40,165 bases of DNA, taken from positions 4,109 through 44,273 of the forward strand of contig QPGA01000028.1 of NCBI GenBank assembly GCA_003332265.1, in the 5' to 3' direction. Shown piece by piece: positions 1-40,165 of this stretch (positions within the stretch are counted from its first letter, which is position 1; each line of letters begins with the position of its first letter). The notes under the pieces were generated by a model. That model was not told where the DNA came from. It made no database searches and was given only the letters and a program-made list of their open reading frames with translations. The position numbers were made by a program, and so were the translations under genes. This stretch comes from Candidatus Accumulibacter meliphilus. GTDB lineage: Bacteria; Pseudomonadota; Gammaproteobacteria; Burkholderiales; Rhodocyclaceae.

Positions 1-2349
1 CTCGCCGCGACGCGCAACATCATCGGCTCGACGCGGCTCGACACGGCTAGCAGACCTTTCCAGGCCGGGCGCTTGCGGTGGCCGTGACGCTTGCACTTGC
101 GGTTGCACTTGCACTCGCGGTTGCACTTGCACTTGCACTTGCGGTTGCGGTTGCGGTTGCGGTTGCGGTTGCACTCGCGCTTGCACTGGAGCCTGCGCTG
201 GTGCCGACCGTGGCGCTTGCGCCGGGGCAGGTGCGGCTACAGTGGGCCGCTCGGGAAATCTCGGAAGCGTCGGCGATAGCGGTGGCGCCGCTACAGGCGG
301 AGCGGGAGGCTTGGCCTGTTCTTCAGGTCTTCCCGAAGCGGCACCGCTTACCGAGCGCTCTACAGCCGTGACCGGTCGCTCCGCGCTCTGCGGTCGGCGA
401 CCAGCAGTTGCCGCTGGCAAGCGATCAGGGCGTTCCGCTGGAGCAGCTGTGCTCGCCGCGCCCTGAGATGAGGGCGGCATCGACACGGCTGGTGGCGCCA
501 GCGGTACTGCCGGTGACCCGCGATCGATTGGCGAGGCTACGCCAGGCAATGGGCTCAGCCGCGGCGGCTCGCCACGCCCAGCCAAAGGCTCACTGAGCGG
601 AACGCGACCAGATTCCCGCTCAGGCCGCGCCCGCTCCGACGCCTGCCCTGCATCGGGCCGCTGCCCGGCAGCAGGCAGTGACGAAAGCGATCCGGCCGCC
701 GGCAGCGCTCCCAGCTGCCGTGGTGGAGCGGCTGCAGGCGCGGCTGCGGCTGCAGGCGCGGCTGCGGCTGTGGCTGCAGGTGCTATTGCGGGCGCGGCAG
801 CCGTTGCTGGCGCGGACGGCCGCTGACCGATCGCCACGTCGTTCGGCCTGGCCGCCGGACGCTGCTGTGGCTGTGGCTGTGGCTGTGGCTGTGGCTGTGG
901 CTGTGCCTGTCTGGGAAGGCCGCCCGTTGACGGCTCCCTCCTTTCCGCAACCGGCCCGCGCTCACGGCCATCCTGCGCCATCGGTCGACGCCCTTCGCCG
1001 CCGCGCCCGGCTTCTACCGGCGGTACGGCAACCGGCGCCTGCACCTGCACCGACCGAGCGCCAAGCAACTTGCCGTCGCGCGGCAGCATCGCGCCGCGAT
1101 CGATCGGCCGCTGCTGGGCGACGACATCGGCCGGCACCATGGTCACCGCGCGCGGCATTTGCCGATGCGCGTAGGGCATGCGCTCGACCGCCGCCTGCGG
1201 ATTGTTGGTGATCGTCGTGATGTTGTTGATCTGGGTGACATGGGTGACGTTGACCGCACGGACATGTTTTGCGCTGGACCGGTAGGGCGGCACATAGACT
1301 TCGCGTGGCGCGAGGGGAAACCAACCGACTGCGGGGCGCGCGCCGACCTGTACCGAGACACTGGCGCCCGGCGAGCCGACCCAGGCGACCAGCGCCGGTG
1401 CGTACACCGGTCGCGCCACACGCTTGCCGGGCACCCACCCCCAGGCCCCTCTGTGGATCACCCAGCGGCCGTAGTGGAAGGGCGCAAAGCCCCAGGGCTC
1501 GTCGCCGACCCAGGTCCAGCCCCAGGGGGCGACCCACATCCAGCGACCGTGCCGATAAGGCGCCCAATCGGCAGCAACCGCTTGCGGGAACCAGACCGCA
1601 CCGTACTCCGGGCTGTCGTACCAGCGCCCGTGTGCGTCAAGGTCGGCTGCGCCGGTCATTTCAGGAGACACGTAGCGACCGTACGCGGCACTGGCAGGCC
1701 CCTGCTCTCGCCCGGCACTCCACAGGACAAACGCGTCCTCCACGGGCGCTGACACCTGGTAGCGGATCCCGCCATCGTCCCAGAGTTGCGCACGCTGGCC
1801 GGCGCGCAGATCGAGCGCGCCGTCGCTGGCTGCGAAGCGCAGGCTGCCGTCATGAACCGTGGCCACGGTGGCGGCAGGCTCGGTATCGAAACGGTAGCTG
1901 CCCGCCTCGGGAAAGCTGAAGCTGCCATCGCGACTGCTGAGCTCGAATTCGGCGGCCGCTTCCGGTGAGCGGAGGCGAATGATCACGCTACCTGCAAGCA
2001 AGCGCAGGCGAACGCGCTGATCATCGACCGTGACAAACTCCAGGATGCTGCTCGAATCAAACTGCACCGAGGTCGACCCGAGCTGCACTTCGCTGCGTGC
2101 ACCAGCCGCGGTCGACAGGATATCGCCACTGGTAATCGGCCAGTTGAGCAGGGCATTGGTCGATTCGCCACTGTCCGCACGATGCAGGTGAACCGAGCCC
2201 GACAACCAGGCGATACGCCCGACGCGGCCTGTCGGGTCGGCCGCCGCCGGCGCCGCCAACAGCAGCGCGAAGAGCAGGAGAGGCAGGAGAAGCGCTCGGC
2301 GCAGGGCCGCAGATAGGCGGTGACACGACGGGGCAAGCGACAAGAACAT
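1..2349 (-). CDS. FecR-like / DUF6600-type secreted protein, 3' end outside window
   Basis: Open minus-strand frame of 783 codons, from ATG at 2349 to the window edge without a stop, so the C-terminus is missing. The N-terminus has a basic stretch, a Leu-rich hydrophobic core and an AAPAAAD-type cleavage site, so export is likely. Residues about 38-190 read like a FecR-type beta domain. About residues 235-310 carry repeated aromatic motifs (GRWMWVAPWGWTWVGDEPWG, then FHYGRWVIH and WGWVPG) typical of the family I recall as DUF6600. The remainder is low complexity: a PQ dipeptide run (about 846-905 in window coordinates), Ala/Pro-rich stretches (about 690-800) and VQ/PQ runs (about 85-185). The function is unknown; cell-envelope location is inferred. 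The repeat runs make length variation between strains likely. Confidence 0.8.
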   Translation of the reverse strand, partial: MFLSLAPSCHRLSAALRRALLLPLLLFALLLAAPAAADPTGRVGRIAWLSGSVHLHRADSGESTNALLNWPITSGDILSTAAGARSEVQLGSTSVQFDSSSILEFVTVDDQRVRLRLLAGSVIIRLRSPEAAAEFELSSRDGSFSFPEAGSYRFDTEPAATVATVHDGSLRFAASDGALDLRAGQRAQLWDDGGIRYQVSAPVEDAFVLWSAGREQGPASAAYGRYVSPEMTGAADLDAHGRWYDSPEYGAVWFPQAVAADWAPYRHGRWMWVAPWGWTWVGDEPWGFAPFHYGRWVIHRGAWGWVPGKRVARPVYAPALVAWVGSPGASVSVQVGARPAVGWFPLAPREVYVPPYRSSAKHVRAVNVTHVTQINNITTITNNPQAAVERMPYAHRQMPRAVTMVPADVVAQQRPIDRGAMLPRDGKLLGARSVQVQAPVAVPPVEAGRGGEGRRPMAQDGRERGPVAERREPSTGGLPRQAQPQPQPQPQPQPQQRPAARPNDVAIGQRPSAPATAAAPAIAPAATAAAAPAAAAAPAAAPPRQLGALPAAGSLSSLPAAGQRPDAGQASERARPERESGRVPLSEPLAGRGEPPRLSPLPGVASPIDRGSPAVPLAPPAVSMPPSSQGAASTAAPAERPDRLPAATAGRRPQSAERPVTAVERSVSGAASGRPEEQAKPPAPPVAAPPLSPTLPRFPERPTVAAPAPAQAPRSAPAQAPVQARVQPQPQPQPQPQVQVQVQPRVQVQPQVQASRPPQAPGLERSASRVEPRRADDVARRGE

Positions 2350-2784
2350 GGCTTCGGTCTCGAAAAGCGCTGCGTGGAGAACGGCGAATGGGCACGGATG
2401 GGAGCTTAACGCGCGAGCAGGTGCTTGGTTGGACACGTGGAACAGTTTGTTACACGATTCCTGGCGACTGCTTGCGTGGCGGCATTCTCGTCCACACGCG
2501 CGCCGACCGTTCTGCCGTCGCTTCGGCGTCGGCCGACTTGCCGTTGAGCGGCGTAGTTTCCACCGCGTCGCCGCGCGCACCTCAATGTGAAAGTCGCGCA
2601 AGCGACTCACCAACCTCCCTTCTCCCCTCGCGGGAGAAGGGTCGGGGAAGAGGGGGAGACGGTCATGACTTTCATGATCTGGGGTGTCTCGATTGTCATG
2701 ACCGTTACCGAGCCACGAGCGAGCGTTGCGCGCATCGCCACACGAATATAGACTAGGCGGATGTACAAACATGAGAGATCACCC
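2350..2784. other. Intergenic region between divergent genes, with REP-like hairpin
   Basis: I see no convincing gene here. It should hold the divergent promoters of the FecR/DUF6600-like gene and of vapBC. It contains the REP-like hairpin listed separately. Other short frames in it lack family resemblance. Confidence 0.5.
2617..2656. repeat. REP-like palindromic element, solo copy
   Basis: A perfect 10-base stem (CCCTTCTCCC pairing with GGGAGAAGGG, 5-base loop) at 2617-2641 is followed by a GGGG-rich tail. The same core, as CCCTCTCCC/GGGAGAGGG variants with GGGG(T)CGGGG tails, recurs in inverted pairs at 19731-19890 and 23098-23259. This is a dispersed extragenic palindrome family. Confidence 0.65.
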
Positions 2785-3027
2785 ATGACTACCTCAGCAA
2801 CCGCCAAGATCTTCAAGAATGGCAACTCCCAGGCCGTACGGCTTCCGAAGTCTTTCCAGTTCGATGTGGACGAGGTGGAGATCCTCCGCCGCGGCGACGA
2901 GGTCATCCTGCGCAAGCCACGTCAGAACCTGTCCGAGGCTTTCGATCTGCTGGCCACCATGCCGGACGACTTCTTCGCCGCAGGCCGCGACGACTCGCCG
3001 CCTCAGGATCGGGAGCCCCTGGCATGA
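2785..3027 (+). CDS. vapB: VapB-type antitoxin (AbrB/SpoVT fold)
   Basis: 80-residue protein. The N-terminal half (TAKIFKNGNSQAVRLPKSF) is the swapped-hairpin AbrB DNA-binding signature of VapB antitoxins, followed by an EVEILRRGDEVIL strand. The acidic C-terminal tail would wrap the toxin. An in-frame ATG at 2761 exists, but I prefer 2785 because the AbrB domain begins directly after it and a GAGAG-like ribosome site precedes it. The stop overlaps the start of the downstream PIN toxin in an ATGA, the usual coupling. Expected role: neutralise VapC and autorepress the operon. Confidence 0.9.
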   Translation: MTTSATAKIFKNGNSQAVRLPKSFQFDVDEVEILRRGDEVILRKPRQNLSEAFDLLATMPDDFFAAGRDDSPPQDREPLA

Positions 3028-3437
3028 CCACCCGTTATCTGCTCGATACGGACATCTGTATTTACACGGCTAAAGCTCGGCCGCCGGAAGTGGCCCAACG
3101 CTTGCGGAACTTGACACCCGGCTCGGTGGCCATGTCGGTCGTGACCTTGGGCGAGTTGGTGTTCGGGGCCGAGCGCAGTCAGGCACGTGCGCAGGCCATT
3201 GGGAATTTGGCGCGGCTGGTCGAGCTGATACCGGTCCTGGACCTGCCCGAATCGGCGGGCCGTCACTATGGACGCATACGTGCCGCCCTGACCGCGGCAG
3301 GGACGTCCCTCGGCAACAACGACCTGTGGATCGCCGCCCATGCAGCGGCCGACGCCCTGATCCTGGTCAGTAACAACAGTCGCGAGTTCGAGCACGTGCA
3401 GGGGCTTCAGGTCGAGAACTGGGTCCGTGAGCTGTGA
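3024..3437 (+). CDS. vapC: VapC-type PIN-domain toxin
   Basis: 137-residue PIN-domain protein, full length for the family. It shows the first acidic residue in LLDTD (Asp8), a second in TLGEL (Glu44), the conserved acidic/Asn cluster in GNNDLWIAAHA and the terminal VSNNSREF segment typical of VapC/FitB. Family knowledge: Mg-dependent RNase cutting tRNA or rRNA and inhibiting translation. It overlaps vapB by 4 bases. All visible PIN residues are intact, so the module looks active. It converges on recD with a 26-base gap. Confidence 0.92.
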   Translation: MTTRYLLDTDICIYTAKARPPEVAQRLRNLTPGSVAMSVVTLGELVFGAERSQARAQAIGNLARLVELIPVLDLPESAGRHYGRIRAALTAAGTSLGNNDLWIAAHAAADALILVSNNSREFEHVQGLQVENWVREL

Positions 3438-3463
3438 GCAGGAAACCGTGATCCGCCCCGATT

Positions 3464-5647
3464 TCAATCCCCGCTTTCACCATCCTCCGCCAACAAGCCG
3501 CTCGCACGCAGCACCTGCCTTTGCGCCGCTTCTTCCAGGAGCCTCACGGTTCCCGGCATGGCCACGGTCAGGAAAGCGCGGGCGCGGGTGATGCCGGTGT
3601 ACAGCAGCTCACGGGTCAGGATCGGACTCAGCGTTTCGGGCAGGAGCAGCGCGGCGTGGGTGAATTCCGAGCCCTGCGCCTTGTGAACGGTGAGCGCGTA
3701 CGCTGTTTCCACGGCCTGCAGTCGGCTCGGCAGGATCCATTTGATGCCCTGGCTGGCGTCGCCGGCAGGAAAGGCGACGCGCAGAATCCACTCATCATCG
3801 CTCGCGCCGGGCAGCGCCAGGGTGATGCCGATGTCGCCGTTCATCAGTCCCAGGCCGTAGTCGTTGTGCGTGATCAGCACCGGGCGACCAGGGTACCAGC
3901 CGTCGCTGGCCGGAATCAGACCGGCCTCGTGTAATACGCGCGCGATACGCTGGTTGAGCCCGGCGACGCCCCAGGGCCCGCGCCGCAGCGCGCACAGCAC
4001 CTGGAACTGGCCGTGTGCGCGCAACACTGCACGCGCCCAGTCGTCAAACGCTTCCTGGCTGGCAGCGGGCGCGGGCTGCTGCTCGCGCAGGGTTTCGAGG
4101 TAGTGGCGATAGCCATTGCGCTGCGGCGGCGAGGCCACGGCGGTTGGGTCGCGGTCGGCGTCGACGGTGTTTGCTGTTGCTGCCCTCGCCGGGCCGCCAT
4201 CGACGATCAAGGCGCTGAAGCCAGCCTCGTCGTCATCGTCGCGGCCGCCAAGCGGCAACAGGGCGAGATCGGCATGGGCCTGCTGCCAGAGCCGGCCGAC
4301 CCTGACGGTATCGCCGGCATTGACCGCCTCGGCCAGTTGCCCGATGCCGCTGCGCGCAGAAAAGCGGTGGCTGTGGCGCAGCATCACCACCGCCTGATCG
4401 AGGACACGGCCCGCAACATCAAGCAGCTCCGGCGCCACGCGCTCGCCGCTCGCCTGCTCCAGCCAGTCGCGGGTGGCCGGCGTGTAGTGGCCGTCGCGAG
4501 CACGCTGGCACAGCTCGCCGAGCACCGCCCCGGCCTCGACCGAGGCCAGTTGGTCCTTGTCGCCGAGCAGGATCAAGCGCGCCGAAGGCGGCAGGGCGGC
4601 GAGTACGGCGGCCATCATTTCCAGGTCGACCATCGACGCTTCGTCGATCACCAGCACGTCGAGCGCCAGCGGATTGCCGGCATGGTGGCGAAAGCGGCGG
4701 CTGTCGGGCCGGCTGCCGAGCAGGCGATGCAGGGTGCTCACGGTCACCGGGATTGCCGCGCGCACCGCTTCGCCGTGCGCCAGCGCGGCCAGCGGCAGGC
4801 GGGCAACGGCGTTGGCGATCGACTCGTTGAGGCGGGCCGCAGCCTTGCCGGTCGGCGCCGCCAGGCGGATGCGCAAGGGTCGCGGCGGCTGCTCGGGTGA
4901 TTGCGTGCCCGGTGCCGATTTCAGGGCCACCGCCTGCAGCAGCGCCAGCAAGCTGACCACGGTCGTCGTCTTTCCGGTACCCGGGCCACCGGTGATGATG
5001 CTGAAGCCACTGCGCGCAGCGAGCGCGCAGGCGATCTTCTGCCAGTCAGTGGCGTCAGCCGCAGCCGCAGCCGCAGTCACACCCACGCCCGCAGCCGGCG
5101 CAAAGAGCAGGTCGAGCGTCTGGCGCAGCGCGGCAATCGGCAGCGCTGCCTGCAAACTGCTCGACATTGCCGTGCGGCGCTCGAGCGCGCCGCGCACGTC
5201 CTGCTCGTACTGCCAGTAGCGGCGCAGGTAGAGGCGCCCGCCGACACGCAGCAGCGGCGTATTGCCGGCGCCCGCACCGACCAGCAGCGGCTGCGCAAGC
5301 GCTTGCTGCCACTGGCTGAGGCTCAAGCCGGCGAAGACTTCGGCGGGCAGCGGTGGCGGCTCGAGTGCCTCGACCGGGCTGCTTCCTGCACTGTCCCCTT
5401 CGGGTGGCAGCGACAAGGCGAAAGCCGGTGCTTGCAGCGTCGCTTCGAGATCGAGGCAGGCATGGCCACGCCCAAGCTGATGGCTGGCCAGGGCAGCGGC
5501 GAGGATCAGGAACGGCGGCGCGTCGGGCACTTCACGCCACAGGAAATCGGCAAAGGCGGTATCGAGCGGGCGCAGCCATTGCCGCGCTGCCCAGCTCGCC
5601 AACAGCGCCTGCATTGGCTCGCGGGCGTCGAAGCTGCGTGCATTCAT
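3464..5647 (-). CDS. recD: RecBCD exonuclease V, RecD helicase subunit
   Basis: 727-residue superfamily 1B, 5'-3' helicase; E. coli RecD is about 608. Walker A is GGPGTGKT at 220-227, Walker B is VLVIDEAS, and the late motif VHKAQGSEF is near the C-terminus, so the ATPase core looks intact. The extra length comes from Ala/Pro/Gly-rich linkers (about 85-100 and 185-200) and an acidic insert between motifs. Its ATG overlaps the recB stop by 4 bases, so it is the last gene of recC-recB-recD. Role: with RecB and RecC, processing of double-strand breaks and degradation of linear foreign DNA until Chi is met. Confidence 0.93.
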   Translation of the reverse strand: MNARSFDAREPMQALLASWAARQWLRPLDTAFADFLWREVPDAPPFLILAAALASHQLGRGHACLDLEATLQAPAFALSLPPEGDSAGSSPVEALEPPPLPAEVFAGLSLSQWQQALAQPLLVGAGAGNTPLLRVGGRLYLRRYWQYEQDVRGALERRTAMSSSLQAALPIAALRQTLDLLFAPAAGVGVTAAAAAADATDWQKIACALAARSGFSIITGGPGTGKTTTVVSLLALLQAVALKSAPGTQSPEQPPRPLRIRLAAPTGKAAARLNESIANAVARLPLAALAHGEAVRAAIPVTVSTLHRLLGSRPDSRRFRHHAGNPLALDVLVIDEASMVDLEMMAAVLAALPPSARLILLGDKDQLASVEAGAVLGELCQRARDGHYTPATRDWLEQASGERVAPELLDVAGRVLDQAVVMLRHSHRFSARSGIGQLAEAVNAGDTVRVGRLWQQAHADLALLPLGGRDDDDEAGFSALIVDGGPARAATANTVDADRDPTAVASPPQRNGYRHYLETLREQQPAPAASQEAFDDWARAVLRAHGQFQVLCALRRGPWGVAGLNQRIARVLHEAGLIPASDGWYPGRPVLITHNDYGLGLMNGDIGITLALPGASDDEWILRVAFPAGDASQGIKWILPSRLQAVETAYALTVHKAQGSEFTHAALLLPETLSPILTRELLYTGITRARAFLTVAMPGTVRLLEEAAQRQVLRASGLLAEDGESGD

Positions 5648-8600
5648 GGCCGCTCTCCGGCCATTCTTGTCCTGGCGCCTCGACGCGCAAACAAGGCATC
5701 GAGCGCTTCGATCAATGCCCGCGGCGGTCGCTCGACGTGCAAACCCTGACTGGGCGCGTACACCCCGCGCAGGAAAATGTAGACCGCCCCGCCGACGTGG
5801 CGGTCGTAGGCGTAATCGGGCAGGCGCGACTTGAGCAGGCGATGCAGGGCGAGCAGGTAGAGGACGTACTGCAACTCGTAGCGCGCGTGCAGAATCGCGG
5901 CGCGCATCGCCACCGGCGTGTAGGCGGCATCGTCGGGCCCCAGCCAGTTCGACTTGTAGTCGGCAACGTAATAGCGGCCCTGATGTTCGAAAACGAGATC
6001 CATGAAGCCCTTGAGCATGCCGTTCAACTGCGCCGGCAGCAATGCCGGGCGTGCCGCGCCAGCGAGCGTGTGCGCGCAGACCAGCGCGTCGATGCGGGTA
6101 GTGGGAACGCTGTGCACGGCCAGCCAGAACTCCATCTCGGCCATGGCCGCATTGAGTTCGGACAAACGGATCGAGGTTTCCGGCGTGCCAGGCATGGCGT
6201 TCAGCCGCAGCGGCGTGCTCAGGAAGTACTGTAACCAGGCCGTCAGCGGCTCGATCCAGTGCACCCAGCCGCGGGCCTGGCAGCGGCGCGCGATCATGTC
6301 GCGCTGCAGCGCCTGATCGCCGGCGCCCGTAGCGAAGCCCTGCCTGGCCACTGCTTCAAGCAGATCGTGCAGAAAAGTGCCCGCCTCGGCGCCGCGCGGG
6401 AAGCCGTGCAGCGAGCCGAGGCCGCTGGCGACGGCCAGCGCAGGAAGCGCTGTCCGGGCGCCAGACAGCGGCGACAGCCCGGATTCCGGCAGGCCAGCCT
6501 GCGTCGCCAAAGCCAGCAGAGGCAGCTGTGCCACCTGTGCCACCATGGCCTCCTGAAAAACCGCTTCGCTGGCTGTCTCGGCCGCGGGCGCGGCCGCGGC
6601 TGGCGCAGCGCCGCTCTCGCCCTCGGTTTTCAGCGCCGAATAACTGGCGATCCACCAGTGCTCACCCGCGACGCGCTGCGACTGTCTTGCCGCACCCACA
6701 AACGGGGTCACTCCGTTCAGCTCGAAGCGTTCATTGCCGGGCTCCGGCGCCGGTTCGACGAGGATATCCGGACAGCCATCGCCCCAGTCCTGCAGCGCCT
6801 GCGGCAAGGCGCTGGCGGCGATCGCCTGCCCGCCGCCGAGGAGATAGGCCAGGGCGCTGCGCTCCAGCTCCTTCAAAGGCGCGACCCCGACCCAGGTCGC
6901 GTAACGGGCGCGCGTCAGCGCGACATAGAGCTTGCGCAGATCTTCGCCAAGGCGCTCGCCGTCCGCGCGCTCGACGATGTCCGCATCAGCGGCCAGCGAG
7001 AGACGCAGGCAGCCGTCTTCGTCGTGCCATTTCAGCGGCAGATCGCCGCCTTTGGTGAGCCGATAGTTGCAGGCAAAGGGCAGGAAAACCAGTGGATACT
7101 CCAGTCCCTTGGACTTGTGCACAGTCACCACCTGCACCAGGTCGGCATCACTTTCCAGGCGCAGCTGCCGGGCATCGCCGCCAGCGCTCGCGGCGTCCTG
7201 CTGTTGCTCGGCCAGATAGCGGATCAGCGCGTGCTCGCCGTCGAGCAGCGTGCTCGCCTGTTGCAGCAATTCCGCGAGATGCAGCACATTGGTCAGGGTG
7301 CGCTCGCCGTTGTTGGCGTTGATGGCCTTATTGGCCTCGCTCGATCCTCGCGAGCCGTCATCGCTCGCCCTGCCCTGGCCAAGCAGCCGCGCCGGCAGAT
7401 GGAAATCGTTGAGCAGCCGGCGCAGCATCGGCAGCACGCCCTGGCGACGCCAGCAGTCGCGGTAGGCGCGAAACTGCAGGACACGCGCCTCCCAGGCGAG
7501 CTCGTCATGGTTCAGGCAATCGAGTTCCTGCCAGCTCAGGTCGAGCGTCGCCGTGGCCAGCGCGGCACGTAGCAGACGCACATCATCGGGCTCGGCGCAG
7601 GCGGCGAGCCAGTGCAGCAACTCGACCGCTTCGGCGCTCTCGAATACCGAATCCTTGTCCGACAGATAGACGCTGCGCACGCCACGCTGCGCCAGCGCGC
7701 CACGCATGGCATCGGCTTCGCTGCGGTTGTTGACCAACACCGCCATGTCCGCCGGGCGCAGCCATTTCGCTCCCAGTTCGCTGACAAAACCCGCCCGCCC
7801 GGCCTGGCCGAGATTGAGCAGGGTCACCATCTCGCTGGCGCAGGCGGCCGCCATTTGCTCGAGATAGTCGGTCTTGCTCAAGGGCTTGCCGTCCGCCTTC
7901 GCTGGCAAGCACCAGGCGATCAGCGCCGGCAGCGGCTGGCCGGCCAGCTGCCATTCATCCTGGCGGCCGTTGGCCTCGGCGGCGACGAAAGGCACCGGAT
8001 TGTCGTCGTCGCGGCGGAACAGGAAAGCCCCGCTTCCCGCCGCGCCTGCTTCAGCGACCGCAAAGCAGTGATTGGTCGCGGCAAGCAGGGGCCCGGTCGA
8101 GCGGAAGTTCTTCTGCAGCGTGTGCAGCCGGTCGGCACAGGCGCGTCGGGCGGCCAGATAGGTGTGGATGTCGGCACCGCGGAAGGCATAGATCGCCTGC
8201 TTGGGGTCGCCGATGAGGACCAGCACGGTGTCCGGAGCGTTCTGCGCGACGCGATAGACGGCGTCGAAAATACGGTACTGCACCGGGTCGGTGTCCTGGA
8301 ACTCGTCGATCAGCGCGGCCGGGAACTGGCGACGGATGATCTCCGCGAGGCGCGCCGCATTGGCACCGTGCAAAGCGGCGTCGAGGCGGGTCAGGAGGTC
8401 GTTGAAGCCCATCTGCGCGCGCCGCGCCTGCTCGACCGAAAAACGTTCGGCGACCCAACGCGCCGCATGGCAGAGTAGCTCTTCGCGCGCACTGGGGAGT
8501 GCCGAGAGCTCGGCAGCGAGCACCGCGATGGCCTCGAGAGCCGGGTGTTGCGGCGCTGCACCAGCCTTCCAGGCTTCGGCCATGCCAGCCGGAGTCAGGC

Positions 8601-9612
8601 GAGTCCAGCCGGTCTTCAGATCGGGCCATACCAGCGACGGCTCGTCGCGCCACTCGCCCAGCGTCTGCAGCCACGGCTTGTAGTAGCGCGCCTGCAGTTT
8701 GCGCCCATCCACATGCTTGCTGGCGACCCCCTTGTCGAGCAGCGTCTGCAACTCCTCCACCCATTGCCCCCAGGGCGCCTTGAGCTCGGCCAGGCGCTGC
8801 CGCTTCTCGCCGAGAGCCTTCTCGACTGTAGCGGCTGGCGGCAGCGGCGGTTCAGGGAGCAAGTCCGCGTACTCGACGAGGCCGTGCAGACTGGCCCGCA
8901 AAGCTTCCGGGCCAGACCACCATTGCCGCACTTCGGCAACCGCCTCGGCATCGAGCGCGACCATGAAGCTGCGCCAATAGTCGCGCACGACTTCGGCGAG
9001 CAGCTCGCGCTGGTCGGTCTCCAGGGTCTGGGTGAACAGGCTGTCGCTGTCGAAAGCGTGTTCGCGCAGCATGCGATTACACCAGCTGTGTATCGTCGAA
9101 ACCGCCGCTTCGTCCATCGCTTCGGCGGCCAGTTGCAATTTGCGGGCGCAGGCGGGCCATTGTTCCGGCGGGTATTCCGTGCGCAGCTCGTGCAACAGAT
9201 CCTGGCCCGCGGCCGGACTGCTGACGCTGCCCGGCTCGATACGAAAACAAGCGGCCGTTTCGGCCAGACGGTGGCGGATACGGTCGCGCAGCTCCTGCGT
9301 CGCCGCCTCGGTGAACGTGACGACGAGTATTTCGCCGGGCGTCAGCGCCCGTTCGAAGGCGTTCTCGCCGCCATGGCCCAACACCAGGCGAACATAGAGC
9401 GCGGCGATGGTGAAGGTCTTTCCGGTGCCGGCACTGGCCTCGATCAGGCGACTGCCGCGCAGCGGAAAACGCAGGGTGTCCAGTGCTGTGGCCGCGTTGG
9501 TGGTAGTGGTCTCGCCATTGCCGGCAGCGGTGGCGGTGGCGGTGGCGGTGGCGGTGGCGGTGGTAGTGGCGGTGGTAGTGGCGGCGGCGCCCGTACACGC
9601 GGTCTGACTCAT
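5644..9612 (-). CDS. recB: RecBCD exonuclease V, RecB helicase-nuclease subunit
   Basis: 1322-residue UvrD-type 3'-5' helicase with a C-terminal nuclease domain; E. coli RecB is about 1180. Walker A lies in EASAGTGKTFTIAAL (about 58-72), Walker B in LIDEFQDTDPVQYRIF, and motif V/VI in VVTVHKSKGLEYPLVFLP. The C-terminal nuclease has MDLVFE followed by VADYKSNWLG, the catalytic Asp/Lys set. Residues about 8-45 are an unusual run of alternating Thr/Ala, encoded by hexanucleotide repeats, inserted before the normal start of the family. The ATG at 9612 overlaps the recC stop by 4 bases. Function otherwise as expected for RecBCD. Confidence 0.95.
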   Translation of the reverse strand: MSQTACTGAAATTTATTTATATATATATAAGNGETTTTNAATALDTLRFPLRGSRLIEASAGTGKTFTIAALYVRLVLGHGGENAFERALTPGEILVVTFTEAATQELRDRIRHRLAETAACFRIEPGSVSSPAAGQDLLHELRTEYPPEQWPACARKLQLAAEAMDEAAVSTIHSWCNRMLREHAFDSDSLFTQTLETDQRELLAEVVRDYWRSFMVALDAEAVAEVRQWWSGPEALRASLHGLVEYADLLPEPPLPPAATVEKALGEKRQRLAELKAPWGQWVEELQTLLDKGVASKHVDGRKLQARYYKPWLQTLGEWRDEPSLVWPDLKTGWTRLTPAGMAEAWKAGAAPQHPALEAIAVLAAELSALPSAREELLCHAARWVAERFSVEQARRAQMGFNDLLTRLDAALHGANAARLAEIIRRQFPAALIDEFQDTDPVQYRIFDAVYRVAQNAPDTVLVLIGDPKQAIYAFRGADIHTYLAARRACADRLHTLQKNFRSTGPLLAATNHCFAVAEAGAAGSGAFLFRRDDDNPVPFVAAEANGRQDEWQLAGQPLPALIAWCLPAKADGKPLSKTDYLEQMAAACASEMVTLLNLGQAGRAGFVSELGAKWLRPADMAVLVNNRSEADAMRGALAQRGVRSVYLSDKDSVFESAEAVELLHWLAACAEPDDVRLLRAALATATLDLSWQELDCLNHDELAWEARVLQFRAYRDCWRRQGVLPMLRRLLNDFHLPARLLGQGRASDDGSRGSSEANKAINANNGERTLTNVLHLAELLQQASTLLDGEHALIRYLAEQQQDAASAGGDARQLRLESDADLVQVVTVHKSKGLEYPLVFLPFACNYRLTKGGDLPLKWHDEDGCLRLSLAADADIVERADGERLGEDLRKLYVALTRARYATWVGVAPLKELERSALAYLLGGGQAIAASALPQALQDWGDGCPDILVEPAPEPGNERFELNGVTPFVGAARQSQRVAGEHWWIASYSALKTEGESGAAPAAAAPAAETASEAVFQEAMVAQVAQLPLLALATQAGLPESGLSPLSGARTALPALAVASGLGSLHGFPRGAEAGTFLHDLLEAVARQGFATGAGDQALQRDMIARRCQARGWVHWIEPLTAWLQYFLSTPLRLNAMPGTPETSIRLSELNAAMAEMEFWLAVHSVPTTRIDALVCAHTLAGAARPALLPAQLNGMLKGFMDLVFEHQGRYYVADYKSNWLGPDDAAYTPVAMRAAILHARYELQYVLYLLALHRLLKSRLPDYAYDRHVGGAVYIFLRGVYAPSQGLHVERPPRALIEALDALFARRGARTRMAGERP
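9527..9592. repeat. Hexanucleotide repeat run in recB 5' end
   Basis: Near-perfect GGTGGC-type repeats on the plus strand (ACC GCC in recB sense), with a few GTA interruptions, encode the alternating Thr/Ala tract. The unit is a multiple of three, so slippage would lengthen or shorten the tract without breaking the frame. Confidence 0.8.
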
Positions 9613-12600
9613 GCCGTTGCTCCCGCCGTCTTGTCGGCTTTGGCAGCCCGCTCACTATTCGCAGCCTCGCTTTTGGCCTTGGCGGGAATCGCCTCGAGCA
9701 GCGGCCGCAAGAGAAGCTCGGCGAGGACAAAAAACTCGCCGCTGGCAGTCAGCGCCGCAAAGTCTGGATAAGCACGCCGCAGATAAGGGTCGGACTCGAC
9801 TTCGCCCGCTGGCCGGAAAGCGCCGGCGTAGGTCTTGCCGGCGGCATCGCTACCGCCTTTCAGGAAATCGAAAGCACTGCGCGCCGCCAGCGGCAAGGGC
9901 TCACGCATGCCGCGGTGCCATGCCGCCAGCAGGACGCTCAGATGCGCCGCGGCCTGAGCAGCTTCGACAGCGGCCAACTCGACATCGCCGACCTTGCTCA
10001 GGACCAGCGTCGTCAGCGGCCCGCCGGCAAGCTGCAGCGCCAGGTGCCGCACCCAGTGGCGGATCAGCCGCTCGCTCCGGTAGTGACCGTCCTTGACCAG
10101 ATCGCTGCTCTCCAGCACCACCCGGCCGCGCTGCCCGGCGCCGTCGCTACGAATGCCGCCCAGCCAATCTGCGAGTTCCAGCTCCTGCCCTTCGACGCGC
10201 GCCTGGAAGCGAATTTCCTCCTCGCCTTCGACCACCAGCGGCCAGCGCGCCAGCGCCGCCTGATAACGCGTGAAGAGCTCGTCCATCGGCGCCAGCAGAT
10301 CGTCGGCCAGGGCCTCGCCGAAGCCTCCTGCGGGCAGATCGCCGCGGCGCTGGATGCTTGCCAGTCGCGCCTCGCGGGCGACGACCAGGTCCTCGCCCTG
10401 CTCCAGCGCCACCGCCTGCGCACGGATCAACTCGTCCTGCAACTGCCAGCGGCCCAGGCCGTCGAGATCGAAAGGTTCCTGATCTTCGCTGAGCGGATCG
10501 TCGCGCTCGAAAGAGACCTTCAGGCGCTGGCGAAAAAAAGCCCGCACCGGCTGCTTCAGGAAGTCGCCGAGATCCTGCAGGCTGAGCGGCTCCTCGCGCA
10601 GCAGCGGCGACAGCAGAGCATCGCTCGCAGGCAAGCGTTCGCCGGCAGCGGCATCCGGCCGCCACTCCCGCGAATAGGTGAACAGCGTCGAAGCCTCTGG
10701 CTGCGGCGGGAAATAGTCTGCACTGAAAGGCTGCAGCCGATGCTCGACGGTCAGCGCGTCGAGCAGGGTCGTGCTGGGGCTGGTGCGAGCACCTGCCGCT
10801 GCCGCCTTGTTGGCGTCCTCGGCCAGTCTCCAGCCAGCGGCAAGATGATCGCGCAACTGCCCGACCAGCACCGACGGCGGTCGCTCGCTGTTGTCGTTGA
10901 TGCTGCGGCCGACCCAGGAAATGTGCAGGCTTTCGCGCGCCGACAGCAGCGCTTCCAGGAACAGATAGCGATCGTCCTCGCGCCGCGAACGGTCGCCCGG
11001 ACGGTAGTCGTGCACCATCAGATCGAAATCCATCGGAATGCGGCTGCGCGGGTAGTCGCCGTCGTTCATGCCCAGCAGGCAGACGCGGCGGAAAGGAATG
11101 GCGCGCATCGGCATCAGCGTGGCGAAAGTGACGACGCCGCCGAAGAAGCGCTGCGACAAGCTCCCCTCGTCGAGCCGGCTCAGCCAGTATTCACCGACCA
11201 CCGACAAGGGCAGCGTTTCGACCAGCGCCGCCTCGTCGCAGGCCTCCTGCCAGCGCTCCAGGGCAATGTCGAGTTGCAGCAGCGTGTAGGCGTCGTCACT
11301 ATCGCCGCTGCTACTGCTACTGGCATTGCGGCCACCGCTGCCGCCTTCGTCGGTGGCGAAGAAATCAGCCATCAGCTGGCGCAGGCGCAGGCACCACCCG
11401 GCGACGGTCGCCGGCTCGCGCAGCATCCGCCAGCTCGCTTCCAGCGTGTCGAGCAACTGCACCAGCGGGCCGAGCAAGGCCGCATCGATACCGCCGATCT
11501 CGTCGTAAGGCTCGATGTCCCGCCAGGCCGCCGCGTCAGCGCCAACGGCGTAGCCGAGCAGCATTCGCCGCAAGCCGAAGAGCCAGGTATTCGCTGCGGC
11601 CGCATCCGCCTGCCTGGGCAGGTCGAGGCTGGCGCGCTGCTCGGCGTGCAGGCCCCAGCGAATATTGGCGCCATGAATCCAGCGCTGCAATTGCGGCAGC
11701 TCGTCTTCAGCAATGGCGAAACGCTGGCGCAAGGCCGGTACGTCGAGGAGGTCGAGCAGATCGCTGACCGCCAGCCGCGACTGCGGCAGGTCAAGCAGCT
11801 TTTCGAGCGCGTTCACCAGCGGATCGCAATGGCGCTGCCCCTGGTCGGCAACGCTGAACGGCAGGTAACGCGGATCGCTGGCCTCGAGCAGACCGAACAC
11901 CGCCTGGATGTGCGGCGCATAGGTATCGATGTCCGGGACCATGACGATGATGTCGCGCGGACGCAGGCTGGCATCGGCGTTGCAGGCGGCAAGCAACTGA
12001 TCGTGGAGGATCTCGACCTCACGCTGCGCACTGTGCGCGACATGGAAGCGGATCGACGCATCGCGCGCCGGATCGACGGCCGGCCAGCGGTCGATCGTTT
12101 CGTGCACGGGGCGCAACTCGAGAATGTCGTCCTGCAGTTGCTGCAACAGCGTCTCGCCGCCAAAAGCCTTGAACAGGTCGATGCGCTGCTCGATGGCCAG
12201 GAACTGCGAGCGCGCACGCGCGCGCGCCTGCTCGTCATCATGCTCGTCGAGCAGGCCGATGAAATCGCGCCCCTGCTTCCCCCAGGCAGCAAGCAGCGGC
12301 TGCGCGTGCAGGTGCAGCAGTTCCTCGGAGATTTCCATCGGCGCACCCTGCCGCCGCTGCTGGCGTGCCTGTACGCGACGCAGCAGATCCCGGTCGGCGA
12401 CGATGTCGGCCCAGTAGTGCTCGCAGGGGTTGTGCACGCACATCAGCACCTGCGTCCACCGCCCGAGCGCCGCCAGTACTTCCAGCGACTGGCGCGGCAG
12501 GCTGGAAATACCGAACACCATTACTCGCCGCGGCAGACCGGCCGGCGCCTCGCCCGGCGGCCAGTTTCCGGCGCGAGCGAGGAAAGCTTCATGCACCGCT

Positions 12601-13322
12601 GCCCGGCCGGCGTTGGAGTGTCCTTCCCGACCCTCACCCTGCCCGCCCGTGCCCCTGTCTACGTGAACCTCTACGTCGGCCAGCAGCGCCCGCCACAGCG
12701 CAGCCTGCCAGCGCTGTTCGTCGGCGAGTGGCGTCTGCTGGCCACGCGCGTCGATCAGCACATCATCGCCCGCCGCCCAGGCCGCCAGCCAGTCGGCGCG
12801 GTACACCTGATACTGATCGAAGAGGTCGGCCAGGCGTTCGGCGAGCTGAAAACGCTTGCGGCGATCGCTGTCCGCAGCCAGAAAACCCAGCAGCGGCGCG
12901 TATTCGGGTGCGCCCATCACCTGCGGCAACAAACGCATCAGACGCCACAACAGCCGCCCCTTGTCGAACGGCGAATTCTCCGGCACCGCCTGCCGCCCAA
13001 GCACTGCGCGATAGACCTGCCACAGGAAACGCGCCGGCAGAGAAATTTCCAGCGCGGCGGCGATGCCGCAACCGCCATGCTCCGCCGGCTCATCGTCATC
13101 GGCATCGCCGTCCGCATCGCCGTCCCGGTCGCCGTCCTTCGCGTCAGCCGCCAGCGCCAGCTTCAGCCACTGCGCGATGCCATTGCTCTGCACGAGAATG
13201 ATCTCGTTCTCCAGCGGCGCCAGCGGATAGCGCCTCATCCATTCAACCACCAGATCGCGCAGCATCTCGGGTTGATTGCCGTGAACGAGCATCAGGCCAG
13301 GGGTCAGGGCGGGCGAGGTCAA
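9609..13322 (-). CDS. recC: RecBCD exonuclease V, RecC subunit
   Basis: 1237-residue RecC, the Chi-recognition subunit with an inactive helicase fold. The N-terminus (MLVHGNQPEMLRDLVVEW, then EIILVQSNGIAQWLKLAL) matches RecC. The start is uncertain. TTG at 13322 has a GGAG six bases upstream. ATG at 13292 (residue 11 here) aligns better with the E. coli N-terminus but has a weak ribosome site. About residues 60-90 hold an Asp/Gly repeat insert (DGDRDGDADGDADDDE). A second, frameshifted copy of the first part of this gene and its leader lies at 21336-21547. Head of the recC-recB-recD operon. Confidence 0.93.
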   Translation of the reverse strand: MTSPALTPGLMLVHGNQPEMLRDLVVEWMRRYPLAPLENEIILVQSNGIAQWLKLALAADAKDGDRDGDADGDADDDEPAEHGGCGIAAALEISLPARFLWQVYRAVLGRQAVPENSPFDKGRLLWRLMRLLPQVMGAPEYAPLLGFLAADSDRRKRFQLAERLADLFDQYQVYRADWLAAWAAGDDVLIDARGQQTPLADEQRWQAALWRALLADVEVHVDRGTGGQGEGREGHSNAGRAAVHEAFLARAGNWPPGEAPAGLPRRVMVFGISSLPRQSLEVLAALGRWTQVLMCVHNPCEHYWADIVADRDLLRRVQARQQRRQGAPMEISEELLHLHAQPLLAAWGKQGRDFIGLLDEHDDEQARARARSQFLAIEQRIDLFKAFGGETLLQQLQDDILELRPVHETIDRWPAVDPARDASIRFHVAHSAQREVEILHDQLLAACNADASLRPRDIIVMVPDIDTYAPHIQAVFGLLEASDPRYLPFSVADQGQRHCDPLVNALEKLLDLPQSRLAVSDLLDLLDVPALRQRFAIAEDELPQLQRWIHGANIRWGLHAEQRASLDLPRQADAAAANTWLFGLRRMLLGYAVGADAAAWRDIEPYDEIGGIDAALLGPLVQLLDTLEASWRMLREPATVAGWCLRLRQLMADFFATDEGGSGGRNASSSSSGDSDDAYTLLQLDIALERWQEACDEAALVETLPLSVVGEYWLSRLDEGSLSQRFFGGVVTFATLMPMRAIPFRRVCLLGMNDGDYPRSRIPMDFDLMVHDYRPGDRSRREDDRYLFLEALLSARESLHISWVGRSINDNSERPPSVLVGQLRDHLAAGWRLAEDANKAAAAGARTSPSTTLLDALTVEHRLQPFSADYFPPQPEASTLFTYSREWRPDAAAGERLPASDALLSPLLREEPLSLQDLGDFLKQPVRAFFRQRLKVSFERDDPLSEDQEPFDLDGLGRWQLQDELIRAQAVALEQGEDLVVAREARLASIQRRGDLPAGGFGEALADDLLAPMDELFTRYQAALARWPLVVEGEEEIRFQARVEGQELELADWLGGIRSDGAGQRGRVVLESSDLVKDGHYRSERLIRHWVRHLALQLAGGPLTTLVLSKVGDVELAAVEAAQAAAHLSVLLAAWHRGMREPLPLAARSAFDFLKGGSDAAGKTYAGAFRPAGEVESDPYLRRAYPDFAALTASGEFFVLAELLLRPLLEAIPAKAKSEAANSERAAKADKTAGATA

Positions 13323-13401
13323 ATCGGGCTCCGGGAACGGGGATCAGGGAAGGTCAGGCAAGGCTCGAAAGATACCCTGGAACGGCAGCGGAGGCCATGC
13401 C
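13190..13401. repeat. recC 5' end, left direct repeat flanking the island
   Basis: About 212 bases (recC codons 1 to about 44 and about 80 bases of leader) recur in the same orientation at 21336-21547 with scattered substitutions and small indels. The two copies bracket the ParD-TIR-MoxR-FGE-TR-FGE island. Confidence 0.85.
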
Positions 13402-13536
13402 GATTGCCCCATGGGGCGCGCGGCATTGAGCTGGGTTGTTTGTGGAACAAGCCCTGCTCTGCCTGGCGCCTTGGTGACTGCGCAAGCGGATGGCGATTGA
13501 CACCCCTGCGGCGGTGGCATAAAAATCGTCGTTACT

Positions 13537-13547
13537 AACTATTAGTT
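13537..13547. promoter_or_regulatory. Candidate operator of the ParD-like gene
   Basis: AACTA-T-TAGTT is a perfect inverted repeat just upstream of the ribosome site (GGAGGT) of the antitoxin. A TAAAAAT stretch at about 13520 could be a -10 box. Autoregulation by the antitoxin is inferred from the family. Confidence 0.4.
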
Positions 13548-13558
13548 GGAGGTCCGCC

Positions 13559-13825
13559 ATGCCAACCAGTGTCGCACTCGGCTCCCACTTCGAGGAGTTC
13601 GTCAAGTCACAACTCTCGTCGGGCCGGTACAACAACACCAGCGAGGTCATCCGCGAAGGACTGCGCATGCTCGAAGACCAGGAAAAGCTCCGAGCCCTCA
13701 AGCTTGAGGCGCTGCGCGCCGAAGTGCAGAGAGGCATGCAAGCTGGCCCCGGAATTCCTGCCGAGCAGGTGTTCGAGAACCTGCGGCGGCGGATCGACGA
13801 GATTGCCGCCGGTGACTCGGAGTGA
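13559..13825 (+). CDS. ParD-like antitoxin, orphan
   Basis: 88-residue protein of the type II ParD (CC2985-like) family. The N-terminal ribbon-helix-helix carries VALGSHFEEFVKSQLSSGRY and the signature NNTSEVIREGLRMLE. A charged C-terminal helix (KLRALKLEALRAEVQRGM) would bind a ParE toxin. It is preceded by GGAGGT, five bases before the ATG. A GTGA overlap with the next frame is preserved, but that frame stops after 12 codons, so no full toxin follows. It lies between recC and the TIR gene. Confidence 0.88.
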   Translation: MPTSVALGSHFEEFVKSQLSSGRYNNTSEVIREGLRMLEDQEKLRALKLEALRAEVQRGMQAGPGIPAEQVFENLRRRIDEIAAGDSE

Positions 13826-13860
13826 CGCGCAGTGACATTGCAGCGCCCGAAATTACCTGA
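13822..13860 (+). pseudogene. Stub of a ParE-type toxin
   Basis: A GTG start overlaps the antitoxin stop in GTGA, the normal coupling of parDE pairs, but the frame reads only VTRSDIAAPEIT and stops. I infer that the toxin gene was deleted, leaving its first codons. The peptide is too short to prove homology. Confidence 0.4.
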
Positions 13861-14136
13861 ACGCGACACGACTCCCCGATTGCTCCGATGGCACCCGTTA
13901 GCATGGCCGCCAAGGGGTCACTCTTCTGGCAGCGCACAACTGAGCACCTGGTGGCGATGGGATTGGCGGCCCTCTGTAGCCTGAGAACTGCGTTCTCCTT
14001 GCCAGACGTTTGACTGGCGCGTCACGGCCACCGATACTGCACAGCCGGTATGGGATTGCGGGCGGCAATACGGTACGGAAACGCCGGCCCCTGAATCGAT
14101 GATCCGTTTTCCACCAGAGCCGAAGGGAGGGTTTCG
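13861..14136. other. Gap upstream of the TIR operon
   Basis: No gene seen. It contains the dispersed repeat copy at 13953-14005 and must hold the promoter of the TIR-MoxR-FGE row. I cannot point to convincing -35/-10 boxes. The TIR ribosome site (GGGAGGG) is at its right end. Confidence 0.4.
13953..14005. repeat. Dispersed short repeat, copy 1
   Basis: About 53 bases beginning GGCGATGGGATTGGCG and ending TTCTCCTTGCCAG match 22611-22664 with around ten differences. The second copy abuts the truncated third FGE gene, so this may be the end of a mobile or recombining element. Confidence 0.6.
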
Positions 14137-15543
14137 ATGGTCAGCGTTTACGTGTCGTACGCCTGGAAAGAGGAAGAACAGAACCGGCTGGTCGACAAGC
14201 TTGAACAGGCGTGCAACGCGCGCGGAATCGAATTGCTCCGAGACAGGAACAAGATTGGTTACGGCGACTCGATCCGGCAATTCATGGACCAGATCGGTGC
14301 CAGCCGGCACGTTGTTCTGGTACTCAGCGAAGCCTACTTCAAGTCCGAGTATTGCATGTACGAGTTGTGTCGGATTCATGATCACGGCGACGTCCGCAAG
14401 CGGGTGAAGCCGCTTGTGCTGACGGGGACGAGCTTCCACAAACCGATCGATCGGGGCCGTTACCTCAAACACTGGGAAACCGAAACGGCCAATCTCGAGA
14501 AGGAGCTTGACGGGCTCACGGACCCCAAGTACACGCTGAAGTTACGCCAGGCCCTCGACGGCTACGCGGACTTCCGTCGACGGATGGACGAGCTCCTTTA
14601 CATGCTCGCCGACATAAACAGCCTGCGTGAGGATGTCCATCTCGATTCAGACTTCGCCGCCCTCCTCGACCGTATCGCGCCACAGTTAACCGGTAAACCG
14701 GACGATCTATTTCGCGCCCGAATCACCGACGAAATTCGCGGCATTCTCGCCGCCAACGCCCGCCTGAGCAACGCTCTGCGAGCGGCACTTCGCGAAGCCG
14801 GTAGGGAGCCATCGTCTGACCTGTCCACGGACCTATGCGCGGAGGACCTCGAACGTGCACTCGAAGACCTGCTGTTTCCGGCAACGAGAAGTTTGCTGGC
14901 TGCGCTCGATTCCCGCCAACCGGAGTTCGCCGACACCTGGGAGGCGGCGAAATCCGTGCTCGCCTGGTTGGCCCTGCTCGCCGTGGATAGCGCGTGCCTC
15001 GGACAGGCGGAGAGAAGCGCTCTTGCGACAGGCAGACTGGGTTTTGAAATCGTCGTCGAGACCCCTCTCGGTGTTGAACTGGTCAGTTCCCGCTACCGCC
15101 AGATCGCCCCCAGGCTGCGCGTGCCGAAGGGCAACTCCGACGTTGTCGGAAAAGAATTGATTCCGGAGCCGTCATACGAAACCGGCTGGGGAGAGGACGC
15201 CGCGCTCGCCGCACTGCTGCTCGAGATCTGGGCACACGTTTTCCCCGAAGAGCTGCGCTCGGCGCTATCAGCGCACGACTTGCGCAAGCTGAACAGCGCA
15301 CTGCGTATTCGCGACAAGCAGAAAACCCACCACCATTACATTCCGGTTCCGGCCGAGCAGGCATCGCGACTTTGCCGGCCTGACTTCTACCGGAAACTCC
15401 TGGATAAACTACCGGCGATCAAGGTGATCTTTTTCAGATCCTCGGGCGGCCCTCCGGCCCTCCTGGTGAGTGATGAAATTGATTTGATGATGATCATTCG
15501 AGAATTCCTGACCATTCCCGACAACCTGGCCCAAAGACGATGA
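14137..15543 (+). CDS. TIR-domain effector protein
   Basis: 468 residues. Residues 1 to about 130 are a TIR domain: VSVYVSYAWKEEE at the start, a DRNKIGYGDSIRQFM segment, VVLVLSEAYFKS, then EYCMYELCRI. Glu76 in the CMYEL motif is in the position of the catalytic glutamate of NAD-consuming TIRs. A segment ending DVHLDSDFAALLDRI (to about 185) resembles the tail of bacterial TIR_2 domains. Residues about 190-468 match no domain I can name. The start is supported by GGGAGGG. The stop overlaps the MoxR ATG in ATGA, so the TIR is coupled to MoxR and FGE1. Inference: TIR is the toxic effector (NAD depletion or signal nucleotide) of a conflict system triggered through its neighbours. Confidence 0.85.
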   Translation: MVSVYVSYAWKEEEQNRLVDKLEQACNARGIELLRDRNKIGYGDSIRQFMDQIGASRHVVLVLSEAYFKSEYCMYELCRIHDHGDVRKRVKPLVLTGTSFHKPIDRGRYLKHWETETANLEKELDGLTDPKYTLKLRQALDGYADFRRRMDELLYMLADINSLREDVHLDSDFAALLDRIAPQLTGKPDDLFRARITDEIRGILAANARLSNALRAALREAGREPSSDLSTDLCAEDLERALEDLLFPATRSLLAALDSRQPEFADTWEAAKSVLAWLALLAVDSACLGQAERSALATGRLGFEIVVETPLGVELVSSRYRQIAPRLRVPKGNSDVVGKELIPEPSYETGWGEDAALAALLLEIWAHVFPEELRSALSAHDLRKLNSALRIRDKQKTHHHYIPVPAEQASRLCRPDFYRKLLDKLPAIKVIFFRSSGGPPALLVSDEIDLMMIIREFLTIPDNLAQRR

Positions 15544-16520
15544 ACGCCACAGCCATACCCGAAATCACCCTCGACTCGATTCCCCTGCCCCCACGCGGCT
15601 CCTGGCCGGAGTCAGTGCACTGCTTCGACGAAGAATCCGCCTGGGCAGTGCGCGCCGCGCTGGCGGCGCAGCGCCCCTTGCTGGTGCGCGGCGAACCGGG
15701 CTCGGGCAAAAGCCAGTTGGCGCGCGCGGCGGCCCAGGTACTGGAACGACTGTTCGTCGCCGAGGTGGTGCACGCGCGCAGCGATAGCCAGGATCTGCAG
15801 TGGCGCTTCGACGCACTCGGCCGGCTTGGCGACGCTCAGGCGATGGGCGCTGGCAGCCACACGCACGAGGAAGTCCGGCAGCGCCTGGCGCAGCGCAACT
15901 ACCTCAGCCCCGGCGCGCTGTGGTGGGTTTTCGACTGGCAGTCGGCGCTGGCGCAACACCAGCGCGGCGGTCAACAGAGCGCGCAACCGCAGCCACCGCC
16001 CGGCTGGACGCCCGACAACGGCAGCGTGCTGCTGATCGACGAGATCGACAAGGCCGAGGCCGACCTGCCCAACGGCCTGCTCGAAACACTCGGCAACGGC
16101 GCCTTCACCGTCCCCTGGCTGGAGCAGCCGGTCAGCACGCCGGCGGGAACGCCTACGCCGCTGGTGGTGATCACCACCAACGAGGAGCGCGAACTGCCGG
16201 CGGCCTTCGTGCGCCGCTGCCTGGTGCTAAACCTGCAACTGCCCAGGGAGCAGGAAGACTTCATCGCGACGCTGACCGCCCGCGGCAGACTGCATTTCGG
16301 CGAACGCTGCGCCACCGAGGTGTACCAGGAAGCGGCCGGACAGCTGTGGCAAGACCGCCAGGCGGCCGAGGACCAGGGCCTGCAGGGCGCCGGCCAGGCC
16401 GAGTACCTCGACCTGCTGCGCGTCGTCGTGACCCTCGCCCCCGAACCGCAGAACCAATCGGAGCTGCTCGGCAAGGTGCAAGGCTTCGCGCTCCGGAAAC
16501 ACCCGCCCACCGCCGGATGA
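15540..16520 (+). CDS. MoxR-family AAA+ ATPase
   Basis: 326 residues. Walker A GEPGSGKS at 51-58, Walker B VLLIDEID at about 163-170, sensor-1 ITTNEERELP at 211-220 and an arginine-finger region AAFVRRC at 221-227. These are the marks of a complete MoxR-like AAA+ core. Family knowledge: such ATPases act as chaperone or remodelling partners of vWA proteins and are the central NTPase of ternary conflict systems. It overlaps its neighbours by 4 bases on both sides (ATGA at 15540 and 16517). Inference: it transduces the signal between the FGE-containing sensor and the TIR effector. Confidence 0.9.
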   Translation: MNATAIPEITLDSIPLPPRGSWPESVHCFDEESAWAVRAALAAQRPLLVRGEPGSGKSQLARAAAQVLERLFVAEVVHARSDSQDLQWRFDALGRLGDAQAMGAGSHTHEEVRQRLAQRNYLSPGALWWVFDWQSALAQHQRGGQQSAQPQPPPGWTPDNGSVLLIDEIDKAEADLPNGLLETLGNGAFTVPWLEQPVSTPAGTPTPLVVITTNEERELPAAFVRRCLVLNLQLPREQEDFIATLTARGRLHFGERCATEVYQEAAGQLWQDRQAAEDQGLQGAGQAEYLDLLRVVVTLAPEPQNQSELLGKVQGFALRKHPPTAG

Positions 16521-19510
16521 AGCGCGCGACGCTGCAAACGCGGGCAGCGGTCGGCCGCGCCGACCTGTTGCGCGTCTATGCCGAACACGGCGAGCAGGCG
16601 CTCGAACTCGCGGCGCTGGCGCTCGGTTACGGGCGACAGCAGGCGATGGACACCATTCCCTGTACCGCTGCTACCGCCACCGCCTCAGGCGTGCGCGCCA
16701 CCATCATCTCAGGCCCACCCCCACTCCCCGAGCGCCCGCCAACCCTGCCCGCCGCGCGTTTCTTCCACGTCACCGAGCACTTGCAATCCGACCCGCCGCC
16801 GGGAGCCGGCCCCGAGGCACCCGACTGGCTGGCGCGCGCCCGCGCACTCGCCGACGACACCTGCCCGGCTCCGGGTTCGGTGCGCTTCCCCGCGCGCCAG
16901 CCGCTGACCCGCTGGTCGCGCCTATGGCCCTTCCTGCGCAGCGCGCTGGGGCAAACCGTCGCGTCGCGCCAACCCGATCTGCCGCGCCTGCTCGACCGCC
17001 TGACGCGCGGCGAGGTGCTGCGTGCGATCCCGATGCTCAGGCGCCACGGCTGGAGCCCGCGCATCGCCATCCTCTCCGACCACAGTCGGCAGACTGTCCC
17101 CTTTCACGGCGACTTCAGCGCACTCAACCACGCCATCGAACGGCGCCACGGCAAGCTCGGGCTTGAGCGGTACATCCTCCACGGCGAGCCCGGCACCCAG
17201 CCGCAGGTGCGCAAGCCCCTGCACAGCGCCACACAGCGCTGGCAGCTGCGGGCGGCCACGACGCCGCTGTTGATCCTCAGTGACCTCGGGCTGATCGACG
17301 GCGCCCCCGAAACGTTGCGCGGCTGGCAGCAATTCGGCGGCCGCCTGCGCAGCGCAGGGTGTCCGGCGCTGGTCCTCTGCCCCGTGCCCGCGCGCCTGCA
17401 CCCCGCCAGCCTGCAGCGCTACTTCGAGATCGTCGAATGGGACCGCCACAGCCCGCTGCGCCGCTCCCTGACGCAAGTCGCCAGCGATGCCGGCGCCACA
17501 GGCGGACAGGCGGAGCACTCAGCCGACAAACTGCTTAGCCTGCTCGCACCTGCAGTCCTCGTCGAACCAACGCTGCTGCGCGCCATTCGCCACCTGCTCC
17601 CGGCAAGGGAAGCCGACGTGCTCGCCGAGGCGCTGGCCTGGCAGCATCCCGACGTACAGTCCGGCGCGCTGGGCTTCCAGTTTGCCGGCGCCGCCGCAAT
17701 CGAGAAATACCAGCGCAAGTTCGCCGAGCTACCGCCGCCACAGCAGGAGGCTGCCGTCCGCCTGATCGTCACCCACCACGCCGGCCTGCCCGAATCGGTC
17801 CGCCTCGGCGAACTCGCTACCAGCCAGCGACTGGCGCCGCACTGCGCGCTCGCCCGCGACGCCCGGCTCGTCGAGCGCTGGCAGCACGACATCGCCAGGA
17901 CCGCGCTCGAACACCCCGACTCAGCAGCCCTGCAACAGTGGCTAAACCGCCATATCGGCCGCCAGACCGGCGCCATGTTCGCCGACAACGAGGCGCTGGC
18001 CGCACTCTGGGCGCTCGCGCAGCGCCAGCGGCTGACCGAGGGCGAAGTACTCGAACTGCCACCCGGAGTTCAGCAGCAGGAGGTGGCCTTCTTTCTCCGG
18101 CCCGAGCCGGCCCGCCATCCGGTCCGCTGCAGGCTGCGCCAGCGCGGCCAGGAGTTGCGACTCGAAGTGCTGACCGATGGCACCGATGGCACCGCAGCGG
18201 ACAACGCCAGCCCCTACGCCGAGCTGACGCTGGTCGACGGCGGCGTTTTCGTTCGCGTCACGCAGCTTGGCGAGGCCGCGTCAGACGGCAGCAACACCGA
18301 AGCCAGCGCCGGCGCCCCGCTGCGCTACATCGCCGCCGAGTCTTTGCCGCAGACCATCGCCCGGCTCGGACCCGACATCGAGCGCGTCGAACTGCGCAGC
18401 GAGCACCTCGAACTCTCCATCAGCGCGCTCACCAGGCCAGCGTGGGCGAAGGCGATCGGCCGCGACGCGCGCGGGCTGTTCGCCGAAGTGGACTGGCTGG
18501 AGCAGCGTTGCCGGCTCGACTGGCAGCCGCCGCAGCCGGGGCAGACCGAACAGTCCGAACAACGCGGGCAGTCCGGTCGCTGGACCAGCGAGCAGCCGCT
18601 CGGCGTCGATCGCTACGGACTGTTCGCCGAGATCGCCGTCGCCGGTGTCAGCCAGCGCTTCCGCTGGATGGCGCCTGGGCATTTCCTGATGGGTTCGCCA
18701 CCCGAAGAGCCGGAGCGCGAGGACGACGAAGTACAGCACGAAGTGAGGCTGAGCCGCGGCTTCTGGCTCGCCGACACCACCTGCACCCAGGCGCTGTGGC
18801 AGGCAGTGACCGGCGCCAACCCGAGCGAGTTCCAGGACGACGTTCGCAACCCGGTCGAGAACGTCAGCTGGAACGACGTGCAGACTTTCCTCAGCGAGCT
18901 GAACCGGCGCGTGCCGGGGCTGCAGGCGCGGCTGCCGAGCGAAGCGGAATGGGAATACGCCTGCCGCGCGGGGACGACAACGCCCTTTTCGTTCGGCGAC
19001 AAGATCACCCCGGAGCAGGTCAACTACAACGGCAACCAGCCCTACGCGGGCGCCGAAAAAGGCCTGTATCGGCAGAAGACGATGCCGGTCGGCTCCCTGC
19101 CGGCAAACCCCTGGGGGCTTTACGAAATGCACGGCAACGTCTGGGAGTGGTGCGCCGACTGGTATGGCGATTACCCCAGCACGCCGCAGGTCGATCCGAC
19201 TGGCCCGCAGACAGGCGACTCCCGCGTGTTGCGCGGCGGCTCGTGGTTCTACCTCGGCGGGTTCGCGCGTTGTGCCTTCCGCTTCGGTTACGTGCCCGAC
19301 GACCGCGGCCGGCACATCGGGTTCCGGTTCGCCCCAGGTCAAAGCGGGCCGGCGGAGCCGGCGGGGCGGGTTTCGGAGAAGTCGCTGGCGGAGCCGGCGA
19401 CTTTGCGGTCGGGGCCGGCGGAGCCGGCCCCGACCGCGCGGCTGGCTGGCAGCGGCGGTACGCCGCCAACGTTGACGGAACGTATCAAGCGCTGGTTCAA
19501 GGACCGATGA
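16517..19510 (+). CDS. Large conflict-system protein with C-terminal FGE/C-type-lectin domain, DGR target 1
   Basis: 997 residues from the ATG overlapping the MoxR stop; an upstream extension of this frame only reads the MoxR gene out of frame. Residues about 175-290 (AILSDHS, LLILSDLGLIDG, ALVLCPVP) resemble a Rossmann/vWA-like fold with a degenerate metal site, a tentative call. Residues about 290-700 are unassigned. Residues about 710-941 are an FGE-sulfatase (SUMF1/EgtB/PvdO) domain: RWMAPGHFLMGSPPEEP, RLPSEAEWEYACRAGT, WGLYEMHGNVWEWCADW and terminal IGFRFAPG. Residues about 899-941 are variable repeat VR1. The Gly/Pro/Ala-rich tail ends WFKDR. Inference: sensor or ligand-binding component whose surface is diversified; not a formylglycine-generating enzyme. 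Coupled downstream to the accessory gene by ATGA at 19507. Confidence 0.85.
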   Translation: MKRATLQTRAAVGRADLLRVYAEHGEQALELAALALGYGRQQAMDTIPCTAATATASGVRATIISGPPPLPERPPTLPAARFFHVTEHLQSDPPPGAGPEAPDWLARARALADDTCPAPGSVRFPARQPLTRWSRLWPFLRSALGQTVASRQPDLPRLLDRLTRGEVLRAIPMLRRHGWSPRIAILSDHSRQTVPFHGDFSALNHAIERRHGKLGLERYILHGEPGTQPQVRKPLHSATQRWQLRAATTPLLILSDLGLIDGAPETLRGWQQFGGRLRSAGCPALVLCPVPARLHPASLQRYFEIVEWDRHSPLRRSLTQVASDAGATGGQAEHSADKLLSLLAPAVLVEPTLLRAIRHLLPAREADVLAEALAWQHPDVQSGALGFQFAGAAAIEKYQRKFAELPPPQQEAAVRLIVTHHAGLPESVRLGELATSQRLAPHCALARDARLVERWQHDIARTALEHPDSAALQQWLNRHIGRQTGAMFADNEALAALWALAQRQRLTEGEVLELPPGVQQQEVAFFLRPEPARHPVRCRLRQRGQELRLEVLTDGTDGTAADNASPYAELTLVDGGVFVRVTQLGEAASDGSNTEASAGAPLRYIAAESLPQTIARLGPDIERVELRSEHLELSISALTRPAWAKAIGRDARGLFAEVDWLEQRCRLDWQPPQPGQTEQSEQRGQSGRWTSEQPLGVDRYGLFAEIAVAGVSQRFRWMAPGHFLMGSPPEEPEREDDEVQHEVRLSRGFWLADTTCTQALWQAVTGANPSEFQDDVRNPVENVSWNDVQTFLSELNRRVPGLQARLPSEAEWEYACRAGTTTPFSFGDKITPEQVNYNGNQPYAGAEKGLYRQKTMPVGSLPANPWGLYEMHGNVWEWCADWYGDYPSTPQVDPTGPQTGDSRVLRGGSWFYLGGFARCAFRFGYVPDDRGRHIGFRFAPGQSGPAEPAGRVSEKSLAEPATLRSGPAEPAPTARLAGSGGTPPTLTERIKRWFKDR
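19212..19337 (+). repeat. DGR variable repeat VR1
   Basis: 126 bases aligning without gaps to the template repeat at 20050-20175. By my count 20 of 21 substitutions fall on TR adenines (29 adenines available); the one exception is the third base of the AGG codon that became GGT. Flanking non-adenine positions, including the last 25 bases, are identical. Codons changed are mostly AAC in the TR, here Phe, Tyr, Leu, Gly, Asp and His, giving an aromatic-rich surface. Confidence 0.95.
19348..19362 (+). promoter_or_regulatory. Hairpin downstream of VR1
   Basis: GCCGGC-GGA-GCCGGC forms a 6-base stem with a 3-base loop, 10 bases after the end of VR1. The same hairpin at the same distance follows VR2 (21148-21162) and, one base further on, VR3 (22743-22757), but not the TR. 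In the BPP-1 phage DGR a small hairpin just downstream of VR stimulates homing; this is the likely counterpart. Confidence 0.6.
19405..19437 (+). repeat. Perfect 15-base stem hairpin in the FGE1 tail
   Basis: Left arm 19405-19419 and right arm 19423-19437 are perfectly complementary, with loop GGA. It contains the same GCCGGC-GGA-GCCGGC core as the VR hairpins. Only a partial version remains in gene 2. It lies inside coding sequence; no T-run follows, so it is not a standard terminator. Confidence 0.7.
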
Positions 19511-19932
19511 GATACCATTTCTTCACCATCGAAGCGCTGCAGCCAGCGACCGGCGAAGAAGCGCTGAACGCTTTCTGCGCCGGGCATCGCGTCGTCTCGG
19601 TCGACCGGCACTTCGTCGACCAGGGCGCGAGCAGTTATTGGAGCCTCTGCGTGGCGACCGTCGACGGCGCCGATCCCGCGCGCAGCGCGCCCCCATCGCA
19701 AGGCCTCGCCGATCACCTCCCAGCCCGCTCACTCCCCTCGCCCCTTGTGGGAGAGGGGTCGGGGGAGAGGGGAAATCCGACCATCGCCGACCAACACCAT
19801 GACGCACCGGGAGCGCTCACCTGCCAGGGTCTTGTTGCTACATCTGCACGTGGCCCTCTCCCCAACCCCTCTCCCGCGAGGGGCGAGGGGCTTTGTCAGC
19901 TGGACGCAACCGGCGCAGGCGGTCGAAAATGA
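19507..19932 (+). pseudogene. Truncated DGR accessory protein (HRDC-type), copy 1
   Basis: 141-codon frame starting in an ATGA overlap with FGE1. Residues 1 to about 58 (FFTIEALQPATGEEALNAFC, then HRVVSVDRHFVDQGASSYWS, LCVATVDG) match from memory the N-terminal part of the HRDC-domain accessory protein that lies between target gene and reverse transcriptase in many DGRs. After about codon 60 the frame runs into the REP pair at 19731-19890 and the rest is read-through. The HRDC domain is therefore missing. A second copy at 22875 is cut at the same place. It could make a short protein, but I treat it as a remnant. Confidence 0.7.
19731..19890. repeat. Inverted REP-like pair interrupting the accessory gene, copy A
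   Basis: Two GGGGAGAGGG-type palindromic arms (about 19731-19772 and 19852-19890) face each other across about 80 bases. Nearly the same structure and spacer lies at 23098-23259 in the second accessory gene. The solo element at 2617 shares the core. Confidence 0.75.
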
Positions 19933-19993
19933 CCTTGGCTGCGGCGCCGTGCGACGCGGACGCGAAACGCGGTGCCCGGGCTGCCCGAAACGC

Positions 19994-19999
19994 TACAAT
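19994..19999 (+). promoter_or_regulatory. Candidate -10 box for the TR transcript
   Basis: TACAAT lies about 50 bases before the TR. I see no good -35 box at the expected distance, so this is weak support for an independent template RNA promoter. Confidence 0.25.
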
Positions 20000-20049
20000 G
20001 CAGCCACCGGCCGGTTTTGTGGCAGGTGCAGCAGAAAGGGCGGTCATCG

Positions 20050-20175
20050 CAGGCGACTCCCGCGTGTTGCGCGGCGGCTCGTGGAACAACAACGGCAGGA
20101 ACGCGCGTTGTGCCAACCGCAACAGGAACGAGCCCGACAACCGCAACCAGAACATCGGGTTCCGGTTCGCCCCAG
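20050..20175 (+). repeat. DGR template repeat (TR)
   Basis: Non-coding-style copy of the VR with runs of AAC codons (29 adenines in 126 bases). It aligns without gaps to VR1 and VR2, and 37 of 39 combined differences are at TR adenines. It begins with the shared CAGGCGACTCCCGCG and ends with the shared GGTTCCGGTTCGCCCCAG; identity breaks right after. It is preceded by no FGE body, which shows it is a template rather than a gene end. Family knowledge: TR RNA is reverse transcribed with errors at A and the cDNA replaces the VR. Confidence 0.95.
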
Positions 20176-20317
20176 CTCAGGCGTCGCAAGTGGCGACTCT
20201 TGACCAGATGACCTTCCTGTCCGCCGCTTTGCGGCGGCAAAAAGCCAATGCCCTTCGGCAGGCTGGTAGGCGACGCGCCGAACGCCCGCCGAAGCGGCGC
20301 CTTGACGGAATCTGCTG
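20176..20317 (+). ncRNA. Putative 3' spacer of the DGR template RNA
   Basis: 142 bases between TR and the next gene with no coding sign but strong pairing potential: CCGCCGC-TTT-GCGGCGG at about 20219-20235, and CTTCGGC/GCCGAAG arms further on. In the BPP-1 DGR a spacer of roughly this length downstream of TR folds with the reverse transcriptase to prime cDNA. Assignment by position and structure only. Confidence 0.35.
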
Positions 20318-21235
20318 ATGCCCGGCATAACCCTCGACCCCGCTGTCGCCTTCTTCCCCGACCCTTTCCCGGAACCCTGGGCAAGCGACTGGGGCGAGGA
20401 TGACCTTGGCCTGTGGATGGGCATGACCCTCGGCGAAGTGCGCCAGGTCTTCCGCTGGATCGCGCCGGGCCGTTTCCTGATGGGCTCGCCACCCGAGGAG
20501 CCCGAGCGCGAGGAGCGCGAGGACCGCGAGGTTCAGCACGCAGTGAGGCTGAGCCGCGGCTTCTGGCTCGCCGACACCGTCTGCACCCAGGCGCTGTGGC
20601 AGGCGGTAACCGGCGCCAACCCGAGCCACTTCAAGGACGACGCGCGCAACCCGGTCGAGAGCGTCAGCTGGGACGACGTACAGGCCTTTCTCAGCGAACT
20701 GAACCGCCGTGTGCCGGCGCTGCAGGCGCGGCTGCCGAGCGAGGCCGAATGGGAATACGCCTGCCGCGCGGGGACGACAACCCCCTTCTCCTTCGGCGAC
20801 AACATCACCCCCGAGCAGGTCAACTACGACGGCAACCAACCCTACGCCGGTGGCGAAAAAGGCCTGTATCGGCAGAAGACAGTGCCGGCCGGCTCGCTGC
20901 CGGCAAACCCCTGGGGGCTTTATGAAATGCACGGCAACGTCTGGGAGTGGTGCGCCGACTGGGATGGCGATTACCCCAACACGCCGCAGGTCGATCCGAC
21001 TGGCCCGCAAACTGGCGGCTCCCGCGTGTTGCGCGGCGGCTCGTGGAACAGCTTGGGCAGGTACGCGCGTTGTGCCGACCGCCTCGGGAACGAGCCCGGC
21101 GTCCGCTACCGGGGCATCGGGTTCCGGTTCGCCCCAGGTCAAAGCGGGCCGGCGGAGCCGGCGGGGCGGGTTTCGGAGAAGTCGCTGGCGGAGCCGGCCC
21201 CGACCGCGCGGCTGGCCGGACAGCCGAGAAAATAG
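20318..21235 (+). CDS. FGE-domain protein, DGR target 2
   Basis: 305 residues. A short lead (about 1-44, LDPAVAFFPDPFPEPWASDW, ending MTLGEVRQVFRWIAPG) precedes one FGE-sulfatase/C-type-lectin-fold domain (about 45-272) nearly identical to that of the 997-residue protein: RFLMGSPPEEPEREEREDRE, RLPSEAEWEYACRAGT, MHGNVWEWCADW, IGFRFAPG. Residues about 232-274 are variable repeat VR2. The tail ends earlier than in gene 1 (ARLAGQPRK). No signal peptide, no N-terminal vWA-like region. The start has only a weak GACGGAA ribosome site. Inference: stand-alone binding module, perhaps a decoy or second sensor for the TIR-MoxR system, or a donor for gene conversion of gene 1. Confidence 0.85.
   Translation: MPGITLDPAVAFFPDPFPEPWASDWGEDDLGLWMGMTLGEVRQVFRWIAPGRFLMGSPPEEPEREEREDREVQHAVRLSRGFWLADTVCTQALWQAVTGANPSHFKDDARNPVESVSWDDVQAFLSELNRRVPALQARLPSEAEWEYACRAGTTTPFSFGDNITPEQVNYDGNQPYAGGEKGLYRQKTVPAGSLPANPWGLYEMHGNVWEWCADWDGDYPNTPQVDPTGPQTGGSRVLRGGSWNSLGRYARCADRLGNEPGVRYRGIGFRFAPGQSGPAEPAGRVSEKSLAEPAPTARLAGQPRK
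21012..21137 (+). repeat. DGR variable repeat VR2
   Basis: 126 bases aligning without gaps to the TR. By my count 17 of 18 substitutions are at TR adenines; the exception is the third base of one AAC that became TTG. Two changes lie in the left part (TR A at 20051 and 20056), so diversification reaches the left end of the repeat. VR2 differs from VR1 at most variable sites, so the two were diversified independently. Confidence 0.95.
21148..21162 (+). promoter_or_regulatory. Hairpin downstream of VR2
   Basis: GCCGGC-GGA-GCCGGC, 10 bases after VR2, identical to the one after VR1. Confidence 0.6.
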
Positions 21236-21665
21236 CGGAAATAGCGGAAATAGGGGACGCACCACGGTTCTCCCGAACCAGGATCGCGTTCATAAAGTGC
21301 AAAATCAAGGTCAAAGCCGTGTTCTATCCCGAATCGCACCAGAATGATCTCGTTCTCCAGCCGCGCCAGCGGATAGCGTTTCATCCATTCAACCACCAGA
21401 TCGTGCCGCATCTCGGGTTGATTGCGTGAACGAGCATCAGGCCATGGGTCAGGGCGGGAAGGGTCAAATCGGGCTTCGGGAACGGGGATCAGGTAAAGCT
21501 CACGCGAGACTCGAAAGATAACTTGGAAGGGCAGCGGAAGCTATGCCTATGGCCACCCTCGAGCGCGTTGCCTTGCCCTGGATTGCGTCGCTTCGCTCGC
21601 CATGACCGCTCGCGCCGTAGCCATGCCACCCGTTCGCCCGCGCCACGCCGCAGCCCTTCACACCG
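21236..21665. other. Intergenic stretch after FGE2
   Basis: The only recognisable content is the recC 5' copy at 21336-21547. I see nothing convincing in 21236-21335 or 21548-21665. Confidence 0.5.
21336..21547 (-). pseudogene. Displaced copy of the recC 5' end
   Basis: Same orientation as recC. It includes the leader, the TTG start region and about the first 44 codons, then stops abruptly at the codons for ENEIILV. One base is missing where recC reads CACGGCAAT, which shifts the frame between LMLVH and the LVVEWMKRYPLARLENEIIL part. The copy cannot encode RecC. It forms the right direct repeat flanking the island that begins upstream of recC. Confidence 0.85.
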
Positions 21666-21821
21666 TCACTGTTTGCTCTGCTCAGGCTCCAGCGGCGCCA
21701 CCGATGGCAGGCACAGGCGGCCGAATTCCCGCATCGTCACCTGATCCATCACGCGCGCTCCGTGCAGCCCCTTCGCGGTGTCGTGAACGGATTCAAGAAA
21801 TGCTGATTTCGTTCTCCGCAT
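21666..21821 (-). pseudogene. N-terminal fragment of a HigA-type antitoxin
   Basis: 51-residue minus-strand frame from ATG at 21821. FLESVHDTAKGLHGARVMDQ and TMREFGRLCLPSVAPLEPEQ match from memory the conserved N-terminal half of HigA-family XRE antitoxins. The helix-turn-helix that normally follows PEQ-I-RALRE is replaced by SKQ and a stop. It lies directly downstream of the parDE pair. Non-functional as a DNA-binding antitoxin. Confidence 0.65.
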
Positions 21822-21889
21822 CGCCATGCACCTCCATCAATTCCCTGGCACGATCAGCCGAATGGCCAAGACAGTAAGGCCCTGCCCCG

Positions 21890-22210
21890 CTACGCCTCGA
21901 ATCCCAACAGGCTCCACCAGTCGCTGGCCGCGTGCAGCACGCGCACGATGCTCACGCCGCCAGGGCGCGGCTCGTAGAACACCAGATGATTGTCGAAATC
22001 CCTGACCTGCCATTTGCGCATGCCCGCCAGGTCAGGATGCTTGAGCGTTACCGGTGCGCCCAGCATAGGCTGCCGCGCCAGGTCGGTGAAGCTGGCTTCG
22101 GCGCGGCTCAGGAAGCGTTCGGCCACCGCCAGCCCGGCGTTTTCGGCCAGATAGAGGAAGTGCTCCACCAAGTCGTGCCGCGCCGCCGCGCGCTTGGTGA
22201 CCGGCGGCAT
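21890..22210 (-). CDS. parE: ParE/RelE-family toxin
   Basis: 106 residues, usual for ParE. RAAARHDLVEHFLYLAENAG at the start and the terminal strand HLVFYEPRPGGVSIVRVLHA, ending in SDWWSLL, are typical ParE/RelE features. The ATG overlaps the antitoxin stop in ATGA. Family knowledge: ParE toxins inhibit gyrase; RelE relatives cut mRNA. Which activity applies cannot be told here. Intact, so this module could stabilise the region. Confidence 0.85.
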   Translation of the reverse strand: MPPVTKRAAARHDLVEHFLYLAENAGLAVAERFLSRAEASFTDLARQPMLGAPVTLKHPDLAGMRKWQVRDFDNHLVFYEPRPGGVSIVRVLHAASDWWSLLGFEA

Positions 22211-22470
22211 CAGCGCGGGTTCTTGCGCACTTCGACCTTAGCCAAGGCTTCCCTGCGGATCGCGCTCCAGTCCGCCGCGGTCAGTTCACTTTCAGCGCCA
22301 CTCAAGCCTTCCAACAGTTTCGCTTCGAGTTGTTCTTCGGCTTTGCGTTTCTCGTCGGCGCGGATCAGCTCGCACACATATTCGCTCACGCTGCTGTAAC
22401 GGCCTTGGGCAATCTGTCCATCCACGAACTGCTTCAAGGGGTCGGGCAGCGAAATATTCATGCTTTGCAT
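22210..22470 (-). CDS. parD: ParD-type antitoxin
   Basis: 86 residues from the ATG at 22470, chosen because AGGAGGT lies five bases upstream; a longer open frame extends to 22905 but has no family support. MNISLPDPLKQFVDGQIAQG and YSSVSEYVCELIRADEKRK are the ribbon-helix-helix and linker of ParD antitoxins. The C-terminal helix covers about residues 45-80. It is coupled to the toxin gene by ATGA. Confidence 0.87.
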   Translation of the reverse strand: MQSMNISLPDPLKQFVDGQIAQGRYSSVSEYVCELIRADEKRKAEEQLEAKLLEGLSGAESELTAADWSAIRREALAKVEVRKNPR

Positions 22471-22483
22471 GGCACACCTCCTT

Positions 22484-22502
22484 TTGCCACTTAAAGTGCC
22501 AC
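22484..22502. promoter_or_regulatory. Candidate operator of parDE
   Basis: TGCCACTTAAAGTGCCA is a near-perfect palindrome (CACTT-A-AAGTG core) just upstream of the parD ribosome site, the usual position for ParD autorepression. Confidence 0.45.
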
Positions 22503-22610
22503 AAACGACAGGAACTGGCAATAACTGCCATTTCATGGCGCTCTCGATCTTGATCTCGCTCGCGTATGCGCGGCAGCAGGCCAGGCATCGGTGCACCGCG
22601 CCCAGAGCTG

Positions 22611-22664
22611 GGCGATGGGATTGGCGACCGTCTGTAGTCGGATAACTGCCCTTCTCCTTGCCAG
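22611..22664. repeat. Dispersed short repeat, copy 2
   Basis: Matches 13953-14005. Its right end meets the truncated third FGE gene exactly where homology to VR begins, suggesting a recombination junction. Confidence 0.6.
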
Positions 22665-22665
22665 G

Positions 22666-22731
22666 TGTGCCAACCGCGGCAGGGATGAGCCCGACGAGCG
22701 CTACGTCAGCATCGGGTTCCGGTTCGCCCCA
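22666..22731 (+). repeat. Partial variable repeat VR3
   Basis: Aligns to the right half of the TR. Seven differences are at TR adenines and four are not (two of them in the CAG codon that became GTC). The excess of non-adenine changes fits a retired VR that is decaying normally. Confidence 0.75.
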
Positions 22732-22742
22732 CATCAAAGAGG

Positions 22743-22757
22743 GCCGGCGGAGCCGGC
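22743..22757 (+). promoter_or_regulatory. Hairpin downstream of VR3
   Basis: GCCGGC-GGA-GCCGGC, 11 bases after VR3 ends; the third copy of the post-VR hairpin. Confidence 0.5.
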
Positions 22758-22874
22758 GGGTCGCGTTGCGGAGAAGCCGCGGGCGGAGCCGGCGACTTTG
22801 CGGTCGGGGCCGGCCGGCCGCGGCGGTACGCCGCCGACGCTGAGGGAACATCTCAGGCGCCAGTTCAAGGACCG

Positions 22875-23324
22875 ATGAAATTCCATTTCTTAACCATCGA
22901 AACACTGCAGCCAGCGACCCGCGAAGAAGCGCTGAACGCTTTCTGCGCCGGGCATCGCGTCGTCTCGGGCAATCGGCACTTCGTCGACCAGGGCGCGAGC
23001 AGTTATTGGAGCCTCTGCGTGGCGACCGTCGACGGCGCCGATCCAGCCCGCCACACCCCCCATCGCAAGGCCTCGCCGATCACCTCCCAGCCCGCTCACT
23101 CCCCTCGCCCCTTTTCCGAGAGGGGTTGGGGGAGAGGGGAAGTCCCACCATCGCCGCCCAACACCACGACGCACCGCGAGCGCTCACTTGCCAGGATGTT
23201 GTCGCCACATCTGCACGTGGCCCCCTCTCCCCAACCCCTCTCCCACAAGGGGCGAGGGGCTTTGTCGCCTGGACGCAACTGGCGAAGGCGGTCGGAAATA
23301 AGCTTGGCTGCGGCCCGCATCTGA
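22875..23324 (+). pseudogene. Truncated DGR accessory protein (HRDC-type), copy 2
   Basis: 149-codon frame beginning in ATGA with the FGE3 stop. Residues 1 to about 58 are nearly identical to copy 1 (HFLTIETLQPATREEALNAF, HFVDQGASSYWSLCVATVDG), then the frame enters a REP pair at the same point. The remaining codons differ from copy 1 because of a frame shift in the repeat. The HRDC domain is absent. The shared truncation shows the FGE-tail/accessory/REP block was duplicated after the gene was broken. Confidence 0.7.
23098..23259. repeat. Inverted REP-like pair, copy B
   Basis: Arms at about 23098-23140 and 23218-23259 with a spacer closely matching the pair at 19731-19890. Confidence 0.75.
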
Positions 23325-23382
23325 TTTGCGCAGCGGTGTTCCCGGCAGCGCGCTTTTCACCCTGGCCCTTGCCGGCAACGCC

Positions 23383-24801
23383 TCAGTCGCGCGTCCAGAT
23401 CGTGTGGTCAATGTCGTCGGCGATCTCGGGATAGTCACGAGCGTGGAAGCGCGGTTCAAGCCCGGCATTGCGCTGCTCGAAATAATCCCTGGTCAGCTTG
23501 ACCACCGTCCCCGACAGCGCCAGGATGGCGATCAGGTTGATCGTTGCCATCAGCCCCATGGCGGCATCCGCGGTGTTGAACACCGTCGCCACGGCCTGCA
23601 CGGCGCCCCAGACGACCATCAGCAACACGCCGCAGCGCAGGATGAGCAGCCCGGCCGGGTTGCCAACGCCGAGGTAGACCATCGCATTCTCGGAATAAGA
23701 GTAGTTGCCGATGATCGACGTAAAAGCGAAGAAGAAGATCGCCACGGCGATGAAATAGCGCCCGGCCGCGCCGATATGCACTTCGAGCGCGTTCTGCGTC
23801 AGCTGTGTTCCGGTGATCCCGGACCCCGGCTCGAGCACCCCGGAGAGGAGGATCATGATCGCCGTCGCGGTGCAGATCAGGATGGTGTCGATGAACACTC
23901 CCAGGGCCTGGACGAAGCCCTGGCTCGACGGATGGTGCGGCACCGGCGTTGCCATCGCGGCGATGTTCGGTGCCGATCCCATACCGGCCTCGTTCGAGAA
24001 CAGGCCGCGCTTGACGCCGTTCATCATCGCCGCCATCACTCCACCGGTCACGCCGCCAGCGGCTTCCTGGAGGCCGAAGGCCGAGCCGATGATATGGCCG
24101 AGTACGCCGGGGACGGCGCCGAGGTTGGTGAGCACCACGTAAACCGCCAGCAGCAGATAGCTGACGGCCATGAATGGCACCAGGATTTCGGCCACCTTGG
24201 CGATCTGCTTGACGCCACCGAAGATCACCAGTCCGGCGATCGCCGCGACGACCAGGCCGACCGCCAGCTTGGGCACGCCAAAAGCGCCCTGCATCGCGTC
24301 GGCAATCGAATTTGCCTGAACGGCGTTGAAAACCAGCCCGAAAGACAGGATCAGGCAAGCCGAAAAGACCGCCCCCAGCCAGGGCATCTTGAGCCCCTTG
24401 CGGATGTAGAACGCCGGCCCGCCGCGGTACAGCCCGGCCGGACCGTGGGTCTTGTAAAGCTGCGCCAGGGTCGACTCGGAATAGGCCGTCGCCATGCCGA
24501 CCAGGGCCACCATCCACATCCAGAAGATCGCTCCGGGCCCGCCGAGATAGAGCGCCACCGCGACCCCGGCGAGGTTGCCGGTACCCACCCGGCTGGCCAG
24601 CGAAACGGTCAGCGCCTGGAACGGCGAGATCCCGTCCTTGTCGGTTTCTCGCGATCCGAGCACGGTCCGGAACATTTCGCCGAAATGCACGATCTGCGGA
24701 AAGCCCAGCCGGACGGTGAAATACAGGCCCGCCACCAACAGCCCGTAGACCAGGACGTATCCCCAGAAGATCGTGTTCAGAAAGTCGATGATGGCATCCA
24801 T
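23383..24801 (-). CDS. Sodium:alanine symporter family protein (AGCS)
   Basis: 472 residues from ATG at 24801, preceded by GGAGGGG; a longer frame to 25089 lacks family resemblance. About 10-11 hydrophobic segments. Family marks include ALTVSLASRVGTGNLAGVAV, AFYIRKGL, GLFSNEAGMGSAPNIAAMAT and SIIGNYSYSENA. These are the AGCS signatures for sodium-coupled alanine or glycine uptake across the inner membrane. Monocistronic, divergent from the nitrate operon. No link to the neighbouring DGR debris is apparent. Confidence 0.9.
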   Translation of the reverse strand: MDAIIDFLNTIFWGYVLVYGLLVAGLYFTVRLGFPQIVHFGEMFRTVLGSRETDKDGISPFQALTVSLASRVGTGNLAGVAVALYLGGPGAIFWMWMVALVGMATAYSESTLAQLYKTHGPAGLYRGGPAFYIRKGLKMPWLGAVFSACLILSFGLVFNAVQANSIADAMQGAFGVPKLAVGLVVAAIAGLVIFGGVKQIAKVAEILVPFMAVSYLLLAVYVVLTNLGAVPGVLGHIIGSAFGLQEAAGGVTGGVMAAMMNGVKRGLFSNEAGMGSAPNIAAMATPVPHHPSSQGFVQALGVFIDTILICTATAIMILLSGVLEPGSGITGTQLTQNALEVHIGAAGRYFIAVAIFFFAFTSIIGNYSYSENAMVYLGVGNPAGLLILRCGVLLMVVWGAVQAVATVFNTADAAMGLMATINLIAILALSGTVVKLTRDYFEQRNAGLEPRFHARDYPEIADDIDHTIWTRD

Positions 24802-25216
24802 GGCGGCCCCTCCGCAAAAGTATGACCGCAGCTTACACAGCTTCGTGCACTTGTCCAATACGCTTTTCGTATGCTCGCCCAGCGCGCAGGGTCGCGATGA
24901 TCTGCGACAAACAGCGCAAGCGAAGCCGATTGCTACCGCAAAGCGCGTGGCCTCGCCCCGGACTGCTTCGCCGCGCTGGCCATGACGGCTGCACCGCGCC
25001 AATGCTATCCGCTCGCAGAGCTCGTCGCTGGAATGCTTCTTTGTCGCCGCCGACGATCCTTCGCGAAACGCCGTATCAGCCCGGACCACCTGGCCCGAGC
25101 CGCAACTGCGCAGCCGCTGAACAGTGGTTATTTTGCGTTTTGATGCAGATCAATACAGACCTGCGCGCTCGCTCCTAGACTCACCGCTGTGAGGGCAGAA
25201 ACAGGGGGAGCAAACG
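24802..25216. other. Divergent promoter region between symporter and nar operon
   Basis: About 415 bases without a supported gene. Contains the FNR box and -10 of the nar operon at its right end. The middle part (about 24890-25080) looks like degenerate non-coding sequence. Confidence 0.5.
25140..25153 (+). promoter_or_regulatory. FNR/ANR box of the nitrate operon
   Basis: TTGATGCAGATCAA is a perfect TTGAT-N4-ATCAA site. TAGACT at 25176-25181 fits a -10 box and puts the start near 25188, about 41.5 bases from the box centre: the class II activation spacing. This predicts induction without oxygen. Confidence 0.85.
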
Positions 25217-26491
25217 GTGGCATCCGAAAAGTACAAGCAGTGGTCAGTCGTAGCCTCGAGCACTACTGCATTCACGGTGTGTTTCATGGTGTGGATGATG
25301 TTCGCCGTGATTGGTATCCCGATCAAGCAGTCGCTCGGCCTCAACGAAACGGAGTTCGGCATTCTGGTGGCCATGCCCGTGCTCACCGGGTCACTTATCC
25401 GTTTGCCGTTGGGCATGTGGACCGACCGCTTCGGCGGTCGCCTGGTGTTCTTCGTACTGATGCTGTCGACGGTGATTCCCATCTGGATGATTTCCTGGGC
25501 CACCGAATTCTGGCAGTTCCTGGTCACCGGCCTGTTCGTCGGCATCACGGGAGGTTCCTTCACCGTCGGCATTGCCTATTGCGCACGCTGGTTCCCGAAG
25601 AATCGCCAGGGCTTTGCCATGGGCATTTTCGGCGCTGGCAATACCGGTGCCGCGATCACCAAGCTCGTGGCGCCGACGATCGTCGTCGCCTACGGCTGGG
25701 AAAGGGTCCCGCAGATCTATGCGATCCTCATGCTGGTCACGACGCTGTTGTTCTGGATGTTCACCTTCACCGACCACGAGCATACCGCCGGGGCGTCGAA
25801 AGTCACCATCAAAGAGCAGCTGGAGGCGCTCAAGGACCCGGCCGTCTGGCGCTACAGCCAGTACTACTCGATCGTCTTTGGCGGTTTCGTCGCCTTGTCG
25901 CTGTGGATGACCAAGTACTACATCAGCGAGTACGGTTTCGACATTCAGCTGGCGGCCCTGCTGGCCGCCGGTTTCAGCGTCCCCGGCGGCTTGCTGCGGG
26001 CCGTCGGCGGCTGGTTCTCCGACAAGTACGGCGCGCACTCGGTCACCTGGTGGGTGCTCTGGGTGGCCCTGGTCTGTCTCTTCTTCCTGTCCTACCCGCA
26101 GAGCGACTTCACCATTCACACGGTGTCCGGGCCGAAGACTTTCCATGTCGGGCTCAACGCGACCGTGTTCACGGTCCTCATGTTTACCATGGGCATCGCC
26201 TTCGCGATCGGCAAGGCGTCGGTGTTCAAGTACATCTCGGACGACTATCCGCATAACATCGGCGTGGTTTCCGGCGTCGTAGGCCTTGCTGGCGGTATGG
26301 GCGGCTTCATCCTGCCGATCCTTTTCGGGGCGCTGGTGGACCTGACCGGTCTGCGTTCGTCGGCGTTCATGCTGCTCTTCGGGATCGTCTGGGTGTCGCT
26401 GATGTGGATGTACTTCGCCGAAGTGCGGCCGATGAGCGCGAAGCAGAACAGCAAGCATCCGCTAGCCGTGCCGGCGGCGACTCTCAACTGA
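25217..26491 (+). CDS. narK: Nitrate/nitrite transporter, NarK1 type
   Basis: 424-residue major facilitator of the nitrate/nitrite porter family with about 12 membrane segments. GGSFTVGIAYCARWFPKNRQ with GFAMGIFGAGNTGAAITKL is the NNP signature, and GMWTDRFGGR is the MFS loop motif. Starts at GTG 25217, supported by AGGGGGAG. First gene after the FNR box. Role inferred from type: nitrate uptake, probably proton-coupled, feeding the cytoplasm-facing NarG. Confidence 0.9.
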   Translation: MASEKYKQWSVVASSTTAFTVCFMVWMMFAVIGIPIKQSLGLNETEFGILVAMPVLTGSLIRLPLGMWTDRFGGRLVFFVLMLSTVIPIWMISWATEFWQFLVTGLFVGITGGSFTVGIAYCARWFPKNRQGFAMGIFGAGNTGAAITKLVAPTIVVAYGWERVPQIYAILMLVTTLLFWMFTFTDHEHTAGASKVTIKEQLEALKDPAVWRYSQYYSIVFGGFVALSLWMTKYYISEYGFDIQLAALLAAGFSVPGGLLRAVGGWFSDKYGAHSVTWWVLWVALVCLFFLSYPQSDFTIHTVSGPKTFHVGLNATVFTVLMFTMGIAFAIGKASVFKYISDDYPHNIGVVSGVVGLAGGMGGFILPILFGALVDLTGLRSSAFMLLFGIVWVSLMWMYFAEVRPMSAKQNSKHPLAVPAATLN

Positions 26492-26615
26492 GGCCCGACA
26501 TCCGTCAGCTAGCCATTCCCACTCGTTCAGCGCCGCGGCACGGGCTGCGGTTGCGGCGGACACGCGTGGCTCCGGGCGGCCACCCGACGCAAGATCACTG
26601 CACACAGGAACCAAG

Positions 26616-28271
26616 ATGACCACTCAGCAAACAATCGCCGCACAGGCAAGCGCCGGGCACAGTCGGGCAGACATCAGCGACTGGCGACCCGAGGATGAAG
26701 CTTTCTGGGAATCCACCGGCAAGCGCGTCGCCTACCGCAACCTGTGGATTTCGATTCCGGCCCTGTTGTGTGGCTTCGCGGTGTGGGGCATGTGGGGAAT
26801 CATCACGGTGCAGATGCTCAACCTCGGCTTCCCGTTCACGCAGCCCGAGCTGTTCACGCTGACCGCCATCGCCGGCATCGCCGGGGCGACGATGCGCATC
26901 CCGGCATCGTTCCTGATTCGTCTGGCTGGCGGTCGCAACACCATCTTCCTGACCACGGCAATGCTGCTCGCACCGGCCATCGGCACCGGCATCGTGCTGC
27001 AGCACAAGGACTGGCCGCTGTGGGCCTTCCAGTTGATGGCGCTGTGGTGCGGCGTCGGCGGCGGCAACTTCGCCTCGTCGATGTCCAACATCAGCGGCTT
27101 CTTCCCGAAGCGGCTGCAGGGCACGGGGCTGGGACTGAACGCGGGTCTCGGCAACTTCGGCGTGACGACGATGCAGGTGGTCATTCCGCTGATCATGACC
27201 GTCGGCCTCTTCGGCGCCTTCGGTGGTCAGCCGGAGACTTTGCTCAATGACAGCGGCTGGATTTTCGGCAAGATCCCTGCCGGCACGCAGACCTGGATCC
27301 AGAACGCCGGTTTTGCCTGGGTGCTGTCGCTGGTGCCGCTGGCCGCCTTGTGCTGGTTCGGGATGAACAACCTGAAGACGATCTCGCCGGCCACCGGTAA
27401 TCCCATCGTCGCTTTCGCCAAGATCACCTATCTGTACACGCTGGCCTTCGTGCCGTCGATCTTCATGCTCTACCTGTACCTGCCAGCGCCCACCGGACTG
27501 GGTCTGCTCAACATGTGGGTCGCCATTCCGCTGGACATCATCATGGCGCTGCTGGTGATGAAGATGGCCGCTTTCGGCCCGATGAAGGAAGGTGTCGCCA
27601 AGCAGTTCGAGATCTTCCGCAACAAACATACCTGGGCGATGACCATTCTCTACATCGTCACCTTCGGCTCGTTCATCGGCTTCTCGATGGCCTTGCCGCT
27701 GTCGATGAAGGTCATCTTCGGTGTCAGCCACGTGCCCGATGCCGCCGGCGTGATGCAACACACGGCGAGCAATCCGAATGCACCGGCAGTGCTCGCCTAC
27801 GCCTGGATCGGACCCTTCGTCGGCGCACTGATTCGTCCGGTGGGCGGCTGGATTTCCGACAAGATCGGCGGCTCGATCGTCACGCAGTGGATCTCGGCAG
27901 CGATGGTGGTTGCCGCGGTCGCCGTCGGCTACGTGATGATGCTGGCCTATCAGTCGGCGACGCCCGAGCAGTACTTCCTGCCCTTCATGCTGCTGTTCAT
28001 CGTGCTTTTCGCCGCCAGCGGCATTGGCAACGGCTCGACCTTTCGCAGCATCGGCATCATTTTCGACCGCCAGCAGGCCGGCCCCGTGCTGGGGTGGACC
28101 TCGGCCGTCGCCGCCTACGGTGCCTTCATCGCGCCGGTGGTCATCGGTCAGCAGATCAAGGCCGGTACACCGCAGATGGCGATGTACGGTTTCGCGGTCT
28201 TCTACGGCCTCTGCCTGCTCCTCAACTGGTGGTTCTACCTGCGCGCCAACGCCTACGTGAAGAACCCATGA
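26616..28271 (+). CDS. narK: Nitrate/nitrite transporter, NarK2 type
   Basis: 551-residue nitrate/nitrite porter, longer than NarK1 by an N-terminal cytoplasmic lead and an extended central loop. Marks: MRIPASFLIRLAGGRNTIFL, GVGGGNFASSMSNISGFFPK and GLGLNAGLGNFGVTTMQVV. AGGAACCAAG precedes the ATG. A tandem NarK1-NarK2 pair before narGHJI is typical of denitrifying proteobacteria; NarK2 types usually exchange nitrate for nitrite. A 124-base gap separates it from the first narK. Confidence 0.9.
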   Translation: MTTQQTIAAQASAGHSRADISDWRPEDEAFWESTGKRVAYRNLWISIPALLCGFAVWGMWGIITVQMLNLGFPFTQPELFTLTAIAGIAGATMRIPASFLIRLAGGRNTIFLTTAMLLAPAIGTGIVLQHKDWPLWAFQLMALWCGVGGGNFASSMSNISGFFPKRLQGTGLGLNAGLGNFGVTTMQVVIPLIMTVGLFGAFGGQPETLLNDSGWIFGKIPAGTQTWIQNAGFAWVLSLVPLAALCWFGMNNLKTISPATGNPIVAFAKITYLYTLAFVPSIFMLYLYLPAPTGLGLLNMWVAIPLDIIMALLVMKMAAFGPMKEGVAKQFEIFRNKHTWAMTILYIVTFGSFIGFSMALPLSMKVIFGVSHVPDAAGVMQHTASNPNAPAVLAYAWIGPFVGALIRPVGGWISDKIGGSIVTQWISAAMVVAAVAVGYVMMLAYQSATPEQYFLPFMLLFIVLFAASGIGNGSTFRSIGIIFDRQQAGPVLGWTSAVAAYGAFIAPVVIGQQIKAGTPQMAMYGFAVFYGLCLLLNWWFYLRANAYVKNP

Positions 28272-28316
28272 GCATTAGCCTGCCTGTATTCCAACGCAAC
28301 TCGCAAGGGAAAACCT

Positions 28317-31300
28317 ATGAGCCACTTTCTTGATCGACTGAGCTATTTCTCCCAACCACGGGAATCCTTCTCAGACGGCCACGGCGTCGTGACCGGCGAG
28401 GACCGTACCTGGGAGGATGCCTACCGCAACCGCTGGGCGCACGACAAGATCGTGCGCTCCACGCACGGCGTGAACTGCACCGGGTCGTGCTCGTGGAAGA
28501 TCTACGTCAAGGGCGGCATCGTCACCTGGGAGACGCAGCAGACCGACTATCCACGCACACGCTGGGACATGCCGAATCATGAACCACGCGGTTGCGCCCG
28601 TGGTGCCAGCTACAGCTGGTACCTGTACAGCGCCAACCGGGTGAAGTACCCGATGGTTCGCGGTCAGCTGCTCAAGAGGTGGCGCGAAGCGCGTGCGAGC
28701 AGCAACCCGGTCGAGGCCTGGACATCGATCGTCGAGTCCGACGCCAAACGGCGTGAGTACCAGAGCGTGCGCGGCCTCGGCGGCTTCGTGCGTTCGAGTT
28801 GGGACGAGGTCAACGAGCTCGTCGCCGCCGCCAACGTGTACACGATCAAGAAGCACGGACCGGATCGGGTGATGGGCTTTTCGCCGATTCCGGCCATGTC
28901 GATGGTCAGCTATGCGGCCGGCAGCCGCTACCTGAGCCTGATTGGCGGCGTCTGCTTGAGCTTCTACGACTGGTACTGCGACCTGCCGCCGTCCAGCCCA
29001 CAGGTCTGGGGCGAGCAGACCGACGTCCCCGAATCGGCCGACTGGTACAACTCGAGCTTCATCATTGCCTGGGGTTCGAACGTGCCGCAGACGCGGACGC
29101 CGGACGCGCACTTCTTTACCGAAGTTCGCTACAAAGGCACCAAGACGGTTGCCGTTACGCCCGACTACTCCGAAGTCGCCAAGCTTTCCGACATCTGGCT
29201 GCATCCCAAGCAGGGTACCGATGCCGCGGTCGCCATGGCCATGGGGCACGTAATTTTGAAGGAGTTCTACTTCGACAAGCGCAGTGTCTATTTCGACGAC
29301 TACGCTCGCCGCTACACCGACCTGCCGATGCTGGTGATGTTGAAAGAGCAGGTCCTGCCCGGCGGCGAAACGATTCTGGTGCCCGACCGCTATGTGCGTG
29401 CCTCTGATTTCGACGACAGGTTGGGCCAGGCCAACAACCCGGACTGGAAGACCGTCGCTTTCGACGAGTCCGGTCGAGTGGTGCTTCCCAACGGTGCCAT
29501 CGGCTTTCGCTGGGGCGCTGATGGCCGCGCCGACGAGGGGCAGTGGAACCTGGAAGCGAAGGAAGCGCAGAGTGGTAGCGAAGTTAAACTGAAGCTGTCC
29601 TTGCTCGAGGGAGAGGAGCCGGGCAAGGACACCGCGAAAGTCGGTTTTCCGTACTTCGGCGGCATCGTCAGCGAACATTTTCCGAACAACCTGCGGCCCG
29701 GCGAGAACGGCGATGTACTGGTGCGCACGGTTCCCGTACAGCGTATTTCACTCGGCCAGGCAGGCGGCAAACGCACGGCGCTGGTGGCCACGGTGTTCGA
29801 CCTGCAGGCGGCCAACTACGGCGTCGCACGCGGCCTCCCCGGCGAACTGGCGGCGAGCAGCTACGACGATGACACGCCCTATACGCCAGCGTGGCAGGAG
29901 CGCATCACGGGAACGCCGCGCGACCAGGTAATCACCGTTGCCCGCCAGTTCGCCGAAAATGCCGACAAGACTCACGGCCGCTCGATGGTGATCATCGGTG
30001 CGGCGATGAACCACTGGTACCACAGCGACATGAACTACCGCGGCGTCATCAACATGTTGATGATGTGCGGTTGCATCGGCAAGAGCGGCGGTGGCTGGGC
30101 GCATTATGTTGGTCAGGAAAAACTCCGGCCGCAGACCGGGTGGACGGCGCTGGCCTTCGCTCTCGACTGGATCCGCCCGCCGCGCCAGCAGAACAGCACC
30201 AGCTTCTTCTACGCGCACACCGACCAATGGCGCTACGAGCGCCTTGGTGTCGACGAAGTGCTGTCGCCGCTGGCCGACAAGAAAGCATACGGCGGCAGCA
30301 TGATCGACTACAACGTGCGTGCCGAGCGCATGGGCTGGCTGCCTTCCGCCCCGCAACTGAAAACCAATCCGATGCAGGTTGTCAGCGACGCGCAGGCGGC
30401 CGGCATGGACGCCAGGGATTATGCGGTGAAGAGCCTCAAGGACGGCTCGCTGCAGATGAGTTGCGAAGACCCGGATCACCCGGACAACTGGCCACGCAAC
30501 ATGTTCGTCTGGCGCTCCAACCTGCTCGGCTCGAGCGGCAAGGGGCACGAGTACTTCCTCAAGCATCTGCTCGGCACCAGTCACGGCGTGCAGGGCAAGG
30601 ACCTCGGTGCCGACGATGCCAAGCCGCGCGAAGTGGTGTGGCACGACAAGGCGCCGGAGGGCAAACTCGACCTGCTGGTCACGCTCGACTTCCGCATGAG
30701 TACCACCTGCCTGTACTCCGATATCGTCTTGCCAACAGCGACCTGGTACGAAAAGAACGATCTCAACACCAGCGACATGCATCCTTTCATCCACCCGCTG
30801 TCGACCGCCGTCGACCCGGCTTGGCAGGCGCGTAGCGACTGGGATATCTACAAGGGCTTTGCGAAGAAATTCAGCGAAGTGTGCGTCGGTCACCTCGGCG
30901 TCGAGAAGGAACTGGTACTGACGCCGCTGATGCACGACACGCCCGGCGAACTGGCGCAGGCACTGGACGTCAAGGACTGGAAACGTGGCGAGGTCGAGCT
31001 GATCCCGGGTAAGACGGCACCGCAGATGGCCGTCGTCGAACGCGACTATCCCAACGTCTATAAGCGCTTCACCGCCCTTGGACCGTTGCTGGGCAAGGTC
31101 GGCAACGGCGGCAAAGGGATCGCCTGGAATACCGAAACCGAAGTCAGGCAGCTCGGCGAACTCAACGGCCTGGTTGGTAGTGAGGGTGCGACGCTCGGCA
31201 TGGCGAAGATCGAGACCGACATCGACGCCTGCGAGGTGGTGATGATGCTGGCGCCGGAAACCAACGGCCACGTAGCGGTCAAGGCCTGGGAAGCGCTCGG

Positions 31301-32135
31301 CAAGCAGACCGGCCGCGACCACCGGCACCTGGCGCTGCACCGCGAGGACGAGAAAATCCGTTTCCGGGACATCCAGGCGCAGCCGCGCAAGATCATCTCG
31401 TCGCCGACCTGGAGCGGCATCGAGAGCGAGACGGTTTCCTACAACGCCGGCTACACCAATGTGCACGAGCTGATTCCCTGGCGCACGCTCACCGGGCGTC
31501 AGCAGTTCTACCTCGACCACCCGTGGATGCTGGCCTTTGGCGAAGGCTGCGTCAGCTACCGCCCGCCGGTCGATCTGAAGACCACCGCCGGCATCCACGG
31601 CGTGAAGAGCAACGGCAATCGCGAAATCGTGCTCAACTTCATCACGCCGCACCAGAAGTGGGGAATCCACTCGACCTACACTGACAATCTGCTGATGCTC
31701 ACGCTTAGCCGTGGCGGGCCGTGCGTCTGGCTTAGTGAAGACGATGCAAAACGGGCCGGCATCGTCGACAACGACTGGATCGAGCTGTTCAACCTCAACG
31801 GCGCGATCGCGGCGCGGGCAGTGGTCAGCCAGCGCGTCAATCCGGGAATGGTGATGATGTACCACGCGCAGGAGAAGATCGTGAACACACCGGGTTCGGA
31901 GATAACCGGTGCGCGCGGCGGCATCCACAACTCGGTGACGCGGATTGTCCTCAAGCCCACGCACATGATCGGTGGCTACGCGCAGTTGAGCTACGGCTTC
32001 AATTACTACGGCACCATCGGCACCAACCGCGATGAGTTCGTGGTGGTGCGCAAGATGGTCAAGATCGACTGGCTGGATACGCCGGTCGGCGACGAGTTGG
32101 TCCGCCCCGTGCAAGCCCAGGGAGAAGTGTCATGA
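28317..32135 (+). CDS. narG: Respiratory nitrate reductase, alpha subunit
   Basis: 1272 residues (E. coli 1247), complete. The [4Fe-4S] FS0 ligands are His50, Cys54, Cys58 (STHGVNCTGSCSW) and Cys93 in EPRGCARG. Asp222 in YDWYCDLP matches the molybdenum-ligand Asp of E. coli NarG. Binds bis-MGD and reduces nitrate to nitrite at the cytoplasmic face of the inner membrane. AAGGGAAAA ribosome site. The stop overlaps the narH start by 4 bases. Confidence 0.97.
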   Translation: MSHFLDRLSYFSQPRESFSDGHGVVTGEDRTWEDAYRNRWAHDKIVRSTHGVNCTGSCSWKIYVKGGIVTWETQQTDYPRTRWDMPNHEPRGCARGASYSWYLYSANRVKYPMVRGQLLKRWREARASSNPVEAWTSIVESDAKRREYQSVRGLGGFVRSSWDEVNELVAAANVYTIKKHGPDRVMGFSPIPAMSMVSYAAGSRYLSLIGGVCLSFYDWYCDLPPSSPQVWGEQTDVPESADWYNSSFIIAWGSNVPQTRTPDAHFFTEVRYKGTKTVAVTPDYSEVAKLSDIWLHPKQGTDAAVAMAMGHVILKEFYFDKRSVYFDDYARRYTDLPMLVMLKEQVLPGGETILVPDRYVRASDFDDRLGQANNPDWKTVAFDESGRVVLPNGAIGFRWGADGRADEGQWNLEAKEAQSGSEVKLKLSLLEGEEPGKDTAKVGFPYFGGIVSEHFPNNLRPGENGDVLVRTVPVQRISLGQAGGKRTALVATVFDLQAANYGVARGLPGELAASSYDDDTPYTPAWQERITGTPRDQVITVARQFAENADKTHGRSMVIIGAAMNHWYHSDMNYRGVINMLMMCGCIGKSGGGWAHYVGQEKLRPQTGWTALAFALDWIRPPRQQNSTSFFYAHTDQWRYERLGVDEVLSPLADKKAYGGSMIDYNVRAERMGWLPSAPQLKTNPMQVVSDAQAAGMDARDYAVKSLKDGSLQMSCEDPDHPDNWPRNMFVWRSNLLGSSGKGHEYFLKHLLGTSHGVQGKDLGADDAKPREVVWHDKAPEGKLDLLVTLDFRMSTTCLYSDIVLPTATWYEKNDLNTSDMHPFIHPLSTAVDPAWQARSDWDIYKGFAKKFSEVCVGHLGVEKELVLTPLMHDTPGELAQALDVKDWKRGEVELIPGKTAPQMAVVERDYPNVYKRFTALGPLLGKVGNGGKGIAWNTETEVRQLGELNGLVGSEGATLGMAKIETDIDACEVVMMLAPETNGHVAVKAWEALGKQTGRDHRHLALHREDEKIRFRDIQAQPRKIISSPTWSGIESETVSYNAGYTNVHELIPWRTLTGRQQFYLDHPWMLAFGEGCVSYRPPVDLKTTAGIHGVKSNGNREIVLNFITPHQKWGIHSTYTDNLLMLTLSRGGPCVWLSEDDAKRAGIVDNDWIELFNLNGAIAARAVVSQRVNPGMVMMYHAQEKIVNTPGSEITGARGGIHNSVTRIVLKPTHMIGGYAQLSYGFNYYGTIGTNRDEFVVVRKMVKIDWLDTPVGDELVRPVQAQGEVS

Positions 32136-33655
32136 AAGTACGCGCACAAATCGGCATGGTGCTGAATCTCGACAAGTGCATCGGTTGCCATACCTGTTCA
32201 GTGACCTGCAAGAACGTGTGGACCAGCCGGCCCGGGGTCGAATACGCCTGGTTCAACAACGTCGAGACCAAACCCGGCATCGGTTATCCCAAGGAATGGG
32301 AAAACCAGGACAAGTGGAACGGCGGCTGGGTTCGCCAGGCCGACGGGTCCATCCAGCCGCGCCAGGGGGCCAAGTGGAAGCTGCTGATGCGCATCTTCGC
32401 CAACCCCAACCTGCCGGAGATCGACGACTACTACGAACCGTTTACCTTCGACTACGGTCACCTGCAGAATGCGCCGCAGATGAAGGCCACGCCAACGGCG
32501 CGGCCGCGCAGCCTGATCACCGGCAAGCAGATGGACAAGATCGTCTGGGGTCCGAACTGGGAAGAAATTCTTGGCGGCGAGTTCAGCAAGCGCTCGCAGG
32601 ACAGGAACTTCGACGACATCCAGAAGGACATCTACGGCCAGTTCGAGAACACCTTCATGATGTACCTGCCACGGCTGTGCGAGCACTGCCTGAATCCGGC
32701 GTGCGTGGCGAGCTGCCCCTCGGGCTCGATCTACAAGCGTGAGGAAGACGGCATTGTGCTGATCGACCAGGACAAATGCCGCGGCTGGCGGATGTGTATC
32801 AGCGGTTGCCCGTACAAGAAGATTTACTACAACTGGAAAAGCGGCAAAGCCGAAAAGTGCATCTTCTGCTATCCGCGCATCGAAGCCGGCCAGCCGACCG
32901 TCTGTTCCGAAACCTGCGTCGGCCGCATTCGCTACCTCGGCGTCCTGCTCTACGACGCCGACCGTATCGAGCGGGCGGCCAGTGTCGAGCACGATCGCGA
33001 CCTTTACCACGAGCAACTCAAGATCTTCCTCGACCCCAACGATCCGGCAGTGATCGCGCAGGCGGCAATCGACGGAATTCCCGACAAGTGGATGGAGGCG
33101 GCGCGCAACAGCCCGGTCTACAAGATGGCCGTGCAATGGAAAGTGGCGCTACCGTTGCACCCCGAGTACCGCACGCTGCCGATGGTCTGGTACGTGCCGC
33201 CGCTGTCACCGATCAGCGCCGCCGCGCATACCGGAGATCTCGGCGCGAACGGTGAAATACCCGACGTCAAGCAATTGCGCATCCCGGTCAAGTATCTGGC
33301 CAACCTGCTCACTGCCGGTGACACCCAGCCGGTGGTGCGCGCGCTCGAACGGATGCTGGCGATGCGTGCCTACCAGCGCGAGAAGCACGTCCACCAGCGG
33401 CTCAACAGCGCAGTCCTGAAACAGGTCGGCATCAGCCAGGCGGAAGTTGAGGAGATGTACCACGTGATGGCAATTGCCAACTACGAGGATCGTTTCGTGA
33501 TTCCCAGCACACACCGCGAATACGCCGAGAACACTTTCAACGTGCGTGGTGGATGCGGCTTCTCGTTCGGCAACGGCTGCTCGGAAGGGACTGGCGAGAC
33601 CAGCCTCTTCGGCAGCGAGAAGAAACGCACCATCCCCATCAAACTGGAGGTCTGA
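32132..33655 (+). CDS. narH: Respiratory nitrate reductase, beta subunit
   Basis: 507 residues (E. coli 512). Four Cys clusters for iron-sulfur centres: CIGCHTCSVTCKN near residue 16, CEHCLNPACVASCP, CRGWRMCISGCP (Trp replaces one Cys, as in the [3Fe-4S] centre of the family) and CIFCYPRIEAGQPTVCSETC. Carries electrons from NarI to NarG. All ligands are present. Confidence 0.97.
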   Translation: MKVRAQIGMVLNLDKCIGCHTCSVTCKNVWTSRPGVEYAWFNNVETKPGIGYPKEWENQDKWNGGWVRQADGSIQPRQGAKWKLLMRIFANPNLPEIDDYYEPFTFDYGHLQNAPQMKATPTARPRSLITGKQMDKIVWGPNWEEILGGEFSKRSQDRNFDDIQKDIYGQFENTFMMYLPRLCEHCLNPACVASCPSGSIYKREEDGIVLIDQDKCRGWRMCISGCPYKKIYYNWKSGKAEKCIFCYPRIEAGQPTVCSETCVGRIRYLGVLLYDADRIERAASVEHDRDLYHEQLKIFLDPNDPAVIAQAAIDGIPDKWMEAARNSPVYKMAVQWKVALPLHPEYRTLPMVWYVPPLSPISAAAHTGDLGANGEIPDVKQLRIPVKYLANLLTAGDTQPVVRALERMLAMRAYQREKHVHQRLNSAVLKQVGISQAEVEEMYHVMAIANYEDRFVIPSTHREYAENTFNVRGGCGFSFGNGCSEGTGETSLFGSEKKRTIPIKLEV

Positions 33656-33657
33656 TC

Positions 33658-34341
33658 ATGCCCAAACCCGTGTCAGCCTCGGGCAGCCTGCGCGTGCTCG
33701 CTGCCTTGCTGAGTTATCCCGACGCCAGCATGCGCGGCCATCTCGCCGAGATGCGTGCCATCCTGCGCGGTGAAGCAGCCGTGTCGGCGACGCGTCGCGC
33801 CGAACTCGAGGCCCTGATTGATGCTCTCGACGGCGGCGACCCCCTGCAGGTCGAAGCCGACTACGTCGAGCTTTTCGACCGTGGTCGCGGCACTTCGCTG
33901 CACCTCTTCGAGCATGTACATGGCGATTCGCGCGAGCGTGGCCCGGCGATGATCGACCTCGCGCAGACCTACGAAAAAGCCGGCCTGCTGCTCGCGCCGG
34001 GTGAACTGCCCGACTACCTGCCGGTCGTTATCGAGTTCACGTCCACGCAGCCGCCGCGCGAGGCACGTGCTTTTCTCGATGAGATGGCGCATATCCTGAA
34101 CGCCCTGTTCAATGCCCTGCAGCAACGCCGGAGTGGCTATGCCAGTGTCGTTGGTGCGCTGCTCGACCTGGCGGGCAGCAAGGCGCAGGCCGTCAACGTC
34201 GCAGCTGAGCAAGCGCTCGACGAGAGCTGGGAAGAGCCTCCCGTTTTCGCCGGTTGCTCGGCGCAGGGGCAGTCCAGTCCCGGCCAGCCGCAAGCGATAC
34301 ACCTTGTCCGCAAGAACCCCCAAACAGGAGCGGTCGCATGA
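33658..34341 (+). CDS. narJ: Nitrate reductase molybdenum cofactor assembly chaperone
   Basis: 227 residues, start at ATG 33658 with GGAGG upstream. LRVLAALLSYPDASMRGHLA and LFDRGRGTSLHLFEHVHGDS followed by RERG are the NarJ/TorD-like signatures. Binds apo-NarG and permits cofactor insertion and membrane attachment. Not part of the final enzyme. Coupled to narI by ATGA. Confidence 0.93.
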   Translation: MPKPVSASGSLRVLAALLSYPDASMRGHLAEMRAILRGEAAVSATRRAELEALIDALDGGDPLQVEADYVELFDRGRGTSLHLFEHVHGDSRERGPAMIDLAQTYEKAGLLLAPGELPDYLPVVIEFTSTQPPREARAFLDEMAHILNALFNALQQRRSGYASVVGALLDLAGSKAQAVNVAAEQALDESWEEPPVFAGCSAQGQSSPGQPQAIHLVRKNPQTGAVA

Positions 34342-35084
34342 ACGCCTTTCAGTCCTATCTGCACACTTTTTTCTTCGCCTATTACCCGTACATCTGTCTG
34401 ACGGTTTTTCTGATGGGCAGCCTGGCCCGCTTCGACCGCGACCAGTACACCTGGAAGAGCGACTCGTCGCAGATGCTGCGCACCGGCACGCTGCGCTGGG
34501 GCAGCAACCTGTTCCACGTCGGCATCCTGTTTCTCTTCCTTGGCCACGCCGTCGGCCTGCTCACGCCGCACTGGCTCTACGAGCCGTTCATCAGTGCCGC
34601 TAACAAGCAAGTGCTGGCCATGTCCGCGGGCGGGATAGCCGGCTTCTTCTGCTTCATCGGACTAAGCCTGCTGATTCATCGCCGCATGTCTGACGACCGC
34701 ATCCGGCTGACCAGCCATCGCACCGACCTGGCGATCCTGATCATCCTCTGGGTGCAGCTGACGCTCGGCCTGATTACCCTGCCCTTCTCCTTCTCCCATG
34801 CCGATGGCAGCGTCATGCTGCTTCTCGCCGACTGGGCGCAGGGCGTATTCACTTTCCGCGTCGGCGACGCGGCCGGTCTGGTCGGAGTTGCCTGGCCGTA
34901 CAAGGTGCACCTGGTGCTCGGCATGACCATCTTCCTGCTCTTCCCGTTCAGCCGTCTGGTGCATGTGTGGAGCGGTTTCGCCACGCTTGCCTACGCCTTT
35001 CGTCCGCATCAGATGGTGCGCAGCCGCCGGCTCAATCTGCCCGCCGGGTACGACCAGCCGCGCCAGCCCGGCACCGGTTTCTGA
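34338..35084 (+). CDS. narI: Respiratory nitrate reductase, gamma subunit (cytochrome b)
   Basis: 248 residues with five hydrophobic segments. The four haem ligands are visible: His60 and His70 (LFHVGILFLFLGHAVG), and His191 and His209 (VHLVLGMTIF, LVHVWSG). The 10- and 18-residue spacings equal those of E. coli NarI. Oxidises quinol and anchors NarGH to the inner membrane. Confidence 0.96.
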   Translation: MNAFQSYLHTFFFAYYPYICLTVFLMGSLARFDRDQYTWKSDSSQMLRTGTLRWGSNLFHVGILFLFLGHAVGLLTPHWLYEPFISAANKQVLAMSAGGIAGFFCFIGLSLLIHRRMSDDRIRLTSHRTDLAILIILWVQLTLGLITLPFSFSHADGSVMLLLADWAQGVFTFRVGDAAGLVGVAWPYKVHLVLGMTIFLLFPFSRLVHVWSGFATLAYAFRPHQMVRSRRLNLPAGYDQPRQPGTGF

Positions 35085-35105
35085 AACACTCGCGAAGGGT
35101 TTGGC

Positions 35106-35894
35106 ATGACTACAAAGACGACGATTGATGGCCAAGTGGCGCGGATCAACGGTGTCGCCCTGAACGCCGCTGGCGAAACACCGAGCGCCGAGGAATTGCG
35201 TCAACGCGCATGCACCGAGTTGCTGCGTCAGGCGGCACAGGCGGCCGGCATGCTCGCCGCCAGTGACGCCCCTTCGGGCGACGGGGTGATCAGCGAGGCG
35301 GCATCAGTCGCCATCGAGCTGCTGCTCGAGCGTGAGCTTGACTCGCCCGAACCGTCGGAAGAAGCCTGTCGTCGCCACCATGCCGCACACGAAGCCGCCT
35401 ACAGTACCGGCGAACGCGTGCGGGCGCGGCACATCCTGTTTGCCGTGACGCCGGGAGTCGACGTGGTCGCCCTGCGCAAGCGGGCGGAAACGATCCTGCT
35501 CGACGTGCGCTGCCACGATGGCCAGGCGGCCGAGGGCTTTGCCGACGCCGCGCGGCAGTGGTCGAATTGTCCCAGCGGCGCCGAGGGCGGCGATCTCGGC
35601 TGGCTCGTCGCCGGCGATTGCGCACCCGAGTTTGCGCGCGAACTTTTCGCGCAGATCGGCGTCGGCGTGCTCCCCTTGCTGGTGCACAGCCGCTTCGGTC
35701 TGCACGTCGTCGAGGTTCAGGAGCGCGAAGCGGGTGTCGCGCAGCCCTTCGAGGCGGTCCGCGGCGCGGTTGCCAATTCGCTGCGCCAACAGGCCTTCGT
35801 CACCGCATTGCGCCAATATCTGCGCCTGCTGGCCGGTGCGGCGACCGTCGACGGTGTAGACCTCGACGCTGCCGATACGCCTTTACTGCAGTAA
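35106..35894 (+). CDS. PpiC-type peptidyl-prolyl isomerase of the nar operon
   Basis: 262 residues. A helical N-terminal half is followed by a parvulin domain (about 100-215: RARHILFAVTPGV, SGAEGGDLGWL, HSRFGLHVVEV). NifM-like layout. It lies 21 bases after narI with an AGGG site, so it is probably co-transcribed. No signal peptide is obvious, which suggests a cytoplasmic role, perhaps in folding NarGHI. That role is inferred only from position. Confidence 0.85.
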   Translation: MTTKTTIDGQVARINGVALNAAGETPSAEELRQRACTELLRQAAQAAGMLAASDAPSGDGVISEAASVAIELLLERELDSPEPSEEACRRHHAAHEAAYSTGERVRARHILFAVTPGVDVVALRKRAETILLDVRCHDGQAAEGFADAARQWSNCPSGAEGGDLGWLVAGDCAPEFARELFAQIGVGVLPLLVHSRFGLHVVEVQEREAGVAQPFEAVRGAVANSLRQQAFVTALRQYLRLLAGAATVDGVDLDAADTPLLQ

Positions 35895-35996
35895 CGCCTA
35901 CTTTCGCCGAGGTTTCCGCTGCCAGCCGCGGGGCAACAAGCCCCAGCCAGCAGCCTCGCCAACTGCCGCCGCTGCGCCAGGGCCGCCGACGCGCCG

Positions 35997-36621
35997 CCTG
36001 AATTCCTCTTCGCCACCCTGCCCGTCCTTCGCCTGCTCGGCATCCGCGCGCTGCTGCCGAAGGCCCTGGAGCGCCGCCTGCGACCACGCCTGTTGCTGCA
36101 GATCACAGTTCAGGCAGGCCAGGCTGCTGGCGGTGGCCTTCTCAACGCCGACGATGTTTTCGGTTTCGACTGGCGGGTGGCGGTCGGCGACCAGCTGCTC
36201 AGCCGCGAGGATTTCGAGGACCTGGTTCGCGAGACCACCGGCGTGATCCGGTTCAAGGCTGGCTACGTCTATCTCGACCCGCGCGAGATCGAGCGCCTGC
36301 GCGCCCAGCTGGAGCAGCCGCCGTGATGCGCTCGTCGAGCGCTTCCAGAACGATCGCACGGAGCAGGTTTTCCTGCTCTCGCTGAAGGCTGGCGGCACCG
36401 GGCTCAAGCTCACCGCCGCTTCGAGCGTCATTCAAAACGACCGGTGGTGGAACCCGGCGGTGGAGGCACACGCCACCGACCGCGCCTACCGCATCGGCCA
36501 GCAGCAGAATGTGCAGGTACATCGACTGATCAAACGTGCCACTTTCGAGAAACGCATCAACGACATGATCGACGCCAAGCGCGAGCTGGCCGAACTGGCG
36601 GCGCTGTTCTGCCTGCGTTGA
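35997..36621 (+). pseudogene. SNF2-family helicase with internal deletion
   Basis: The left part (about 35997-36326) reads PPEFLFATLPVLRLLGIRAL, then GFDWRVAVGDQLLSREDFED, the helicase-associated region before the motor. At 36322-36326 the frame shifts directly into the last part of the helicase: FLLSLKAGGTGLKLTAASSV, DRWWNPAVEAHATDRAYRIG (motifs V and VI), ending LFCLR. The ATP-binding Walker motifs and most of the motor are deleted. No plausible start is visible either. Clearly dead. Confidence 0.8.
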
Positions 36622-36736
36622 GAGCGGCCAGCGAGCGGAAGCGAGGCAAAGCAGGCGCAGGCACAGCAGCGCCACACACGAGGTAACATGAACGCAGCGC
36701 TCGGCGCACTCGGCTGACAAGAGGAAGACAAAAACG

Positions 36737-38410
36737 ATGCTCATCTGGCTGCGCAACTATCGACGCGACTTGCTGGCTGGCGATATCGGCGCCGGCATCA
36801 TCGTCACCCTGATGATGATTCCGCAAAGCATGGCCTACGCCCTAGTCGCCGGCCTGCCGCCGGTCACCGGGCTCTACGCCAGCATCCTGCCACCCGTCGC
36901 CTATGCCCTGTTCGGCAGCAGCATGGTGCAGTCGGTGGGGCCAATGGCCATCACCTCGCTGATGATCGGCACTTCGCTGGCAACCCTGGCACCGCAGGGA
37001 TCGGCGCTGAGCATGGTGCTCGCCGGCCAGATGGCGCTGATCGCCGGCGCGATCCTTTTTCTCAGCGGCGTTTTCCGCTTCGGTTTCGTCGCCGGCTTTC
37101 TCAGTCGCCCGGTGATGAGCGGTTTCACCACCGGCGCCGCGCTGTTGATCGCCAGCGGTCAGCTCGGACCGCTGCTGGGCGGACCACTGGCGAACGGCCA
37201 TCTGCCGAGCACGATCATCGGACTGGCTTCGCTGCTTGCCCTGTGGCTGGCGAAGACCTACCTGGCACGCGCCCTGGCCGCTCTTGGCGCCTCCGGAAAA
37301 GTAGCGGAAATGCTCACCAAACTGGCGCCGGTGGTGGTTCTGATCGCGGCGACAGCCGCCGTCGCCGTGCTCGACCTGGCAGCGGCCGGGGTCAAGGTTG
37401 TCGGCGAAATTCCAGCCGGCCTGCCGGCTCTCGCGCTGGCCGTGTCGGCAGAACATTGGCAGCCCTTGCTGATGCCCTCGCTGCTGATCGCCTTCATGAT
37501 CTTTCTGTCCAGCCAGTCGGCCGCGCAATCGCTGGCCCACCGGCGCGGCGAGCGCATCGTCAGCAACCGCGAGCTGCTCGGACTCGGCGCCGCCAATCTG
37601 GCCAGCGCGGTGTCGGGCGGCTTCGCGGTCACCGGCAGCATTTCACGCTCGGCAGTGAATTACGCCGCCGGCGCCAACACGCCGCTGGCCAGCGTCATCT
37701 CGGCCGGCCTGATCGTCCTGGCGCTGCTCGTGCCGACCACCTGGATATCCTGGTTGCCACTGCCGGCGCTGGCGGCGACGATCATTCTCGCCGTCCTCGG
37801 GATGATCGATTTCGCCACCTTGCGGGACGCCTGGCGCCATGACCGCAGCGACGCCGCCGCGCTCCTGGCGACCACCGCCGGCGTCCTGGTATTCGGCGTC
37901 GAGCAGGGAGTCATTCTCGGCGTCGTCCTGTCGCTGGCGACGGTCATCTGGCGCGCCAGCCGACCGCACATCGCGGTCATCGGCCGCATTCCCGGCAGCG
38001 AGCACTTCCGCAACATCAAACGACATCAGGTCGAGACCCTGCCCGAAGTGCTGATGCTGCGCATCGACGCCGACCTCTTTTTCGGCAATGTCGATGCCAT
38101 CGTCGACCACCTCGAACAACTGCTCAAGGAGCGGACGGCAAACGGGCAAACGACGCGTGACGTGCTGCTGGTGATGTCGGCGGTGAGCAGCATCGATACC
38201 ACCGGCCTCTATCTTCTCAACGAGATCAACCGCAGCCTGCTGGGGCAGTCCATCAAGCTGCATCTGAGCGAAGTCAAGGGGCCAGTCATGGACCGCCTGC
38301 AGCGCAGCGAGCTGCTCAAACAGGGACTCGGCGGGCAGGTATTTCTGAGTACCGCCGAAGCCTTCAGCTACCTCACCGAGCAGGCTGCGCAGGAAACCTG
38401 GTCCATTTGA
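36737..38410 (+). CDS. SulP-family anion transporter with STAS domain
   Basis: 557 residues. GDIGAGIIVTLMMIPQSMAY and GLPPVTGLYASILPPVAYAL are the SulP signature at the N-terminus. Ten or more membrane segments follow to about residue 410. The C-terminal STAS domain covers about 430-545 (VLMLRIDADLFFGNVDAIVD, DVLLVMSAVSSIDTTGLYLL). Substrate could be sulfate, bicarbonate or another anion; the sequence does not decide. GAGGAAGA ribosome site. Confidence 0.92.
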   Translation: MLIWLRNYRRDLLAGDIGAGIIVTLMMIPQSMAYALVAGLPPVTGLYASILPPVAYALFGSSMVQSVGPMAITSLMIGTSLATLAPQGSALSMVLAGQMALIAGAILFLSGVFRFGFVAGFLSRPVMSGFTTGAALLIASGQLGPLLGGPLANGHLPSTIIGLASLLALWLAKTYLARALAALGASGKVAEMLTKLAPVVVLIAATAAVAVLDLAAAGVKVVGEIPAGLPALALAVSAEHWQPLLMPSLLIAFMIFLSSQSAAQSLAHRRGERIVSNRELLGLGAANLASAVSGGFAVTGSISRSAVNYAAGANTPLASVISAGLIVLALLVPTTWISWLPLPALAATIILAVLGMIDFATLRDAWRHDRSDAAALLATTAGVLVFGVEQGVILGVVLSLATVIWRASRPHIAVIGRIPGSEHFRNIKRHQVETLPEVLMLRIDADLFFGNVDAIVDHLEQLLKERTANGQTTRDVLLVMSAVSSIDTTGLYLLNEINRSLLGQSIKLHLSEVKGPVMDRLQRSELLKQGLGGQVFLSTAEAFSYLTEQAAQETWSI

Positions 38411-38495
38411 GAGGATTTAGCTGGCGGGTAGCGACGGTCACCCCTCCGCCCGCCTTCACGAAGCCGACGATGTCGTCTGCAAGGAGATTGCGGAC

Positions 38496-38738
38496 ATGAT
38501 CCGGCAGCGCAAAGCCATTTTCCCGCTGCTCGTCGAAAGTGCCCGCCTGTCGGAGGCGGCGGAACTTCCGAAAGAGCTGCGCGCGCTCCTGCGCTTCCAG
38601 GCAACGATGATCGACAACCCCGGCTGGAGAGCGACGATGCAGTTGCTGATCCGCGAAAACGAAGCGGTCATTCGTCAGCAGCGGAACGCTGGCGACAAGC
38701 GGGCGGGTGGAACGAGCGGTTCAAGCGTGGAGCCGTGA
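38496..38738 (+). CDS. Hypothetical protein, probably a gene fragment
   Basis: 80 residues, helical and charged (FPLLVESARLSEAAELPKEL, LLIRENEAVIRQQ). The frame is open upstream to about 38420. GGAG lies about nine bases before the ATG. I do not recognise it. It has the look of a C-terminal piece of a larger helical protein left in a debris region. Confidence 0.35.
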   Translation: MIRQRKAIFPLLVESARLSEAAELPKELRALLRFQATMIDNPGWRATMQLLIRENEAVIRQQRNAGDKRAGGTSGSSVEP

Positions 38739-38952
38739 AAACGCCTCACCCGCCCCCGGAGAGCGCGAGCATCTGTCCGGCCGTGCACGGCCGGTAATCG
38801 CAGCCGCTCCAGCCGGGCCACTTCGGCGATCCCCAACGAAGCCCTGTACGATGCCGATACCCTGGGGCTGGCCGGAGGCCCTGCGCAACCCTTGTGCTCC
38901 CGACCGACGCGGCTCAGGTCTTTGTTTTTGCCAACGGTCTGGAATGGTAAAG

Positions 38953-39084
38953 TCAAAAAGAAAGACCTGCCCCGGCGTGTGACCCTTCCGCGTAGCCCGC
39001 GCTGCGAAGGTCTTCCAGAAAAGCTTCAATGTGGGAAGCAGGCAGCCCCAGTGGCATACCGCCTTCCAATCCATCTGTCGTCAT
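38953..39084 (-). pseudogene. N-terminal scrap resembling a tyrosine recombinase
   Basis: 43 residues from ATG 39084 with GGAGAG upstream. GLPASHIEAFLEDLRSAGYA resembles the SAM-like N-terminal domain of phage-type integrases (helix then hydrophobic pattern). The frame then ends in AGAGLSF. Resemblance is from memory and weak. Confidence 0.3.
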
Positions 39085-39684
39085 GTGATCTCTCCTTGTC
39101 TGGCATCATTGCCAGCCTCAGGAGATCTCACGGATTATGCCGTGTCAGCAACCCAACGAACCTTGCTGCGAGCGCGCCTGATCCCACCTGCGCGGCATAA
39201 TCCGGTAGTCGGCATAACCTTTGTCATGCCGCGCGCGGCATGACCCAAGTTGCTACCGGCCGGAGCGAAAGTTGCCGGACGGGATTCGCACCCGCTGAAA
39301 GACCGCGCCTTAGCACGGCGCACGCAGCACTACACTACGGGACACCATGAACATCGCCGAACTTGCTCGCTGGCTGGACTGCAATTACAAGAGTTTGCGC
39401 CATGCTGGCAGGTGATGGCGCTTGATATAGGCCTGTCAAAGGTATATATCTCGATACAGCCCTGAAGCATGACCCAGCCGAATCGGGCCCGTTTGCCGGT
39501 AACGCCCGCTTTTGCGGTCGAGGCGGTCAGATTGCGGTTGGCTGGCGACGAAGGACGGGGGGGATGGAGTCAGTCAGGAGGATGTCGAAAGGTTTTTTGG
39601 ACGGCGGGACGATCGCTAGGCGAGCCTTTCCGGACGCGGCGTACGCCGTGCTTGAGAGGATGTTTCGGTGACGCCTGAGTGAGC
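39085..39684. other. Gene-poor stretch before the transposase
   Basis: About 600 bases with no supported gene. A 22-residue frame starting at 39349 (MNIAELARWLDCNYKSLRHA) may be another scrap. It holds the palindrome listed at 39223-39244. The left end of the insertion sequence must lie here, but I cannot place its terminal repeat. Confidence 0.4.
39223..39244. repeat. Perfect 22-base palindrome
   Basis: GTCATGCCGC meets its exact complement around a GC centre. GGCATAATCC and its inverse also occur nearby (39135-39145 and 39193-39202). No T-run follows. Likely an extragenic palindrome. Confidence 0.6.
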
Positions 39685-39691
39685 TCACTCA
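39676..39691. repeat. Perfect 16-base palindrome at the transposase stop
   Basis: TGAGTGAGCTCACTCA overlaps the stop codon of the transposase. It could serve the element end or transcription end; no T-run. Confidence 0.55.
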
Positions 39692-40165
39692 AGTTGAAGC
39701 AGGAATGGCTCGGCGAGGAGCACTCGAATGCGTGCTGGGTCGAGCCAGGGGGCGGCGCAGGAGCTTCGGATGAAGGCGATGGCACCGCGCACGCCGAGTT
39801 GCTGATAGAGGTCGCGTAGCTGTCGAGTAAAGCGCGCCAGGGTATTGAAGACATGCGCCAGGCGCATCAGGAGGTGATAGCCCTGCATGGCATTCCAGTC
39901 CAGAGCAAAGGCATGCTCGTAGTGGTGGCCCTGATGCTTCTCGACCAGGAAGCCCGCTTTGATGCCCCAGCGCTGGCGGGCGCCGAGATTGCAGCGCTCA
40001 TGGACATTGTTTTGGCTGTAGAGTCCGTCGAGCAGGAGCACAATCCGCAAGCGGGGGAAGCAGGTCTTGAGGCGCTCGCTCAAGCGCGCAAAGGCGCGCA
40101 GTTCGCAATCCTGCTTGTGCGCCTCGGGTTCGCCCAGGGCCTGTTCGAGGAACTCGCTGAGCAGC
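39685..40165 (-). CDS. DDE transposase, C-terminal part, 5' end outside window
   Basis: 160 codons open to the right edge. RLRIVLLLDGLYSQNNV holds a probable catalytic Asp strand. FALDWNAMQGYHLLMRLAHV and the terminal IRVLLAEPFLLQLE match from memory the C-terminal part of a DDE transposase group in this kind of bacterium. The IS family cannot be fixed without the missing half and the terminal inverted repeats. It marks the right flank as a mobile-element zone. Confidence 0.75.
   Translation of the reverse strand, partial: LLSEFLEQALGEPEAHKQDCELRAFARLSERLKTCFPRLRIVLLLDGLYSQNNVHERCNLGARQRWGIKAGFLVEKHQGHHYEHAFALDWNAMQGYHLLMRLAHVFNTLARFTRQLRDLYQQLGVRGAIAFIRSSCAAPWLDPARIRVLLAEPFLLQLE

Follow-up and report, generated by a model that had tools for sequence, protein, structure and literature searches.

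How could two genes carry the signature of rewriting by a diversity-generating retroelement (DGR) at a locus which has no reverse transcriptase (RT) of its own, and when were they last rewritten? The question is raised by a 40,165-nucleotide stretch of Candidatus Accumulibacter meliphilus DNA (hereafter the window), whose relevant features are collected in Table 1.

Table 1. Features of the cassette and its surroundings (window coordinates).
Feature	Position	Strand	Basis
Probable effector with TIR domain, 468 aa; first in overlapping operon	14137..15543	+	Pfam TIR_2, E 5.5e-14
AAA ATPase, 326 aa, probably MoxR-like	15540..16520	+	Pfam AAA_5, E 3.2e-11
FGE1, target 1; long N-terminal extension and C-terminal FGE/CLec domain	16517..19510	+	start codon picked by overlap
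VR1	19212..19337	+	pairwise recount, ungapped scan
DGR accessory, N-terminal 57 aa, ends before HRDC; frame continues to 19932	19507..19677	+	64% identity, residues 1-61, to G205 accessory
Segment replacing HRDC half and entire RT	19684..20020	+	homology break versus six sister species
Conserved 5' flank of TR	20021..20049	+	sister-species comparison
TR (template repeat), 29 adenines, 10 AAC codons in VR frame	20050..20175	+	recount, codon analysis
Structured RNA element, two hairpins, the second ~50 nt	20202..20302	+	alignment, covariation, RNA model
FGE2, target 2; short, FGE/CLec-only, 305 aa	20318..21235	+	FGE-sulfatase, E 2.4e-45, residues 47-272
VR2	21012..21137	+	pairwise recount, ungapped scan
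VR3, 3' half of decayed VR, partial cassette duplicate	22666..22732	+	ungapped scan
Second, drifting copy of accessory N-terminal part	22875..23045	+	10/171 differences to 19507-19677
Second copy of RT-replacing segment, up to 19945 of the first	23051..23314	+	29/262 aligned bases differ

The TR aligns with VR1 without gaps over 126 bases, of which 29 are A in the TR. The preliminary description had placed 20 of the 21 differences at TR adenines, mostly in AAC codons, and the pairwise recount agrees down to the coordinates: the remaining difference is at G, the adenine changes comprise 12 A>T, 6 A>G and 2 A>C, and 16 of these 20 fall in AAC codons. The probability of at least 20 of 21 differences falling on A is 2.9e-12. 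When all three repeats are aligned and counted by template base, VR2 shows 17 of 18 differences at A (P 2.0e-10), 12 of the 17 in AAC codons. Each VR is changed at one of the 97 non-A sites. When both window strands were scanned without gaps, the VR3 fragment came next after TR, VR1 and VR2. The TR is located outside both FGE target genes. Both VRs lie in frame at the C-termini of CLec/FGE-type targets, the kind of DGR target that the preliminary description had named, and their codons avoid stops; A>N change turns no whole TR codon into a stop and makes ~5e15 proteins reachable from the TR. A bias, pairing of TR with VRs and an FGE/CLec C-terminus as target all characterise a DGR, as proposed there.

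In frame P0001 (1236 residues, with a single stop at its end) the FGE-sulfatase domain of FGE1 spans residues 957-1178 (Pfam, E 5.6e-48). The N-terminal extension (16517-18640) has no Pfam match, those to vWA and VMAP, components of MoxR/TIR ternary-type conflict systems, included; in clade 5A loci such extensions are described instead of vWA in the accessible text of PMC10907252. The best structure match of FGE2 is 2y3c. FGE matches in the genome number 23, of which three are TR stretches and some are fragments. The TIR and AAA genes sit directly upstream of FGE1 (the label "MoxR-like" is borrowed from descriptions of such loci in the same accessible text), and FGE1 probably serves as sensor in a TIR/MoxR-type conflict system.

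In the sister species the genes are ordered target1-HRDC-RT-TR-target2, and the accessory of sister genome G205 carries HRDC at residues 80-145 (Pfam 7e-18). Here ~340 bp with palindromic repeats takes the place of the RT and of the accessory's HRDC half: the match to six sister species ends at 19667-19683 and restarts at 20021-20038. The replacing segment contains a palindromic repeat twice (~19734-19777 and ~19854-19892); the repeat is dispersed in the genome and makes up most of the 69 matches listed there. Rfam miRNA matches at 19740-19884 are located on the palindromic repeat, far under the gathering scores, and were rejected. A scan of 19500-20350 for sigma-70-type promoters found none, a result of little weight in this organism. 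Neither a DGR RT nor a recognisable remnant of one was found within the window, and none of the contigs of the assembly carries the cognate RT or a complete DGR accessory; the assembly is 91% complete, which makes the absence of the cognate RT not final. The cassette is a degraded copy and not a complete DGR. As the RT and the HRDC half are gone, the claim of the preliminary description that this TR diversified the binding surface of FGE1 holds for the past, and present activity does not follow from the pattern.

We conclude with high confidence that this is a genuine DGR cassette of the form target1(VR1)-accessory-[RT]-TR-target2(VR2) whose RT has since been lost; that confidence extends to everything except the inference, discussed below, of rewriting after the truncation. 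On this reading the TR RNA with its structured 3' element was copied by a cognate HRDC-associated DGR RT, which put random bases opposite TR adenines. The cDNA then replaced VR1 and VR2, so that both FGE-fold proteins acquired diversified C-type-lectin tips. The tips presumably bind antigens, and the RNA element may recruit the RT.

The same cassette was found in six sister genomes (G-numbers denote the Accumulibacter genomes compared, G000 being the source genome). In the four sister genomes where the TR and both VRs could be paired off, the same A bias is seen; the TR copies are 85-91% identical, and non-A differences number 0-2 in every one of the eight TR-VR pairs. Among 28 Accumulibacter genomes searched, seven have the RNA element above 100 bits. 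The HRDC and RT frames look whole, with YMDD present, in three of these (G205, G203 and G217; Pfam confirms HRDC and RT of G205 and RT of G217), in G202 RT and accessory are fused, and in G000, G209 and G212 the RT is broken or absent. Two further RT-deficient cassettes are decayed: in G158 the VRs have 5/67 and 8/67 non-A mismatches, and in G211 no TR was found beside the RNA element. Their decay means that rescue in trans is not general. In a survey of TR-VR pairs in 18 cassettes, three were without a pair (L138, L151 and L205, the first two not classed for RT); the survey left off pairs above 8 non-A mismatches, and strongly decayed VRs are therefore under-counted.

The RNA element 3' of the TR is conserved and covarying, and it occurs with the cognate RT group. 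On the structure-fitted alignment 93.1% of 481 cells are paired (slid controls drop to 33-52%) and double changes are found in 21 of 27 pairs versus 9.2 in shuffles; the raw MAFFT alignment of seven sequences shows double changes in only 4 of 38 pairs. A wider RNA model recovered five Accumulibacter cassettes that were outside its building set. The genome-wide search with the model assigned scores to 145 of the 1872-3991 candidates in each genome, and weaker members seen in local scans escaped it, so its absences are not firm. Rfam has no family at 20202-20302, and no prior account of the element was met in the searched DGR literature on accessory/HRDC, template RNA structure, spacer and Avd. 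Over 98 columns of the element, private changes number 3 in G000, 4 in G217, 2 in G203, 6 in G212, 1 in G209 and none in G205 or G202; in the long hairpin only, G000 has the most (3, versus 2, 1 and 0 elsewhere). By the rate test the element of G000 shows no acceleration, but the test cannot prove constraint since RT loss.

The time of the last rewriting can be approached through the partial duplicate of the cassette downstream of FGE2. VR3 differs from the TR at 7/18 A sites and 5/49 non-A sites, and three of the latter five match sister-TR bases (P 0.008; five sites only). The duplicate carries the same truncation and has 45/493 bases changed (9%). Nine of the ten accessory-copy changes are on the branch of the duplicate, which may reflect selection on the first copy (A), fast change of the duplicate (C) or later recombination. 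At the duplicate's rate, one change or fewer per VR at 97 non-A sites has P 0.0014 (equal rates assumed), and the TR has no private non-A change (P 0.012). A truncation shared with a 9%-diverged duplicate, together with a TR and VRs near-clean at non-A sites, suggests rewriting after the truncation; the argument uses one duplicate and assumes equal rates. VR1 and VR2 may, at slightly less than even odds, have been last rewritten after truncation of the accessory, by an RT of other origin (a cognate RT missing from the assembly, or one from RT-bearing kin). Action of an RT in trans is then a possibility, though unproven. As the shared segment stops at 19945, loss of the HRDC half could have come first and that of the RT only later. 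That the cassette is an RT-free receiver, with the TR RNA and the two sensor genes in use, an RT acting in trans and the RNA element serving as handle for the template, is possible, though less likely than not.

It is quite possible that the locus is instead a recently frozen DGR, in which writing of VR1 and VR2 by the cognate RT took place in cis, before this RT was deleted or exchanged through recombination with an RT-less allele, leaving a silent locus where decay is starting. Lesions of the RT are frequent in this cassette (the fused and the broken or absent RTs above), G158 and G211 have the look of older loss, and the assembly is without the cognate RT. However, truncation of the accessory and arrival of the replacing segment predate the 9%-diverged duplicate, yet the TR has no private non-A change and each VR has one, and VR3 seems to bear the signature of an older template.

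Two further DGR-type RTs with open frames, and with their own TRs and VRs, are present in the genome at the C99 and C27 loci. At non-A sites both C99 VRs are identical to their own TR (91/91), and the C27 VR matches its TR at 86/90. Use of the present TR by one of these resident RTs would agree with their open frames, with the close match of their own VRs to their TRs at non-A sites and with the trans action between loci argued for PB-PSB1 (accessible text of PMC10907252), but it is unlikely: the RTs are 37% (C27) and 32-38% (C99) identical to the cognate one, their TRs differ from the present TR at many non-A sites, and RNA-model and local scans did not find the RNA element at either locus. 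No TR matching 20050-20175 was found at the RT-bearing loci of the genome, the next best being 83% over 96 bases.

A collapse of the assembly at the palindromic repeat, which is dispersed through the genome, could have dropped the RT from the contig. This is very unlikely, and was rejected as sole cause, since the diverged second copy has the same accessory-to-palindrome junction and no other contig carries the cognate RT. There is virtually no chance that paralogous FGE C-termini were split by ordinary mutation, recombination or positive selection, plentiful as FGE genes are, because the A-specificity already contradicts it and the TR is outside the FGE targets and paired with VRs likewise in sister species. 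In accordance with the DGR reading of the preliminary description, the substitutions are A-biased rather than even, and DGR RTs occur in three sister cassettes and at two other places in the own genome.

The closest relative of the cassette is that of Ca. Accumulibacter iunctus UBA2327 (DDUX01000037.1; RT a 100% match to G205), which likewise has two FGE/CLec targets, TR and RNA element in order, with a TR 91% identical to the present one and equally A-specific VRs; unlike here, its HRDC accessory is complete and, together with a 337-aa RT that has YMDD, lies between VR1 and TR. Thiohalocapsa sp. PB-PSB1 (Dore et al. 2024, PMC10907252, accessible text) also has several DGRs per genome, MoxR/TIR-type conflict neighbours and, in clade 5A, one long and one short CLec target. 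RT-less DGR loci already have a published precedent there: in DGR 4 and 5 MITE-like repeats replace the RT genes, as the palindromic segment does here, and trans action is argued, but their VRs match the TR of another, complete locus, whereas the present locus retains its own. The DGR of Treponema denticola (PMC4891356, accessible part) shares the HRDC accessory and an FGE-fold target (structure 2y3c). Its core is reported complete in nine isolates, and leftover target genes are reported in strains without an identified RT or, unlike here, TR. In Bordetella phage BPP-1 (PMC12875486, accessible part) the TR RNA similarly has a structured 3' region and undergoes A-to-N mutagenic retrohoming; BPP-1 uses Avd, not an HRDC accessory, and its structured spacer is between TR and RT, whereas here the TR follows the RT place and the element lies between TR and target 2.

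The locus belongs to a familiar type of system but is half dismantled, which is unusual: the cassette has no RT, yet its TR is clean and so is the pattern of both VRs. DGRs are mostly sought via their RT, and cassettes without one are easily missed by such searches. The T. denticola study, for instance, searched through the RT (PMC4891356, accessible part). The RNA element gives a means to locate TRs without an RT, and it gives HRDC-type DGRs a testable candidate structure for RT recognition, comparable to the Bordetella spacer. The sister species, with the RT intact, fused, broken or gone, form a natural series in which to ask whether such cassettes function in trans and how fast a DGR dies.

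The template repeat (TR) and the first variable repeat (VR1) align over 126 bases without gaps and differ at 21 positions, 20 of which fall on TR adenines; the recount thereby reproduces both the numbers and the coordinates of the preliminary description. Counting by template base over the three repeats gives the same adenine bias for VR2 (17 of 18 differences). As the TR contains 29 adenines in 126 bases, the chance of such a concentration is 2.9e-12 for VR1 and 2.0e-10 for VR2. The changes lie mostly in AAC codons (16/20 in VR1 and 12/17 in VR2), as had also been claimed. The TR contains 10 AAC codons in the frame of the targets; 27 of the 28 adenines counted occupy codon positions 1 and 2, and no A>N change turns a whole TR codon into a stop. 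Out of 41 residues, 14 differ between VR1 and TR, 12 between VR2 and TR and 13 between VR1 and VR2. The pattern is a true footprint of a diversity-generating retroelement (DGR), of the known kind.

Features of the cassette and its surroundings in the window
Feature	Position	Strand	Remark
Short-repeat arrays	51-224; 711-903		6-base steps, near window start
Paired copies of ~220 bases	13190-13408; 21336-21554		8.1 kb apart, 81-93% identical by piece
VR1, in FGE1 (long target)	19212-19337		
Copy A, first accessory N-terminal copy	19507-19677		
RT-replacing segment	19684-20020		palindromic repeats of a type dispersed across the genome
TR	20050-20175		
RNA element	20202-20302		101 bases, folds into two hairpins
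VR2, in FGE2 (short target)	21012-21137		
Two small adjoining reading frames	21890-22588	-	106 and 98 aa; by eye look like a candidate ParE/ParD-type toxin-antitoxin pair
VR3, decayed VR fragment	22666-22732		
Partial cassette duplicate	22666-23314		VR fragment, accessory start and the same RT-replacing segment

VR1 is close to the C-terminus of a long protein, whose reading frame starts at 16517 and whose FGE-sulfatase domain covers residues 957–1178 of the 1236-residue frame opening at 15800. VR2 is found at the end of the FGE-sulfatase domain (residues 47–272) of a 305-aa protein with little besides that domain; the solved structure that it matches best in sequence is 2y3c, the variable protein of Treponema denticola, over the same C-terminal region. 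A TIR protein and an AAA ATPase with overlapping frames are situated upstream of the long target. The layout is the same as that of the RT clade 5A loci described by Dore et al. (PMC10907252), namely a MoxR-like ATPase, a target with an unannotated N-terminal extension, a short CLec target and a TIR protein or peptidase nearby; judged by gene layout rather than by a tree, the locus probably belongs to this clade. The genome has a large FGE/CLec repertoire, with 23 FGE-domain matches (including 3 TR stretches), several of them forming the end of frames ~1000 aa long. One FGE remnant with a stop (L064, C2:142742-143014), the end of which matches the window TR at 85 of 97 non-A sites, looks by its sequence like a dead VR.

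The cassette lacks its reverse transcriptase (RT). In six sister genomes homology to the window spans FGE1, VR1 and the accessory start, stops at 19667-19683 (in G203 the part left of the break is in two pieces) and is resumed 12–29 bases 5' of the TR. In the relatives a DGR-type RT and the half of the accessory with the HRDC domain occupy the break region; both frames look whole in G205, G203 and G217, with Pfam support for HRDC and RVT_1 in G205 and for RVT_1 in G217. A search of the window brought up no convincing trace of either the RT or the HRDC domain; tblastn gave scattered matches with E of 0.07 or worse. The cognate RT of G205, a member of the same genus, retrieved from the whole genome (90.9% complete) only the RTs of the two other DGRs, on C27 (37% identity) and C99 (32–38%). 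The accessory protein retrieved two truncated N-terminal copies, and its HRDC part matched a 370-aa frame on C1 (31% identity, E 4.6e-8) and one further site (E 0.16). With the C99 RT as query, RT fragments in pieces or with stops were found on C47 and C36. A scan of named genomes with the G205 RT gave five loci, in Candidatus Accumulibacter iunctus (a contig with a 100% match to the protein), Candidatus Accumulibacter vicinus, Methylococcales bacterium, Nitrosomonas sp. Nm51 and Planctomycetota bacterium.

The DGR on C99 (L060) comprises an RT, a TR and two VRs, each identical to the TR at 91/91 non-A sites and carrying 19 adenine changes. The one on C27 (L059) comprises a bAvd-type accessory, an RT, a TR and a VR (86/90 non-A sites identical, 16 adenine changes). 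VR1 and VR2 have neither of these TRs as their template. The genome has a third RVT_1 match (L061, C87:4460-5113; 35 bits), in an open frame of 1913 aa; FGE pieces are present on the same contig.

The partial duplicate bears on the time of the last VR rewriting. It differs from the first copy at 45 of 493 aligned bases, and the TR differs from VR1 and from VR2 at 1/97 non-A sites each and has no private non-A change; under equal rates, P is 0.0014 for at most one difference and 0.012 for the absence of TR-private changes. VR3 differs from the TR at 5 of 49 non-A sites, and three of these five bases are found in sister TRs (P 0.008, with 13 of the 49 sites having an alternative base there). At TR position 101 the VR3 base is that of all five sister TRs, the derived base being common to TR, VR1 and VR2. 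This is consistent with the following order: duplication, a change in the TR, and copying of the changed TR into both VRs, with the accessory already cut by then. We regard rewriting of VR1 and VR2 after the accessory truncation as a tentative reading, with slightly less than an even chance of being correct. Against it, the accessory part has 9 changes on the duplicate versus 1 on copy A, which means either unequal rates or selection on copy A; recombination could also have introduced the RT-less segment at a later time to a lineage with an RT. The segment common to both copies ends 75 bases before homology to the relatives sets in again, and loss of the RT may therefore have followed that of the HRDC half.

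The RNA element 3' of the TR shows 94% mean column identity across seven species, compared with 74–79% (present genome versus the others) for the whole of 20176-21011, i.e. the element and FGE2 up to VR2. The RNA model also matches DGR loci of Methylococcales bacterium (57 bits) and Nitrosomonas sp. Nm51 (31 bits). In 15 of 18 cassettes (the window left out) the element lies 3' of a TR for which one or more VRs pair with no more than 8 non-A mismatches. In the 18-sequence alignment, which was fitted to the structure, 93.1% of cells pair versus 78.0% in shuffles, 21 of 27 pairs have changes on both sides versus 9.2 in shuffles, and slid controls drop to 33–52% paired. The wider model matches the element in the cassettes of G213, G018 (two), G220 and G206, all outside its building set, with E of 3.3e-6 or better; the first model matched them weakly (E 0.018 to 0.33). 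At the C99 locus the wider model found nothing better than E 0.9, away from the TR, and at the C27 locus no match up to E 10. The long hairpin in the window keeps all pairs except one, where A-C replaces A-U. By analogy with the Bordetella spacer, which recruits the RT-Avd complex (PMC12875486), the element is a putative handle of the RT on its template.

Of the 28 genus members searched with the RNA model, seven have the element above 100 bits: the RT looks intact in three, forms an HRDC-RT fusion frame in one (G202, whose TR lacks six bases) and is broken or absent in three (the present genome, G209 and G212). In G209 the broken RT is accompanied by an inserted transposase-like gene (a weak call, Y1_Tnp E 0.0094 being below the Pfam cut-off), and in G212 an internal deletion leaves no RVT_1 match. 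In G211, where the element scores lower (71.9 bits), searches gave no RT anywhere in the genome and no TR beside the element; judged by eye, this cassette (L205) seems to carry the G209 (L132) insertion, following the same position in the HRDC gene. In a second cassette type the RT has an internal deletion in G158 and is truncated ahead of the catalytic part in G209 (C100). On a uniform measure of 90 bases, 18 of the 20 TR-VR pairs listed for 11 cassettes with the YMDD motif have 0 or 1 non-A differences, the exceptions being G214 (3/71) and G202 with its shortened TR (8/70). RT-deficient cassettes range from clean (window, 1/69 and 1/69; G209 C177, 0/69 and 0/69) through intermediate (G209 C100, 2/69; G212, 0/70 and 7/71) to decayed (G158, 5/67 and 8/67), and thus a clean TR-VR pattern alone is no proof of activity.

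DGRs of the Accumulibacter genus are already in print (PMC10907252 and PMC3521204). The RT-less state also has a precedent, since for PB-PSB1 replacement of RT genes by MITE-like repeats is described, and action in trans argued, in the former source. The locus stands out from routine cases by the combination of a missing RT with clean TR-VR pairs, by the graded loss of the RT across sister species and by the RNA element with its covariation.
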